NCBI GenBank assembly: GCA_023265175.1
Contig: JAHFUI010000006.1
Coordinates: 1-46,688, forward strand
DNA from: Acidobacteriota bacterium
GTDB taxonomy: Bacteria; Acidobacteriota; Vicinamibacteria; Vicinamibacterales; CAVVIG01
DNA: 46,688 bases
Direction of reading: 5' to 3'
Below are positions 1 to 46,688 of this stretch, one piece after another (positions within the stretch are counted from its first letter, which is position 1; each line of letters starts with the position of its first letter). The notes under the pieces are model-generated. The model ran no database searches, was not told the DNA's origin, and saw only the letters and a program-made list of their open reading frames with translations. The translations under genes were made by a program, and so were the position numbers.

Positions 1-55
1 TCTCTGCCGACCGCGAGTGGATGATGTAGCCGAAACCAATAGGAGCGTTCAACCA

Positions 56-90
56 AAGGCCATCATCCACAGCGGGTGATGGCCTTTTTG
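56..90 (+). terminator. Rho-independent terminator
   Basis: A perfect 10-bp stem (AAGGCCATCA at 56-65 with TGATGGCCTT at 77-86) encloses an 11-nt loop and runs into five T residues (85-89). In the plus direction this is a textbook intrinsic terminator. It would end a gene lying mostly left of the window; an open frame closes with TAG at 27-29 but is too short to identify. The minus direction has only a short T-run. Confidence 0.8.
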
Positions 91-107
91 CTTTTCAGGG
101 GAGCCCA

Positions 108-287
108 ATGAGTACCGCGAGTACCGCGACTACCGCGAAGCACGAACAACCCGGTCAGACCGAACCGAACGCGGCCCCGCCATGGATTCGCGAGCCGGAG
201 GCGCCCGAGGCCGATCCGAAACAGACGAGCGCCGAACCGGATGTCTCGCAGCCGCCGGAAGAACCCGGGTACGGGCACGGGGTGTAG
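108..287 (+). CDS. Small Pro/Glu-rich hypothetical protein (59 aa)
   Basis: An ORF of 59 codons starts at an ATG preceded by AGGGGAG about 5 nt upstream, a good Shine-Dalgarno match, directly after an intrinsic terminator. The product is hydrophilic and low in complexity. It begins with a Ser/Thr/Ala run (MSTASTATTAK) and continues with Pro, Glu, Gln and Ala, including PPW, EPEAPEADP and a C-terminal GYGHGV. It has no signal peptide, membrane segment or recognisable domain and is probably disordered. The last base of its TAG stop is also the first base of a heptanucleotide repeat. I do not recognise the family. The ribosome site and the terminator just upstream argue that it is a real short transcription unit, but coding is unproven. 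Confidence 0.45.
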   Translation: MSTASTATTAKHEQPGQTEPNAAPPWIREPEAPEADPKQTSAEPDVSQPPEEPGYGHGV

Positions 288-342
288 TCGTCAGTCGTCA
301 GTCGTCAGTCGTCAGTCGTCAGTCGTCAGTCACCAGTCGTCA
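287..342. repeat. GTCGTCA heptanucleotide tandem repeat, 8 units
   Basis: Eight consecutive 7-bp units lie between the small ORF and the convergent VWFA gene. Seven are exact GTCGTCA and one (329-335) reads GTCACCA. A degenerate unit follows at 343-349. Seven is not a multiple of three and the array lies outside coding sequence, so copy number can vary freely by slippage. Confidence 0.9.
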
Positions 343-373
343 GTCTGTAGTGTCCGGGTGTGGTTGGACCGTA

Positions 374-2407
374 TCACCGCGGCGCGATCGTGAACGGCAC
401 GTCACGCGAGACGGCGCTGTCGCCCACGCGCGATCGCGCCTGCACGCGCAGAACGTAACCGCCAGGCGGGAAATCCTGCAATGCGATGCGCACGAGATGG
501 CTGTACGCGTCGCTCTTCGTCTGCCGCTCGTCGCTCGAACGCCCATCCTCGCTCTTGAAGACGGCCTGTCCGTCGCCGGCGAGCACGGTCGTCAGAATGT
601 CGACGATGTGCGAGCCCTTCAGGTCACTGTCGTAGATCTCGGCGAACACGGCGATCTCGTCATTCTGAGTGAACGTGCGCAGGGCGGTCGGCGCGCGCGG
701 CATCACCGCTTTGAGCCGGTCGTCGTAGGCCGCGACCAGCGCCGGATTCGACAACGCCGATGTCAACACCAGGCCGCTCATGGCCAGCGGCGTTTTCCGG
801 TCGATGAAGTCCGGCACTTCCAGATCGTAGAGCACCGATCCGATGTGACGGCTGTTCCCGTCGTGCGCCGCGACGCGAAGCTGGTACGTGCCCGGCTGGA
901 GATCCAGCCGCTGGAAGGTCCGTAGCGCACTGTCGCCGACGAGGGTTGCCGTTTCCGGCTTCAACGACAGGCGGATGTGGGCCGTGCGGCTCGCCTTGAT
1001 GCCCTTCCTGTCCGCAGCGACGTAGGTCAGCTCCACTTGATCGGGCAGCCGGCCGCTCGCGTCCGTTCGCGTGAGCCCGAGATCGCGACCGCGCAGCTCG
1101 GTGCCGACGAGCACCGACGCGTTCCGGCCATCGCCTTTGAACGCTGTCGCGAACACCGTCAAGGTGAGCCCACTGATCGGCACCGAGCTGTTGAGGGCCG
1201 TGCGCAGCTCCGCCGGCATGGTTCCAGCCGCAGGCTGGGCCACTGCGGTCTTCTTCGGAGACGCGTACCCTTTTCGCGCGCGCACGTCGACACCCTGCCG
1301 GTTCACCTTCACGTCGATGGTGTGGAAGGTGCCGGCGCGTTTGTCGGCCGGCGGCATGTAGGCCAGGACGTAGTACGAGCTGGCGTCGGCGACGACGCGA
1401 TCGAAGGCCATGGCGAAGTTGTTGGAGTGCACGAGCGCCACGCCGCCCGTCTCATGCGCGAGCGCGCGCAGGCTGTCGGCTCCAGTCCTGAGCTCGGTGT
1501 CCTCCTCATCGAGCAGCGCGCCTCCGCCTCGTGGGTCGATCGTGAAGATGCTGACGTTGGCCTGCGCGGCCGCGGCGACCGCCTCACGCATTTCGTCGGC
1601 GATCCTGGATCTCGCGTTGTTCCCGAAGATTGAGCTGTCGTCGTCGTAGGTAAAGCCGGCGAGGCCCTCGCTCAACAGAATCAGCGCCTTGCGGCGTCCC
1701 GGCATGGTTCCGCCCATCCACTCGGCGAAGCCGCGGATCGACTGGAGCGTGCTGGCAGCGTCGAGCTGGCGATCGACATCATCCATGGGCGATCCTGGAC
1801 CACCGCCTCGCGCGCTGCTCCTCGATTCACGGATCATCGTCTGCGCCATCTGGTCCTTGCGGCCGAAAAACTGATCGACCACCGCGAGCAGCAGCCGGCG
1901 ATTGTTCGTGAAGCTTTGTCCCACATTCGAGCGGCCGGTGTACATGACCGCCATCAAATCGTCATCGTGGAAGTGCTGTTCGATGAACCGCCGGGCCGCC
2001 GTCTTGACATACGGCGAGCGCACGCCGTCCGTGTTGATGTCGTCGAGCACCAGCAGGTACACCCGCCCTTCGAATGGACGTTCGTTGGTTCGCACGTCAG
2101 GCTCGACCGGCCGGCTGGACGGTGCTCGATCGGGAGGTTGATTCGCCAGGTCGACCAGCGCGAACGCGGAGATCGGCTGCGGCTTGCCGTCCTGGAGAAT
2201 CGTGAAGTCGTCCTTCGTCAGGCCGCGGACGAAGTGGCCTTGCTTGTCGGTGACGACGGCGTCGACGACGACGACATTGGTTTCGGATTTGAAGGTCGGC
2301 GGCGGAGGCGGTGCGTCAGGCCTGTTCTGGCCGGCCGACACGCCGGTCCCGAGCAGGAGCAGGGCCAGAAGGGCGTGGCGCGGTTGGGGAGAGAGCCGGC
2401 TCTTCAC
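374..2407 (-). CDS. VWFA-related acidobacterial secreted protein
   Basis: Predicted exported protein of 677 aa resembling the VWFA-related family that is expanded in Acidobacteria. A hydrophobic signal (HALLALLLLGTGVSA) is followed by a beta-rich N-terminal domain with the family hallmarks VVVDAVVTDKQG and LTKDDFTILQDGKPQ. Next comes the von Willebrand A-like core (VYLLVLDDINTDG, RKALILLSEGLAGFTYDD, VSIFTIDPRGGG, LAHETGGVALVHSNNF). A C-terminal beta-sandwich-like region of about 280 residues follows. The chosen start is a GTG whose TG is shared with the TGA of the upstream GMC gene (4-bp GTGA overlap), which implies translational coupling; longer in-frame extensions are shadows of the GMC gene. 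The role is unknown; VWA domains usually mediate protein-protein or metal-dependent adhesion. Last gene of the 4831-374 minus-strand unit. Confidence 0.85.
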   Translation of the reverse strand: MKSRLSPQPRHALLALLLLGTGVSAGQNRPDAPPPPPTFKSETNVVVVDAVVTDKQGHFVRGLTKDDFTILQDGKPQPISAFALVDLANQPPDRAPSSRPVEPDVRTNERPFEGRVYLLVLDDINTDGVRSPYVKTAARRFIEQHFHDDDLMAVMYTGRSNVGQSFTNNRRLLLAVVDQFFGRKDQMAQTMIRESRSSARGGGPGSPMDDVDRQLDAASTLQSIRGFAEWMGGTMPGRRKALILLSEGLAGFTYDDDSSIFGNNARSRIADEMREAVAAAAQANVSIFTIDPRGGGALLDEEDTELRTGADSLRALAHETGGVALVHSNNFAMAFDRVVADASSYYVLAYMPPADKRAGTFHTIDVKVNRQGVDVRARKGYASPKKTAVAQPAAGTMPAELRTALNSSVPISGLTLTVFATAFKGDGRNASVLVGTELRGRDLGLTRTDASGRLPDQVELTYVAADRKGIKASRTAHIRLSLKPETATLVGDSALRTFQRLDLQPGTYQLRVAAHDGNSRHIGSVLYDLEVPDFIDRKTPLAMSGLVLTSALSNPALVAAYDDRLKAVMPRAPTALRTFTQNDEIAVFAEIYDSDLKGSHIVDILTTVLAGDGQAVFKSEDGRSSDERQTKSDAYSHLVRIALQDFPPGGYVLRVQARSRVGDSAVSRDVPFTIAPR

Positions 2408-4125
2408 GCTCTGCGATTCGCGATCGCGTCGAAATTCCTGGCCAGGTGTTCGGCCGTTCGCCACGCCAGGGCCTGCGCCGTGAGCGTCGGATTGCGCGCG
2501 CCGCTCGTGCCCATTACCGACGCGCCCAGCACTCCGAGGTTCGACGCTTCGTGGGAAAGTCCCCATCGATCCACGACGTTCGTCTCGGGGTTGTCGCCCA
2601 TGCGCGTGCCGCCGTACGCGTGCGTCGTCGGTCCCATCGAGCCGAGCGGTCCGTGCTCGATCGCGACGGCGCCCGCCGTGCGGTACCACTGTTCCATCTT
2701 GTTCTGGATGAACGCCGCGAGCTTCCGCTCGTTGTCCTTGTAGTCGGCGGTGATCCGGCAGACGGGAAACCCGAGCGGATCCCTCACCTCCGGATCGAGA
2801 TCCAGGTAGTTGTCCTCGTACGGCAGCGTCGTCTTCTGTAGATACGACGTGTTCGTCCGGTCGGCGTTCTGGCTGACGAACGCCTTCCACTCCGACCCCC
2901 ACGACTTCGTCGTCTTGCCGAACGTCGTCATGCCGGCGGCCACGATCGGGCGTCTGTCCGAGTACACCCACAGGTTGCCGCCGCCGATGAACTCCACGCT
3001 CGCATGATCGAAGTTGTCGTCGGCCCAGTCGTCGATCGCGACGCCTTGCGCCGGCAGGCCGTACCAACTGTTCGTGTTCCACGGAAAGAGCGCCGTGATG
3101 CCAGCCGTCTGCGCGTGGCTGAAGTAATGGCGCCCGACCTGGCCGTGATTGTTCGACAAGCCGCGGGGAAACGGCCGTGACTTTGACAAGAGGAGGAGTC
3201 GGACGTTTTCGTACGTGTAGCTCGCGAGGAGGACGACTTTGGCCGGCTGGAAGTACTCGGCCCCATCCGTTACGTAGCTCACACCGGAGACGCGTGCGTT
3301 GCCTTCGTTCACGTCCAGGGATGTCACGTGCGCGCGGGTGACCACCTTCAAGCGTCCTGTAGCCTGCGCCTTCGGGATCGTCGTGACCGCCGTCGAGCTC
3401 TTCGCGTCGACGTGACACCCGCCACGGTTGCAGTAGCCGTGATACATGCACACGGACCGGTTCTGATACCGCTGCGAGTTGATGGCGGCGGGTCCGGGGA
3501 ACGGATGCCAGCCGAGCGTGCGGCCGGCCGCCGCCATCAGATCGGTGAAACCGCTGCCGCGGAGCGGAGGCATCGGATAGCCGCGCCGGCGCGCGCCTTC
3601 GAAGATGTTGCCGCGGCGATCGATGTTCCCGCCGACGTTGCCCGCCGCACCAGACACGCCGATCTCGTACTCGACCTTGTCATAGTACGGCTCGAGCTCC
3701 TCGATGCCGAACGGCCAGTCTTCGACCGTCGAGCCTTTGGGAATGCGCGCCGCGCCGTACCGGCGCGTCGTTTCGCTGACGACCTTGAAGTCCCACGGGT
3801 TCAGCCGCCAGCTCTGCGCCCAGTAGTGAAGCGTCGTGCCGCCCACCGCGTTCATCATTGGATGGATGGCGACCCGCGGCGACATCGGCGACGACGCGTC
3901 CGGCCGATGCGTCGGAATCTCGTGATTGGTCTTCTGCACCGATTGCGGCCAGCCGCGGAAGTTGTTTCGCAACTCGTCGGGCGCGAAGTCGCGCTTCGTC
4001 AACCATGTGCCGGCTTCAAGACCCACCACGTCGAGCCCCGCCTGGGCCAGCGGCAGCGCGGCGACGCCGCCGGCAGCCCCAAGACCGACGATGACGACGT
4101 CGGCCTCTTTCAATCGAATGGGCAT
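2404..4125 (-). CDS. GMC-family FAD-dependent oxidoreductase (gluconate/sugar dehydrogenase large-subunit type)
   Basis: Flavoprotein of 573 aa. Near the N-terminus is the FAD-binding loop GLGAAGG (about residues 14-20) followed by GLEAG. Further GMC signatures are NAVGGTTLHYW and the C-terminal block GGTRMGDNPETNVVD ... GTSGARNPTLTAQALAWRTA. That block carries the substrate-side Asn (the family's His/Asn position) and the last FAD contacts. Length matches the dehydrogenase large subunits that pair with a small Tat-signal subunit. It has no signal peptide; the gene just upstream encodes that small subunit with a Tat signal, so the folded flavoprotein is probably exported as a hitchhiker (known for gluconate/fructose/glucose FAD dehydrogenases). 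The expected reaction is oxidation of a sugar, sugar acid or alcohol with electrons passed to a cytochrome. The substrate cannot be told from sequence. Confidence 0.9.
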   Translation of the reverse strand: MPIRLKEADVVIVGLGAAGGVAALPLAQAGLDVVGLEAGTWLTKRDFAPDELRNNFRGWPQSVQKTNHEIPTHRPDASSPMSPRVAIHPMMNAVGGTTLHYWAQSWRLNPWDFKVVSETTRRYGAARIPKGSTVEDWPFGIEELEPYYDKVEYEIGVSGAAGNVGGNIDRRGNIFEGARRRGYPMPPLRGSGFTDLMAAAGRTLGWHPFPGPAAINSQRYQNRSVCMYHGYCNRGGCHVDAKSSTAVTTIPKAQATGRLKVVTRAHVTSLDVNEGNARVSGVSYVTDGAEYFQPAKVVLLASYTYENVRLLLLSKSRPFPRGLSNNHGQVGRHYFSHAQTAGITALFPWNTNSWYGLPAQGVAIDDWADDNFDHASVEFIGGGNLWVYSDRRPIVAAGMTTFGKTTKSWGSEWKAFVSQNADRTNTSYLQKTTLPYEDNYLDLDPEVRDPLGFPVCRITADYKDNERKLAAFIQNKMEQWYRTAGAVAIEHGPLGSMGPTTHAYGGTRMGDNPETNVVDRWGLSHEASNLGVLGASVMGTSGARNPTLTAQALAWRTAEHLARNFDAIANRRA

Positions 4126-4136
4126 GACTTCGTGGT

Positions 4137-4170
4137 CCGTGCTACGTGCTCATGCTCAGTGCTCGTGCCA
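4137..4170. repeat. GTGCTC-type short-period intergenic repeat
   Basis: The 52-bp gap between subunit 3 and the GMC gene is mostly a degenerate tandem of GTGCT(C/A) units (GTGCTACGTGCTCATGCTC then AGTGCTCGTGCC). It is one of several unrelated short-period repeats that occupy gene junctions in this window. Confidence 0.6.
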
Positions 4171-4177
4171 CCCGTCT

Positions 4178-4831
4178 TCATTTCGTAAACATGTCGTAGT
4201 CGTACGCCGACTTGTGATTGCTCGGAACGTCGGCACCGAGACGCTGCTCGTCGGGCGTGACGATGGTGCGGACGCCCGGATAGCCGATCATGTCCCAGCC
4301 GACGAAGTTCGCGTTGCCGCCGTAGAACGGATCGCAGAACGTCCCCTGGATGGTGTGAGTCCTGACCAGGTTGAAGAACTCGGCCGAGCCGCCGGGGAAC
4401 CCGGTTGCCGTGCCGGACTCGACATCGATCAGGACCCCGTCCTGCTCCGCGGCGGAGAGCGCGGCGAACGGCCGGCCGCGGGTCGAGCGCGCGTACTGGT
4501 CGAGGGCGTTGAGCCCGGCTTGATAGGTTGGCCGCGAGGACGCCAGGGCACCGCCAAGCGCACGGTCGATGTAATGGACCGCGCGCGCCTCGCTGGCGCC
4601 CGGACCGTTCGCGTCGGTCGGGATCAGCCGGGCGGCGATCGCTTCCAGGATGTCGGACTCCGCCGCGGTGAGGTTCGCGATCGGATCGCGCGCCGCCGGC
4701 CCGACCGCCGCTGCTGTCGTTTGGGCCCCCGCGGCCTCATCCCCGGCCGCGAACGCCGGCGCCACCGCCGCAACCGCACCCGCGAGTCCGGCGCGTTTCA
4801 GCAGCTCGCGTCGTGAGATGAATACGGTCAT
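4178..4831 (-). CDS. Gluconate 2-dehydrogenase subunit 3 family protein, Tat-exported
   Basis: Small partner subunit of 217 aa for the adjacent GMC flavoprotein. The N-terminus carries a twin-arginine signal (SRRELLKRAGLAG at about residues 6-18, then an Ala-rich stretch). The mature part starts with the family motif ESDILEAIAARLIPTD and ends with the aromatic block DPFYGGNANFVGWDMIGYPG. The start at 4831 is preferred over an upstream in-frame Met because the Tat motif then sits at the N-terminus and GGAG lies about 7 nt upstream. In known enzymes this subunit stabilises the flavoprotein and takes it through the Tat pore. The 52-bp gap to the GMC gene holds a short-period repeat. No cytochrome c subunit follows directly; two cytochrome c genes lie elsewhere in the window. 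Confidence 0.88.
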   Translation of the reverse strand: MTVFISRRELLKRAGLAGAVAAVAPAFAAGDEAAGAQTTAAAVGPAARDPIANLTAAESDILEAIAARLIPTDANGPGASEARAVHYIDRALGGALASSRPTYQAGLNALDQYARSTRGRPFAALSAAEQDGVLIDVESGTATGFPGGSAEFFNLVRTHTIQGTFCDPFYGGNANFVGWDMIGYPGVRTIVTPDEQRLGADVPSNHKSAYDYDMFTK

Positions 4832-4893
4832 CGGACGTCTCCATGGTCCGCCTGAAGGCCTGTGCATTAGACCTAATCCACAGGCAAGCATTG

Positions 4894-4922
4894 AACCACG
4901 ACGGACACAAAGGACACGAAGC
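4894..4922. repeat. Half copy (left arm) of the ACCACAAAGGACAC element
   Basis: The sequence AACCACGACGGACACAAAGG followed by ACACGAAGC matches the left arm of the dispersed inverted repeat described at 18524-18599, but no right arm follows. It lies in the 5' region of the subunit 3 gene, between it and the alpha/beta hydrolase gene. Confidence 0.75.
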
Positions 4923-4939
4923 AAATCCTCTCGGGCTCT

Positions 4940-6244
4940 TTAGCCGGACGCGTCCGCCATGAATTCGAGCTCCGGCAGGAGGAAGTCGCGGAATACTGGA
5001 TAGTTCTCAGTCATCGGGAAGTGGCCGATGCCGTTCATGATGATAAGGCGCGATCCGCGTATCGCGTTTGCGACCTCGCGAGTCATGTCCGGCGTGCACG
5101 AATAGTCGTACGCGCCGGTCAGCAGCGAGACCTTGCACAGCTCGGTGTCGATCCGCGTGATCTCCTGGCGCCCGTCCCAATCGAGGCTGTAGAAATGGAC
5201 GTCGCCCGCATAGACGCCCGGACCGGACTGGCTGTAGTACCACCAGTTCTCGCGGGCGTTCGTCTCCGCGCTCGTCGGGGCGCAGAGACCGTAGGTGTAG
5301 CTCGCGACGAGCTCGCCGCCGTGAATCGCCGGATGATGCAGGTACTCGTTGTATCGCCCGGGGGCGTACGCGGAGCTCTCGAGCCCGATGACGCCGCGCA
5401 GCTCCTTCTGATATTCGGCGGCGATCTTCAGCACGATCGCGCCGCCCATCGAGCACCCCATGACGACCGGCCGTCTGAGGTCCAGCGCCTCCCAGACCGC
5501 TCGGATGATGCGCACGTACTCGTCGGTCTTCAACAGGTACTTCGCGAGCCACCAGCCGTCGGGAGGATTCGAGCGGCCGTGATGCGGCATGTCGAACGCA
5601 ATGACGCGATACCGTGAGGTGATCGCCGGATCGTTGAGAAGATGGCGGTACTGCCGGCTGTCGGCGCCCGCGGTGTGAAGGCAGAGCAGCGGGACGCCCT
5701 CGCCGGCACTTTCGAAATACAGGCGGTGGTTTACCCCGCCAATTTCGAGATTCAGATACCGTCCGACGATGGGCTCGAACCGACCGGAGGACGCCGAGGG
5801 CGCGGAGGATGCGCAAGAGCCCGCGGTCGCGGACCCCGCAACCGCAGCCTCTCGGTCCTCTCCATGAACAGACCGCATGATGTTCATCGCCCGATGCAGC
5901 GCCCGCGCGTGTTGCATGGCGACAAGCGTGTCGCCTTCGAGCACGAAGTCCGGCACGCGCATCAGCATGGCGAAGAAATCATGGTAGAGCGGCTCGGGCA
6001 CCTTTGCGAAAAACCTCGCCCAGATCTCCGGGCTCGCCCGAAACCCAAACGCGCACCTGACGTCGATCTTCGGCGACAGGATGATCTCGACAATCTTGCC
6101 GCGCTCGAACCGCAGGATGCACCTGGTGTCGCCGGAGACCAGCGAGAACGCGGTCGTGAACCAGTCGCCAATCACCTGCATCTCCGGATCGCCGTTGATG
6201 CGCTCCTGCACGCGCGTCAGCCATGGTTGTGAGAAAGCAGTCAT
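4940..6244 (-). CDS. SCP2-like domain fused to alpha/beta hydrolase
   Basis: Two-part protein of 434 aa without a signal peptide. Residues about 1-125 (DWFTTAFSLVSGDTRCILRF, then RGKIVEI) resemble an SCP2-type sterol-carrier fold, a small lipid-binding domain. A low-complexity Ala/Ser linker (about 131-154) follows. Residues about 160-434 form an alpha/beta hydrolase: oxyanion region CLHTAG near 188, FDMPHHGRS near 218, nucleophile elbow GCSMGG with Ser265, acid in GAYDYSCTP, and His in GIGHFPMTENYP. The family hydrolyses esters or C-C bonds; the lipid-binding part suggests a hydrophobic substrate. The start at 6244 was taken because upstream in-frame sequence (to 6343) lies in the divergent promoter region and overlaps the next gene's start. 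The DNA encoding the linker resembles an intergenic repeat (see findings). Confidence 0.8.
   Translation of the reverse strand: MTAFSQPWLTRVQERINGDPEMQVIGDWFTTAFSLVSGDTRCILRFERGKIVEIILSPKIDVRCAFGFRASPEIWARFFAKVPEPLYHDFFAMLMRVPDFVLEGDTLVAMQHARALHRAMNIMRSVHGEDREAAVAGSATAGSCASSAPSASSGRFEPIVGRYLNLEIGGVNHRLYFESAGEGVPLLCLHTAGADSRQYRHLLNDPAITSRYRVIAFDMPHHGRSNPPDGWWLAKYLLKTDEYVRIIRAVWEALDLRRPVVMGCSMGGAIVLKIAAEYQKELRGVIGLESSAYAPGRYNEYLHHPAIHGGELVASYTYGLCAPTSAETNARENWWYYSQSGPGVYAGDVHFYSLDWDGRQEITRIDTELCKVSLLTGAYDYSCTPDMTREVANAIRGSRLIIMNGIGHFPMTENYPVFRDFLLPELEFMADASG
5782..5820. repeat. GAGGACGC-type 9-bp-periodic repeat inside a coding linker
   Basis: On the plus strand this stretch reads GGAGGACGCCGAGGGCGCGG then AGGATGCGC, with about 9-bp periodicity. 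It resembles the intergenic GCGGAGGACGCAGAGGAGGC repeat at 26936-26973. On the minus strand it encodes the Ser/Ala linker (about residues 141-154) joining the two domains of the SCP2-hydrolase fusion. Confidence 0.4.
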
Positions 6245-6342
6245 CGAATTGCCACGGACGATACACCGGACACCGCATCCCAGGAAATGATTTCTCGGCC
6301 TGATATTCGGCTGCGCGGCCGGCCGCCATTTGTGGTAAACCA

Positions 6343-7248
6343 ATGCCCATGCGCAACCTCAATCGAACGATGATTGGCAGTCTGCTTCTCCTGGCGATGG
6401 CGGGCGGCGTTCGGCCGGTGTTCGCGCAGGTTGATTTTTCCGGGGAATGGGCACCCCGCTTTTACGAGGACCAGCCGGAGCGGGTCCCCGGTCCGGAGCT
6501 CGGCGACTACCTCGGGCTGCCGATCAACGACGCCGCGCGGTTGCGGGCGGACAGTTGGGAAGGATCGATGCTGACGCTGCCGGAATGGCAGTGCCGTCCG
6601 CATGGCGCCGACTACATCTGGCGTGGACCTTCGCCGCTCACGATTCGGAAGGAGGAAGATCCGCTCACCCGCGAGATCACCGCGTTTCACGCCGAATGGC
6701 TCCGTTCGATCGACAACCCGGTCTACCTGGATGGCCGTCCGCATCCCTCCGAGGATGCGCTCCACAAGTGGGGCGGCTTCGCCACCGGGAAGTGGGACGG
6801 TGACATGCTGACAATCACCGTGACGCACCTCAAAGAGGGGTACATCCGGCGCAATGGGCTGCCGCGCAGCGAGCAGGCGACGGTCACCGAGCACTGGATG
6901 CGTCACGGCGACTTCCTGACCGTCGTCACGATCGTGAACGACCCGGTGTACCTGACGGAGCCGTTCATTCGCAGCACGGACTATGAATTGGACCTGCATC
7001 AGCACGTTCCCCCGTATCCGTGCGAGATGGTGACCGAGATCGAGCGGCCCAAAGGCGTGATCCCGCACCATCTGCCTGGAACCAATAACGATCTTCGGGA
7101 GTTCTCCGAGCGGCACGGCATCCCGTTCGAGGCGACGAGAGGCGGCGCGGAAACGGCCTATCCGGACTACCGGAAGAAGTTGAAGCAGATGCCGCCGCCG
7201 GCCACGACGCGGCCGCCGCTGCCCAACCGCAACGAGGGACAACAATGA
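6343..7248 (+). CDS. Secreted protein of unknown function, FSGEW family, paralogue 1
   Basis: Exported protein of 301 aa. A signal peptide (MIGSLLLLAMAGGVRPVFA, cleavage before Q) is followed by VDFSGEWAPRFYED, a motif common at the mature N-terminus of acidobacterial secreted proteins of unknown role. Aromatic and charged patches follow (WLRSIDNPVYLDGRPHP, GGFATGKWDGDMLTITVTH). The segment YIRRNGLPRSEQATVTEHW ... VNDPVYLTEPFIRSTDY aligns with YLQKNGVPYSANAVLTEYF ... VEDPQYLTGRFVRSTHY in the gene at 8269, so the two are paralogues. The C-terminus is Pro-rich. ATGs at 6343 and 6349 are both possible starts. It overlaps the following MBL gene by 4 bp (ATGA), so the two are translationally coupled. 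I see no catalytic motif. Confidence 0.75.
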   Translation: MPMRNLNRTMIGSLLLLAMAGGVRPVFAQVDFSGEWAPRFYEDQPERVPGPELGDYLGLPINDAARLRADSWEGSMLTLPEWQCRPHGADYIWRGPSPLTIRKEEDPLTREITAFHAEWLRSIDNPVYLDGRPHPSEDALHKWGGFATGKWDGDMLTITVTHLKEGYIRRNGLPRSEQATVTEHWMRHGDFLTVVTIVNDPVYLTEPFIRSTDYELDLHQHVPPYPCEMVTEIERPKGVIPHHLPGTNNDLREFSERHGIPFEATRGGAETAYPDYRKKLKQMPPPATTRPPLPNRNEGQQ

Positions 7249-8267
7249 ACCACATCTACTCTGGAACCACAAAGATCACGAAGAGCACAAAGGTGTCCTG
7301 GAGCTTGTGGCTTTGTGTTCTTTGTGTGCTTTGTGGTTCGATCGTTATCCTGCCAGCGCACGCCCAGCAGACAAATGAGATCCGCGTGACGAAGGTGCGC
7401 GAGCTTCTGTTTATGCTGACCGGCGCCGGCGGCAACATCGCGGCGTTGGTGTTCCCGGAAGGGATCACGCTCGTGGACAGCGGCCGCGCAGAGATGAGCG
7501 ACAAGGTGCTCGCGGCCGTCCGGATGCTGTCGCCGCTGCCGATTCGGTACATCATCAATACGTCGGCCGATCCTGATCACGCGGGCGGCAACGAGAAGCT
7601 CGGCGCGGCTGGCGGTCAGATCACCGGCGGCAACGTCGCCGGGCAGGTGGCCGATGCGGCGGAAGGGGCCGAGATCATCGCGCACGAAAACGTCCTCGAG
7701 CGTATGACGGCGCCCAGCGTCAAGCCGCCGATCCCGACTCGCATGACCCCCGGCACGACCTACCACGTCGATCACCTGAAGCTGAGCACGTTCTATCACG
7801 GCGACGGCATCGAGCTGTTCGCCGCGCCGGCGGCGCACACCGACGGGGATACGCTGGTGTACTTCCGGCACAACGATGTGCTCGCCACCGGCGATGTCTT
7901 CATGACGGCCAGCTATCCGGTCATCGATGTGGAGCGAGGCGGCGGCATCAACGGCGAGATCGACGCGTTGAACCACATCCTCGACGTAGCGTTTCCCGAT
8001 TTCAGGCTGGAAGGCGGCACGCTGATCGTGCCCGGGCACGGCCGGCTGTGTGACTCCGCCGACGTCGCCTACTACCGCGACATGGTCACGATCGTGCGCG
8101 ATCGGGTGCAGGACATGATGAAGAAGGGCATGACCGTCGAGCAGGTGAAGACGGCCAAATTGACCCGGGATTACGACGGCGTGTACGCGAAGAACGCCGG
8201 CTGGACGCCGGATATGTTCGTCGAGGCGGTCTACAAGAGCCTCAAGAAGTTAGAAGGCAAAAGGTAA
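7245..8267 (+). CDS. Secreted MBL-fold hydrolase with degenerate metal motif; signal peptide encoded by an intergenic repeat
   Basis: Metallo-beta-lactamase-fold protein of 340 aa. The leader (about 1-41) consists of a basic stretch TTKITKSTK, a hydrophobic core LWLCVLCVLCGSIVILPA and HAQ. Nearly all of it is encoded by a dispersed inverted repeat (7265-7338). Fold motifs: FPEGITLVDSG near 70, the HxHxDH position reading SADPDH (107-112), AAHTDGDTLVYF and ATGDVF in the middle, and VPGHGRLCD near 262. The first two histidines of HxHxDH are thus Ser and Asp, while Asp111-His112 and the later His residues remain. Zinc binding may be altered or mono-nuclear; the substrate is unknown. The start is fixed by the ATGA overlap with the preceding gene. 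It lies between two paralogous FSGEW proteins, apparently in one operon. Confidence 0.8.
   Translation: MNHIYSGTTKITKSTKVSWSLWLCVLCVLCGSIVILPAHAQQTNEIRVTKVRELLFMLTGAGGNIAALVFPEGITLVDSGRAEMSDKVLAAVRMLSPLPIRYIINTSADPDHAGGNEKLGAAGGQITGGNVAGQVADAAEGAEIIAHENVLERMTAPSVKPPIPTRMTPGTTYHVDHLKLSTFYHGDGIELFAAPAAHTDGDTLVYFRHNDVLATGDVFMTASYPVIDVERGGGINGEIDALNHILDVAFPDFRLEGGTLIVPGHGRLCDSADVAYYRDMVTIVRDRVQDMMKKGMTVEQVKTAKLTRDYDGVYAKNAGWTPDMFVEAVYKSLKKLEGKR
7265..7338. repeat. ACCACAAAG inverted repeat, copy inside a coding sequence
   Basis: The left arm (AACCACAAAGATCACGAAGA then GCACAAAGG, 7265-7293) and right arm (CTTTGTGTTCTTTGTGTGC then TTTGTGGTT, 7311-7338) are imperfect inverted copies, each with about 9-bp internal periodicity. 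This copy lies wholly inside the 5' end of the MBL gene and forms its signal peptide. Confidence 0.85.
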
Positions 8268-8268
8268 G

Positions 8269-9066
8269 ATGCCATATCGAATGCTGCGGATGCGCGGCGC
8301 GACGCTGTGTTGGATAGCGCCAGCGCTCGTGCTTGTGATGACGGCACACACCTGGGCCCAACGGGGACGCGGAGCGCAGGGCTCCGCCGCGGCGCCGAAG
8401 GCCACCGCGCCCGTCGATCTCACCGGCTACTGGGTCTCCGTCGTCACGGAAGACTGGCGCTACCGCATGGTGACGCCGAAGAAAGCCGACCATCCGAGCG
8501 TGCCGCTCAACGCCGAGGGCGTGCGGATTGCCGACGCGTGGGACCCGGCGAAGGACGAAGCCGCGGGCGAGCAGTGCAAGGCCTACGGGGCGGCCGGTGT
8601 GATGCGCGCACCCGGCCGCCTGCACATCACGTGGCAGGACGACAACACGCTGAAGATCGAGACCGAAGCTGGGACCCAGACGCGACTGTTAGGTTTCGGC
8701 CCGGCGCAGGCGGCCGCTTCGGGAAGTGCTCCCGCGTGGCAAGGGGAGTCGGTGGCCGAATGGGAATTCGCTGGCGGCCGGCGTGGAGGCCGAGGCGGCG
8801 CGGCGCCCGCCGGCGATCTGAAAGTCGTCACCACCCGGATGCGTCCGGGTTACCTGCAAAAGAACGGCGTCCCGTACAGCGCGAACGCGGTGCTCACCGA
8901 ATACTTCGCGCGCACCGTCGAGGCGAACGGCGACTCGTGGCTGATTCTCACCGCGGTTGTCGAAGACCCGCAGTATCTGACCGGGCGTTTCGTCAGAAGC
9001 ACGCATTACAAGAGACTGCCCGGCAACAACTCCACGTGGGAGCCGGAGCCGTGCACGGCGAGATGA
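8269..9066 (+). CDS. Secreted protein of unknown function, FSGEW family, paralogue 2
   Basis: Exported protein of 265 aa and a paralogue of the 6343 gene (shared YxxxNGxP ... VxDPxYLTxxFxRSTxY segment near the C-terminus). The signal peptide is MLRMRGATLCWIAPALVLVMTAHTWAQ. The mature region starts after a Gly/Ala-rich spacer with VDLTGYWVSVVTEDWRYRM, continues through LHITWQDDNTLKIETEAGTQ (a beta-hairpin-like stretch), and includes a Gly/Arg-rich insertion (GGRRGGRGG) near residue 170. It starts one base after the MBL stop, so it belongs to the same transcript. Function is not known; its repeated association with secreted hydrolases suggests an accessory envelope role, but that is inference. 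Confidence 0.72.
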   Translation: MPYRMLRMRGATLCWIAPALVLVMTAHTWAQRGRGAQGSAAAPKATAPVDLTGYWVSVVTEDWRYRMVTPKKADHPSVPLNAEGVRIADAWDPAKDEAAGEQCKAYGAAGVMRAPGRLHITWQDDNTLKIETEAGTQTRLLGFGPAQAAASGSAPAWQGESVAEWEFAGGRRGGRGGAAPAGDLKVVTTRMRPGYLQKNGVPYSANAVLTEYFARTVEANGDSWLILTAVVEDPQYLTGRFVRSTHYKRLPGNNSTWEPEPCTAR

Positions 9067-9100
9067 GGTCGATCGAGTGGTGGGCTTTTCAAGGCCGATC

Positions 9101-9173
9101 CACCACAAAGGACACCATGGACACAAAGGTCCAGACCGGTATTTTCTTTGTGTCCTTGGTGTCCATTGTGGTG
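9101..9173. repeat. ACCACAAAGGACAC inverted repeat, intergenic copy
   Basis: The left arm CACCACAAAGGACACCATGG then ACACAAAGG (9101-9129) and right arm TCTTTGTGTCCTTGGTGTCC then ATTGTGGTG (9145-9173) pair as a long imperfect hairpin. The copy contains AAAGGACACCATGG, a latent Shine-Dalgarno plus ATG, but that frame is not in frame with the tannase that starts at 9194. Confidence 0.9.
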
Positions 9174-9193
9174 AGTAGGCGGGAGCACAAGCG

Positions 9194-10747
9194 ATGCTGT
9201 CACGAGACTTGATTCGGCGGTACGGCTACTCCTGGTCGGTGGCCGCGTGTCTGGCGCTCCTGTGTGCGAGAGCCACGTTCGAGCCGACGCCGGTCAGCGC
9301 CGCTGCTTCCTGCGAGAGCCTCGCGTCGCTGGCGCTCCCGAACACGACGATCACGCTCGCCGAGTCGGTTCCCGCCGGCGGCTTCACACAACCTGGCGCG
9401 CGCGGCGGGCGCGGAGGCGTGGCGCAGAACGATCTTCCGGCATTCTGTCGCGTCGCCGCCACGCTGAAGCCATCGAGCGACTCCGACATCAAGATCGAGG
9501 TGTGGCTGCCGGCGTCGAACTGGAACGGGAAATTCCAGGCGGTCGGCAATGGGGGATGGAACGGCACGATCGGTTACCCGGCGATGATGACCGCGCTTCG
9601 GGCGGGCTACGCGACCAGCTCCACCGATACGGGTCACGTCGGCGGCAGCGCGGAGTTCGCGCTCGGCCATCCCGAGAAGGTGATCGACTTCGGCTACCGC
9701 GCCGTGCACGAGATGACCGTCAAGTCGAAGGGCATCATCGCCGCGTACTACGACAACCCCCTCAAGTACGCGTACTGGAACGGGTGCTCGGCGGGCGGAC
9801 GGCAGGCGATGAAGGAAGCGCAGAAGTTCCCGGCCGATTTCAACGGCATCATCGCCGGATCGCCGGGTCTCGACTGGAGCAGCCGCTCGGCGGGATCGAT
9901 GCGGATTGCGCAGGTGACCAGGGACGAGGCCGCGCGCGTGACGGCGGGCAAGGCGCAACTGATCCACAAGGCGGTGCTCGACGCGTGCGACGCTCTTGAC
10001 GGCATCAAGGACGGGGTCGTCGACGACCCGAAGCGCTGCAAGTTCGATCCGGGTGTGCTCGAGTGCAAGGGCGCAGACGAAGCGACGTGCCTGACGAAGG
10101 CGCAGGCGCAAACCGCGCGGATGATGTACATGTCGCCCGTGAACCCGAAAACGAAACGCGAGATCACCGGCCTCGAGCCGGGCAGCGAGCTCGGATGGAC
10201 CGACTTGGGGTGGTCGGCCGGGGCCCGCTCGGCCGGGCTCGATCAGTTCCGCTTCGTCGTGTTCAAAGATTCGAGCTGGGACGTGGACAAATTCAACTTC
10301 GAGACCGACGTCGTGCGGCTGGAAGAAGTCGACGACAACACGATCAACGCACTCGATCCGAACCTCAAGACGTTCTTCGACCGCGGCGGCAAGCTGATCC
10401 AGTATCACGGCTGGGCCGATCCGCAGATCTCGCCGGGCAACAGCGTCCAGTACTACAAGCGCGTCGCCGACACGAACGGAGGCGTCGCGAAAGTGCAGGC
10501 GTCGCACCGGTTGTTCATGGCCCCGGGCATGGCACATTGCGGCGGCGGAGAGGGACCCAACACGTTCGACATGGTGAGTGCGCTCGAGCAGTGGGTCGAG
10601 AAAGGCAAGGCCCCGGATCAGATCGTGGCATCGCACAGCACTCAAGGCAAGGTCGATCGGACGCGCCCCTTGTGCCCATACCCGCAGCTCGCGGCCTACA
10701 AAGGCACCGGCAGCACGGACGACGCGGCGAGCTTCGTGTGTAAATAG
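9194..10747 (+). CDS. Tannase/feruloyl esterase family protein, paralogue 1 (complete triad)
   Basis: Secreted esterase of 517 aa. The signal region ends near AAASCES, followed by the family start SLASLALPNTTITLAESVPAGGF and FCRVAATLKPSSDSDIKIEVWLP. The nucleophile motif GCSAGGRQ has Ser199 (codon at 9788) next to Cys198. The acid region is YHGWADPQISPG, and His448-Cys449 lie in GMAHCGGGEGP. The Cys-Ser and His-Cys pairs form the CS-D-HC arrangement known from tannases and feruloyl esterases, in which a disulfide ties the triad. Expected role: hydrolysis of galloyl or feruloyl esters of plant phenolics outside the cytoplasm. GGGAG about 9 nt upstream of the ATG supports the start. Two paralogues lie at 42422 and 44172. 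Confidence 0.9.
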   Translation: MLSRDLIRRYGYSWSVAACLALLCARATFEPTPVSAAASCESLASLALPNTTITLAESVPAGGFTQPGARGGRGGVAQNDLPAFCRVAATLKPSSDSDIKIEVWLPASNWNGKFQAVGNGGWNGTIGYPAMMTALRAGYATSSTDTGHVGGSAEFALGHPEKVIDFGYRAVHEMTVKSKGIIAAYYDNPLKYAYWNGCSAGGRQAMKEAQKFPADFNGIIAGSPGLDWSSRSAGSMRIAQVTRDEAARVTAGKAQLIHKAVLDACDALDGIKDGVVDDPKRCKFDPGVLECKGADEATCLTKAQAQTARMMYMSPVNPKTKREITGLEPGSELGWTDLGWSAGARSAGLDQFRFVVFKDSSWDVDKFNFETDVVRLEEVDDNTINALDPNLKTFFDRGGKLIQYHGWADPQISPGNSVQYYKRVADTNGGVAKVQASHRLFMAPGMAHCGGGEGPNTFDMVSALEQWVEKGKAPDQIVASHSTQGKVDRTRPLCPYPQLAAYKGTGSTDDAASFVCK

Positions 10748-10770
10748 ACGCATGGGTTTATTGCCGCACT

Positions 10771-10851
10771 GATCAAACACAAAGGACACGAAGGACACCA
10801 GGGGCCATACCGGTCTTATGCTTTGTGTCCGTTGTGTCCTTTGTGGTGATC
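10771..10851. repeat. ACACAAAGGACAC inverted repeat between convergent genes
   Basis: The copy is bounded by GATC on both ends (GATCAAACACAAAGGACACG ... TCCTTTGTGGTGATC) and sits between the stop codons of the convergent tannase (10747) and DUF5916 gene (10871). Here the long hairpin could act as a bidirectional terminator-like structure. Confidence 0.88.
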
Positions 10852-10870
10852 AGGCCGAGGCGTTGCCCGC

Positions 10871-13360
10871 TTACCGGCTCATCCAATAGCTGATCTTCAC
10901 CATGAACACGCTCGGGCCGTCGCCGCCGAAGACGCCGCCCAGATCCCGCAGCGGGCTGAAGACGCCGGGCCGCGACGCGTCCGACTTCGAGACGTTCCAG
11001 ACCGCATACAGCGTGCTGCCGCGGATGTATTCCCACCGCCAGACAATGTTGGCGCGAAGCGACTTGTTGTTGAAGCTGGGATCGTAGGTGAGTGTCGCGG
11101 GATCGAAGTCGAAGGACAGCGGCCGCGCGAGCCGCCGGATGTTGGTGTACTTGCCCACCGCGACGAATGGCTGCAGGAACACCTGCAGCGTCATGTCCCG
11201 TTCAATCGCGTACGTGGACCGCAGCGTGACGTCCACCACGTTGCGCCGCAGCGTCCCGTAGACGTTGTCGGCGGACGCGTCGCCGTTGACGTCCGTGTTG
11301 GTGATCCACTGCGCGATGTCTTTGGCCGCGGTGTAGTTCGTGCTCATTGAGGCCTGCAGTCGTCCTGACGGCTGCAGCGTCAGGCTGGGACCGACCTGGC
11401 CCGTCCAGCCGCCGACCGCGTCAGTGCGAACCGACCCATTGAAGTTGAACCGCCAGCTTTTCCGGCTGTCGCTGCCGACGCCTACGTAGAGAAATTGCCG
11501 CCGCGGCACCAGGATCGGCGGACCGCCTCGGGTGTCCAGATCGTCGAAGACCTGGAGCTCGCGACCTCCTTCTGCGGCGACGTTCCAGAAGTTCCGGAAC
11601 GTGACGGAACCGTAGCCATCGAGGAGTCGATAGAACACCAGGCCGTCGTTGTTCCAATCGTTCGCCACGTAAAAGCCAACCTGCGCCCGCCGGAACGCCC
11701 TCCACGGATCCGGCTGCTCGACGTACGCGCTGCCGTTGGCGTCATTGCGATTCGCGCGCGTTCGGAAGAATCCCGCGTCGTTGACGCGGAAGTCGCGCCC
11801 GAAGTGGTCGTAGTGGCCCGAGTACCCGTAATGCTTGCGCGAAAAATTGAAGTTCGTGATGCCGCCGCCGCTCGTGGCGACGCCGCCCGTTCCGGGCGCC
11901 CGCGTGGCCACCCAGTGACCGTTCCACACGACGCGGTTGCGATCCCATCGCAGGTTGTAATCAATCCCGCCGGTGAACGCGTCGTCATCTTTCTCGCGCA
12001 CGACGCCGGTGAAAATCGCGCCGATATTCGACGTGCCATTGCGCACGTCCCGTTGTACCCGCAGCGTGTTGTACGACGTCATCGGCTCGATCAGCGCCTC
12101 GCGTCCCGACTGCAGTTGCGCGTACTCGCGCGAGGTGAGAGCGGTCAGCGCACCGTAGGTCCAGCCGGAGCCCTTTCCGGTGAGCTTCGCCGCGCCGAGC
12201 ACAGACGTTTGCGTTGGCTGCTTGACGATCACCTCGCCGTCCGGCACCGCGAACCGGCCCGGCGCCCGGCCGATCCGGCGTGAATGGAACAGCTGAAAGT
12301 TGCCGTAGGGCGGAACGAACGTCCGGCTGTCCTCGAGAAAGAACGGGCGCTTTTCAGGGAAGAACGTCTCGAAGATCGACAGGTTGAGCACGGCAGGATC
12401 CTGCTCGACCTGTCCGAAGTCCGGATTGACGGTGGCGGAGAGCGTCGCGGACGTTCCGATGCCGAACCGGAGGTCGGCGCCGGCCGACCCGTTGAGTTGG
12501 GCGCCGGCGCTCGCCGCCTGCCGGGTGCTGCTTCCAAGGACGTATGGCTGGATCTCGATGCGCCGCGGCGGCGCCAGCGCATCGTCGAAGACGAGATGGC
12601 CCCACCGCGAGACCTCGCCTCGCTCGCCTCGCGGGCGGGCGGTCCACTCGCCGACCTCGCCGCGGCGGCGGATGTAACGGCGTCCTGTGAATCCCCAGAT
12701 CTGACCCGGGCCCGGCGCCGCGTTGAATCGCATCTGCGAGAAGGGGATGCGATACTCCGCGATCCATCCTTCGTCTCCGATTGAGGTCCGCACTTCCCAC
12801 ACCGCGTCGAAGCTGCTGTCGGACCGGTCGTCGTCGTACAGGTAGTAGTCCGACTGCACACCCGATGCGTTGGTCTGGAAGGCGTAACCGGTCTGATGAT
12901 CGTGGCGCGGATCGAATCCGAGGGAGAAATTGTCGGTAGGCGGGTTCTCGTCGCGGCGCCCCAGACCGCGTGCAATCCCGTCCGGCATGCGGTCGAGGCA
13001 GCGGACGCCGACGTACAGATACCGATCGTCGTACGCCACCTGGATGAGCGTTCGCTCGGTCAGCGGCGAACCGTTGTCGGGATCCCATTGGGTGAAGCCT
13101 TCAGCGGCCGGCGCCAGGGTCCAGACCTCGTCGTTCAACTGGCCGTCGATTTTCGGGGGCGTCTTCGTGATCCGGAAGGCGTGAACAATCTTGCCCTCTT
13201 TCGCGGCGAGGGCCGGCTCATTCGCGCCGAGCCGCACGCTCTCGGGCGAGGCGGCGCGGTCGGGGGAAGTCCTCCCATTCTGGGCGGACGCATTCGCGAC
13301 CGCGGCCACGAGCGACAGGACGAGTGCAGCGAACAGACAAGCCTTCACGCGATTTCGCAT
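10871..13360 (-). CDS. DUF5916 protein with N-terminal CBM9-like domain; predicted outer-membrane barrel
   Basis: Exported protein of 829 aa. The signal peptide (about 1-26) ends ...VANASAQ. Residues about 60-250 form a carbohydrate-binding-module-9-like beta-sandwich: KTPPKIDGQLNDEVW, then YDDRYLYVGVRCLD, then GWIAEYRIPFSQMRF. The long C-terminal part has the DUF5916 features NPDFGQVEQDPAVLNLS and FFPEKRPFFLEDSRTF, and many alternating-hydrophobicity strands ending ...VKISYWMSR, which suggests an outer-membrane beta-barrel. The role is not established; the N-terminal domain suggests carbohydrate binding at the surface. It is transcribed divergently from the Tat-exported ThDP enzyme, with about 150 bp between starts, and convergently with the tannase. 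Confidence 0.82.
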   Translation of the reverse strand: MRNRVKACLFAALVLSLVAAVANASAQNGRTSPDRAASPESVRLGANEPALAAKEGKIVHAFRITKTPPKIDGQLNDEVWTLAPAAEGFTQWDPDNGSPLTERTLIQVAYDDRYLYVGVRCLDRMPDGIARGLGRRDENPPTDNFSLGFDPRHDHQTGYAFQTNASGVQSDYYLYDDDRSDSSFDAVWEVRTSIGDEGWIAEYRIPFSQMRFNAAPGPGQIWGFTGRRYIRRRGEVGEWTARPRGERGEVSRWGHLVFDDALAPPRRIEIQPYVLGSSTRQAASAGAQLNGSAGADLRFGIGTSATLSATVNPDFGQVEQDPAVLNLSIFETFFPEKRPFFLEDSRTFVPPYGNFQLFHSRRIGRAPGRFAVPDGEVIVKQPTQTSVLGAAKLTGKGSGWTYGALTALTSREYAQLQSGREALIEPMTSYNTLRVQRDVRNGTSNIGAIFTGVVREKDDDAFTGGIDYNLRWDRNRVVWNGHWVATRAPGTGGVATSGGGITNFNFSRKHYGYSGHYDHFGRDFRVNDAGFFRTRANRNDANGSAYVEQPDPWRAFRRAQVGFYVANDWNNDGLVFYRLLDGYGSVTFRNFWNVAAEGGRELQVFDDLDTRGGPPILVPRRQFLYVGVGSDSRKSWRFNFNGSVRTDAVGGWTGQVGPSLTLQPSGRLQASMSTNYTAAKDIAQWITNTDVNGDASADNVYGTLRRNVVDVTLRSTYAIERDMTLQVFLQPFVAVGKYTNIRRLARPLSFDFDPATLTYDPSFNNKSLRANIVWRWEYIRGSTLYAVWNVSKSDASRPGVFSPLRDLGGVFGGDGPSVFMVKISYWMSR

Positions 13361-13514
13361 GCTCGAGGGCCATGACGCACAAATATTCTGGAGATATTAC
13401 CAGCCGTTAGACGCCGGAATCGTGCTTTTGGTTCGGCTGCCGCGACAAAACTGCGCAACACTCGCGAAATCGGCGGGTGTAGAATGCCGGGCGAAGCTCA
13501 AGCGAGGGAGTTCC

Positions 13515-15401
13515 ATGGAACAACGAACCGTCGGCCGTCGCGACTTTTTGAAAACGGCGGCTGCCAGTACGGCGGCGGTCGTCTCGGCACCCGCCGCCGC
13601 GGCGGCAGCGCAGGAACAGACGCCGCGCAACGGCACCGCCCCGGTCGTCTCGAGAGACGCCGAGACCGGCAGGACGCCCGTGATCGAAGCGATCACGACG
13701 GAACGTCCCGGATCGGATTTCATGGTCGACGTGTTGAAGTCGCTGAACTTCGAGTACGTCTTCTCGAATCCGGCGAACACGTTTCGCAGCCTGCACGAGT
13801 CGCTCATCAACTACGGCGGCAACAAGGCTCCCGAGTTCATCACCTGCAACCACGAGGAGATCGCCGGCGCGATGGCGCACGGCTACGGCAAGATCGAGGG
13901 CAGGCCGGGCCTGGTGATCGTGCACGGCACGGTCGGCACGATGCACGCGTCGATGGCCGTGTACGACGCGTTCTGCGATCGGGTCCCGATGTTTCTCATT
14001 CTTGGAAACCATTTGGACGCGGCCGAGCGGCGCAGCGTGGTGACCTGGGCCCACAGCGTCCAGGACGCGGCGGCCATCCTGCGCGACTTCGTGAAGTGGG
14101 ACGATACGCCCGCCTCGCTGCACCATTTCGCTGAATCCGCGGCGCGCGCCTACAAGATCGCGACGACGCCGCCGATGATGCCGGTGGCGCTGGTCGCGGA
14201 CGCCGACCTGCAGGAACGCCCGTGTCCGAAAGACGAGACGCTGCGCGTGCTGAAGGTACCGGCCATCGCGGCGCCCCAAGGCGATTCGGGTGCGATCGCG
14301 GAAACGGCTCGATTGCTCGTCGCGGCCGAGCATCCGGTGCTCGTGGCCGATCGGCTCGCGCGCACGCCGGCCGGTCTGACGCATTTCATCGGGCTCGCGG
14401 AGCTGTTGCAGGCGTCCGTCGTCGATCAGAAGAACCGGATGAACTTCCCGACGCGCCACCCGCTCAATCAGACCGAGCGCGAGCGCGCCGTGCTGTCCGA
14501 GGCCGACGTCATCGTCGGCTTCGAGGTGACGGACTTTGCCGCCGTGCGATCGAGCAAGCCGAATGCGAAGCGGATCAGCATCACGGCCAACGATCTCTTC
14601 TCGCGCAGCAACTATCAGGAATTCCAGCGCTACGCGGAAGTCGATCTGGCGATGGCGGCTGATGCGGAAACGACGCTGCCGGCGCTGATCGAGGCGGTGA
14701 AGCGCCTGATCACGGACGATCGGCGGCGGTACTTCCAGGATCGCGGCGCCACGCTGGCGAAAGCGCAGCAGGAGGCGCTACAACAGGCGCGCGAGGCGGC
14801 GAGCTACGGCTGGGATGCAAGTCCCATCAGCACCGCGCGCCTCTCCGCGGAACTGTGGTCGCAGGTCAGAAACGAAGACTGGTCGCTCGTGGCCGATGTC
14901 GTGTTCGTCAGCAACTGGCCGCTGCGGCTTTGGAGCATGGACAAGCATTACCACTACATCGGAGGGCCTGGCGGCTACGGCGTCGGCTACGGCCTGCCGG
15001 CGGCCGTCGGTGCCGCGCTCGCGAACCGCAGGCATGGACGGCTCTCGATCAACATCCAGAACGACGGCGACCTGATGTTCGCGCCCGGCGCGCTGTGGAC
15101 GGCCGCGCATTACCGCATTCCGCTGCTGACGATCATGCACAACAACCGCGCCTACCATCAGGAAGTGATGGAGGTGCAGAAGATGGCGCTGCAGCACGGC
15201 CGCAACGCCACGCGCGCGCATATCGGCAACAAGCTCGAAGATCCACCGATCGATTACGCGAAGCTCGCGCAGAGCCTGGGCGTCCACGGCGAAGGACCGA
15301 TCAGCGATCCCAGGGAGCTGGGACCGGCGATCAAGCGCGCCATCGAGCTCGTGAAACGCGGCGAGCCCGCGCTCGTCGATGTGCTCACGCAACCGAGGTA
15401 G
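13515..15401 (+). CDS. ThDP-dependent enzyme with a Tat signal
   Basis: Protein of 628 aa of the acetolactate-synthase/benzoylformate-decarboxylase superfamily. The PYR-domain activating glutamate is in CNHEEIAGAMAHGYG (His113-Glu114). The C-terminal PP domain carries a ThDP-Mg motif of the GDG...NN type, here NDGD ... IMHNNRAYHQE. The N-terminus is a twin-arginine signal (GRRDFLKTAAASTAA, residues 7-21, then Ala-rich). The ATG at 13515 is preceded by GAGGGAG; longer in-frame starts run into the divergent promoter region. Superfamily members decarboxylate or ligate 2-keto acids, but the reaction here is unknown. Tat export would carry a folded holoenzyme with its cofactor to the periplasm, which is unusual for the superfamily. 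A cytochrome c gene starts 8 bp downstream, hinting at an oxidative reaction feeding electrons to it (inference). Confidence 0.85.
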   Translation: MEQRTVGRRDFLKTAAASTAAVVSAPAAAAAAQEQTPRNGTAPVVSRDAETGRTPVIEAITTERPGSDFMVDVLKSLNFEYVFSNPANTFRSLHESLINYGGNKAPEFITCNHEEIAGAMAHGYGKIEGRPGLVIVHGTVGTMHASMAVYDAFCDRVPMFLILGNHLDAAERRSVVTWAHSVQDAAAILRDFVKWDDTPASLHHFAESAARAYKIATTPPMMPVALVADADLQERPCPKDETLRVLKVPAIAAPQGDSGAIAETARLLVAAEHPVLVADRLARTPAGLTHFIGLAELLQASVVDQKNRMNFPTRHPLNQTERERAVLSEADVIVGFEVTDFAAVRSSKPNAKRISITANDLFSRSNYQEFQRYAEVDLAMAADAETTLPALIEAVKRLITDDRRRYFQDRGATLAKAQQEALQQAREAASYGWDASPISTARLSAELWSQVRNEDWSLVADVVFVSNWPLRLWSMDKHYHYIGGPGGYGVGYGLPAAVGAALANRRHGRLSINIQNDGDLMFAPGALWTAAHYRIPLLTIMHNNRAYHQEVMEVQKMALQHGRNATRAHIGNKLEDPPIDYAKLAQSLGVHGEGPISDPRELGPAIKRAIELVKRGEPALVDVLTQPR

Positions 15402-15409
15402 GGGGTGCG

Positions 15410-15868
15410 ATGGGGATTCATTCGACCGCTGAGTCACCACAGAGGACACAAAGGGCACAAAGGAAGAACCGGCATAGGCTCCGACCTTTGTGTCCATGGT
15501 GTCCTTTGTGGTGCATCAGCGCTGCGATGATGGTGTTGCTCCTGACGGCGAGCGCATCAGCCCAGACGCCGGCGCCGCAAAACGCGGCGCCCGCCGGGAA
15601 CGCCGAGAACGGCAAGCGCTTGTTCACCTCGTATTATTGCTATGCGTGCCACGGGACCGTGGGACAAGGGGGCAGCGCCGGAGCGCGAATCGCCCCTCGG
15701 CCGATCGCGTACGCCGCATTGCTCCGCTACGTGCGGAAGCCGGCGGGTGGCATGCCGCCGTACACGAGCAAGGTCATCGCCGACCAGGAGCTGGCTGACA
15801 TTTACGCCTTTCTCCGATCGCTGCCACCGACCCCCTCCGCGCAGAGCATTCCGTTGCTGAACCAGTAG
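15410..15868 (+). CDS. Class I c-type cytochrome, monoheme
   Basis: Small exported cytochrome of 152 aa. A single heme-binding CYACH motif lies near residue 82 (GKRLFTSYYCYACHGTVGQGG). A likely axial Met occurs in KPAGGMPPYTSKV, and the C-terminal helix is DQELADIYAFLRSLPP. The ATG at 15410 has a strong GAGGTAGGGGG ribosome site overlapping the end of the ThDP gene, and the N-terminus then forms a signal: basic region RTQRAQRKNRHR, hydrophobic PLCPWCPLWCISAAMMVLLLTASASA. Most of this leader is encoded by the inverted repeat at 15435-15513. A start at 15527 would leave an n-region with no positive charge. Likely function: electron acceptor for the periplasmic dehydrogenases encoded nearby. Confidence 0.82.
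   Translation: MGIHSTAESPQRTQRAQRKNRHRLRPLCPWCPLWCISAAMMVLLLTASASAQTPAPQNAAPAGNAENGKRLFTSYYCYACHGTVGQGGSAGARIAPRPIAYAALLRYVRKPAGGMPPYTSKVIADQELADIYAFLRSLPPTPSAQSIPLLNQ
15435..15513. repeat. ACCACAGAGGACAC inverted repeat, copy inside the cytochrome leader
   Basis: The left arm CACCACAGAGGACACAAAGG then GCACAAAGG and right arm CCTTTGTGTCCATGGTGTCC then TTTGTGGTG form a long hairpin. It is preceded by TTCGACCGCTGAGTCA (15421-15436), which recurs exactly at 20300-20315 in front of another copy. It lies within the 5' coding region of the cytochrome c gene. Confidence 0.88.
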
Positions 15869-15899
15869 ACGGCGCCATAAATATGGTAGAGTGAGCCAC

Positions 15900-16130
15900 A
15901 TGAGGACAACGGTCGACATTCCCGATCCTGTCTATCGCCGCCTGAAAGTGCGCGCGGCGAGTGAAGGTCGCTCCGTCAAGGATCTCCTCTTGCGCGGCGC
16001 CGAGCACGTGCTGAAATCACCCGAACGAAACCGGGGCCGGCGCGTGACGCTGCCCATCGTTCACTCCAAACGACCTGGAACCCTTGTGATTGACAATGCC
16101 GGGATCTACGACATCATCGGTTTTCCCTGA
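15900..16130 (+). CDS. VapB-like ribbon-helix-helix antitoxin
   Basis: Protein of 76 aa starting MRTTVDIPDPVYRRLKVRAA, a typical ribbon-helix-helix: a short beta strand (RTTVDIP) followed by two helices (YRRLKVRAASEGRS and KDLLLRGAEHVL). The C-terminal tail (PGTLVIDNAGIYDIIGFP) would wrap and inhibit the toxin. A GTG at 15891 could give three more residues. The gene overlaps the PIN toxin by about 35 bp in another frame, the usual antitoxin-first TA arrangement. RHH antitoxins bind their own promoter; the 31-bp gap to the cytochrome stop contains the AT-rich stretch CCATAAATATGG, itself palindromic, a possible operator. Confidence 0.82.
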   Translation: MRTTVDIPDPVYRRLKVRAASEGRSVKDLLLRGAEHVLKSPERNRGRRVTLPIVHSKRPGTLVIDNAGIYDIIGFP

Positions 16131-16545
16131 CATCAACGTCTGGCTGGCTCTGACCTATGAGCGGCACGTCCACCACGCGATCGCTCGGCGATGGTTTGAA
16201 AACGTGGAGCCGGGCTGGCGACTGTTTTTCTGTCGGTTCACGCAACTCGGTCTGCTGCGTTTGCTTTCGTCCGAGGCCATCATGGGGCAAGACGGCGTGA
16301 TGAACCAGCCGACAGCATGGCAGGCCTACGACCGGTGGCTCAACGATGAGCGCGTGGCATTGCTCGACGAGCCGGCCGATCTTGAACGGGAGTTTCGTGC
16401 GTTGACGCGGTTGCGCCAACCAGCTCCGAAGGATTGGGCCGATTCATATCTCGCGGCCTTCGCCTCCGCCGCTCATCTCACGGTCGTCACGTTCGACAGC
16501 GCGCTGCAAGGCAAATCCGGAGGAACCGTGCTTCTGAAGGCATGA
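16096..16545 (+). CDS. PIN-domain (VapC-like) toxin ribonuclease
   Basis: PIN-domain protein of 149 aa. Acidic active-site positions are visible: Asp in FPDINVWLAL near the N-terminus, then WADSYLAAFASAAHL and VVTFDSALQ near the C-terminus. The middle block CRFTQLGLLRLLS, with Gln where many PIN proteins have Glu, is normal for this VapC subgroup. VapC toxins are Mg-dependent endoribonucleases that cleave tRNA or rRNA when not bound by VapB. The ATG at 16096 lies inside the antitoxin gene; a TTG at 16090 is an alternative. Together with the RHH gene it forms a complete type II TA pair inserted between metabolic genes. Confidence 0.85.
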   Translation: MPGSTTSSVFPDINVWLALTYERHVHHAIARRWFENVEPGWRLFFCRFTQLGLLRLLSSEAIMGQDGVMNQPTAWQAYDRWLNDERVALLDEPADLEREFRALTRLRQPAPKDWADSYLAAFASAAHLTVVTFDSALQGKSGGTVLLKA

Positions 16546-16599
16546 CGCCTGCGCCCACGATCAATCATCCACCTCGTCGGTTCGACCTGGAGAATCACG

Positions 16600-18516
16600 A
16601 TGCGAAGAATCTCGACTAGCCTGCTGATGGCGATCCTCGTTAGTGCCGGTGCGCTGATCGGAGGGGCGCAGCAAACCGCCAAGTCGGCGAACGCGCCGGG
16701 TGACTGGCCCACCTACAATCATGACCTCGCCGCGACGCGGTTCTCGCCGCTGGCGCAAATCACGCCGGACAACGTCGCGCAGCTCAAACAGGCGTGGACC
16801 TTCAGCCTCCGCCCGCCGGGCGCGCCCGCGCAGGCTGGAGGGCTCGGTGGATCATCCCAGGCCGTGCCGATCGTCATCAATGGGGTGATGTACGTGCCGC
16901 AAGGCAGCAAGGTGGTGGCGCTCGAAGCCGACACCGGCAAGGTGATCTGGGAGTACCAGTTGGCGCAGGGCCAGACCTCGCGTCGCGGCCTCGCCTTCTG
17001 GCCGGGCGAGGGCAGCGATCCGGCGCGCATCATGGTGACGTCGGGCGCGAAGCTGATCGCGCTCAACGCCTCGACTGGTGATTTGTCGTCCGGCTTCGGC
17101 CGAGACGGCATCGTCGAGATGACGGTCCCGTACAACGGCGCGCCGACCATCTTCAAGAACGTGGTGTTGATCGGCGCCAATGTGAATGAGGTTCCGCAGG
17201 GTCCGCCCGGGGACACGCGCGCGTTCGACGCGCGCACGGGCAAGAAGCTCTGGGAGTTCCACACCGTGCCGCGGACTGGAGAATTCGGGAACAACACGTG
17301 GGGCGACGGATGGAAGGAACGCTCGGGAACGAACATCTGGGGCTTCTCGATGAGCGTCGACGAGCCGCGCGGCCTCGTCTACATGCCGATCGGCGGCCCG
17401 GCGGCGAATTACTACGGCGGCGATCGGCCCGGCAACAACCTGTTCGGAAACTCGATCGTGGCGGTCGATGCGCAGACCGGGAAGCGCGTCTGGCATTTCC
17501 AGACCGTGCACCACGACATCTGGGATTCGGATCAGCCGTCGGCGCCCGGGCTCGTCGATATCGTGCAGAACGGCAAGACCGTACCGGCACTCGCGGCGAT
17601 TGGCAAGACCGGATATCTCTTCGTCCTCGATCGGACGAACGGCAAGCCGGTGTTCGGCGTCGAAGAGCGTCCGGTGCCGAAGGGCGACGTGCCGGGCGAA
17701 TGGTATTCGCCGACGCAGCCGTTTCCCGTGAAGCCGGGTCCGCTCTCGCGCGTGAGCTTCAACAAAGAGACGGACATGGTGACCGCGGCCGACACCAGCG
17801 CCGAGCACGTGCAGGCGTGTCAGCAGATGTGGGACAAGGCGGGCGGGTTCGAGAACAAGGGACCGTTCACGCCGTTTCGTTATCACGAAGAGGGGACGCC
17901 GCCGAAGTCGACGATTTCATTCCCGGGCGGGACCGGCGGCGTGAACTGGGGCGGGACGGCCACCGATCCGCGAACCGGGTACATCTTCATGAACGCACAC
18001 GACACCTCGCTCGTCGGATGGGTCGAGAAGCGCAAGCCTGGCGTCGAGTACAGCTTCGACACGCGCGGGTCGAATGCGCTCTACGACCGTGCGAGCGTTG
18101 ACGGTCCCGGGCCCTTCCACGCGTTCAGCGCGCCGTTCAAGACGACGGACGGGCGCACGGTTTTGCTGTCGTGCCAGCGTCCACCCTGGGCGAAGCTGGT
18201 CGCGGTCAACGCGAACACCGGCGAGGTCGCGTGGCAGGCGACGCTCGGGTTGACCGAGGAGTTGCCGGAAGGCAAGCAGAATACCGGCAACAGCGGCAGC
18301 GCGGGTCCGACGGCGACCGCCGGGGGGCTCGTCTTCATCGGCGCGACCAACGACCGCCGCTTCCGCGCGTTCGACTCGAAAACCGGCAGGCAACTGTGGG
18401 TGACGAAGCTCGAAGGCTCGGCGAATGCAAACCCGATCACCTATCAGGGGAGGAACGGCAAACAGTACGTCGCGATCGTCGCGACCGATTCAGTCGTCGT
18501 GTTTGCGTTGCCCTAA
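16600..18516 (+). CDS. PQQ-dependent dehydrogenase (membrane glucose dehydrogenase-like beta-propeller), paralogue 1
   Basis: Exported quinoprotein of 638 aa. The signal is MRRISTSLLMAILVSAGALIGGAQ. The mature start GDWPTYNHDLAATRFSPLAQI is characteristic of eight-bladed PQQ propellers. Tryptophan-docking repeats recur (ALEADTGKVIWEY, AFDARTGKKLWEFHT, AVDAQTGKRVWHFQ, AVNANTGEVAWQ, AFDSKTGRQLWV). The active-site region HHDIWDSDQPSAP corresponds to HHDxWDxD of glucose dehydrogenase. No heme motif is present, so electrons must leave to a separate acceptor (cytochrome c or quinone). The expected reaction is periplasmic oxidation of a sugar or alcohol. The start has GGAGA about 6 nt upstream. The gene at 20367 is a close paralogue. 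Confidence 0.9.
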   Translation: MRRISTSLLMAILVSAGALIGGAQQTAKSANAPGDWPTYNHDLAATRFSPLAQITPDNVAQLKQAWTFSLRPPGAPAQAGGLGGSSQAVPIVINGVMYVPQGSKVVALEADTGKVIWEYQLAQGQTSRRGLAFWPGEGSDPARIMVTSGAKLIALNASTGDLSSGFGRDGIVEMTVPYNGAPTIFKNVVLIGANVNEVPQGPPGDTRAFDARTGKKLWEFHTVPRTGEFGNNTWGDGWKERSGTNIWGFSMSVDEPRGLVYMPIGGPAANYYGGDRPGNNLFGNSIVAVDAQTGKRVWHFQTVHHDIWDSDQPSAPGLVDIVQNGKTVPALAAIGKTGYLFVLDRTNGKPVFGVEERPVPKGDVPGEWYSPTQPFPVKPGPLSRVSFNKETDMVTAADTSAEHVQACQQMWDKAGGFENKGPFTPFRYHEEGTPPKSTISFPGGTGGVNWGGTATDPRTGYIFMNAHDTSLVGWVEKRKPGVEYSFDTRGSNALYDRASVDGPGPFHAFSAPFKTTDGRTVLLSCQRPPWAKLVAVNANTGEVAWQATLGLTEELPEGKQNTGNSGSAGPTATAGGLVFIGATNDRRFRAFDSKTGRQLWVTKLEGSANANPITYQGRNGKQYVAIVATDSVVVFALP

Positions 18517-18523
18517 GCCGACT

Positions 18524-18599
18524 CACCACAAAGGACACCATGGACACAAAGATGAGACCACTAGGTTTGCGCCTTCGTGTCCTTGGTGTCCTTTGTGGT
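18524..18599. repeat. ACCACAAAGGACAC inverted repeat carrying SD, ATG and leader of the next gene
   Basis: The left arm CACCACAAAGGACACCATGG then ACACAAAG (18524-18551) and right arm CCTTCGTGTCCTTGGTGTCC then TTTGTGGT (18572-18599) form an imperfect hairpin with about 9-bp internal periodicity. The left arm contains AAAGGACACCATGG: AAAGGA (18530-18535), a 5-nt spacer, and the ATG at 18540 of the PQQ alcohol dehydrogenase gene. The right arm encodes its hydrophobic leader. Confidence 0.9.
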
Positions 18600-20291
18600 A
18601 GTTCAGCGTGGTTTTCCGCGTTGCTGCTGGCGCAGATCAGCACCTTCACGCCCATCACGAAAGCGATGCTCGAGAACCCGAGCCCTGACGACTGGCTGAT
18701 GTACAGCCGGACGTACGACGCGCAGCGCTTCAGCCCGCTGAAGCAGGTCAACCGCCAGAACGTCGATCGGCTCAAGACCGTGTGGACGCATGAGCTCGGC
18801 ATGGGGACCGTGGAGAGCATCCCGCTCGTGTACCGCGGCGTGATGTACGTGGTCGTGCCCGGCGCCGGTGTCCGCGCACTCGACGCGGCCAGCGGCGCCC
18901 TCGTCTGGGAATACAAGCGCGCGGGAAACGGCAGACCGAAGACGATCGCGATGTACGACGACCTCGTCTTCTATACCGCGCCGGACGGCACGCTCGTCGC
19001 GCTCGACGCGCGGAACGGTCAGGTGCGGTGGGAGACGAAAACCGCCGGTGGCGCGACCTCGGGGCCGATCGTCGTGGAAGGCAAGGTCCTCACCGGCCGT
19101 ACCTGTTCTCCGCTGCGCGCCAACTGCTACGTCTCGGCGCACGACGCGAAGACCGGCACGGAGGTCTGGAAATTCTACACGGCCGCCGGCGACGATGACC
19201 CGGGCGGCAAGACGTGGGGCGGTGCGCCGGAAGCGACGCGCGTCGCATCGACGTGGGGACTCCCCGGCGGCTACGATCCGGTTCGTCGTCTCGTCTACTG
19301 GGGCATTGCCAACCCGACGCCGAACACGCGCATGGTCCGCCACGGCGGTAATCCTGATGCGATCCCGACCTTTGCGCCGGCGGACTTGTACAGCAATTCG
19401 ACGGTCGCGCTCAATCCCGACACCGGCAAGCTCGTGTGGTACTACCAGCACCTGCCGGGCGACGATTGGGACGAGGACTACACGCACGAGCGCACGCTGT
19501 TTCGGACCGCGGTGAATCCGGATCCGAAGTCCGTGAAGTGGATCAACCCCGACATCCGCCGCGGACAGCAGCGCGACGTCATGGTGATGGTCGGAGAAGG
19601 CGGCGGCATGTGGGCGCTCGATCGCACGAACGGCCAGTTCCTCTGGGCGTCGCCGTTTCCCTACGACACGAAGAACTTCATCATCTCCAGCATCGACGTG
19701 AAGACCGGCATTCCCCATCTCAACACCGATCTGATCTTCAGGGAGCCGGGTCAACGGCACACGCTGTGTTACTGGAACACGCGCAGCTACTGGCCGTTGG
19801 CGTACCACCCGGGACAGAACGCGCTGTACGTGCCGTACGTCGACAACTGTCTCGATATGACGTCGCCGGTTCCCGCGACCAACGGTCAGCCCGCGAAGCC
19901 CGAGCGCCGCGCCGGCGTGCGGCGCTCCGGGATCGATCTCGAGGCCTTCGCGGGCGTGGTCAAGGTGAATATGTCGACCGGTGAGGCCAAGGTGATTTAC
20001 AGAGGACGCGCACCTGGGAACGGCGCGATGCTGGCGACGGCCGGCGACCTCGTCTTCTGGGGCGATCTCGACGGGAAGCTGCACGCATTCGATGCAGCGA
20101 GCGGGAAGATCCTCTGGGAAACGGCGTTGCCGGGAACGATTCAGAACAGCACGATCACCTACGCGGTGAACGGCAAGCAGTACGTGGCCGTGTTCACTGG
20201 CGAAGGGCTGCTGAGTGGCGGCCTCATCGAGCAAGCACAGATTCAGCCCACACGGCGTCACAACGCGGTGCATGTGCTTGCGTTACCGTAG
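18540..20291 (+). CDS. PQQ-dependent alcohol dehydrogenase-like quinoprotein
   Basis: Exported propeller of 583 aa, of the methanol/ethanol-dehydrogenase branch rather than the glucose branch. Features are DDWLMYSRTYDAQRFSPLKQ, the cysteine pair GRTCSPLRANCYVSAHD (this subfamily's counterpart of the vicinal disulfide), the active-site motif YQHLPGDDWDEDYTHER with the catalytic Asp pair, and Trp-docking repeats (ALDAASGALVWEYK, AFDAASGKILWET). The likely reaction is oxidation of primary or aromatic alcohols with PQQ and Ca or a lanthanide. The start sits inside an inverted repeat: ATG at 18540 (SD AAAGGA) or 18552. Either gives the leader RPLGLRLRVLGVLCGSS then AWFSALLLAQ, largely repeat-encoded. 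It is flanked by two glucose-dehydrogenase-like paralogues. Confidence 0.85.
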   Translation: MDTKMRPLGLRLRVLGVLCGSSAWFSALLLAQISTFTPITKAMLENPSPDDWLMYSRTYDAQRFSPLKQVNRQNVDRLKTVWTHELGMGTVESIPLVYRGVMYVVVPGAGVRALDAASGALVWEYKRAGNGRPKTIAMYDDLVFYTAPDGTLVALDARNGQVRWETKTAGGATSGPIVVEGKVLTGRTCSPLRANCYVSAHDAKTGTEVWKFYTAAGDDDPGGKTWGGAPEATRVASTWGLPGGYDPVRRLVYWGIANPTPNTRMVRHGGNPDAIPTFAPADLYSNSTVALNPDTGKLVWYYQHLPGDDWDEDYTHERTLFRTAVNPDPKSVKWINPDIRRGQQRDVMVMVGEGGGMWALDRTNGQFLWASPFPYDTKNFIISSIDVKTGIPHLNTDLIFREPGQRHTLCYWNTRSYWPLAYHPGQNALYVPYVDNCLDMTSPVPATNGQPAKPERRAGVRRSGIDLEAFAGVVKVNMSTGEAKVIYRGRAPGNGAMLATAGDLVFWGDLDGKLHAFDAASGKILWETALPGTIQNSTITYAVNGKQYVAVFTGEGLLSGGLIEQAQIQPTRRHNAVHVLALP

Positions 20292-20299
20292 CAATGATG

Positions 20300-20343
20300 T
20301 TCGACCGCTGAGTCAACACAAAGGACACGATGGACACAAAGGG
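20300..20343. repeat. Half copy (left flank plus left arm) of the ACCACAAAGGACAC element
   Basis: The sequence TTCGACCGCTGAGTCA (20300-20315, identical to 15421-15436) is followed by ACACAAAGGACACGATGG and ACACAAAGGG. No right arm follows. It lies 24 bp before the start of the next PQQ dehydrogenase gene, so that gene is read from its own leader. Confidence 0.8.
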
Positions 20344-20366
20344 AAACACTTGAAAGAGGCACATCG

Positions 20367-22433
20367 ATGAAGCAAGTCATCGCGTTCGGGTTCGCCGTGA
20401 TCGCGTGCGTGGCCCTTGTGGCTCAGACCTCCAAGCCGGCCGACGGCGACTGGCCGATGTACAGCCGCGACTTTGCGGGGACGCACTACTCACCGCTCGC
20501 GCAGATCAATCCGCAGAACGTCGGCACGCTGGCGCAGGCGTGGTCCGTGCGGTTAAGCCCGCCTGCAGGGCGGCGTGGCGGCGCACCACCGGCTTCAGGC
20601 GGAGAGCCTGACGCCGCACCAGCTTCTGGGCAACCCGCGGCACCGAACCCGGGAGCGGCGGGGCGTGGCCGGGGCGCCGTCGCAACTCCTGACGGCGGCG
20701 CGCAGGCACGCGGCCGAGGCGCGGATCCGTTTGGCGATGGCGGAGCCGCCGGCAGCAATCCTGAAGCGACGCCGATCGTGATCAACGGCATCATGTACCT
20801 GCCGGCCCGCGGCAACCAGATCCTCGCGCTCGATGCCGAAACCGGCAAGGAGCTGTGGCGCCATGAGTTGCCGAGAGGAAGCGTGACGACGGCGCGCGGC
20901 GTGGCCTTCTGGGGCGGCGATCGAAACAATCCGTCGCGGATCCTCTTTACCGCCGGACCGAAGTTGTTCGCGCTCAACGCGAGCACCGGTGATCTCTCGA
21001 GCGGCTTTGGCAAGGACGGCGTCGTCGAGATCGCCGTGCCGTGGAACGGCGTGCCGACCGTCTTCAAGAACCTCGTCATGCTGGGCGCCAGCGTCGGCGA
21101 GGTTCCGGTCGGTCCTCCGGGTGACACGCGCGCATTCGATGCGCGCACCGGCGCGAAGCTGTGGGAGTTCCACACCGTGCCCAGGCCCGGCGAAAAAGGC
21201 CACGAGACCTGGCTGGACGACGGGTGGAAAGGGCGGTCCGGCGTCAACAACTGGGGCTGGTATCAGACGGTCGACGAGCAGCGCGGCATTCTCTACATGG
21301 CGATCGGCGGACCGGCGGCCAACTACTGGGGCGGCGATCGCCCGGGCGCCAACCTGTTCGGAAACTCGATCGTCGCGGTCGATGCGGAGACCGGGAAATA
21401 CAAGTGGCATTTCCAGTCGGTCCATCACGATCTGTGGGATTCGGACATGCCGTCGCCGCCGACGCTCGTCGACATCGTGCAGAATGGAAAGACCATTCCC
21501 GCGCTCGCATCCGTTGGCAAGACCGGCTGGATGTTCATCCTCGATCGCACGAACGGCAAACCGATCTTCGGTGTCGAGGAGCGGCCGGCGCTCAAAGGTG
21601 ACGTGCCCGGCGAATGGTATTCGCCGACGCAGCCGTTTCCGCTGAAGCCGCCGGCGCTGACGCGCGTGGACTTCAACAAGGACCGGGACATGGTCAGAGC
21701 GGAAGACACGTCCGCGGACCACGTCAAGGCGTGCCAGGAGTTGTGGGACAAGAGCGGGGGATTCTACAACGCCGGCGCGTTTACGCCGTTCAACTTTCAC
21801 GAGGACGGCGCGCCGCCGAAGAGCACGATCCAGTTTCCCGGCGGCACGGGCGGCGTGAACTGGGGTGGCGTGGCGGCGGATCCCAAATCCGGCCTCGTCT
21901 TCGTCAACGCGCACGACACGTCGCTGGTCGGCTGGATCGAAAAGAAGAAGCCTGGTGGGAATTACGGCCGCGGCACGGAAGGATCCACCCAGCCGTACGA
22001 TCGCGGCAGCGTGAACGGGCCAGGCCCGTACTTCACCTTCAGCGCGCCGATGAAGGATGCCAGCGGGCGCACGATCGCGAATCTGCCGTGCCAGCGGCCG
22101 CCGTGGAGCCGGCTCGTCGCGGTCAACGCAAACACCGGCGATATCGCGTGGCAGACGACGCTCGGGATTAACGAGGCGCTGCCGGAAGGGCAGCAGAACG
22201 TCGGCGGCAGCGGGAGCGCCGGCCCCATCGTCACGGCCGGAGGCCTGGTGTTTGTGGGCGCGACCAACGACCGCCGCTTCCGCGCGTTCGACGCCAAGAC
22301 CGGCAAGGAGCTGTGGGTCACGAAGGTGGAAGCAGCCGTCAACGCGAACCCGATGACCTATCAGGGCAAGAACGGGAAGCAGTACGTCGCCGTCATCGCC
22401 ACCGATTCTGTGGTCGTTTTCGCTTTGCCGTAG
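20367..22433 (+). CDS. PQQ-dependent dehydrogenase (membrane glucose dehydrogenase-like), paralogue 2 with low-complexity insert
   Basis: Exported quinoprotein of 688 aa. It matches the 16600 gene almost motif for motif (VFKNLVMLGASVGEVPVGPP, GDTRAFDARTGAKLWEFHT, HHDLWDSDMPSPP, GATNDRRFRAFDAKTGKE). The main difference is an Ala/Gly/Pro/Arg-rich insertion at about residues 67-131 (GRRGGAPPASGG ... GRGRGAVATPDGG) in the first blade, where the paralogue has about a dozen residues. The active-site Asp residues and Trp-docking repeats are intact. The signal peptide is MKQVIAFGFAVIACVALVAQ. It probably acts, like its paralogue, on a sugar or alcohol in the periplasm. The start is preceded by GAAAGAGG, a usable ribosome site. 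Confidence 0.9.
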   Translation: MKQVIAFGFAVIACVALVAQTSKPADGDWPMYSRDFAGTHYSPLAQINPQNVGTLAQAWSVRLSPPAGRRGGAPPASGGEPDAAPASGQPAAPNPGAAGRGRGAVATPDGGAQARGRGADPFGDGGAAGSNPEATPIVINGIMYLPARGNQILALDAETGKELWRHELPRGSVTTARGVAFWGGDRNNPSRILFTAGPKLFALNASTGDLSSGFGKDGVVEIAVPWNGVPTVFKNLVMLGASVGEVPVGPPGDTRAFDARTGAKLWEFHTVPRPGEKGHETWLDDGWKGRSGVNNWGWYQTVDEQRGILYMAIGGPAANYWGGDRPGANLFGNSIVAVDAETGKYKWHFQSVHHDLWDSDMPSPPTLVDIVQNGKTIPALASVGKTGWMFILDRTNGKPIFGVEERPALKGDVPGEWYSPTQPFPLKPPALTRVDFNKDRDMVRAEDTSADHVKACQELWDKSGGFYNAGAFTPFNFHEDGAPPKSTIQFPGGTGGVNWGGVAADPKSGLVFVNAHDTSLVGWIEKKKPGGNYGRGTEGSTQPYDRGSVNGPGPYFTFSAPMKDASGRTIANLPCQRPPWSRLVAVNANTGDIAWQTTLGINEALPEGQQNVGGSGSAGPIVTAGGLVFVGATNDRRFRAFDAKTGKELWVTKVEAAVNANPMTYQGKNGKQYVAVIATDSVVVFALP

Positions 22434-22449
22434 GCTGAGTCACCACGAT
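22434..22449. repeat. Remnant of the ACCACAAAG element
   Basis: GGCTGAGTCACCACGA resembles the junction of left flank and arm (GCTGAGTCACCACA) of the copies at 15431 and 20308, then diverges. It separates the convergent PQQ dehydrogenase and MazF-like genes. Confidence 0.5.
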
Positions 22450-22779
22450 TCAAATAAGCTCTCCCCGATCGAACCCCAATGCGAACAGCAGCGCCGATCG
22501 CACCTCTTCCATTCGGTGCATCGGCAGCGTGGCAATGAGCCGCCCGATTCGCGCCTGCGACACCGTTTGCACATGATCCATATTCACGGCGCACTCCCGT
22601 GGCACGCCGTCCGACGGCGTGAGCGCGACTTCCGAGGGAATACGACGAATCGTTGACGTGAGTGGGGCGATCGTCACCTCACCCAGAAACTCCAGGGCCG
22701 AATCGCGCGTGAGGATCAACACGGGCTGTTCTTTGTCGGGCCGGGCGAACCGGTACCAGCGGATGTCGCCGCGCCGCAT
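22450..22779 (-). CDS. MazF/PemK-like type II toxin
   Basis: Protein of 109 aa of the CcdB/PemK endoribonuclease fold: the family start MRRGDIRWYRF, then QPVLILTRDSALEFLGEVTIAPLTS, then PRECAVNMDHVQTVSQARIG. The strand order and Arg, Asp and Ser positions are typical for MazF-like mRNA interferases. The ATG at 22779 shares a base with the antitoxin stop (TGATG), the common TA coupling; an ATG at 22791 would add four residues. Family members cleave single-stranded RNA at short sequence motifs when freed from their antitoxin. Confidence 0.85.
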   Translation of the reverse strand: MRRGDIRWYRFARPDKEQPVLILTRDSALEFLGEVTIAPLTSTIRRIPSEVALTPSDGVPRECAVNMDHVQTVSQARIGRLIATLPMHRMEEVRSALLFALGFDRGELI

Positions 22780-23009
22780 CACTCGGGCCATGCCTGCTCG
22801 GCCGTCCATGCGTCGAACTCATTGCGGCCTACCGGTTTCTTGCGATAGCCGTCGCGATGCCGTCGCTCGAGCTCCCGCGTGCGCAGACGCTCCAGTTCGT
22901 GGGTGAGCGCCTGGCGCGTGAACGCCGAGCGCGTGAGTCCTTGCTTACGGGCGACTCGATCGACCGTGGCGACCAATTCGGGCTCGAGCGTCATCTGGAC
23001 AGTTTTCAT
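22779..23009 (-). CDS. Ribbon-helix-helix antitoxin of the MazF-like pair
   Basis: Protein of 76 aa. The N-terminus MKTVQMTLEPELVATVDRVA is a ribbon-helix-helix (beta strand VQMTLEPE then two helices, with GLTRSAFTRQALTHELE as the second). The charged C-terminal tail (RHRDGYRKKP ... WTAEQAWPE) is expected to bind and block the toxin. A near-perfect ribosome site (GGGAGGGAAAG) lies just before the ATG at 23009, which rules out the longer frame upstream. Three copies of a 6-bp half-site around the -10 box upstream fit autorepression by this protein. Confidence 0.85.
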   Translation of the reverse strand: MKTVQMTLEPELVATVDRVARKQGLTRSAFTRQALTHELERLRTRELERRHRDGYRKKPVGRNEFDAWTAEQAWPE

Positions 23010-23039
23010 CTTTCCCTCCCTGGAGATGCGGATACTTGT

Positions 23040-23064
23040 AGCTATCGCAATAGCTATTATAGCT
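23040..23064 (-). promoter_or_regulatory. TA promoter -10 with overlapping half-site operator
   Basis: Read on the minus strand, a consensus TATAAT (23061-23056) stands 46 bp upstream of the antitoxin ATG. AGCTAT/ATAGCT half-sites occur at 23040-23045, 23050-23055 (perfect inverted pair, 4-bp spacer) and 23059-23064, the last overlapping the -10 box. A weak -35 (TCGACC) lies 17 bp upstream. The geometry suggests autoregulation by the RHH antitoxin. Confidence 0.65.
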
Positions 23065-23142
23065 CGCGCGGGCTTGAGGTCGAGTCGGTGTTCGATCTCG
23101 GTTCGCACTGCATAGCCGCCCGGTGACTCGTGGCTCGGACTT

Positions 23143-23353
23143 CTACTTCGCCGGCACCAGGCGCTTCAGTTCCTCGAACCAGGGTCGACGACCATGCTGG
23201 CGGACCGTCCGGCGAAATCTCAGGGTTTCGCTCGATGAACGTCGTCTGAATCAGCGGCTCGGACCTTCTCTGGCCGTCCAACACAAGCAGATTGATGTCC
23301 TGCCCAGTCTTCTGGCCGATTTCCCGCAGAACCACGCGCGTCATACGGACCAA
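23143..23353 (-). pseudogene. Remnant of a Ser/Thr kinase-type protein with TolB/WD40 propeller C-terminus
   Basis: One minus frame encodes TGQDINLLVLDGQRRSEPLI then QTTFIERNPEISPDG, a propeller segment typical of large acidobacterial protein kinases and TolB-like proteins (usually followed by RWLAYESNESG). Here the reading is lost right after SPDG. A second frame then gives PWFEELKRLVPAK and a stop (23145-23143), which is the usual C-terminus of the same family. The remnant thus keeps about 65 of an expected several hundred residues and has an internal deletion plus a frame change. No start or kinase domain is present. It lies between the TA pair and another decayed reading frame, in a spot that has accumulated deletions. 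Confidence 0.6.
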
Positions 23354-23368
23354 GCCAGGCGCCGGCGG

Positions 23369-23623
23369 TCAGGGCCATCGGATGGTGTCGGTCGATTTCG
23401 CGGACTCCAGCAAATCCTGAGCGCCACCCAGGAGGCAGACACGCGAGCACCACACCATTCCCATCAGAAATGTTGCGGGAATCAGAACGATCAGACACAA
23501 CCCCGCCACAGCTCCGGATAAGAAGTCCGCAGCTCCCCGAATCGCGAATGGCGTGCTGAAGATGGCGATCGGTTCCATCCACAGCAATACCGGATATCCC
23601 ACGAGGGCGCCGGCCGCTGTCAT
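23369..23623 (-). pseudogene. Probable fragment of a membrane-bound 4Fe-4S (NapH/polyferredoxin-type) protein
   Basis: An 84-aa frame with hydrophobic stretches (GALVGYPVLLW, GAVAGLCLIVLIPATFLMGM) ends with VWCSRVCLLGGAQDLLESA. This resembles the CxxxCPLGxxQDLL motif that follows membrane helices in NapH/RdxA-like ferredoxins, but with Leu in place of the usual Pro and only two cysteines before the stop. No ribosome site precedes the ATG at 23623. I read it as a decayed or truncated fragment. It could instead be a small membrane protein of unknown role. Confidence 0.35.
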
Positions 23624-23823
23624 TCACGGTGCTGGTCCCTGAACCTCGTCCTTGCCGCCGGGGGTCGTTTGTGCGACCATCGGCGTCAATATTTCTGCAT
23701 TCGCGTAAACTTGGGCACCAAGGACGCGCTCGCAGGCTTGGTGAGCCGAAAAGCGTGCAGACGGAGTGATGCCATCGATGTAAGTTAGTCGCTGAACCCG
23801 CGCGGGGATAAGGAGGTCGGATT

Positions 23824-26800
23824 ATGCGTCGATTCATGAGGATGGTTGTCGCGTCCGTCGCGTGCGCTCTCTTGTGGCCGGCGGCCGCGTATGCCCAAGC
23901 ATCCATCACGGGCGTGGTCAAGGACACCTCGGGGGCCGTGCTTCCCGGCGTCACGGTCGAGGCGTCGAGCGTCGTCCTCATCGAGAGATCCCGCACGGCC
24001 GTCAGCGACAGCAGCGGTCTGTACCGCATCGTCGATCTTCGGCCCGGCAGCTACGTCGTCACGTTTACCCTGACCGGCTTCAGCACGGTGAAGCGCGAGG
24101 GAATCGAGCTGACCGGATCGTTCACCGCGACCCTCAATGTGGACATGAAAGTGGGAGCGGTCTCCGAGACGATCACGGTCAGGGGGGAAACCCCGCTCGT
24201 TGACGTGCAGAGCGTCCGCCGCCAGACGACGGTGAGCGGCGACGTCCTCAGCAACATTCCCACGGCGCGCGGCTATGCCGGCGTCATGCTCCTCGTTCCC
24301 TCGATTCAGACGCAAGGGAGCAGCCCCGCCAACGTGCAGTTGACGCCCGGCATGATCGTGTTCGGGACCGCGGGCGGCCGGAACGGCAACGAAGGCCGTC
24401 TGCAGGTCGATGGACTGGGCGTCGGCGCGGCGCGCAACGGCGGAGGCGTGTCGGGCTACAACGCCGACGTCGCCAACGCGCAGGAGATCTCGTTCACCGT
24501 CTCCGCCGGCCTCGGCGAGGCGGAAGTGTCCGGACCGTCGCTGAGCATCGTGCCGAAAACCGGCGGCAACACCGTCAAGGGATCCATTTATCTCGCCGGC
24601 GTGAGCAGCGGCATGGTCGGCACGAATTACACCGACGCATTGAAGACCGCCGGGCTGGGCACGCCGGGCGCGCTGCTCAAGCTCTGGGATTTCACGGGCG
24701 GCGTCGGCGGTCCCCTCAAGAAGGATCGACTGTGGTACTTCGTCAACCTGCGGAACCAGGGGTCCCATTCGTCGGTCTCGAACATGTGGGCCAACAAGAA
24801 CGCAGGCGATCCGACCAAGTGGACCTACGAGGCCGATACGTCCCGTCCGTCCAGGTCCGCGGCCAGTTGGTCGATTGCCAGCATGCGGTTGACAACGCAG
24901 GCCACCCCGCGGAACAAGTTCAACGTGTATTGGGACGAGCAGAAGCCGTGCACCGGCGCGACGTATTCCGATACGGCCGACGGCTGTCGCCAGCAACCGA
25001 GCGATAAGAGCTTCATCTACGGCGGCTCCGCGGTCGCCGCGCCTGAGACGGCAACCTACGAGAACCGGTACCAGCGCGTGCAGCAGGTGACGTGGCAGTC
25101 GCCGTTCACGAACCGGGTCTTCGCCGAGGCCGGTTACGGCAACTACACGACGCGGTGGGGCGGCGACGAGATGCCGGGCAATCCGTCGCGAAGCCTCGTT
25201 CGGCTGAGCGAGCAGTGCGCTCCTATCTGCACCGCCAACGGCGGGATTCCGGGGCTGACCTATCGGTCGCAGAACTGGGCGGCCCACTACATGGGACAGC
25301 ACAACTGGCACGCGTCAATGTCTTACGTCAGCGGCGCCCAGAACATGAAGTTCGGCTACCAGGGCACGTTCTACGCCGACGACGAGCAGTACTTCACCAA
25401 CGACGCGAAGGTGGCGTACCGCCTTAACAACGGCGTGCCGAACCAGATCACCGAGACGCTCCACTCGAACCTGCGCACGCTTCGCACCCGGTACAACGCG
25501 CTGTTCGCCCAGGATCAGTGGACGCGCGGTCGGCTGACGCTGCAGGGCGCCGTGCGGTTCGATCATGCATGGAGCTACTTCCCGGAGCAGGTCGTGGGGC
25601 CGACGCGGTTCCTCCCGACGCCGATCGTTTTTCCCGAGAGCCAGGGGGTGAAGGGCTACAACGACATCACGCCGCGCGCCGGCCTCGCCTACGACGTCTT
25701 CGGCAACGGCAAGACGTCGATCAAGATCAACGTGGGCAAGTATCTGGACGCCGCGAGCAACAACAACGGGAGCTACACGATCACCAACCCGACGGCGCGC
25801 ATGGCCGGCAGCACGGAGTTGGGACAGCCGGCGATCACCCGGACGTGGACCGACAGGAACGGCAATTTCATCCCGGATTGCGACCTGTTGAATCCGCTGC
25901 TGCAGAGCTCCACCGTAGACTTCTGCGGGCAGATCAACGACCTGAACTTCGGAACCACCACCTTGAGCAACAACTTCAACCCGGCGATTCTCGAAGGCTG
26001 GGGCGTCCGTCCCGCGGACTGGGAGATCGGCGCGTCAATCCAGCACGAGGTTCTGCCCCGAGTCTCGGTGGAGGTCGGCTACTTCCACCGCTGGCTCCAG
26101 CATTTCTACGTGAACGACAACCTCAAGACCACGCCGGCTGATTTCACGGCGTACTCCATCACCGCTCCGTCGGATTCACGGCTGCCGGGCGGCGGCGGGT
26201 ACACGGTCCAGGGCCTCTACGACGTCGCCTCCACGAAGTTCGGGCAGGTCGACAATTACCTGACCTTCGCGGACACGTTCGGCGACTTCTATCAGCACTA
26301 CGACGGCATCCTGCTGAACATCGCCGCACGGCCGGGAAATGGGTTGACCGTGCAGGGAGGGCTCAACACCGGCAAGACGATCAGAGATCTGTGTGCGGTC
26401 AGGGCCGCGAACCCGGAGCTCACCTTCATCACCCCCGCAAACGCCAGTGGACCAGGAAACGTCTACGCGCAACCCACATTCCCGTACTGCCACTTGGACT
26501 CGCGGTTCATCACGAGGGCGACCGGCCTGGCGGCGTACACGATTCCGAAGGTGGACGTGCTGATCAGCGGCACGTTCCGGAGCGACCAGGGTGCGCCGCT
26601 GGCCGCGAACTACGCCGTGCCGAGCGCGGTGGTGGCGCAATCGCTCGGACGGGCGCCATCCGGGAACGTGACGAGCGTCACGGTGAACCTCATCGAGCCC
26701 GGCTCGCTGTATGGCGATCGCGTGAACGAGATCGATTTCCGCATCGCCAAGATTCTGCGGTTCGGTCGGACGCGGACCAATGTCGGCTTCGACTTCTACA

Positions 26801-26925
26801 ACCTGCTGAACACCAATCCCGCGTTGACGTACAACCCTGCGTTCACCGCGACCACGCCGTGGCCTCGCCCGACGGCGGTGCTGCAGCCGCGTTTCGCGAA
26901 GATCAGCGCGCAGATTGACTTCTAA
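23824..26925 (+). CDS. TonB-dependent receptor with carboxypeptidase-regulatory-like N-domain
   Basis: Outer-membrane receptor of 1033 aa. The signal (MVVASVACALLWPAAAYAQ) is followed by an N-terminal carboxypeptidase-regulatory-like beta-sandwich: ASITGVVKDTSGAVLPGVTV ... GLYRIVDLRPGSYVVTFTLTGF. A plug-like region follows (SETITVRGETPLVDVQSV, then GRNGNEGRLQVDGLG), and a long barrel rich in Tyr, Asn and Gly ends LQPRFAKISAQIDF with the terminal Phe expected for BAM assembly. The plug and barrel are the Oar-like type common in Acidobacteria and probably import oligosaccharides or bind polymer fragments. The ribosome site AAGGAGGTCGG is near-perfect, suggesting strong translation. The 200 bp upstream contains no gene and must hold its promoter. 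Confidence 0.9.
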   Translation: MRRFMRMVVASVACALLWPAAAYAQASITGVVKDTSGAVLPGVTVEASSVVLIERSRTAVSDSSGLYRIVDLRPGSYVVTFTLTGFSTVKREGIELTGSFTATLNVDMKVGAVSETITVRGETPLVDVQSVRRQTTVSGDVLSNIPTARGYAGVMLLVPSIQTQGSSPANVQLTPGMIVFGTAGGRNGNEGRLQVDGLGVGAARNGGGVSGYNADVANAQEISFTVSAGLGEAEVSGPSLSIVPKTGGNTVKGSIYLAGVSSGMVGTNYTDALKTAGLGTPGALLKLWDFTGGVGGPLKKDRLWYFVNLRNQGSHSSVSNMWANKNAGDPTKWTYEADTSRPSRSAASWSIASMRLTTQATPRNKFNVYWDEQKPCTGATYSDTADGCRQQPSDKSFIYGGSAVAAPETATYENRYQRVQQVTWQSPFTNRVFAEAGYGNYTTRWGGDEMPGNPSRSLVRLSEQCAPICTANGGIPGLTYRSQNWAAHYMGQHNWHASMSYVSGAQNMKFGYQGTFYADDEQYFTNDAKVAYRLNNGVPNQITETLHSNLRTLRTRYNALFAQDQWTRGRLTLQGAVRFDHAWSYFPEQVVGPTRFLPTPIVFPESQGVKGYNDITPRAGLAYDVFGNGKTSIKINVGKYLDAASNNNGSYTITNPTARMAGSTELGQPAITRTWTDRNGNFIPDCDLLNPLLQSSTVDFCGQINDLNFGTTTLSNNFNPAILEGWGVRPADWEIGASIQHEVLPRVSVEVGYFHRWLQHFYVNDNLKTTPADFTAYSITAPSDSRLPGGGGYTVQGLYDVASTKFGQVDNYLTFADTFGDFYQHYDGILLNIAARPGNGLTVQGGLNTGKTIRDLCAVRAANPELTFITPANASGPGNVYAQPTFPYCHLDSRFITRATGLAAYTIPKVDVLISGTFRSDQGAPLAANYAVPSAVVAQSLGRAPSGNVTSVTVNLIEPGSLYGDRVNEIDFRIAKILRFGRTRTNVGFDFYNLLNTNPALTYNPAFTATTPWPRPTAVLQPRFAKISAQIDF

Positions 26926-26935
26926 GGAGATTCAG

Positions 26936-26973
26936 GCGGAGGACGCAGAGGAGGCAGAGGGCGCAGAGGAGGT
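26936..26973. repeat. GAGGACGCAGAGG 9-bp-periodic repeat
   Basis: GGCGGAGGACGCAGAGGAGG then CAGAGGGCGCAGAGGAGG is a purine-rich, about 9-bp-periodic repeat, the G+C-rich counterpart of the ACACAAAGG repeat. It fills the gap between the TonB receptor and the next gene, and its last AGGAGG lies about 7 nt before the ATG at 26980, so it doubles as the ribosome site. Confidence 0.65.
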
Positions 26974-26979
26974 CCGGTC

Positions 26980-27990
26980 ATGACGCCCAGACGATTCGCC
27001 GCGCTGCTGATCGCTATCGTGATCATGTGTACGGTCCATGGTCACGCGCAACGACGAGGAGGCCCCGCGCCAGGACCGGCGCAGGAGATCACCAACATCA
27101 CGGGAGACTTGTACTTCGCGCGGACGATCAGCCACAGCACGGCATTCCTCGTCACCCCCGACGGCATCATTCTCGCCGATCCCATCAGCACGGAATTCGC
27201 CATGTGGCTCAAAGGGGAGCTGGATCGGCGCTTCGGCAAACCGGTGAAGTACGTCATCTACAGCCATTTCGATTTCGATCACGCGGAAGGCGGTGACGTC
27301 TTTGCGGCGACGGCGCAATTCATCGGCCACGAGAATATGAAGAAGAATCTCGACGGCAGGCTGCCCCGACAGCCGGGTGGCGCCGTCGACAAGAACGGGA
27401 ATGGCCGCCTCGAGCGCGACGAAGCCACGGGCGGGACCTTGGCCGCCTTCGATCGGCTCGATCGCAACCGCGACGGCTCGATCACGCCGCAGGAGCTCTA
27501 CGCGGACGTGCGCAGGCCCGATGTCACCTATGCCGATCGCAAGACCGTGACGCTGGGCGGCAAGACCGTTCAGTTGATTCACCCTGGAGTGAATCATTCG
27601 GACGATATGACGGTGCTGTATTTCCCGGCCGAGCGCGCCGTTTTCGAGGTCGACATCGTCTTTCCCAAGACCACGCCCGGGGTATGGGCCGACTACGATT
27701 GGACGCCTCTTCGGGACTGGATCGCGTCGATCAAGGCCATCGAGACGCTCGATTTCGATGTGGTGCTGCCGGGCCACGGCCGCCCTGGGACCAAGGCCGA
27801 CGTTGTGGCGAACCGTGAATTTCTCGAAGACGTGGCCGCGGCTGTTTCAAAGGGAATCGCTGACGGGAAGAGCCTCGACGAGCTGAAGCAGACGGTGACG
27901 CTCGACAAGTACAAGGACTGGCCGGGTTTCGCGACCGGCCGCGTCGCGCACATCGAAGCGGCGTACAACAACCTGCGCAACTACAAATGA
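26980..27990 (+). CDS. Secreted MBL-fold hydrolase with inserted EF-hand pair
   Basis: Protein of 336 aa with signal MTPRRFAALLIAIVIMCTVHGHAQ. MBL motifs: TPDGIILADP (near 60), SHFDFDHAEGG (metal motif HFDFDH at 96-101, HxDxDH rather than HxHxDH), LIHPGVNHSDDMTVLYFP (near 200), and LPGHGRPG. Between the metal motif and the second half lie two canonical 12-residue calcium loops: DKNGNGRLERDE (137-148) and DRNRDGSITPQE (161-172), both with Asp/Asn at positions 1, 3 and 5, Gly at 6, a hydrophobic at 8 and Glu at 12. Only 12 residues separate the loops, shorter than in calmodulin-type pairs. This implies Ca2+-dependent folding or activity outside the cell. Probable hydrolase, substrate unknown. 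It follows the TonB receptor by 54 bp and is likely co-transcribed. Confidence 0.85.
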   Translation: MTPRRFAALLIAIVIMCTVHGHAQRRGGPAPGPAQEITNITGDLYFARTISHSTAFLVTPDGIILADPISTEFAMWLKGELDRRFGKPVKYVIYSHFDFDHAEGGDVFAATAQFIGHENMKKNLDGRLPRQPGGAVDKNGNGRLERDEATGGTLAAFDRLDRNRDGSITPQELYADVRRPDVTYADRKTVTLGGKTVQLIHPGVNHSDDMTVLYFPAERAVFEVDIVFPKTTPGVWADYDWTPLRDWIASIKAIETLDFDVVLPGHGRPGTKADVVANREFLEDVAAAVSKGIADGKSLDELKQTVTLDKYKDWPGFATGRVAHIEAAYNNLRNYK

Positions 27991-28169
27991 AGGACGCCGT
28001 GACGGTTAAAGTCCTGCGCGTCGGCCCGACCTGATCAGTCACCCCCAACGTGCTGTCGTCGGCGTCAGCTCATTGTTGCTTTAGGCGGCTCCAATGTCGC
28101 TTCGTGTCGCAAACATTAAAAAAAGACTGGATGTCGCTCAATGTATTGTGCAACCAGAGGTTACGTCTT

Positions 28170-28201
28170 AGGATACAAGCGACGTGCTCAGGATACAACC
28201 G
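28170..28201 (+). promoter_or_regulatory. Direct repeats AGGATACAAGCG / AGGATACAACCG
   Basis: Two 12-bp near-identical direct repeats (28170-28181 and 28190-28201; one mismatch) are spaced 20 bp start to start, about two helical turns, and end at the ATG of the next gene. They could be tandem binding sites for a regulator or overlap the ribosome site (AGGA). No function is shown. Confidence 0.4.
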
Positions 28202-28513
28202 ATGCGTATGACATTTCTCCTCGTCGCGACGCTCGTGTTGCTTGGGGCAACCGTGGGCGTTGGCGCGGCGTCGAGCACCGCATCGATGACCGCGGGCGTG
28301 ACCGTGGTCAGGTCGTGCGCGGTCGGGACCCAGGCGGCCTCGGGAACGATCACTCTCGCCTGTTCGAACGGCGTCAACCAGGTCAATCTTGGCAGTTCCT
28401 CGACTTCCGACATTCGTCCGCTCGTCTCTGGATCCAACGCGCTGACGCCGAGTTCCGCCACGCGCGAGACGTCCAGTCCCAGCCAGCCGCTCGTCGTAAC
28501 TCTTAATTTCTAA
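28202..28513 (+). CDS. Small secreted protein, possibly a half-length spore coat U-like fimbrial protein
   Basis: Exported protein of 103 aa with signal MTFLLVATLVLLGATVGVGA. The mature part is Ser/Thr-rich with two Cys (VVRSCAVG ... TLACSNGV) and ends VVTLNF. That ending matches the VTATVNF C-terminus of the spore coat U subunits on the opposite strand, as does the Cys spacing, although the rest of the SCPU fold is missing. The ATG at 28202 is used; a GTG at 28184 would extend the n-region. The gene converges on the fimbrial operon, with stop codons 14 bp apart. I cannot assign a function; an accessory or degenerate fimbrial subunit is the best guess. Confidence 0.5.
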   Translation: MRMTFLLVATLVLLGATVGVGAASSTASMTAGVTVVRSCAVGTQAASGTITLACSNGVNQVNLGSSSTSDIRPLVSGSNALTPSSATRETSSPSQPLVVTLNF

Positions 28514-28527
28514 GAAGAGCTCGGCCG

Positions 28528-28995
28528 TCAGTAATTGACGATCGCGGTGATCGTGTCGGTGTACGCGCCGGCGCTGACATCCTGACTGGCGGGAATGCGA
28601 CCGTAGATCGTCCGGACGTAGTTCTGGTTGTTGTTGGGATTCGCGGGTTGGACGCTTTGCGTGCCGCCCGTGCCGTCGCCCCAGATGACGCTTCTCGCGG
28701 CGTTCCGATAGAGGTTGTACGACATCGTGTCCGTTCCGTTGGTCATCGTCCGCGGATTGAACGTCGCGCTGCTCCCCTTGCTCAACGTGATCACAAGGTT
28801 GGTCGCGCTGCCGCTGCAGCGATAGGTGAGCGTTCCGGTGGAGTCGGTCGCTGGGGCGCCGAACACATCGTAGGCGCCAAAGCTGACCGCCGTCGTCGAG
28901 ATCGTGCACGACGCCGCTTCCGCGCGGGTCGCAGACAGGAGTGCCGCGACGATGACGCCGAGCACGACGACGATGGGGCGCGAAGGCTGATTCAT
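28528..28995 (-). CDS. Spore coat U domain protein (Csu-type fimbrial subunit, possibly tip adhesin)
   Basis: Exported 155-aa SCPU-domain protein. Signal: IVVVLGVIVAALLSATRAEA. The mature N-terminus ASCTISTTAVSFGAYDVFG with GTLTYRCSGSATN and C-terminal YTDTITAIVNY define the Csu pilin fold with its one disulfide. It diverges clearly from the tandem subunits at 32933-35971. Its position last in the operon, right behind the usher, suggests the tip adhesin or a minor subunit, as in other Csu loci. The start codon shares ATGA with the stop of the usher gene. Confidence 0.85.
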   Translation of the reverse strand: MNQPSRPIVVVLGVIVAALLSATRAEAASCTISTTAVSFGAYDVFGAPATDSTGTLTYRCSGSATNLVITLSKGSSATFNPRTMTNGTDTMSYNLYRNAARSVIWGDGTGGTQSVQPANPNNNQNYVRTIYGRIPASQDVSAGAYTDTITAIVNY

Positions 28996-31673
28996 TGCGG
29001 TGGCGCTGCGCACGTCACGGTTCCCAAGTTGACGATCGGCGCGTCCGACCGCGGCACCTCGAGTGTGAAGGTGCAGGAAATCTCCTTGAAGTCCAGCACC
29101 GCCTGATAGCGGCCCGCCGGCACGTTCTCGAGGTAAAACTCTCCTTTTTCTCCGACGGGCGATTCGAACTGCAGTCCGCCGGCGCTGATTTTCAACTGGC
29201 CGTACGACGGCGCCGTGAGCTGGCCGCCGACGTCAAGCTGAATGGTGCCGATGCTGCTCTGCACGCGCTCCACGGGAAAGACGGCGAGCGCGCCGCCGCG
29301 GTACGTCGGGGCAATGGTCTTCCTGACGGCTCCCACCGAATGATTCAGCGGGATGTCCTGATCCGAGATATTGAGCACGTTGCCGTAGTATGAGAGCAGG
29401 TTCGGCACGAGGAGGTTACCGCGGCCGTTGGTGCGTCCCACTTCCTGATTGCTGGCGTAGGCGCGGACGCCGGGCACGTCCGGCACGCGCACGAGCGCGA
29501 ACCCATCCTGGATCGGCCGGCTCGCGTACACCCCGCCGCCGATCGCGACCAGCCCCCCTGCAACGCTCACGGTTGTTTCCTGCACGCCGCTCGACGCATC
29601 GCGTCGCAGCTCGTACCGGCCGTAGGAGCCCTGATATTGCACGGAGCCGGTCGAGAAGTCTCGCTCTCCGCTTTCGCCGTGGAACCGATATCCCCAGCCG
29701 GTCCCGACCGGCAGCGGCTGCTGCACTTCGGTGACCAGGTGATTCGCGGCGCCAGTGCGCTCGTACGACACGCTCGCGATCGCGTTCGGAATGGTACGGA
29801 TGCTGACGCCCACGAAGAACTGTCTGTCGAGCCCCTCGGGACGGTGGTCCCAGGCGCCGCTCATGAACACGTCCGAGCGGCTGTTGAGCCGAGCCGAGCC
29901 GATCACCGCCGTCCGCGCATTCGACCCGGTGAGGGACATCCGGGACTGCCGACGCTGAACCGTGAGGCTGCCGCGCGGGCCGACCTGGAAGCTGGCGAAG
30001 ACGCCGCCATCCAGCGTCGGGTGATCGTCGGTCGCCTTCAGGCTCGACGTTGCGTAGTTTTCGGTCATGACGCGAAGCGATCCGCCGAAGCTGATTGGCC
30101 GCCCGCCGTATGTGAAGGCGACGGATGCGGCGGCGCCGCCCATCCCGCGCTCGCGGCTCACGGCCGCGGCGGCCTCGAGCTCGCCGAACGGCGTCCGCGC
30201 CGTGACGCTCGGACCCACGCTGACGAGATCCGTCATCGCCTCGAGCCGGCCCCCGACCGTGACCACGTTGGTCAGGCCGATTCGATGATGGCCGAGGAAC
30301 GCGAGCGGCCCGTACGACCAGTTCTCGACGCCGAAGTTCTTGCGCTGGAACCCGACGCTGTACTCATATTCCTGCAACCCCGCGGCGAGGACTTCGGTCG
30401 TCAGGTAGTACGACTGCGAGATCTCGCGCGTGCCGCCGAAGGCGTCCCGGATCACGAGGCGCGCGTCGTTGTGTCCGTTGGTGATCGGCAGCTTCGTCAG
30501 ATCGAATTGTCCCGGCGCCAGCTCCTGGGTGCGCACTAGGCGGTCGTTGACGTAAACCTCCACAATCGACGGTGTCGCCACGGCACCGGAGAGATTGAAC
30601 GTCGGGTACCGGATGAAGTACGGATCGACCGAATACTCGCGCGACACGCTGACGCCTCCGAGCAGCAAGCCGCCGCCAAGCAGGCCGCCGCTGGCAAACG
30701 CGTCGCCGGCGACGATGCGCCGGAGGCTGGCGGGCTGGTCGAAGGTCGCGGTGCTCAGGCCGCGCATCGGCGACTGATGCGATGCGAACGACAAGGTCGT
30801 GCCGAGCAGCGCGCCTCGTGCGCTGAATCCTGCGTCGGTGAACAGATCGTAGCCGGACGAGTTGCGCCAGTTGAGCGCGTAGTTCGCGAACCCGCTCGGG
30901 TCGCGGCGATACTCGAGATCCGGCGGGCGGCCGGAACCGAGCGTGTGCACGGACGCTTCGAGCAGCTCGGGGCGGGCCGTCAGCCGCAACACGAGCGCGC
31001 GGTCGTCGAACTCGTAGGTGACGTCCGGCTTGAGCGACGCCAGCGACACAAACGGCTGATCGTTGATCGGTTCGCGCGTGCCGGCAAAGCCGTGGAGACC
31101 GCTTTGCTCGAGCGAGCCGACGCCGACCAGAATGTCAGCGCCGCTGAGAATGACGAGGACCTCGCCCTTCTCGACCTGGTTGACGACGAGCGCGAGGAGC
31201 GCACGCTGCTGATCCGCGGCGGCTGCCGGCTGTGGACGCACCACGCCGGTGGAGGGTGCCCCCTGTGGAGGCGCCACGGCGGTGGAGGCTGCCGGCTGCG
31301 GAAGCGGCGCGGAAGCGGACGGGGCCGGCGGCGGACGCGTCAAACTCGTGGAGGGTGCCACCGCGGCGACACCCACCCTTGTCGTATCGACGTTGCTCGA
31401 CGCCGCGGTGACTCTGGATGCGCCGGTCGTTGTGCCGGCCGCGCAACTAAAGTTCACGGTGCCGCTGTAGCCGCCGGTGCGGATCGCATTGTAAGCGGCG
31501 ATGTCGCACGCGTTTTTGAGCTCGATCTGTTTCTGCAAGACCACGGCGCTCTGCGCAGATAACGCACTGGACCTGAACTGCGCCACCAGCAGCGCCACGA
31601 GGAGCGCTCGACACGGCACTGACGCGCCGCTGCACGCCGAGCTAAGGATTGCAGGCGGCGGGAGGGGTTTCAA
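28992..31673 (-). CDS. Fimbrial outer-membrane usher protein (Csu/FimD family)
   Basis: Usher of 893 aa that would thread and anchor chaperone-subunit complexes through the outer membrane. After the leader (RALLVALLVAQFRSSALSAQ) there is an unusual Ala/Pro/Ser-rich stretch (about 100-150, including PPPAPSASAPLPQPAASTA). Next come usher signatures: VEVYVNDRLVRTQELAPGQF, DLTKLPITNGHNDARLVIRD, SQSYYLTTEVLAAGLQEYEY, then many barrel strands. The C-terminal beta domains include GEKGEFYLENVPAGRYQAVL and a paired Cys (SCTFTLEVP ... GTVTC). The TTG start at 31673 has AAGGA 5 nt upstream and overlaps the chaperone gene by 32 bp; a GTG at 31619 lacking an SD is the alternative. Confidence 0.88.
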   Translation of the reverse strand: MKPLPPPAILSSACSGASVPCRALLVALLVAQFRSSALSAQSAVVLQKQIELKNACDIAAYNAIRTGGYSGTVNFSCAAGTTTGASRVTAASSNVDTTRVGVAAVAPSTSLTRPPPAPSASAPLPQPAASTAVAPPQGAPSTGVVRPQPAAAADQQRALLALVVNQVEKGEVLVILSGADILVGVGSLEQSGLHGFAGTREPINDQPFVSLASLKPDVTYEFDDRALVLRLTARPELLEASVHTLGSGRPPDLEYRRDPSGFANYALNWRNSSGYDLFTDAGFSARGALLGTTLSFASHQSPMRGLSTATFDQPASLRRIVAGDAFASGGLLGGGLLLGGVSVSREYSVDPYFIRYPTFNLSGAVATPSIVEVYVNDRLVRTQELAPGQFDLTKLPITNGHNDARLVIRDAFGGTREISQSYYLTTEVLAAGLQEYEYSVGFQRKNFGVENWSYGPLAFLGHHRIGLTNVVTVGGRLEAMTDLVSVGPSVTARTPFGELEAAAAVSRERGMGGAAASVAFTYGGRPISFGGSLRVMTENYATSSLKATDDHPTLDGGVFASFQVGPRGSLTVQRRQSRMSLTGSNARTAVIGSARLNSRSDVFMSGAWDHRPEGLDRQFFVGVSIRTIPNAIASVSYERTGAANHLVTEVQQPLPVGTGWGYRFHGESGERDFSTGSVQYQGSYGRYELRRDASSGVQETTVSVAGGLVAIGGGVYASRPIQDGFALVRVPDVPGVRAYASNQEVGRTNGRGNLLVPNLLSYYGNVLNISDQDIPLNHSVGAVRKTIAPTYRGGALAVFPVERVQSSIGTIQLDVGGQLTAPSYGQLKISAGGLQFESPVGEKGEFYLENVPAGRYQAVLDFKEISCTFTLEVPRSDAPIVNLGTVTCAAPPQ

Positions 31674-32424
31674 GGCGTTCCTTCAGACTCGACGCGCCGA
31701 CCTGGACTTCGACCGACAGCGCCGTAATCTTCGTGCACTCCGGCGACGGCAGCTTCAATTCGTACGCGCGCACGCCGCCGGCCAGGATGTACCAGCCCTC
31801 CACCTGTTTATCGAGGACGACCTCGCCGGCGCCGTTCATCCCGCGCACGCGCACCGACTGCGGCACGAAGTGCACCGTGCCGGTGTTGCTGACGCCGAAG
31901 GTGAACACCCCGTTCTTGACGGCCAGGTCGCGCAGGCCGCCCGTGGCCTGTGTCTTGGCGGGCTGCATGAAGATCGGCACGCCCATCTTCGTCAGCACCC
32001 GGACCGACGACTGCGTGGTGCCCGGCGCCTGCGGCGGCAGCTCCTCGACGAAGATGCGATAGGTCTTCTCAGCGGGGGCGAACGCCGTCGCGGCGCCGAC
32101 GCGGACCTTCCGCTCCTCTTTCGGCGCCAGCGTGAGAAGGCTCGGGAAGAACACGATGTCTTGCGTGGGCTGGAGCTTCATCTCGCCCTGAGGGCTCTGA
32201 TCCCACGTGAAGACGGTCAACTGAAAGCGCAGCGTCTCATCGCTCTCGTTACGCAGCGTCAGGAGCGCGCTCGTGCTCTTCGGCGTCAAAAAGATCTGCG
32301 TGGGATTGACCGTGAACGCGCTCGCCATCGCCGGCCGCGGCGCGCACAGGACGAGCATTGTGACGAGCGCCGCGATCCAGCGCACGCTCGTCGCGTCAGA
32401 ATTCGATGGCAATCGTGGCCGCAT
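31642..32424 (-). CDS. Periplasmic fimbrial chaperone (PapD/CsuC-like)
   Basis: Chaperone of 260 aa. The signal ends ...APRPAMASA. The two immunoglobulin-like domains show PTQIFLTPKSTSALLTLRNE, the FFPSLLTLAPKEERKVRVG G1-type strand with alternating hydrophobics, RIFVEELPP, and a second domain (PIFMQPAKT ... VSNTGTVHFVPQSVRVRG). It donates a strand to subunits before they reach the usher. A GTG at 32385 would give a shorter n-region; the ATG at 32424 overlaps the preceding subunit gene by 29 bp. Tight overlaps on both sides indicate strictly coupled translation of subunit, chaperone and usher. Confidence 0.85.
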   Translation of the reverse strand: MRPRLPSNSDATSVRWIAALVTMLVLCAPRPAMASAFTVNPTQIFLTPKSTSALLTLRNESDETLRFQLTVFTWDQSPQGEMKLQPTQDIVFFPSLLTLAPKEERKVRVGAATAFAPAEKTYRIFVEELPPQAPGTTQSSVRVLTKMGVPIFMQPAKTQATGGLRDLAVKNGVFTFGVSNTGTVHFVPQSVRVRGMNGAGEVVLDKQVEGWYILAGGVRAYELKLPSPECTKITALSVEVQVGASSLKERLETPPAACNP

Positions 32425-32899
32425 CGCCAATGGATTCCGCCGGAGTCCCGTTGAAAACGGACGCATAGGCTTTGAACTCCCTTGCCGGGGTCAACCCGAG
32501 CGCACGAATGAATGCCGCGGCGGCCGGGCCGCCGCACGCCGTCGCCCACGCGCCGTCGAGCGGGACGGTTTCGCAGTCCGAGCGGGCCGCGCCCAGTTGA
32601 AGCGTGACCGACTGCGCCGTGTCCCAGGTACATACCGCGATAACCGCGCCGACGACCGCCGGACCGGGAGCACCAACGGTGCGGTACATGTCGATGGCGC
32701 TCATCGTGGTGGTGATGGTGCAGCGAGGCGGCACGCTGACGTTGTTTAACATCGCCACCGCAAAATTGGCTGGGGTCTGCGCCGACGCTGAGCGTACCAC
32801 ATCTGTCGCGCCGCTGAGGACGACGAGGCAGAGTCCCAGCGCAGCGGTCATGACGCGTGTCGCACGTCCGACGTGCGGTCTCTTCAAAGGACGAGTCAA
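32396..32899 (-). CDS. Csu-type subunit, divergent spore coat U-like protein
   Basis: Exported 167-aa protein. The signal MTAALGLCLVVLSGATDVVRSASAQ is preceded by a basic stretch if translation begins at TTG 32899; ATG 32851 is the alternative. Mature features: VPPRCTITTTMSAIDMYRTV and AVIAVCTWDTAQSVTLQLG (the conserved Cys pair), an extra pair (SDCETV ... ATACGG), and a terminal ATIAIEF strand in place of VNF. It fits the Csu subunit family (CsuA/B-like) but is clearly distinct from the four tandem copies upstream. Located directly before the chaperone gene, with a 29-bp overlap. Confidence 0.7.
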   Translation of the reverse strand: MTRPLKRPHVGRATRVMTAALGLCLVVLSGATDVVRSASAQTPANFAVAMLNNVSVPPRCTITTTMSAIDMYRTVGAPGPAVVGAVIAVCTWDTAQSVTLQLGAARSDCETVPLDGAWATACGGPAAAAFIRALGLTPAREFKAYASVFNGTPAESIGDAATIAIEF

Positions 32900-32932
32900 G
32901 CGCGGTGCATGCTCAGAGCGCGCGACGCGCTC

Positions 32933-33454
32933 TTAGAAGTTGACGGTTGCCGTGACCGTGTCGGCGTAGCTGCCGGCCGGGACGTCCTGGTTGCTGGTGA
33001 CCCGGCCGTAGACCGTGAAATTGCGCGCCGTCTTAGAAGGGGCGACCGCTGGCGTCAACAGCGCCGCGCCGGAATTGCCCCAGACCGTCGTCCGTCCGCT
33101 GTCCTGATACATTTCGTAGGTCAGGTAATTGCTCGATCCATCCGTCAGGCGTCGCGTGCTGCCGGACGCGTTGCTGCCCAGGTTGAGCCCGATGGTCGAC
33201 GCCGCGCCCTTGGTGCAGGTGATCGTCACCGTGCCGGTGCTATCGAGGTTGCTCGCGGCGTTGGCCACGACCGGGTCGTAGGCGCCGAAGGCGAGCGCCG
33301 CCGTGCTGATCGTGCAGTTGTTGGCGACCGACGCGCTCACGCTGAGGCTCGTGCTGGCTGACGCCGCCTCCGAGCGGACGCTGGTGACGCAGACGGCGCC
33401 GGCCAGCGCCGCGCCTGCCAGGGTTGCCGTGAGCGTCCGAGCTCGTGTCTGCAT
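32933..33454 (-). CDS. Spore coat U subunit, type X (copy A)
   Basis: Major-subunit candidate of 173 aa. The signal includes LAGAALAGAVCVTSVRSEA. The mature core is NNCTISTAALAFGAYDPVVA ... GTVTITCTKGAAS (the disulfide pair), then SNYLTYEMYQDSGRTTVWG, GRVTSNQDVPAGSYADTV and the terminal VTATVNF donor-strand-like end. By eye it differs from copy B (35450) at about eight of 173 residues, most of them in the signal peptide, so the pair is a recent duplication or is kept alike by gene conversion. The 97-bp gap to the type Y gene upstream holds a GC-rich hairpin. Confidence 0.88.
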   Translation of the reverse strand: MQTRARTLTATLAGAALAGAVCVTSVRSEAASASTSLSVSASVANNCTISTAALAFGAYDPVVANAASNLDSTGTVTITCTKGAASTIGLNLGSNASGSTRRLTDGSSNYLTYEMYQDSGRTTVWGNSGAALLTPAVAPSKTARNFTVYGRVTSNQDVPAGSYADTVTATVNF

Positions 33455-33510
33455 GACCTTGTCGACTGTAATATCTTTTCCGGGTCGAAGATGTCGCGTC
33501 GGGCCGAAAC

Positions 33511-33527
33511 CCGCCGCCCTGCGGCGG
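33511..33527 (-). terminator. GC-rich hairpin downstream of a type Y subunit gene
   Basis: CCGCCGC-CCT-GCGGCGG forms a 7-bp all-GC stem about 25 nt after the stop of the 33552 gene. On the minus strand it is followed by GGGTTTCGG, a weak T-run. A matching hairpin lies at the same distance after the 34843 gene. It may attenuate transcription between subunit genes. Confidence 0.4.
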
Positions 33528-33551
33528 CGGAATCCTGCTCGGAACGCGTGC

Positions 33552-34058
33552 TTAGAAGTTCACCGTGGCCGTCACGGTGTCCGCGTAGCTGCCGGCCGGC
33601 GAGTCCTGGTTGCTGGCGACGCGGCCGTAGGCCGTGAAGGCGCGCGCGGCTTTCGACGGCGCCGCCGCGGGCGTCTCGACATCGGCGCCGGTGCCCCAGA
33701 CCGTGGTGCGCCCGCTGTCCTGGTAGATCTCGTAGGTGAGGTAATTGCTCGAGCCGTCGGTCAGCCGCCGGGTGCTGCCCGTGGCGTTGATGCCAAGGTT
33801 GAGCGCGATGGTGGTCGCCGCGCCTTTGGTGCAGGCGATTGTCACCGTGCCGGTGCCGTCAAGGTTGCTCGCCGCGTTGGCCACGACCGGGTCGTAGGCG
33901 CCGAAGGCGAGGGCCGCCGTGCTGATCGTGCAGTTGTTGCTGATGCTGGCGCTCGACGCCAGCGTGGTGGCGGTCGAACCCGCGTGCACTGCGGTTCCCA
34001 CCAGTCCCACCAGTCCGAGTACCGCCGCCGCCGTTGCCGTCCGCGTTGTGCGTCGCAT
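33552..34058 (-). CDS. Spore coat U subunit, type Y (copy C)
   Basis: 168-aa subunit. The start ATG at 34058 is fixed by GAGGAG 7 nt upstream; a TTG at 34073 is part of that ribosome site. The signal region is AAAVLGLVGLVGTAVHAG. The mature part SISNNCTISTAALAFGAYDP ... GTVTIACTKGAATTIALNLG resembles type X but has IACTKG, EIYQDSGRTTVWGTGADVET and PSKAARAFTAYGRV as type-specific blocks. It is very close to copy D (34843). An 8-bp stem-loop (34077-34095) stands just before its ribosome site. Confidence 0.88.
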   Translation of the reverse strand: MRRTTRTATAAAVLGLVGLVGTAVHAGSTATTLASSASISNNCTISTAALAFGAYDPVVANAASNLDGTGTVTIACTKGAATTIALNLGINATGSTRRLTDGSSNYLTYEIYQDSGRTTVWGTGADVETPAAAPSKAARAFTAYGRVASNQDSPAGSYADTVTATVNF

Positions 34059-34076
34059 GTCTGTTCTCCTCAATAC

Positions 34077-34095
34077 CCTCCGCCTGTGGCGGAGG
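34077..34095 (-). promoter_or_regulatory. Conserved 5'-leader hairpin of a type Y subunit gene (copy C)
   Basis: CCTCCGCC-TGT-GGCGGAGG is a perfect 8-bp stem with a 3-nt loop, 18 nt upstream of the ATG and just before GAGGAG. The same stem with a changed loop (AGT) and the surrounding leader are found before copy D. It could modulate ribosome access or mark a processing or termination point between subunit genes. Confidence 0.55.
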
Positions 34096-34157
34096 TGGGC
34101 ACGAAAGTGACCGTCAGTTACCCGCCGCGTCGTGCCGACGGTGGGACTGCATGAAGC

Positions 34158-34178
34158 TTAGAAATTCACAGCCGCCGC
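34158..34178 (-). pseudogene. 3' tail of a lost type X subunit gene
   Basis: On the minus strand this reads ...GCGGCTGTGAATTTCTAA, that is ...AAVNF and a stop, followed by leader sequence homologous to that downstream of copy B. Its stop lies about 100 bp from the ATG of copy C, as the stop of copy B lies about 100 bp from the ATG of copy D. Only about five to seven codons of the subunit remain; the rest appears replaced by the HTH gene and AT-richer DNA. Confidence 0.45.
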
Positions 34179-34417
34179 GCGTCCTCGCTGCGTCCTGCCG
34201 CTAAACCTGCAGTGGCAGGGCGCTGCTGCTCGAGCCACGCATCCAAATCGCTTCGGCGAATCCGCCATTGGCGTCCGACTCGCACGGCCGGGAGCTCGCC
34301 GGATTTGATCAAACGATAAACGGTGCACGACTTGACCTCCAGATATACGAAGACCTCATCCGTCGCGAGGAAGGCTGGATGATTATGATGTCTTGTAAAG
34401 TTCGTTGATATGTCCAC
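34166..34417 (-). CDS. Excisionase-type helix-turn-helix DNA-binding protein
   Basis: 83-aa protein. FLATDEVFVYLEVKSCTVYR then LIKSGELPAVRVGRQWRIRR then SDLDAWL is a complete winged HTH_17/excisionase domain (helix-turn-helix followed by the VGRQWR wing). It starts with GTG at 34417. Such proteins act as recombination directionality factors or small regulators. It lies on the same strand as the fimbrial genes but in DNA of lower GC, and its 3' end overlaps the VNF tail of a former subunit gene. There is no complete recombinase beside it, so it is either a leftover of a mobile segment or a regulator captured by the locus. Confidence 0.8.
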   Translation of the reverse strand: MDISTNFTRHHNHPAFLATDEVFVYLEVKSCTVYRLIKSGELPAVRVGRQWRIRRSDLDAWLEQQRPATAGLAAGRSEDARRL

Positions 34418-34800
34418 GCTAGCACCATTGTAAATACGTTAATAGGACAACAAGAGACACTAATCTAATCTTGCGCGGCCTGTCTGTCAACAGCTTTTTT
34501 CGCTGCGCGTCTTGCCGCTACCATGCGTTCGATGGTGGAGAGTTTGACGTGTCAGGTTGGCTTCCATGTGACCGAGTAAAAGCAATCCTAGTACCATCCA
34601 ATAAGCACTATATCTTACAGGTACTTGCAGGAAATATCTGCCGTGAAACGACAAAAGCCATGGCCATGCCGCGATTGCTCCTACAAAAAATAGAGATGAG
34701 GGTGCGCCCACCGCGGGCCGAGACATGGCCAAGAAAGAGGCAGAGGAAAAGAGAAGGATTCAACAAAGCGCCACAGCGAGGGCCGCCGGCTCACTGAGCC
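34418..34800. other. Lower-GC intergenic segment in the fimbrial array
   Basis: About 380 bp, visibly richer in A and T than the flanking subunit genes (for example GTAAATACGTTAATAGGAC near 34431 and AGCACTATATCTTACAGG near 34605). I find no gene with a convincing ribosome site or family. An 81-codon minus frame contains LLLGHMEANLTRQTL but lacks recombinase motifs. The segment includes the likely promoter of the HTH gene and fills the space where the tandem array predicts a type X subunit gene. Confidence 0.5.
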
Positions 34801-34818
34801 CCGCCGCCGATGCGGCGG
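34801..34818 (-). terminator. GC-rich hairpin downstream of type Y copy D
   Basis: CCGCCGC-CGAT-GCGGCGG lies about 25 nt after the stop of the 34843 gene, at the same place as the hairpin at 33511-33527 after copy C. The flanking ACGCGTGCTTAGAAGTT is conserved too. The lack of a strong T-run makes termination uncertain. Confidence 0.4.
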
Positions 34819-34842
34819 CGGGAGCCCGCTGCGAACGCGTGC

Positions 34843-35349
34843 TTAGAAGTTGACGGTCGCCGTGACGGTGTCGGCGTAGCTGCCGGCCGGTGAGTCCTGG
34901 TTGCTGGTCACGCGGCCGTAGGCCGTGAAGGCGCGCGCGGCTTTCGACGGCGCCGCCGCGGGCGTCTCGACATCGGCGCCGGTGCCCCAGACCGTGGTGC
35001 GCCCGCTGTCCTGGTAGATCTCGTAGGTGAGGTAATTGCTCGAGCCGTCGGTGAGCCGCCGCGTGCTGCCCGAGGCATTGCTGCCCAGGTCGAGCGCGAT
35101 GGTGGTCGCCGCGCCCTTGGTGCAGGCGATGGTCACCGTGCCGGTGCCGTCAAGGTTGCTCGCCGCGTTGGCTACGACCGGGTCGTAGGCGCCGAAGGCG
35201 AGGGCCGCCGTGCTGATCGTGCAGTTGTTGCTGATGCTGGCGCTGCTGGCCAGACTCGCCGTCGCCGACCCCGCGCGCAGGTGCGCCGCCGTGCCGACCA
35301 AGCCCGCCACTACGCCAAGCACCGCCGCCGTTCGCATTCCGTGTCGCAT
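34843..35349 (-). CDS. Spore coat U subunit, type Y (copy D)
   Basis: 168-aa Csu subunit nearly identical to copy C in its mature part; by eye the visible changes there are in NLGINATGS/DLGSNASGS and GRVAS/GRVTS. The signal is AAVLGVVAGLVGTAAHLRAG. Start ATG at 35349 with GAGGAG 7 nt upstream; in-frame sequence beyond it is the leader. The Cys pair (NNCTIST, IACTKG) and terminal VTATVNF are intact. It follows copy B by 100 bp and is followed by the interrupted segment. Confidence 0.88.
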   Translation of the reverse strand: MRHGMRTAAVLGVVAGLVGTAAHLRAGSATASLASSASISNNCTISTAALAFGAYDPVVANAASNLDGTGTVTIACTKGAATTIALDLGSNASGSTRRLTDGSSNYLTYEIYQDSGRTTVWGTGADVETPAAAPSKAARAFTAYGRVTSNQDSPAGSYADTVTATVNF

Positions 35350-35367
35350 GTCCGTTCTCCTCACTAC

Positions 35368-35386
35368 CCTCCGCCAGTGGCGGAGG
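35368..35386 (-). promoter_or_regulatory. Conserved 5'-leader hairpin of a type Y subunit gene (copy D)
   Basis: CCTCCGCC-AGT-GGCGGAGG, the same 8-bp stem as at 34077-34095 with a different loop, 18 nt upstream of the ATG. The leader around it (GTGAGGAGAACGGAC, TTTCGTG, GACGGGTA) is shared with copy C, so leader and gene were duplicated as one unit. Confidence 0.55.
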
Positions 35387-35449
35387 TGGTCACGAAAGTT
35401 ACCGACAGATACCCGTCGCGTCATGCGACGGTGAGAGCAAGTGCCGACA

Positions 35450-35971
35450 CTAGAAGTTCACGGTCGCCGTGACCGTGTCGGCGTAGCTGCCCGCCGGGAC
35501 GTCCTGGTTGCTGGTGACCCGGCCGTAGACCGTGAAATTGCGCGCCGTCTTAGAGGGGGCCGCCGCTGGCGTCAACAGCGCCGCGCCGGAATTGCCCCAG
35601 ACCGTCGTCCGTCCGCTGTCCTGATACATTTCGTAGGTCAGGTAATTGCTCGATCCATCCGTCAGGCGTCGCGTGCTGCCGGACGCGTTGCTGCCCAGGT
35701 TGAGCCCGATGGTCGACGCCGCGCCCTTGGTGCAGGTGATCGTCACCGTGCCGGTGCTATCGAGGTTGCTCGCGGCGTTGGCCACGACCGGGTCGTAGGC
35801 CCCAAAGGCCAGCGCCGCCGTGCTGATCGTGCAGTTGTTGGCGACCGAGGCGCTCACACTGAGGCTCGCGCTGGCCGACGCCGCATCCGATCGGACGCTG
35901 GTGACGCAGACGGCGCCGGCCGCTGCCGCGCCCGCCAGAATTGCCGTGAGGATCCGCGTCCGTGTCTCCAT
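35450..35971 (-). CDS. Spore coat U subunit, type X (copy B)
   Basis: 173-aa Csu subunit, first structural gene of the fimbrial array. Signal LAGAAAAGAVCVTSVRSDA; mature core as in copy A with NNCTISTAALAFGAYDP, TITCTKGAAS, TVWGNSGAALLTPAAAPSK and terminal VTATVNF. The ATG at 35971 follows the stop of the GGDEF-EAL gene by only 7 bp, so it must be read from the same transcript, although no clear ribosome site is seen in the end of that gene. Confidence 0.88.
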   Translation of the reverse strand: METRTRILTAILAGAAAAGAVCVTSVRSDAASASASLSVSASVANNCTISTAALAFGAYDPVVANAASNLDSTGTVTITCTKGAASTIGLNLGSNASGSTRRLTDGSSNYLTYEMYQDSGRTTVWGNSGAALLTPAAAPSKTARNFTVYGRVTSNQDVPAGSYADTVTATVNF

Positions 35972-35978
35972 GACCGCA

Positions 35979-38819
35979 CTATGCCGCCGGAAACGCCTGG
36001 CCAAGAAGGCCTGCCGCAACGACCGGAAAGCGATTCAGCTCGGAGGTCGGCAGCCGGTTGCCGTCAGCCTGGTCGACGGCCCATCCCGTTCCGGCTTCCG
36101 CCAGGAACGCTTCGGCCGCTCGCGCCGACAGCGGCCTGGAGAAGAAGAAGCCCTGGGCCTGAGCGCACCCGAGTCGCACCAGTTCGTCCATCTGGCCCCT
36201 CGTCTCGACCCCTTCCGCGATGACGTCCGTGCCGAGCGTTTTCGCCAGCGCGACGATGCTCTCGACGATGGCCGGCTGATTGGTTTCTCCCGCCAAGCTG
36301 GCGACAAACGATCGATCGATCTTCAGCGTGTCGACCGGGAAGCGGTGCAGATAGCTCAAGGAAGAGAATCCGGTCCCGAAATCGTCCAGATAGACCTTCA
36401 CGCCGAGCGCGCGCAGATCGCGCAGCACGAGGGCCGCGCCTTCCGGGTTCGCCATCAACGTGGTTTCCGTAATCTCGAGACGCAGATCGCCCGCGCGCAT
36501 GCCGGAATCTCGCACGGCGCGCTCGACGATTTTCAGGAAATCGGGTTGGGTCAGTTGCCGCGCCGACACGTTCACCGTGATGCCGAGCATCGGACCCGTC
36601 GGGAACTGCGTGCGCCACGCCGACATCTGGCGACACGCTTCCTGAAGGATCCATGCGCCGAGCGGTTCAATCAGCCCGGTTTCCTCGGCGAGGGGAATGA
36701 ACTCGGCGGGCGAGACGTAGCGTCCGCCCCGTTGCCACCGCAGCAAGGCTTCAAACCCGGTCCACCGCTGGGACGGAAGCGACACGATCGGCTGATAGTG
36801 CAGCGCGAACTCGCCACGTTCGATCGCGCGGCGGAGATCGTTCTCGAGGCTCAGCCGATCCACCGCCGTGGTGTGCATGGACGTGTCGAACAACTCGTGT
36901 CGCGCCTTGCCGAGCGCTTTCGCGCGGTACATAGCCGTGTCGGCGTCGCGCATGATGTGTTCGGCCCGCGTGTAGCCCGTCACACTGAGGGCGATGCCGA
37001 TGCTGGCGGAGGCGAACACTTCATGGCCGTTGAGGGCGAACGGCGCCCGCAGCGCGTCGTGAACGCGCTGGGCCACGACGCTCGCCTGACCCACGTCACC
37101 GAGATCGTTGAGCAGAATCGTGAACTCATCGCCGCCCAACCGGGCGATCACGTCGCCGTCGCGAAGGTGCGACTCGATGCGTCGTGAGAAGGCGACGAGC
37201 AGCTCATCGCCGATCAGGTGTCCGAGGCTGTCGTTGACGTTCTTGAACCGGTCGAGATCCAGGAACAAGACCGCGAACAAGTGCTCCGGGTGACGCTCGG
37301 CGCGGTCGAGGACCTGCCCGAGCAGCTCCATGAAGAGCGCCCGATTGGGGAGACTCGTCAACGGATCGTGGAGCGCCGCGTGACGCAGCTGCTCCTGGAC
37401 GGCGGTCCGGTCGGTGATGTCGGTCTGGGAGCCGGCGATCCGCGTGGCGTGGCCATCCGCTTTCCGCACCGCCACTCCGCGACAGAGGACCCAGCGGTAG
37501 GTGCCGTCCCGGTGACGGATCCGATGTTCGTGCTCGAAGTGCGCCGACTCGCCGGCGACATGCGCCTCGAGGGCGGCCTTCAGCGGTTCCAGATCATCGC
37601 GGTGAACCCGCTGAAACCATTCATCGGGACCAGTCCGGACGTCGTCGGCCGGCAGTCCCAGCATGCTGTTCCACCGTGGAGAAAAGTAAATCTCGCCGCG
37701 GGTGAGATCCCAATCCCACATCCCGTCGTTGGCTCCGGCGGCGGCGAGGGCGTAGCGCTCTTCGCTTTGCTTGAGGGCCGCTTCGGCCTCAGCGCGGTCC
37801 GTGATGTCGTTCCAGAACACCGTGACGCCGGCCACGAACGGGAAGACACGCACCTGCAGGATCCGGCGATGGCCGGCGCGGTGCAGGGCGAAGTGTTCGA
37901 GGTCGTCCGCATCGCCGCTCTGGAAGACGGCCTCGATCACCTGCGGCAGCGTCGTGCCGGCCAGCTGCGGCACCGCCTCGATGAGGGGCCGGCCCAGCAC
38001 GCGCTCTCGCGGGATGCCGGTGATCCGCTCGACTGCGTCGTTCCACAGCGCGACGCGGCCGTCGCGCTGAATCACCGCCATGCCTTCATTCAACGATTCG
38101 ATGACTTCCCGGTGGCGATGCTCGTCTTCCAGCCGTCCGGCGTACATGCGGTAGGCCCGATACGTGATGTACACGGGCGCGACGGCCAACGGCAGTAGTC
38201 CCCACATCTGGTGGACGATCACTTCGACGATGACGACGGCAACTCCGGCGCCCACGAAGTAGCTCGGCGCGCCCCAGAGGAAGTCACGCTGCCAGACCCG
38301 CCGCATGGGTTGATAGGTCGAGAGCGCCACCGCGATCGCGATGGCGCCGCTGTTGACCAGGAAGTAGGTAATCACGGCGACTGCCACCGAAGCGGCGTTG
38401 CCCGGCCACACCAGATGGCCGAAGGTGCCGCCCGACACGCGGTAGGCCAGGCCGGCGGCCTGCACCGTGACGACGAGGGCGCTGACGCTGAAGAGCGTTC
38501 GATACAGCGGATTCTTATGCGCGACTTTGGTCGTCGCCTGGCTCACGGCGCCGACCGCCGTGATCAGCATCGCCTGCTGCGGACCGAAGAGCAGCAGCGC
38601 AGCGAAATCGACGACGAACGACAGCGACATCGTCGCGCGGTTCTTCGTCGTGGGCAGCTGCAGCTTGAGGGTCGATGTCAGAATGGTGGCCAGCGCGAGC
38701 GTGAGGAACACCGGAAGTTGCCCGAGGGCGGGCAGCTTGGCCAGCACAACGAGGAGTGCGGCACCGGCCAGAACCACGGTTGCGACATAGGCGCGGGCCG
38801 GCAGCGGCAGCTTCTTCAT
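35979..38819 (-). CDS. Membrane PAS-PAS-GGDEF-EAL cyclic-di-GMP enzyme
   Basis: Protein of 946 aa. Residues 1-225 form several transmembrane helices (for example VVLAGAALLVVLA, VAVITYFLVNSGAIAIAVAL, AGVAVVIVEVIV). Two PAS domains follow (about 238-345 and 355-475, the second with a PAC end GSQTDITDR). The GGDEF domain (about 482-640) has intact GGDEF (562-566) and an inhibitory site R553xxD556. The EAL domain (about 660-915) keeps E690-A-L, NVSARQL, EITETTLM, DDFGTGFSSLSYL, LKIDRSF and VIAEGVET. All catalytic residues are present, so it may both make and degrade c-di-GMP, with PAS and membrane input deciding the balance. Its stop is 7 bp before the first fimbrial subunit gene. In bacteria, c-di-GMP commonly controls fimbriae and attachment. 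Confidence 0.92.
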   Translation of the reverse strand: MKKLPLPARAYVATVVLAGAALLVVLAKLPALGQLPVFLTLALATILTSTLKLQLPTTKNRATMSLSFVVDFAALLLFGPQQAMLITAVGAVSQATTKVAHKNPLYRTLFSVSALVVTVQAAGLAYRVSGGTFGHLVWPGNAASVAVAVITYFLVNSGAIAIAVALSTYQPMRRVWQRDFLWGAPSYFVGAGVAVVIVEVIVHQMWGLLPLAVAPVYITYRAYRMYAGRLEDEHRHREVIESLNEGMAVIQRDGRVALWNDAVERITGIPRERVLGRPLIEAVPQLAGTTLPQVIEAVFQSGDADDLEHFALHRAGHRRILQVRVFPFVAGVTVFWNDITDRAEAEAALKQSEERYALAAAGANDGMWDWDLTRGEIYFSPRWNSMLGLPADDVRTGPDEWFQRVHRDDLEPLKAALEAHVAGESAHFEHEHRIRHRDGTYRWVLCRGVAVRKADGHATRIAGSQTDITDRTAVQEQLRHAALHDPLTSLPNRALFMELLGQVLDRAERHPEHLFAVLFLDLDRFKNVNDSLGHLIGDELLVAFSRRIESHLRDGDVIARLGGDEFTILLNDLGDVGQASVVAQRVHDALRAPFALNGHEVFASASIGIALSVTGYTRAEHIMRDADTAMYRAKALGKARHELFDTSMHTTAVDRLSLENDLRRAIERGEFALHYQPIVSLPSQRWTGFEALLRWQRGGRYVSPAEFIPLAEETGLIEPLGAWILQEACRQMSAWRTQFPTGPMLGITVNVSARQLTQPDFLKIVERAVRDSGMRAGDLRLEITETTLMANPEGAALVLRDLRALGVKVYLDDFGTGFSSLSYLHRFPVDTLKIDRSFVASLAGETNQPAIVESIVALAKTLGTDVIAEGVETRGQMDELVRLGCAQAQGFFFSRPLSARAAEAFLAEAGTGWAVDQADGNRLPTSELNRFPVVAAGLLGQAFPAA

Positions 38820-39133
38820 GATCCGAGCTCAGCTCGTTCGAAGTGCGCCAGTAGAATCATGAGATGCATCACTAAGTCATATATATATGCAAAATAATCG
38901 CCGTCGAGATAGACGCAGACATTGACTGATATAAAGCATTTATATCTAGTAACTTAAAGGCAAGTTTCGGCGCGCCATACCGTTGGCATTATATGACTTA
39001 ATATGACAATATAGAACAATATGGAGGCACGCGAGAGCCTCAACCATCTCTCACGAAAACACTTACCGGCGCTTTGTCCTAGAATGGAACAGTCTGTGTC
39101 GAAAATGAACCCGCGAACGGCCACCTTTGTGTG
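38820..39133. other. AT-rich regulatory region upstream of the c-di-GMP/fimbria operon
   Basis: No gene is visible in these 314 bp. The stretch 38870-39025 is strikingly AT-rich for this genome (ATATATATATGC, TATAAAGCATTTATATC). A perfect 11-bp inverted pair, TAAGTCATATA (38873-38883) and TATATGACTTA (38990-39000), is separated by 106 bp, and an extra half TTAATATGAC follows. A GAGGC...GCCTC hairpin (39024-39041) lies on the side of the B3-type MBL gene, whose 3' end faces this region. It is the only plausible promoter region for the minus-strand fimbrial operon. Confidence 0.6.
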
Positions 39134-40021
39134 TCATTGCGGCGAAGTCGTCTTTCGCTGTTCTTCCAGGACCGACGTAAACGTGCGCTCGACGAGGTCG
39201 ATTTCGGCCTTGCAACCCTGAGGATCGACGAACGGGTTCGGACCGCCGGCCGCGAGCTTCGCGTGCTTGTCGGTCATGTTGTACATCGCGGGGTGCGATC
39301 CGAGCGGAACCTCGCACGGCAACGCGTGCATCACTTTGAAGCCCTGCCGGTATTCCTCGGCGATGGTCGGGTTGGTCGGGTTGTTGACGAGGCGAGTGCC
39401 GGGGTTCACACCCATGCTGCCGATGATCACGACGTCGTAGGCTCTCCCGCCCTCCTGCGCCTTCATCGTCCAGGTCGTGCAGCCTTTCGTGTGGCCCGGC
39501 GTGAGATGCGCAACGAGTGTCGTGCCGCCGAGTGTGACCTGATCGCCGTCACGGAGGACTTTGTCGATCGGATGGGCCTTGCCTCCGGGACGCATCGCCT
39601 GCAACGCGGGCACATCTTCGGCCATCGCCATCACCTGCGCGCCGGTGGCGTCCTTGATGAGCGCGTCCGCTTCCATGTGATCCGCATGGGCGTGACTGCC
39701 GAGGATGATCTTGATGTCGGCGGTCTTGAGCCCGAGCTGTTCGATCGACTTTCGAATCACCGGCCAGTTCCGCTCGTACATGCTGTTGACGAGGATGTGT
39801 CCCTGCGGCGTAGTGATCAGAAACGAGGCGAGTGTCTCGGTCCCGACGTAGTAGATGTTGCCGATCACCTTATGAGGGGGAAACTGCCGGTCCTGCTGCT
39901 CCCGCGTGCCGATGTTGCGCACGAACAGCTCCTGCGGCGTCCAGACCTTCGGCGCCTGCGCCAAGGCGTGCGTTGGAATCGCGGCAAGCGCAACCGCGAG
40001 GCACAGCGTGCTCGTCCTCAT
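39134..40021 (-). CDS. Subclass B3-type metallo-beta-lactamase fold protein
   Basis: Exported protein of 295 aa, signal MRTSTLCLAVALAAIPTHALA. The full B3 zinc signature is present: GSHAHADHMEA (HxHxDH), HLTPGHTKGCTTWTM (third His of site 1), and PLGSHPAMYNM near the C-terminus (last His of site 2). The context motif LASFLITTPQGHILVNSMYE is typical of B3 proteins. It could be a true beta-lactamase or a related hydrolase; B3-like proteins of soil bacteria include both. The ATG at 40021 follows AAAAGG in the short repeat upstream. It is 35 bp downstream of the PQQ dehydrogenase gene on the same strand and probably co-transcribed. Confidence 0.85.
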   Translation of the reverse strand: MRTSTLCLAVALAAIPTHALAQAPKVWTPQELFVRNIGTREQQDRQFPPHKVIGNIYYVGTETLASFLITTPQGHILVNSMYERNWPVIRKSIEQLGLKTADIKIILGSHAHADHMEADALIKDATGAQVMAMAEDVPALQAMRPGGKAHPIDKVLRDGDQVTLGGTTLVAHLTPGHTKGCTTWTMKAQEGGRAYDVVIIGSMGVNPGTRLVNNPTNPTIAEEYRQGFKVMHALPCEVPLGSHPAMYNMTDKHAKLAAGGPNPFVDPQGCKAEIDLVERTFTSVLEEQRKTTSPQ

Positions 40022-40053
40022 ACTTTTGCCTTTTAACTTTTGCCTTTTGACTT
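40022..40053. repeat. GGCAAAAG short repeat
   Basis: ACTTTTGCCTTTTAACTTTT then GCCTTTTGACTT is a 13-14-bp-period repeat (minus-strand reading: GGCAAAAGTTAAAAGGCAAAAG). It fills the gap between the PQQ dehydrogenase and B3-type MBL genes and supplies the AAAAGG ribosome site. A short related stretch, AGAAGGCAAAAGG, is found at 8254-8266 at another gene junction. Confidence 0.6.
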
Positions 40054-40056
40054 CCG

Positions 40057-41988
40057 CTACGGCAGCGCGTAGACGACGAGCGCCTCGGAGCCGGCCGGAG
40101 CCGGATCGTCGAGCGCGCTGGCGCCGCCGGCGCTGATCGCCACGTACTGTTTGCCGTCCCTGCCCTGATACGTCACCGGCACTGCGTGCGCGCTCATGTC
40201 CAGCTTGGCGACCCACAATTCCTTGCCGCTCTTCGAGTCGAACGCGCGGAAGCGCTTGTCGTTGCTCGCCCCGATGAACACCAGCCCGCCCGCGGTGACG
40301 ATCGGACCGCCGAGATTCAGCCGCCCCGTTTTCTGCTTGGCCTCCGGCAGTTCCTCAGTGATCCCCAACGGCACCTTCCATGCGATCTCGCCCGTCCGCG
40401 CGTTGACGGCGACCAGATTGCCCCAAGGGGGTCGATTGCACAGCCAGCCGTGCTCGCCACCCATGATGTTGCCCGTGCGCGGATCGCCTTCCTTCCATTG
40501 AAAGCGCGAGGTCGGCCCGACGATAGAGTTCCGCCGATACGGACTGCGTCCGCCCTCCGGCGCCTTTTCCACCCAGCCGATGCTGGCTTCGTCATTCGTG
40601 TTCACGAACACGTAACCCATCGTCGGGTCGGCGGCGGTCCCTCCCCAGTTGGCGCCGCCAATCGATCCGGGGAAGAGGATCGTCGAAAACGGCTTCGCCC
40701 CCGCGTCACGATACACATAGGGCGAGAACGGACCCTCGTTATAGAAGCCGCCGCTTCGCTCGGCCAGCTCGCGGCAGAACTTGGCGTGCTCCGCGTTGGT
40801 ATCCGCGGCGGTGACGATGTCGTCGGCCCTGTATCCGACGCGCGCGATGGGCGGCGGCTTGACCGGAATGGGCTGCGTCGGCGAGCTCTTCTCGCCCGGC
40901 GCGCCGCTGGGCGGCACCGCTCGCTCCTCGATCCCGAACACCGGCTTTCCGGTGACGCGATCGAGGATGTACATGTAGCCGGTCTTGGCGGCGAGCGCGA
41001 GGATCGGCGTCCGTCGTCCGTTCACGGTGACGTCGAGGAGCGCCGGCGGCGACGGCAGATCGTAGTCCCAGAGATCGTGATGGACCGCCTGGAAGTACCA
41101 CTTGAGCGCGCCGGTTCCGGCATCGAGCGCCACGAGGGAGTTGCCGTACAGATCGTCGCCGAGGCGATCCCCGCCCCAATAGTCGTTGGGGCCGGGCGCT
41201 TCGATCGCGACGTAGAGGAGCCCTCGCTCGGCATCGAGCGTCTGCGAAAACGCCCAACTGTAAGTGCCGGGGCGATTCTTCCAACTGTCGGCCGCCCACG
41301 TCTTGTTCGCAGGGTCGCCGGGCTGCGCCACCGAATTGAATTCCCACGCCTTCGCGCCGGTCCGCGCATCGAAGGCGCGTACGCCGCCGGGCGATCCATT
41401 CGTGCCGAGGATCAACAGGTCCCGGTAAACGGTTGCCGCGGAGTTGTAGGGCGCCACCATGTCTACTTCGCCGTCTTTGCCGAAGCCGCCAGAGGGTTCG
41501 CCAGTGCCGGCCGTCAGCGCGATCAGCCGGCGCTCCGAGGTGAAGAAGATTCGCGCCGGAGCGCTTGCGTCGCCGGCCCAATACGCGACGCCGCGTCTGG
41601 ACGGAACGCCGTTCTTGACCTGATACCGCCACTTCTCGCGGCCGGTTTCCGGTTCGAGCGCAGCGACGTGATCCGACGCCGCGACGTACATCACGCCGCT
41701 TACCACGATCGGCGTGAATTCCGAACCGCCCGATAGCGAACCCGCCGTCCGATCGCGGCCCAGGGGATACGACCACGCTCGCGCGAGCGTCGCCACGTTG
41801 CCGGTGTTGATTTGCTTGAGCGGGGAGTAGCGCGTGCCGGCCAGATCGCGGTTGTACATTGGCCAGTCGCCCGCCGACTCCGCGCGGGGCGACGCTGAGC
41901 CCGCGGCTTTGTCAGCCTGCCCGTGAAGAACGGCGAACGCGACGGCCACGGCCAGAACCGCGCCTGCGGCCATCGATCGGACTGTCAT
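40057..41988 (-). CDS. PQQ-dependent dehydrogenase (membrane glucose dehydrogenase-like), paralogue 3
   Basis: Exported quinoprotein of 643 aa; signal MAAGAVLAVAVAFAVLHGQA. The start GDWPMYNRDLAGTRYSPLKQI and the docking repeats (ALEPETGREKWRYQ, AFDARTGAKAWEFNS, ALDAGTGALKWYFQ, AVNARTGEIAWKV, AFDSKSGKELWVAK) follow the same propeller plan as 16600 and 20367. The active-site block is HHDLWDYDLPSPP. It is less similar to those two than they are to each other and has a distinct AISAGGASALDDPAPAGSE tail. Likely a periplasmic sugar or alcohol oxidase feeding the respiratory chain. Divergent from the tannase at 42422. Confidence 0.88.
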   Translation of the reverse strand: MTVRSMAAGAVLAVAVAFAVLHGQADKAAGSASPRAESAGDWPMYNRDLAGTRYSPLKQINTGNVATLARAWSYPLGRDRTAGSLSGGSEFTPIVVSGVMYVAASDHVAALEPETGREKWRYQVKNGVPSRRGVAYWAGDASAPARIFFTSERRLIALTAGTGEPSGGFGKDGEVDMVAPYNSAATVYRDLLILGTNGSPGGVRAFDARTGAKAWEFNSVAQPGDPANKTWAADSWKNRPGTYSWAFSQTLDAERGLLYVAIEAPGPNDYWGGDRLGDDLYGNSLVALDAGTGALKWYFQAVHHDLWDYDLPSPPALLDVTVNGRRTPILALAAKTGYMYILDRVTGKPVFGIEERAVPPSGAPGEKSSPTQPIPVKPPPIARVGYRADDIVTAADTNAEHAKFCRELAERSGGFYNEGPFSPYVYRDAGAKPFSTILFPGSIGGANWGGTAADPTMGYVFVNTNDEASIGWVEKAPEGGRSPYRRNSIVGPTSRFQWKEGDPRTGNIMGGEHGWLCNRPPWGNLVAVNARTGEIAWKVPLGITEELPEAKQKTGRLNLGGPIVTAGGLVFIGASNDKRFRAFDSKSGKELWVAKLDMSAHAVPVTYQGRDGKQYVAISAGGASALDDPAPAGSEALVVYALP

Positions 41989-42421
41989 GTGTACCTCCCG
42001 CGCAGAACCATCCAGACATCTTCTAAGGCCCGAATCGTGACAGATGATATAAGTTTTTGCCGGCGCGCCTTAGAAGCTGTCTTAGGCCCCGCTTCGCGGG
42101 GCAACGGTGAAACATTGGCGTTTCTACAGCGAAGGTGCGCGTGGGCCGCCTTCCGTTCTCGACGGTTTGAGGCGCAGCTTCGCTGGGAGCCCGTCCGAGT
42201 ATGCCGAAACGGGCTCCTAGTAGGCGCGCCCCGCACGCGGTCATTCAAGATCATTGGCGTTCTTGCCGGCGAAGCCGATCTACTAGGAGCGTGTTCCGGT
42301 TTCTCAGACACGCTCCTAGCATCGCGGGTATTCTACTGTGAGCGGCGGCCACAATTTCATACAATACGGCTCCGTCGCCGTCTCCGACCATCCGTGTTCG
42401 GTGCACATGAGGAGAGAATCG
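41989..42421. other. Divergent intergenic region with two hairpins
   Basis: This 433-bp gap lies between the divergent PQQ dehydrogenase and tannase genes. I see no gene. It holds a 7-bp stem hairpin GCCCCGC-TTC-GCGGGGC (42086-42102), a GGCTCCTAGTAGG stretch (42210-42222), and the long hairpin at 42283-42319. Both promoters must lie here. ATGATATAAG near 42045 could be a -10 element for either strand; no consensus -35 is evident. Confidence 0.6.
42283..42319. repeat. 12-bp perfect inverted repeat CTAGGAGCGTGT
   Basis: CTAGGAGCGTGT (42283-42294) and ACACGCTCCTAG (42308-42319) are exact inverted copies with a 13-nt loop, about 100 bp upstream of the tannase ATG. The nearby GGCTCCTAG at 42210 repeats part of an arm. 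Possibly the remnant of a small REP-like unit or an operator. Confidence 0.7.
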
Positions 42422-44062
42422 ATGCGTCCAGCCACGCTCGCGGCGCTACTGAGTGTTCTCGTTCTTCGTGCCACGCCCGCCGCTGCGGCGTCGTGTGAGA
42501 ATCTCACCTCGTTGTCGTTGCCGAACACGACGATCACGGCCGCGCAGTTGGTCGCGGCCGGGGCGTACGTACCGCCCGCCCCGCCCGCAAGGGCCGGTGG
42601 ACCCCGCGCGGGCGGAGCGAACGCGCCCGTCGAGAATGGCCGCGCGGGCGCGCCGGCAGGACGGGCGGGTGGCGGCCAGGGTCGGGGCCCGCAGTTCGCC
42701 GATCTGCCCGCCTTCTGTCGCGTGAGCGCGACGCTGAAGCCGAGCAGCGACTCCGACATCAAGATTGAGCTCTGGATGCCGGCCTCCGGATGGAACGGCA
42801 AGTTCGTCGTGCCGGGCAACGGAGGCTTCGCCGGTGCGATCGCTCCCGCCGGTCTCGCCACCGCGCTTCGGAGCGGCTATGCGGCGGCGACGACCGACAC
42901 CGGGCATGAAGGCGGCAGCGGCAGCTTCATGCTCGATCATCCCGAGCGACTGACCGATTTCGCCGACAGAGCGATTCACGAGACGACGACCAGGAGCAAA
43001 GCGATCCTGACGGCGTTCTACGGCAACGGTCCAAAGCTGTCCTACTTCAACGGCTGCTCGACGGGCGGCCGGCAGGCCCTGACCGCCGCGCAGCGTTTCC
43101 CCGACGACTTCGACGGCATCGTTGCCGGCGCGCCGGCGATTTATGCGTCGCGCCAGTCGGCCGGACAGATTTGGATCTGGCAGGCGACGCACAAGGACGC
43201 GGCGAGTTACCTCACGCCGGACAAGTTGACCGTGCTTCACGACGCGGCGGTCGCCGCATGCGACGCCCTCGACGGCGTGAAAGACGGCGTGCTCGAAGAT
43301 CCCACGCGCTGCAAGTTCGATCCGAAAGTCGTGCAGTGCAAGGACGCGGACCCTTCAACAAGCTCAGGGTCGCCCCGAGCGCAGTCGAGGGGCGACGGCC
43401 CCGGCTGCCTGAGCGCCGCGCAGGTGGAAGCGGCGCGGAAGATTTACACGGGCGCGAAGAACCCGCGGACCGGCGAGCAGATCTTCTCGCCGCTGTTTCC
43501 CGGCAGCGAGCTGGGGTGGGCCTCATCGGCCGGCGCGCAACCGGTCGGCTACGCCCTGGATGTCTACCGGTATGTCGTCTTCAAGGACCCGAAATGGGAC
43601 CCGCTCGCGCTCGGCTACGACGCCGATATCGCCAGGGCTGACAAGGTTGTCGGTCAGCTCACGGCCATCGATCCCGATCTGACGAAGCTGCTGCGGCACG
43701 GGAAGCTGCTCATGTATGCGGGGTGGAGCGACCCGGGGATCCCGCCCGGCTATTTGCCCGAGTACTACAAGAACGTGCTGGCGAAGACGAACGTCAAGAA
43801 CGTGCGCGACGCGGTTCGTTTGTTCATGGTGCCCGGCATGGGGCACTGCGGCGGCGGCGATGGAACGAGCACGTTCGACATGCTCGGCGCACTGAATCAG
43901 TGGGTGGAGACCGGAAGGGCCCCGGGCTCCATCAACGCGTCACGTGTGAAGGACGGCGCGGTGGACCGCACCCGTCCGCTCTGCCCGTACCCGCAGGTGG
44001 CGACGTACAAAGGAAGCGGAAGCACCGGCGAGGCGGCGAACTTCGTTTGCAAAGCGCCCTGA
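42422..44062 (+). CDS. Tannase/feruloyl esterase family protein, paralogue 2, with in-frame repeat insertion
   Basis: Secreted esterase of 546 aa. The ATG at 42422 is preceded by AGGAGA about 6 nt upstream; signal LAALLSVLVLRATPAAA. After SCENLTSLSLPNTTITAAQL there is a Gly/Ala/Pro/Arg-rich stretch (about 55-95). The nucleophile motif GCSTGGRQ has Ser213 (codon at 43058) beside Cys212, and the His-Cys end reads GMGHCGGGDGTSTFD, so the CS-D-HC triad is complete. Within the family's KFDPxVxxC...C segment this copy has 15 extra residues (PSTSSGSPRAQSRGD and neighbours) encoded by a 45-bp palindromic repeat. Predicted to cleave plant phenolic esters. Confidence 0.9.
   Translation: MRPATLAALLSVLVLRATPAAAASCENLTSLSLPNTTITAAQLVAAGAYVPPAPPARAGGPRAGGANAPVENGRAGAPAGRAGGGQGRGPQFADLPAFCRVSATLKPSSDSDIKIELWMPASGWNGKFVVPGNGGFAGAIAPAGLATALRSGYAAATTDTGHEGGSGSFMLDHPERLTDFADRAIHETTTRSKAILTAFYGNGPKLSYFNGCSTGGRQALTAAQRFPDDFDGIVAGAPAIYASRQSAGQIWIWQATHKDAASYLTPDKLTVLHDAAVAACDALDGVKDGVLEDPTRCKFDPKVVQCKDADPSTSSGSPRAQSRGDGPGCLSAAQVEAARKIYTGAKNPRTGEQIFSPLFPGSELGWASSAGAQPVGYALDVYRYVVFKDPKWDPLALGYDADIARADKVVGQLTAIDPDLTKLLRHGKLLMYAGWSDPGIPPGYLPEYYKNVLAKTNVKNVRDAVRLFMVPGMGHCGGGDGTSTFDMLGALNQWVETGRAPGSINASRVKDGAVDRTRPLCPYPQVATYKGSGSTGEAANFVCKAP
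43351..43395. repeat. 45-bp palindromic repeat inserted in frame in the tannase gene
   Basis: CCCTTCAACAAGCTCAGGGT ... CGAGCGCAGTCGAGGGGCGA is an imperfect palindrome of the widespread type ending in TCGAAGGG/CCCTTCGAC. Relative to the two paralogues, which have seven residues between the two Cys of this segment, this copy has 22, exactly 15 codons more. Confidence 0.8.
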
Positions 44063-44065
44063 CAA

Positions 44066-44157
44066 CAATTGCAGGATGGCAGGATTGCAGAATGGCAGGA
44101 AGTAAAGTTCCTGCCTTCCCTTCCTGCAATCCTGCCATTCTGCAATTCTGCAATCTT
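44066..44157. repeat. GCAGGATG 8-bp-periodic inverted repeat between tannase genes
   Basis: The left arm has units GCAGGATG, GCAGGATT, GCAGAATG, GCAGGAAG (44071-44102). The right arm (about 44119-44157: TTCCTGCAATCCTGCCATTC then TGCAATTCTGCAATCTTG) is its inverted counterpart. It fills almost the whole gap between the two tannase genes and could form a long hairpin in the transcript. Confidence 0.85.
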
Positions 44158-44171
44158 GTAAGGGGGGTCAC

Positions 44172-45764
44172 ATGAGCAGGAAGCTTCTGCTGGTTTGCGT
44201 CCTGGCGCTGGCGGCGCTGTCCCTTCGTGCGCAACCGGCCGCCGCGGCGACGACGTGCGAGAACCTGACGATGTTGTCGCTGCCGAATACGACGATCACG
44301 CTGGCGCAGCCGGTCGCTGCGGGAGCGTTTACGCCACCACCAGCCCCGGCTCGCGGCGGAGCCGGCGGCGGCGCGCCCGCTGCCGCGCAGGCTGCTCCCG
44401 GACGGGGGAGAGGGCCGCAGTTTGGCGATCTGCCGGCTTTCTGCCGCGTGCAGGCGGCGTTGAAGCCGTCGAGCGATTCGGACATCAAGATGGAACTATG
44501 GATGCCGGTGGCCGCGAGCTGGAATGGCAAGCTGCGCGGGACGGGCAACGGAGGTCTGGGCGGCGGCGCCGCCGTCGGCGCGGGCGCGCTCGCGAACGGG
44601 GTCCGGCTTGGTTACGCGACGACCGGCAACAACACCGGCCACGAGGGCGACTCGCGCTACGCGATCGATCATCCCGAAAAGATCAAGGACTTCGGGTATC
44701 GTGCGGCCCATGAGATGACCGTCGCGGCGAAAGCGCTCATCAAGGCGTATTACGACAAGGGTCCCACCTATTCCGTGATGGCGGAAGGCGGCGGCGGCAC
44801 GATCGCGGCGCTCAGTTCGGCGCAGCGGTACCCCGAGGACTACGACGTCATTGCCGTCACGGGCATGTCGTCGTACCTGACGCGTCACACCTTCGGCCAG
44901 ATGTGGTACTGGCAGTCGACGCACAAGGACGCGGCGAGCTTCATCCCGCCGGATAAATACGCGGTCCTTCACGAGGCGGCGCTCAATCGGTGCGACGCGC
45001 TGGACGGCCTCAAGGACGGGATCATCGGTGACGTGGAGCACTGCAAGTTCGACCCTGGCGTGATCCAGTGCAAGGGCGCTGAAGCGCCGGCCTGCCTCAC
45101 GAGTCCGCAGGTCGACGCGGCGCGGAAGATTTACGCAGGTCCGATCAATTCGCGCACCAAACAGGAAATCTACTCGCCGATGTACCCGGGCAGCGAGCTC
45201 GGCTGGGGGCAACTGGCGGGCGGCGACACTCCGCTCGGCATTCCGGTGGAGTTCTTCAAGTACTTCGTGTTCAAGGATCCGAACTGGGATTACAAGACAC
45301 GTCCGGTGGATTTCGACACCGACACGGCCCTGGCCGACAAGCCGGACATCCAGCCGGTCAACGCCGTCGACCCCGATCTCAAGAAGTTCTTCGCGCGCGG
45401 CGGCAAGCTGCTGCTCGTGGACGGTTGGGCCGACACGGCCGTCCCGCCAAAGGTCGCGATCAACTACTACAAGAACGTCGTCTCGAAAACCGGCGCGAAG
45501 GCGGTGAAGGAATCGATGCGTTTCTTCATGGTGCCCGCGATGGGCCACGGCCCGGGCACCAACGGCGCGGAGAACATCAACTTCGACGCGCTCAGTGTGA
45601 TCGAATCGTGGAAGCAGACCGGGAAGGCGCCCGATCAGTTGATTGTCGATCACTACAAGAACGGCGTGCAGGTGGGGAAGCGGCTCGTGTGTCAGTACCC
45701 GCGGGTTGCGACATACAAGGGAAGCGGGAACACGGAGGATCCGGCGAGCTATACCTGCAAGTAG
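44172..45764 (+). CDS. Tannase/feruloyl esterase-fold protein, paralogue 3, nucleophile and disulfide cysteines missing
   Basis: Secreted protein of 530 aa; signal LLLVCVLALAALSLRAQPAAA, strong ribosome site AAGGGGGG. It aligns with paralogues 1 and 2 over the full length (TTCENLTMLSLPNTTITLAQ, KPSSDSDIKMELWMP, KFDPGVIQCKGAEAPACL). The nucleophile segment, where the others have NGCSxGGRQ, reads SVMAEGGGGTIAAL (about 201-214), with neither Cys nor Ser. The His end reads AMGHGPGTNG instead of GMxHCGGGEG, so the partner Cys is gone too. Asp (DGWADTAVPP) and His remain. The frame is intact and the gene does not look decayed. It is therefore probably a pseudo-esterase with a binding or regulatory role, or one using a different mechanism. 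Confidence 0.85.
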   Translation: MSRKLLLVCVLALAALSLRAQPAAAATTCENLTMLSLPNTTITLAQPVAAGAFTPPPAPARGGAGGGAPAAAQAAPGRGRGPQFGDLPAFCRVQAALKPSSDSDIKMELWMPVAASWNGKLRGTGNGGLGGGAAVGAGALANGVRLGYATTGNNTGHEGDSRYAIDHPEKIKDFGYRAAHEMTVAAKALIKAYYDKGPTYSVMAEGGGGTIAALSSAQRYPEDYDVIAVTGMSSYLTRHTFGQMWYWQSTHKDAASFIPPDKYAVLHEAALNRCDALDGLKDGIIGDVEHCKFDPGVIQCKGAEAPACLTSPQVDAARKIYAGPINSRTKQEIYSPMYPGSELGWGQLAGGDTPLGIPVEFFKYFVFKDPNWDYKTRPVDFDTDTALADKPDIQPVNAVDPDLKKFFARGGKLLLVDGWADTAVPPKVAINYYKNVVSKTGAKAVKESMRFFMVPAMGHGPGTNGAENINFDALSVIESWKQTGKAPDQLIVDHYKNGVQVGKRLVCQYPRVATYKGSGNTEDPASYTCK

Positions 45765-45771
45765 GAAGGTG

Positions 45772-45879
45772 CTATCGCTTACGCGCCTTGCGGCGCTGAC
45801 GGCGTCCGAGGTAGTCGAGCAGCGTGATGGTTACGGCAAAAAGCGCGATGCCGCCATACAGAACGAAAAAGAAGGTCAT
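45772..45879 (-). CDS. Tiny membrane protein (35 aa)
   Basis: A single membrane helix is followed by a very basic tail: MTFFFVLYGGIALFAVTITL then LDYLGRRQRRKARKR. The positive C-terminus after the helix predicts the N-terminus outside and the tail in the cytoplasm. Its ATG overlaps the stop of the 66-aa gene upstream (ATGA), so the two are translated together. The stop lies 7 bp from the convergent tannase stop. Function unknown; too short for most gene callers, but the coupling and the charge pattern support it. Confidence 0.65.
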   Translation of the reverse strand: MTFFFVLYGGIALFAVTITLLDYLGRRQRRKARKR

Positions 45880-46076
45880 GATTCGTTCCCTCCGGCCAAT
45901 AGAACGCTGCAAATGACGAAAAGGATCCAGAGCGCGAAACCAACGACCGCAAGTCGAAACGAGAACGGACGCCCACCCAGAAACTGTCCGAATACGAGAG
46001 CGCCAGCCGCCACGTTGGCCACGTCTGGCAGCTTGTCGGCAAGAACCGCACGCTGCCTTCGATTCAATACTATCAT
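45876..46076 (-). CDS. Small membrane protein of unknown function (66 aa)
   Basis: MIVLNRRQRAVLADKLPDVA is followed by two hydrophobic segments (NVAAGALVFGQFLG and FRLAVVGFALWILFVICSVLL) and a short AGGNES end. The amphipathic, charged N-terminus (RRQRxxLADKL) followed by two helices fits a small, conserved-looking hairpin membrane protein. I cannot attach a function. It forms a two-gene unit with the 35-aa protein through a 4-bp ATGA overlap. A phage holin-like fold is conceivable but nothing around it is phage-like. Confidence 0.7.
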   Translation of the reverse strand: MIVLNRRQRAVLADKLPDVANVAAGALVFGQFLGGRPFSFRLAVVGFALWILFVICSVLLAGGNES

Positions 46077-46191
46077 CGTCGCCTCACACGATCCGTTGCA
46101 GAACCTGCGTACTTGAGCCTGATTTCGTTTGTTTCAACTGATCGAGTGCAATGGGCGTGCCCGTGATCAGGCTGATTGAAGGTGGGATGGG

Positions 46192-46688
46192 ATGAGAGCT
46201 CGAATAGCTGTCTTTGGACTGGCCGCGCTCTGCTCGGCCAGCCCGCTCTTCGCGCAGCAGCGCAACTATCTTCCCGCGGAAGTCGAGGCGGGTGCGCGGC
46301 TCTTCCAGGCGAACTGCACTACCTGTCACGGTCCAGAGGGCGACGGCGTCGCCGGCGTGAACTTCAGCAAGGGGCAGTTTCGCCGCGCGTCTTCTGACGA
46401 TGATCTCCTGCGCGTCATCGTCAGAGGAGTGCCGGGCACGCCGATGCCACCCAGCAGTTTCTCCGAAAGCCAGGCGGGCACGATCGTCGGATACCTGCGG
46501 TCGATGACGATCGGCGGCCCCGGCGCGATCGCCGGTGGCGACGTTGGTCGCGGCCGATCCCTGTTCGAGGGAAAGGGGCAGTGTCTGACCTGCCATGCCG
46601 TCAGCGGGACCGGCTCGCGAACCGGTCCAAACCTCACTGAGATTGGCTCGTTCCGCCGCGGCGTGGAAATGGAACGATCGCTGCTCGA
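46192..46688 (+). CDS. Di-heme c-type cytochrome, truncated by the window end
   Basis: At least 165 codons. Signal MRARIAVFGLAALCSASPLFAQ. Two cytochrome c domains: the first has QANCTTCHGPEGDGV (CTTCH) with a likely Met ligand in GTPMPPSSFSESQ; the second has GKGQCLTCHAVSGTGSRTGP (CLTCH) and continues past the window. The ATG at 46192 follows GGTGGGATGG, a fair ribosome site. Such tandem cytochromes usually accept electrons from PQQ or GMC dehydrogenases; whether a dehydrogenase is fused or encoded next cannot be seen. Confidence 0.8.
   Translation, partial: MRARIAVFGLAALCSASPLFAQQRNYLPAEVEAGARLFQANCTTCHGPEGDGVAGVNFSKGQFRRASSDDDLLRVIVRGVPGTPMPPSSFSESQAGTIVGYLRSMTIGGPGAIAGGDVGRGRSLFEGKGQCLTCHAVSGTGSRTGPNLTEIGSFRRGVEMERSLL

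Follow-up and report, generated by a model that had tools for sequence, protein, structure and literature searches.

The window, by which we mean the whole 46,688-nt stretch of acidobacterial DNA analysed here, carries a PQQ-dependent dehydrogenase gene with two more PQQ genes, one on each side. Its open reading frame, read from ATG 18540, is 583 aa long and matches the Pfam PQQ domain at 9.6e-55. The 5′ end of this gene coincides with a dispersed palindrome, which contains the candidate start codon and the first 23 residues of the open frame (Table 1). The arms measure 27 nt, are 93% complementary and enclose a 21-nt loop; with its outer flanks the copy reaches about 93 nt and its 5′ end falls on the TAA (18514–18516) that terminates the upstream gene. 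RNA folding of the full palindrome gave a hairpin of −54.7 kcal/mol with z = −8.8, which excludes chance as its origin. An inverted repeat at this gene start had been proposed in the original prediction; it is present, and dispersed, with arm positions corrected as in Table 1. An AAAGGA 5 nt before the ATG had also been described, and the motif is there with a gap of 4 nt.

Table 1. Features of the locus, further copies of the element in the window, and genes elsewhere whose putative leader is read from an arm (L numbers, our locus labels)
Feature	Position or locus	Strand	Basis
Upstream PQQ dehydrogenase gene, stop codon adjoining the element	16600–18516	+	
Extended palindromic element: core 18525–18599 with outer GANTCAGCG-type flanks	18516–18608		Inverted repeat and family profile
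Left arm ACCACAAAGGACACCATGGACACAAAG	18525–18551	+	Inverted-repeat detection
AAAGGA, Shine-Dalgarno-like, 4 nt 5′ of ATG 18540, predicted to be paired in the hairpin	18530–18535	+	
Candidate start ATG (alternative: ATG 18552)	18540–18542	+	
PQQ-dependent dehydrogenase gene, 5′ end overlapping the element	18540–20291	+	Pfam PF01011
Predicted leader, element-encoded part: MDTKMRPLGLRLRVLGVLCGSSA	18540–18608	+	Translation and family profile
Loop, MRPLGLR, putative positively charged n-region; second in-frame ATG (18552–18554) at its 5′ end	18552–18572	+	
Right arm CTTCGTGTCCTTGGTGTCCTTTGTGGT, LRVLGVLCG, putative first half of the hydrophobic region	18573–18599	+	Inverted repeat and translation
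Predicted leader remainder and cleavage region, host-encoded: WFSALLLAQ	18609–18635	+	Translation; alignment with relatives
Further copy, upstream of a gene with its own leader downstream	9102–9171		
Further copy	10778–10847		
Copy reading in frame into a cytochrome-c-like ORF (CxxCH); uncertain contribution to its leader	15436–15512		
Lone left arm ahead of the following PQQ gene (ATG 20367, own leader)	20315–20342	+	
Arm-leader LptE, lipobox present	L122, L219, L178		
Arm-leader SCO1	L209; by sequence also L272, L278		
Arm-leader M28 peptidase	L118/L145		
Arm-leader M16 peptidase	L246		
Arm-leader M20 peptidase	L120		
Arm-leader M23 peptidase	L078		
Arm-leader DsbD	L119		
Arm-leader TPR/FG-GAP protein	L121		
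Arm-leader VWA proteins	L137, L261		
Arm-leader HlyD-type protein	L049		
Arm-leader NMT1-type binding protein	L139		
Further arm-leader PQQ proteins	L084, L240		
Arm-leader PDPKQM family, no Pfam match	L047, L177, L196		

Composition of the predicted leader

Translation probably starts at either ATG 18540 or ATG 18552, both within the element. Read from the former, the left arm contributes MDTK only, in which the charges of K and D cancel, and the positive charges of the leader (R6, R11 and R13) come from the loop and the loop/right-arm border. Loop and right arm would form an n-region with positive charge and begin the hydrophobic region, supplying its first half; an apparent remnant of the native leader would complete that region and provide the cleavage site. 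The right arm had been expected to end just before the mature protein, but eight residues encoded by host DNA (WFSALLLA) lie between the element and the likely cleavage site (WFSALLLA↓Q), and the host-encoded AWFSALLLA comprises the nine most hydrophobic residues of the whole leader. The element is most likely a part of the predicted export signal of this gene, and it does not supply the complete leader, because host DNA encodes the cleavage site and about half of the hydrophobic core. The proposed division into a left-arm n-region and a right-arm h-region is borne out for the hydrophobic right arm and not for the left arm, the positive charges being those of the loop and its border with the right arm. 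A crude home-made signal-peptide scorer, run on the genes that read out of an arm, did not call the window gene.

Relatives of the dehydrogenase with 53% identity were found in three genomes (G012, G023 with two copies, and G027). The three whose sequence was read start with MVKRSHVVAASLLGAV, MVNRSYLVAASLFGAV and MRQLVRPLVALAAAV; none of them carries an arm and their leaders are unrelated to that of the window gene. Repeat-free orthologues sharing the same leader residues had been named as the observation that would count against a repeat-derived leader; none was seen among these three, and the claim was not refuted. We consider it probable that a palindrome lying between two PQQ genes was recruited to form the 5′ end of the second gene, through a process that recurs in related genomes. 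The overlap, the open frame, the dispersed family, the unrelated leaders of repeat-free relatives, the recurrence and the constraint on residues are seen in the sequences themselves; the actual start site, the export of the product and the order of events are what we infer from them.

A dispersed family with a coding bias

Allowing up to 3 mismatches, 133 arm matches (65 + 68) were detected in the window genome (4.92 Mb, 308 contigs); a reversed control pattern gave none (0 + 0). From fetched regions of this genome 71 elements were catalogued, 42 of them with both arms. Arms are similar between copies, loops differ, and most elements are intergenic. A family profile built from 110 arms extends each arm outward by GANTCAGCG, about 9 nt, giving the full arm CCTTTGTGTCCTTNGTGTCCTTTGTGGTGANTCAGCG. 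Among the 27 genomes of the acidobacterial taxonomic family, 16 carry the element, with as many as 160 arms; at a stricter cut it was found in 20 of the 297 genomes of a phylum-wide sample. Scanning GTDB for the full element with a left-arm ATG gave 12 loci, of which 11 belong to Acidobacteria-labelled MAGs and one to an Anaerolineales MAG. The element may also resemble repeats that lie at GxxExxY gene starts.

The repeat had been called mobile or spreading. Dispersal is clear from these counts; as for mobility, the comparison of related genomes revealed neither an empty site nor a target-site duplication, and the window genome has no match to the Y1 transposase (PF01797), on which ground RAYT/IS200-type mobilisation was rejected. 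Other genomes hold 0–3 PF01797 matches, with no clear relation to the number of elements. At the LptE locus within genus g17 no clean empty site was observed; genome G016 has a decayed arm there.

Several observations concern other copies and other repeats. The cytochrome-c-like ORF entered by one window copy (Table 1) ends at 15868. Read from an upstream ATG, its n-region would be arginine-rich and encoded by the left arm, with a hydrophobic right arm following; a start at 15527 is also possible. Variant arms of the AAAGAACAC and AAGGGACAC types occur in more distant acidobacterial genomes (G151, G253, G316 and G300). The window also contains a second, unrelated palindromic repeat (GCAGGATGGCAGGAT type; 44060–44170) with 80% complementary arms, closely followed by a gene that begins at ATG 44172 and has a leader of its own, MSRKLLLVCVLALAALSLRA. 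It further holds tandem copies of a 7-nt unit, AGTCGTC (286–355), and four direct repeats of about 300 nt (32934–35750), two of them 98% identical.

We then considered the coding capacity of the family. When the 42 full elements were translated in six frames, 68% of frames were open versus 29% in mononucleotide shuffles, and a positive left arm followed by a hydrophobic right arm appeared in 19% of frames versus 0.2%. Chance is excluded as the source of this charged-then-hydrophobic pattern, which arises because the arm is built of a 9-nt (three-codon) unit, AAAGGACAC, with its complement GTGTCCTTT. The left copy of the unit encodes polar or charged residues, and two of the three frames of its reverse complement are rich in L, V, C and F. 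Placed at a gene start, an element therefore has an unusually high chance of reading as n-region plus h-region. The proposal that the palindrome encodes a Sec leader by its very structure is supported for the family as a coding tendency, and only in part for the window gene, given its host-encoded share. This suggests a simple rule: a dispersed purine-rich palindrome with 9-nt periodicity may act as a ready-made leader, one arm polar and the other hydrophobic.

Recurrence at other genes and its history

Outward arms were scanned in the window genome, in three further genomes (G017, G010 and G012) and at the 12 GTDB loci. A coding frame reads out of 89 of the 366 arms scanned. For exported proteins the arm tends to form the hydrophobic region; for cytosolic proteins there is mostly an ATG a few codons past the arm. 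Curation by eye, with putative start sites throughout, gave 24 arm-leader genes in which the arm constitutes all or part of the leader; false positives of the signal-peptide scorer (L131, L164, L230 and L267) were taken out in the same manner, and L118/L145 and L122/L320 are apparently the same genomes reached twice. By our own count the repeat arm is recurrently kept as a predicted signal peptide in about 14 exported families of this one acidobacterial family (Table 1). As in the window gene, MDTK is read from the left-arm ATG at L118, L121, L122 and L257. An ATG within 20 codons past the arm is lacking in 19 of the 24 arm-leader genes versus 10 of the 55 others (Fisher 4e-7, with both groups assigned by eye).

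These data bear on a first alternative, in which the element acts as an intergenic hairpin only (for example in mRNA stability or at transcript ends) and its in-frame reading is incidental, the true leader being lost or a rare start lying downstream. The mainly intergenic location, the strong predicted hairpin and the cytosolic-protein genes that begin right after an arm would all fit. In the window gene, however, the first ATG 3′ of the arm comes 22 codons on, already within the mature protein, and the only TTG would leave no n-region; moreover, the arm reading recurs in LptE with its lipobox, SCO1, DsbD and others, with constraint on the residues (see below). We regard this alternative as improbable.

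The weakest part of the original prediction was that the repeat supplies the Shine-Dalgarno sequence. Within the full palindrome the motif has a predicted unpaired probability of 0.001, and 9 of the 24 arm-leader genes retain the gene-side arm only, so a usable Shine-Dalgarno from the element is doubtful. If it is sequestered, translation could start only through coupling to the upstream gene, the use of ATG 18552, or opening of the hairpin during transcription. Such masking is the core of a second alternative, a translational switch that hides Shine-Dalgarno and start, so that expression of the gene depends on translational coupling to the upstream PQQ gene and the leader is secondary. The adjoining upstream stop codon and the near-complete pairing suit it, as does the presence of both arms at 15 of the 24 genes; against it stand the nine single-armed genes and the lack of enrichment of both-arm elements at arm-leader genes (Fisher p 0.17), which together indicate that the hairpin is unnecessary for the leader. 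We hold the switch to be unlikely as the main account, and it could operate together with leader co-option. We also considered whether the left arm is selected against at these genes and rejected this, the test being not significant.

Constraint and ancestry were examined in two families, LptE and PDPKQM. The latter (L047 4561–5796, L196, L177 and L335–L358) is a conserved exported family with the motif PDPKQMSGIPRPV and no Pfam match, present in 24 of the 27 genomes of the taxonomic family. An arm-encoded leader in one constant frame was found for LptE in 11 genomes and for PDPKQM in 11. In genomes with few or no elements the leaders of both are mostly unrelated; exceptions are G013 and G011, which carry elements elsewhere and have a PDPKQM gene without an in-frame arm leader of this kind. 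The first seven residues are h-region-compatible in 20 of 22 LptE/PDPKQM arms compared to 99 of 279 arms without an outgoing gene (Fisher 3e-7, an optimistic value since the 22 arms share ancestry).

On trees of the mature proteins, 2–3 changes of state are needed for PDPKQM and 4 for LptE, which allows old single gains followed by losses. A third alternative builds on these small numbers: the arm leaders of both families would be old single captures inherited with the gene, to which the recent spread of the repeat is irrelevant. We can give it tentative credence. On the other side, 159 of 198 third codon positions in these arms hold the arm consensus base, and GC3 is 0.40 in the arms versus 0.87 in the mature parts. 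Leaders of genus g17 also carry the silent CTC variant of that genus' own dispersed subfamily, although the own-genome profile scored best in only 3 of 6 cases, so that a general rule of embedded arms always resembling the family of their own genome was rejected. Repeat-like third positions and the g17 variant speak against plain inheritance, with re-insertion, homogenisation and DNA-level selection as candidate causes. A further possibility, though less likely than not, is that the palindrome keeps furnishing signal peptides across the genome: with h-region-like residues encoded by two of three frames of its arm, copies would repeatedly be captured as leaders, and captured copies would be re-seeded from the dispersed family or homogenised with it. 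In that event the leaders of envelope proteins such as LptE would evolve with the repeat and not with the gene.

Comparison with known repeats

REPs are defined by a GTAG or CGTC tag at the end of a palindrome with a stem of 5–13 bp (GTAG) or 8–9 bp (CGTC) (PMC3733652). Like them, the acidobacterial element forms many short palindromes located mainly between genes, some intragenic (PMC3733652). It differs in its arms, which are at least 27 nt long with 9-nt periodicity, and in the lack of a Y1 transposase in the window genome; neither tag is conserved at the arm ends in the 110-arm profile. Identity with GTAG/CGTC REPs was rejected on these grounds: no tag, 27-nt arms 93% complementary plus about 9 nt, and no RAYT in the window genome. 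As to MITEs, inverted repeats are present, loops differ between copies, and no empty site or target duplication was found. The Rickettsia palindromic elements (RPE; Ogata et al. 2000, a reference in PMC2759123) are inserted in frame inside proteins and are not known to form leaders. Compared by description, both kinds of palindromic repeat are read in frame in protein genes, the RPEs internally and the acidobacterial arm at the N-terminus.

In the literature, the arm strings occurred only in papers whose titles do not concern bacterial repeats, and the work of Delihas was the only direct precedent found for a repeat-encoded leader. Recurrence across many exported families, LptE included, together with residue constraint was not found described in the literature accessible to us, which lacks most subscription papers. 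The origin of new signal peptides is rarely seen directly; here the source can be identified, many genes show the same event, and repeat-bearing orthologues can be set against repeat-free ones. The finding also concerns start-site annotation, as a gene start in these genomes may lie within a repeat.

The general idea of a repeat forming a signal peptide is already known, and the earlier claim that an export signal given by a repeat had no precedent was too strong. In Yersinia, the repeat RU-2 corresponds to residues 1–30 of YPO1552, where the signal peptide is predicted to span 41 residues; YPO1552 homologues have unrelated signal sequences (Delihas 2007, PMC2759123; PMC2229807). The window gene presents the same two features, a predicted signal peptide whose putative N-terminus comes from a small dispersed repeat, and homologues with unrelated leaders. 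RU-2, however, is a 168-bp repeat in one gene of one genus, whereas the acidobacterial element occurs in about 14 gene families and several genera, with evidence of constraint on the encoded residues.

Follow-up and report, generated by a model that had tools for sequence, protein, structure and literature searches.

A palindromic repeat inserted in frame in a cysteine-bounded loop of a tannase-family gene from an Acidobacteriota genome

The stretch of DNA analyzed here (the window; 46,688 nucleotides) is contig 107 of a draft assembly of 4.92 Mb that is 97% complete. Positions 42422 to 44062 (+ strand) encode a 546-residue member of the tannase/feruloyl esterase family (PF07519), according to both its Pfam match (375 bits against a cut-off of 29.8) and residue homology. 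The hallmarks of this family, i.e., the GCS[TA]GG motif, the catalytic aspartate and histidine, and the conserved cysteine pairs, were all found in the predicted product. By homology to the S225-D492-H528 triad of MHETase (PMC6461665), the catalytic residues were assigned to Ser213, Asp437, and His475, which are all kept along with the C212-C476 cysteine pair. The catalytic motifs are thus intact, as first described, and point to an active-type enzyme. A tandem paralogue lies directly downstream (44172 to 45764, + strand), in which the catalytic serine is gone (GCSTGG replaced by GGGGT) and both cysteines corresponding to the active-site C212/C476 disulfide are missing; it is likely a pseudoenzyme kept beside the active-type copy. 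The interval between the two tandem genes (44060 to 44170) holds an imperfect 41-bp inverted repeat with a 29-bp spacer. A third paralogue is found at 9194 to 10747 (+ strand).

The active-type gene differs from both paralogues in the segment CKFDPKVVQC-[22 residues]-CL. As stated in the original prediction, 22 residues separate the invariant Cys306 (codon at 43337 to 43339, + strand) from the invariant Cys329 (codon at 43406 to 43408, + strand), versus seven in the insert-free CX7C loops of the tandem copy (KGAEAPA) and of the third paralogue (KGADEAT). Relative to all homologues, this corresponds to a net insertion of 45 bp, or 15 codons (43351 to 43395, + strand; CCTTCAACAAGCTCAGGGTCGCCCCGAGCGCAGTCGAGGGGCGAC), which adds the peptide PSTSSGSPRAQSRGD at residues 311 to 325 while keeping the reading frame and all conserved cysteines. 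Since the GAC at 43349 to 43351 is found again at 43394 to 43396, any 45-bp window starting between 43349 and 43352 leaves an identical empty site, and the placement carries a 3-nt ambiguity. According to the consensus of the repeat family to which it belongs, the whole element is 48 bp long (43349 to 43396, + strand), runs from GAC to GAC, and joins two related hairpin units as an inverted dimer. The palindrome initially delimited as exactly 45 bp therefore has the correct net length, but it is one of several equivalent windows onto a slightly longer element. The suggested search for a target duplication did reveal the flanking GAC, but because this trinucleotide also ends the family consensus, no target duplication can be claimed. 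Removing the insert from the protein joins CKDAD to GPGCL, which restores a loop of the typical kind. The closest homologue recovered by protein-similarity search was 60% identical and no close orthologue was found, so the empty site was compared at the protein level rather than at the nucleotide level; in this comparison, the insert was absent from all homologues.

We then considered how constrained this loop is across the family. Both of its cysteines are invariant in an alignment of 45 tannase sequences, and the loop could be read in 194 of 210 tannase DNA segments: 147 had seven residues, 36 had eight, and 11 had more, i.e., 183 of the 194 carried seven or eight. The Cys340-Cys348 disulfide of MHETase, with its seven-residue spacing, belongs to a set of five disulfides that are conserved across the family (PMC8540959, PMC7568301). 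By order and spacing, C306 and C329 correspond to this pair, and the other four are matched by C25/C99, C212/C476, C280/C297, and C521/C543, so that C306 and C329 would be expected to form a disulfide. An AlphaFold2 model of the protein (mean pLDDT of 88) matches FaeB and MHETase at Z scores of 36 to 43, and the enzyme shares with MHETase and AoFaeB the fold, the catalytic triad, and the five cysteine pairs, including the CX7C pair. Unlike MHETase and the aligned solved structures, in which the loop has 7 to 10 residues, the loop of this tannase has 22. Apart from the signal peptide and the N-terminal linker, pLDDT fell below 50 only within residues 311 to 325; the structure modeling proposed earlier thus places the insert as a predicted disordered stretch in an otherwise confidently modeled enzyme.

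The inserted DNA belongs to a family dispersed in this genome. The pattern CTTCRACnnRCTCAGG has 12 copies at zero mismatches (11 exact plus the tannase variant), and a two-arm 39-nt pattern retrieved eight exact dimers in the 4.92 Mb, compared to none with the reversed control; about 15 repeat units were counted overall (control, 0). For comparison, the chance expectation for the 18-mer with up to three mismatches is 0.01 in the window. Hairpin unit 1 (43349 to 43371, + strand) pairs GACCCT (43349 to 43354) with AGGGTC (43366 to 43371) and carries the conserved core TTCRACnnGCTC, and the inverted unit 2 (43369 to 43396, + strand) pairs GTCGCCCC (43369 to 43376) with GGGGCGAC (43389 to 43396), with covarying base pairs. 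In an alignment of 12 dimers (eight from this genome and four from relatives) over 45 to 48 bp, the cores TTCGACnnGCTC and CGAGCnnnGTCGA were nearly invariant, stem cells were paired in 98.4% of cases with far lower values in slid controls, and three pairs of the two-hairpin form were changed on both sides, giving a covariation score reached by 0 of 500 shuffles. A long single cruciform, which showed no covariation beyond chance, was rejected as the conserved structure. The palindromic character of the element held up in folding, with the 48-mer reaching −21.1 kcal/mol as RNA (z = −2.8); the fold was modest as DNA (z = −1.8) and not significant in a 76-nt context (z = −0.44). Relatives carry from 0 to 142 copies of the family, with 69 in the repeat-rich genome G011. 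No Rfam family matched the repeat region, and no paper in the literature searched matched the repeat's own sequence.

These counts bear on the alternative of a chance palindrome, ordinary loop-length variation, or an assembly error. Chance hairpins do occur in high-GC coding DNA and some homologues vary slightly in loop length, yet eight exact dimers against none in the control, together with the conservation of the frame and of every conserved cysteine, leave this explanation almost no probability; a chance palindrome or ordinary loop variation is refuted by the repeat family and by the census of seven- and eight-residue loops. The original prediction of an in-frame repeat insertion in an active-type tannase is therefore supported by a family repeated in the genome, homologues that lack the insert, and catalytic residues that are kept.

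The repeat had also been described as being of an intergenic type. Its dispersal is as described, but its location is not, since about 8 to 10 of the 12 best copies in this genome lie inside reading frames, which is roughly what random insertion into a gene-dense genome would be expected to produce. Copies lie directly ahead of the domain in a nitroreductase frame, ahead of the catalytic domain in an RNase E/G frame, within the domain of a PDDEXK nuclease, between two stretches matching ERAP1_C in a peptidase M1, within Anticodon_1 of isoleucyl-tRNA synthetase (IleRS), in the N-terminal linker of a DUF1800 protein, and between domains of a xanthine-dehydrogenase-type protein. The last six are found in frame in loci L003, L004, L006, L008, L011, and L013 (element near 1501). 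Of four further copies, two may belong to C-terminal tails and two adjoin gene starts. The repeat unit is open in five of its six frames.

Insertions in other tannases of the same order, probably Vicinamibacterales, were found in the same loop; the related genomes are likewise from Acidobacteriota. In approximately 299 kb of tannase coding sequence, motif scans detected eight REP-type insertions, which account for eight of the long loops and are all in the loop equivalent to C306-C329, and the same scans found no REP elsewhere in these 299 kb. All eight genes came from sets drawn by protein similarity, so the sample was not selected by its loop. Five carry a repeat with the TCGAC core, namely the window tannase, G116:C23 (CTPSTSLRAGNDESAC), G116:C239 (CKAPSTPLGASGPPESC), G005:C3 (CRAPSTGSGQAADDPTC), and G014:C88 (CPSTTSGQASRDDATC). 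The other three carry an unrelated GGGTC...GACCC hairpin, two of them in tandem tannases of L087 (TGTAGTGAGGGCCGGGTCCTTCCGGACCCGGC and TGTGGAGGAAGCCGGGTCCTCTCGGACCCGGC) and one in a tannase of G050 (CGTAGAGGCGGGTCTTTAGACCCGCC); this hairpin has 45 copies in the L087 genome and 24 in that of G050 (control, 0). In L087 (4472 to 5962 and 3001 to 4473) and in L260, a GTAG or GTGG comes ahead of the REP hairpins, which start at or beside the first loop cysteine codon. Neither the sequence nor the length of the inserts is constant, with lengths of 21, 24, 45 bp, and others. Removal of 24 bp from the G005 gene gives CRAADDPTC, compared to CKAADEPSC in its sister, which represents a clean empty site. 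Distant orthologues having the same loop with unrelated DNA, which would have spoken against a repeat insertion, were not found as such; long loops of this kind turned out to be other palindromic repeats inserted at that place. When 162 genomes of the order were scanned with the loop as the target, no further TCGAC-type case came up, and a phylum scan gave no additional tannase inserts outside the order. Three sets of matches were discarded: in other tannases, those to TTCGACGCGCTCA around residues 440 to 470 reflect native FDAL[ST] codons; the gene that matched the hairpin pattern in G142 is no tannase; and the L062 hairpin is a native GFEPGSE motif.

The shared position raises the question of a single ancient insertion that has since diverged. 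When the tree was computed with the loop left out, the genes bearing TCGAC units were scattered and had insert-free sisters, and G005 and G014 fell into one poorly resolved clade of nine genes; these two may go back to a single insertion, and the two L087 genes to a single duplication. Most sister genes carry no insert, which indicates that no fewer than five or six of the events were independent. A common origin would suit the use of one loop and the G005-G014 clade, but it is very improbable given that large insert-free clades separate the other inserted genes, that insert-free sisters are largely seen for inserted genes in separate clades, that two unrelated repeat families are involved, and that every insert matches multicopy repeats of its own genome. 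Under a rough model that allows inserts at only one position in ten, the probability that five events would share one loop is approximately 5e-4.

The reading that best accounts for the insert, its repeat family, the protein-level empty site, and the recurrence, to which we give a probability of roughly 0.8, is that a REP-like element was inserted in frame, survived in a tolerant loop closed by a disulfide, and that the same loop was hit independently by two families. An inverted dimer of the hairpin unit (core TTCGACnnGCTCA), scattered in the genome, would have entered the tannase gene. It may spread as single-stranded hairpin DNA through a Y1/HUH-type or other enzyme, none of which was seen in the assembly. 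As for the mover, no PF01797 gene (RAYT/Y1 transposase) was found in this assembly or in G011, which is not proof of absence because the present assembly is 97% complete; a RAYT was nevertheless rejected, as copy number among the relatives was not clearly linked to it either. Purifying selection would then leave only in-frame inserts, in a loop isolated from the fold by the disulfide, and the extra Ser/Gly/Pro/Arg-rich residues of the lid-domain loop would do little harm and be near-neutral for catalysis. Survival would thus follow from a 45-bp length that keeps the frame and from a peptide that falls within a loop closed by a conserved disulfide. Having been hit independently by this repeat family and by an unrelated one, this loop would act as a recurrent acceptor site, or "safe harbour."

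Two alternatives were also considered. The DNA around the first cysteine codon could be a preferred target of the spreading machinery, i.e., a DNA-level hotspot, as might be suggested by the confinement of all eight tannase REPs to one loop. The most length-variable loops of the family, near residues 52, 348 to 361, 444, and 468, contain no recognizable REP, and tolerance alone is therefore not explanatory. However, the insertion points lie anywhere between 0 and about 5 codons past the first cysteine, the flanks differ with no evident common target word, and two unrelated families are involved; the variable insertion points and flanks favor tolerance over sequence targeting, which we consider unlikely. 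Somewhat less probable still is an adaptive loop, in which the encoded peptide altered the exported tannase in its substrate binding, its stability, or its surface contacts and was then selected. Recurrence across several lineages would agree with this, as would the role of the lid domain in determining the substrate specificity of these enzymes (PMC6461665), but the peptides are unlike in sequence and length, the insert is predicted to be disordered, and similar inserts occur in unrelated genes such as those for IleRS and RNase E/G. The proposal that the repeat generated protein novelty stands only in the sense of added sequence. It is possible, but doubtful, that unrelated REP families are mobilized time and again into the C306-C329 loop of Acidobacteriota tannases as a genuine hotspot for insertion, whether through targeting or through selection; in that case, selfish repeats would be a source of diversity in the lid of this family of exported esterases.

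Among known systems, REPINs are inverted REP dimers moved by RAYT, and REPs are mainly extragenic. The tannase element resembles REPINs in its two related inverted units, covarying stems, and dispersed copies, but it differs in its abutting units with almost no spacer, its low copy number, the lack of a detected PF01797/RAYT gene in the genome, and its preponderance in reading frames. Judged from its sequence, the insertion is RPE-like: it keeps the frame of a conserved gene, homologues lack it, and the catalytic residues are still in place. RPEs, through which protein-coding palindromes are mainly known, are short palindromes found in frame within preexisting ORFs of Rickettsia, with peptides in solvent-exposed areas (PMC3767692). 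The tannase-loop repeats share this organization but are 21 to 48 bp long and found in Acidobacteriota, compared to 100 to 150 bp in Rickettsiales. Whether different RPEs near one site reflect a hotspot or one diverged insertion is debated and was left open (PMC3767692); here, a hotspot is favored over the latter because unrelated families share the loop while sister genes are insert-free. GTAG/CGTC-tagged REPs are likewise small palindromes found inside ORFs, where they frequently form dimers that encode 20 to 30 amino acids (Di Nocera et al. 2013, PMC3733652); they strike tRNA synthetases and RecB-type repair genes, the CGTC class has no known transposase, and CGTC REPs have an unpaired tag beside an 8- to 9-bp stem with a 4- to 5-nt loop (PMC3733652). 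The present family similarly strikes IleRS and a PDDEXK nuclease but, by their definition, is distinct in having 11- to 12-nt loops, abutting stems, and no unpaired tag, and the three GGGTC...GACCC hairpins, with GTAG or GTGG before the stem, do resemble that class. Different REPs have been reported at about the same recB site in two Xanthomonas species. In-frame REPs as such are thus already known from Rickettsia RPEs and from Di Nocera et al. (2013), and repeated colonization of one disulfide loop by unrelated families is undescribed as far as the literature was searched. With unrelated repeats in one loop and sister paralogues retaining the empty site, the choice between a hotspot and a single insertion becomes directly testable, and the tannase/feruloyl esterase/MHETase family offers solved structures and simple assays for this question.

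Other repeats are present in the window. A REPIN-like hairpin pair (42186 to 42217 and 42286 to 42316; GGAGCCCGT...ACGGGCTCC and GGAGCGTGT...ACACGCTCC) lies directly upstream of the tannase gene and belongs to a family with 90 palindromic genome copies (control, 0), which frequently come in pairs about 100 bp apart. Direct repeats of 300 nt are also present, with four diverged copies spanning 32934 to 35750. A separate palindromic family, CCACAAAGGACACCATGGACACAAAGG and its complement, forms facing pairs in places and is found at 4895 to 4924, 7310 to 7346, 9094 to 9181, and 10764 to 10856, with further copies at 15431 to 15521, 18517 to 18608, and 20306 to 20342.

Follow-up and report, generated by a model that had tools for sequence, protein, structure and literature searches.

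The closest described relatives of the protein reported here are the feruloyl esterases AoFaeB (PDB 3wmt), an A. oryzae esterase (6g21) and FoFaeC (8bhh), all of the Pfam family PF07519, and the MHETase of Ideonella sakaiensis (6qg9 and others). In the tannase family, a loop of the GNGG type has an oxyanion role (PMC6461665), and L235 of AoFaeB has been named as a residue around the catalytic triad that may position the substrate (PMC6461665). MHETase requires Ser225, and its S225A variant is inactive (PMC7568301). Variants of MHETase C224/C529 were insoluble or not expressed, and across 6,671 family sequences conservation of the ten disulfide cysteines is high (PMC7568301). The His of the HGW motif, equivalent to H488, is dispensable in MHETase (PMC6461665). 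Outside this family, non-catalytic α/β hydrolases are known. Neuroligins, gliotactin, glutactin, neurotactin and the C-domain of thyroglobulin have lost the triad, and their fold serves binding (PMC5943944). Within the open-access PMC literature, we found no paper on PF07519 proteins devoid of the catalytic Ser and none that joins tannase with pseudoenzyme.

The window, i.e. the whole stretch of 46,688 nucleotides of an Acidobacteriota genome analysed here, encodes such a Ser-less protein. It has in common with AoFaeB, 6g21 and FoFaeC the overall fold with its lid, four non-catalytic disulfide cysteine pairs, the calcium loop and the Asp and His of the triad. It differs from them by a Gly in place of the nucleophilic Ser, the absence of the active-site disulfide, a Glu in place of the elbow Gly and a His at the L235 position. 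Likewise, it shares family and fold with MHETase and matches its five-disulfide plan except for the active-site bond. The neuroligin-type proteins are a precedent in kind, as they too retained an esterase fold after triad loss, but they form another subfamily, are of animal origin and bind protein partners, and homology to them holds at the superfamily level only.

The window protein and its active site

The reading frame starts with ATG preceded by a G-rich Shine-Dalgarno-like stretch, and the product is probably secreted as judged from its N-terminus (Table 1). Its PF07519 match scores 288.6 bits (cut-off 29.8) and covers residues 92-530 and profile positions 2-490 of 490. The AF2 model (mean pLDDT 90.8, pTM 0.89) displays a complete fold in which, as in AoFaeB and MHETase, a large lid is inserted into an α/β hydrolase core. 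It superimposes on 3wmt over 471 residues with Z 41.3 and an rmsd of 2.3; the best matches among solved structures are 3wmt, 6g21 and 8bhh (Z about 41), followed by MHETase (Z about 36). The whole genome contains 17 PF07519 matches. A horizontally acquired oddity was considered and rejected, since the GC3 of the gene (0.83) equals that of its paralogues.

A first-pass annotation, whose span 44772-45560 reaches from the nucleophile elbow through the His loop, had stated that the nucleophile and both cysteines of the active-site disulfide are missing while Asp and His persist in a long and clean frame. Our alignments bear this out for the full-length protein, which has no internal stop. The segment SVMAEGGGGTIAAL, starting at residue 201, can be aligned gap-free with SYFNGCSTGGRQAL in P2, the upstream paralogue. 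Here, GCSTGGRQ of P2 is opposite AEGGGGTIA (residues 204-212), and further downstream HCGGGDG is opposite HGPGTNG (459-465). G207 aligns to Ser203 of 3wmt, and in the AF2 model the strand 200-207 ends at residue 207 with a helix from 209 onwards, which identifies position 207 as the nucleophile elbow. Measured against the CS-D-HC motif, Ser (G207) and both cysteines (G206 and G460) are absent, whereas D421 and H459 are present. Thus, a functional catalytic triad is lacking, with no conserved substitute for the nucleophile at positions 208-211. A displaced Ser was rejected, as position 210 is variably S, G, T or A across the Ser-less proteins. The eight other family cysteines (C29, C91, C274, C291, C300, C308, C507 and C529) are all present and would be expected to pair into four disulfides; the calcium-loop residues D275, D278 and D282 are likewise in place.

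Table 1. Coordinates of the Ser-less gene, its motifs and its paralogues in the window
Feature	Position	Strand	Basis
Third PF07519 protein, intact CS-D-HC, outside the Ser-less clade	9194..10747	+	alignment, tree
Upstream paralogue P2, intact GCSTGGRQ / D / HC	42338..44062	+	PF07519 375 bits; clade support 100/99
Ser-less tannase-family protein, 530 aa	44172..45764	+	ORF; Pfam PF07519; AF2; structure match to 3wmt
Signal-peptide-like N-terminus MSRKLLLVCVLALAALSLRAQPAAAA	44172..44255	+	sequence; predicted helix 2-17
Oxyanion-hole loop GNGG (residues 125-128), kept; G128 aligns to AoFaeB G125	44544..44555	+	alignment; PMC6461665
Former nucleophile elbow AEGGGGT; Ser to G207 (44790), Cys to G206 (44787), elbow Gly to E205 (44784)	44781..44801	+	alignment
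Clade signature on first lid helix, T237-R238-H239...Q243-x-W245-x-W247	44880..44912	+	alignment
Calcium-binding-type loop CDALDGLKDGI, kept	44991..45023	+	alignment
GWAD loop, D421 (45432) kept; preceding family His (HGW) to D417	45423..45434	+	alignment
His loop HGPGTNG; H459 kept, disulfide Cys to G460	45546..45566	+	alignment

The Ser-less clade

Related genomes and contigs were searched and the hits aligned, which yielded at least 17 Ser-less homologues and, with the window protein, a set of 18. The homologues are one further protein of the same genome (L104, contig C268); L119, L098 and L198 from G013 (RIFCSPLOWO2_12 Acidobacteria bacterium, MELA01000152.1); L101 and L103 from G159; L199 from G154; L195, identical with the Bryobacterales palsa_144 locus L019; L202, L193 and L194 from G552 (Candidatus Sulfopaludibacter); and L188, L189, L190, L191, L192 and L178 from genomes in the order of L019. 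They span at least 11 mostly metagenome-assembled genomes from two groups of Acidobacteriota, the Vicinamibacteria and the order to which the Bryobacterales locus belongs. Judged by best-scoring matches only, at least 4 of 193 genomes in the window's class carry such a gene. No match exceeded the cut-off in the 11 genomes of another order, that of G453, and the best matches in a plasmid collection were general tannases of at most 37% identity. The Ser-less proteins are thus a small conserved family in soil Acidobacteria with at least 18 members known here.

Position 207 is Gly in 18/18 Ser-less proteins and Ser in all 125 Ser-containing relatives; because the two sets are defined by this very column, what carries information is the invariable choice of Gly as the alternative and the clustering of the respective rows in the tree. 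After removal of the motif columns from the alignment, the 18 proteins and P2 formed one clade with a support of 100/99. P2 is the only Ser-containing sequence found inside it. Monophyly of the Ser-less proteins is compatible with the data (p-AU 0.30), and the tree leaves P2 as either sister or nested. The double variant is not confined to the window: a G013 protein with 66% identity carries the same combination, VVAQGGGGT and HGPGTNG. Its recurrence in an independent genome at this distance excludes a sequencing error.

The closest Ser-less trio, L188/L189/L190, has dN/dS values (NG86, own script) of 0.078-0.085, as compared to 0.065-0.104 for Ser-containing neighbour genes in the same three genomes. 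Values of 0.24-0.28, at near-saturated dS, were obtained for the window protein with L119 and L178, and Ser-containing control pairs of like divergence gave 0.20-0.28. Purifying selection on the Ser-less proteins is hence as strong as on their Ser-containing neighbours. These ratios rule out decay and, with the conserved clade, uphold the earlier proposal of selection.

The proposal that the three residues were lost as a set is probably wrong. Both active-site cysteines are retained in 14 of the 18 Ser-less proteins (CGGG...HC; for example ECGGGS...HCGGGEG in L019), and on account of these intermediates we rejected a simultaneous loss. The pair is missing in the window protein, L119 and L178, which make up one sub-clade (100/99), and separately in L103. 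Most likely, to judge from this distribution, Ser was lost first and the cysteine pair later, at least twice within the clade. Conversely, absence of the cysteines is no sign of Ser loss. Like the window protein, L042 from G094 (GGSTGG...HM) and L008-L010 from the window's own genome (GTSQGG...HG) are devoid of both cysteines, but these two disulfide-free lineages keep the catalytic Ser and lie outside the Ser-less clade. Among 149 full-length relatives there is no case of a single remaining cysteine. The correlated loss at distant sites noted in the first-pass annotation is, for the Cys sites, the ordinary co-loss of disulfide partners, and it is not tied to the loss of Ser. The only entry with a single active-site Cys is the broken-frame fragment L110 (L110:1180-2720, contig C20 of G362), a tannase gene that is broken into two overlapping frames and lies beside an intact one. 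This copy seems either to be in true decay or to result from an assembly error.

Fifty columns are fixed in the Ser-containing relatives; 37 of them remain fixed in the Ser-less set and 13 are relaxed. Nine of the relaxed columns belong to active-site loops, namely the oxyanion loop (125, 127), the elbow (206, 207, 209, 210) and the His loop (456, 460, 463), a concentration with a Fisher p of 1.4e-4 for loops picked post hoc and rows that are not independent. Position 128 of the oxyanion loop is F, V or L in 7/18 proteins, and the His of HGW is kept in none of the 18. The triad residues Asp421 (16/18) and His459 (17/18) are largely kept. So is the calcium loop, with D275 and D278 in all 18 proteins and D282 in 16; together with the non-catalytic disulfide cysteines, its Asp residues are conserved in 16-18 of 18.

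New residues have become nearly fixed as well. H239 occurs in 15/18 Ser-less proteins versus 2 of about 131 Ser-containing ones, and W247 in 18/18 versus 10/125; Q243 (16/18) and G231 (17/18) are similarly frequent, and position 205 is Glu or Gln in 13/18. P2 carries Q243, W245 and W247 but Q239, which fits its place as a Ser-containing branch of the clade. As counted from the Ser, H239 aligns to L235 of AoFaeB. H239 might face into the pocket; with W247 and Q243, it has become fixed at the end of the lid that borders the substrate cleft.

Gene setting and possible roles

P2 and the Ser-less window protein are 53% identical, and the third PF07519 protein of the window shows 46-47% identity. 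A clear series of P2 orthologues was not found in Vicinamibacteria, where the best non-self match reached 60%. At four loci (the window, L104, L195 and L202), PQQ dehydrogenases are encoded next to the Ser-less gene or close to it. Further loci feature TonB-type outer-membrane proteins, dienelactone-hydrolase-like genes and metallo-β-lactamase-fold genes. Such a setting would suit the secreted handling of plant-derived phenolics, without naming a ligand.

In agreement with the first-pass annotation, a non-esterase function is the best reading of the Ser loss. We favour, with a probability of about 0.6, a conserved secreted pseudo-esterase that binds a phenolic or aromatic-type ligand, the ligand class being suggested by the family to which the proteins belong. 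This reading draws on the invariant Gly, the well-supported clade, the low dN/dS, the relaxed active-site loops, the complete AF2 fold, the inactivity of MHETase S225A (PMC7568301) and the PQQ dehydrogenase setting. Replacement of Ser by Gly would have come first, once or a few times, followed by loss of the active-site disulfide in the sub-branch of the window protein, a loss that might do no harm when there is no longer a Ser to be kept in register with His. Ester hydrolysis via the acyl-Ser mechanism would no longer be performed. Instead, the old pocket might bind a ligand of the phenolic or aromatic-ester type outside the cytoplasm. The protein would then serve as a binder or carrier next to the numerous active tannases and PQQ dehydrogenases that these soil bacteria possess. 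Retention of Asp421 and His459 speaks against a pure binding role, yet most other family-invariant residues are kept too. These same two residues underlie the main rival, itself unlikely, in which a phenolic substrate would be converted in a different reaction by the Asp421-His459 dyad together with the newly acquired His239 and Glu/Gln205, be it of the lyase type, a cofactor-free oxygenation or a metal-assisted hydrolysis, to name examples. The frequency of H239 at the AoFaeB L235 position and of Glu or Gln at 205 would fit such a chemistry. However, both dyad residues are replaced in L199 (by N and E) and the Asp in L104 (by Glu), H239 is missing in L198, L103 and L199, and positions 208-211 offer no conserved substitute nucleophile. 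That the whole clade is a new catalytic type on the tannase fold, using Asp-His, H239 and Glu/Gln205 for a non-esterase reaction on extracellular plant phenolics, would be more unlikely still.

A non-catalytic partner of the active upstream paralogue, acting as part of a hetero-oligomer, as stabiliser or as decoy, had also been suggested, and we regard this as decidedly improbable. Its basis in the window stands, as the two genes adjoin on the same strand with a gap of 109 bp. Moreover, a Ser-containing tannase directly follows the Ser-less gene in L188, L189 and L190 and is one gene away in L195. These five, however, compare with 12 of 17 loci where the stretches around the Ser-less gene contain no Ser-containing tannase, which makes a fixed partnership unlikely. 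In addition, the neighbour in the trio stems from another tannase branch than P2, Ser-containing tannases also stand in tandem with each other (contig C69), and a hairpin repeated genome-wide separates the two window genes. Very improbable is a residual esterase, in which water activated by His and Asp would hydrolyse activated aryl esters without an acyl-Ser. The dyad and pocket are kept, as is the oxyanion Gly in the window protein, but elbow and oxyanion glycines are relaxed across the clade and the Ser-to-Ala exchange inactivated MHETase. Finally, the lost catalytic residues might point to a pseudogene or a sequencing error. This is practically ruled out, since a second genome shares the motifs and dN/dS is as low as in Ser-containing relatives, and neither the clean full-length frame nor the four intact disulfide pairs and calcium loop suggest decay.

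The pseudo-esterase reading has consequences for annotation. A family search labels all Ser-less proteins tannase/feruloyl esterase, and they may be miscounted as plant-polymer-degrading enzymes in soil Acidobacteria, which they probably are not. The clade is, in addition, a natural source of proteins that lack the active-site disulfide, a bond that MHETase could not lose without becoming insoluble, and it might constitute a stepwise natural record, Ser first and then the Cys pair, of a hydrolase turning into something else.

Several further features were noted. A strong palindrome at 44067-44147 (-56.6 kcal/mol as RNA, z -7.8) lies between P2 and the Ser-less gene. With similar copies at roughly 15 or more sites of the genome, it belongs to the REP/MITE-like repeats and may double as a terminator or processing hairpin. 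On contig C268, L104:3516-5123 encodes the second Ser-less PF07519 protein of this genome, with the triad Asp replaced by Glu, and adjoins two PQQ-dehydrogenase genes, one of which (L104:6237-8540) is fused to a dienelactone-hydrolase domain. The window itself holds four PQQ-type β-propeller dehydrogenase genes, three of them in tandem (16600-22433 and 40057-41988), accompanied by metallo-β-lactamase-fold and GMC oxidoreductase genes. A metallo-β-lactamase-fold protein with an inserted EF-hand match is encoded at 26980-27990. Judging by their sequences, three similar small secreted proteins in tandem (33552-36019), near an usher-like gene (28992-31673) and a chaperone-like gene (31642-32466), look like a chaperone-usher pilus set of the spore-coat-U type.
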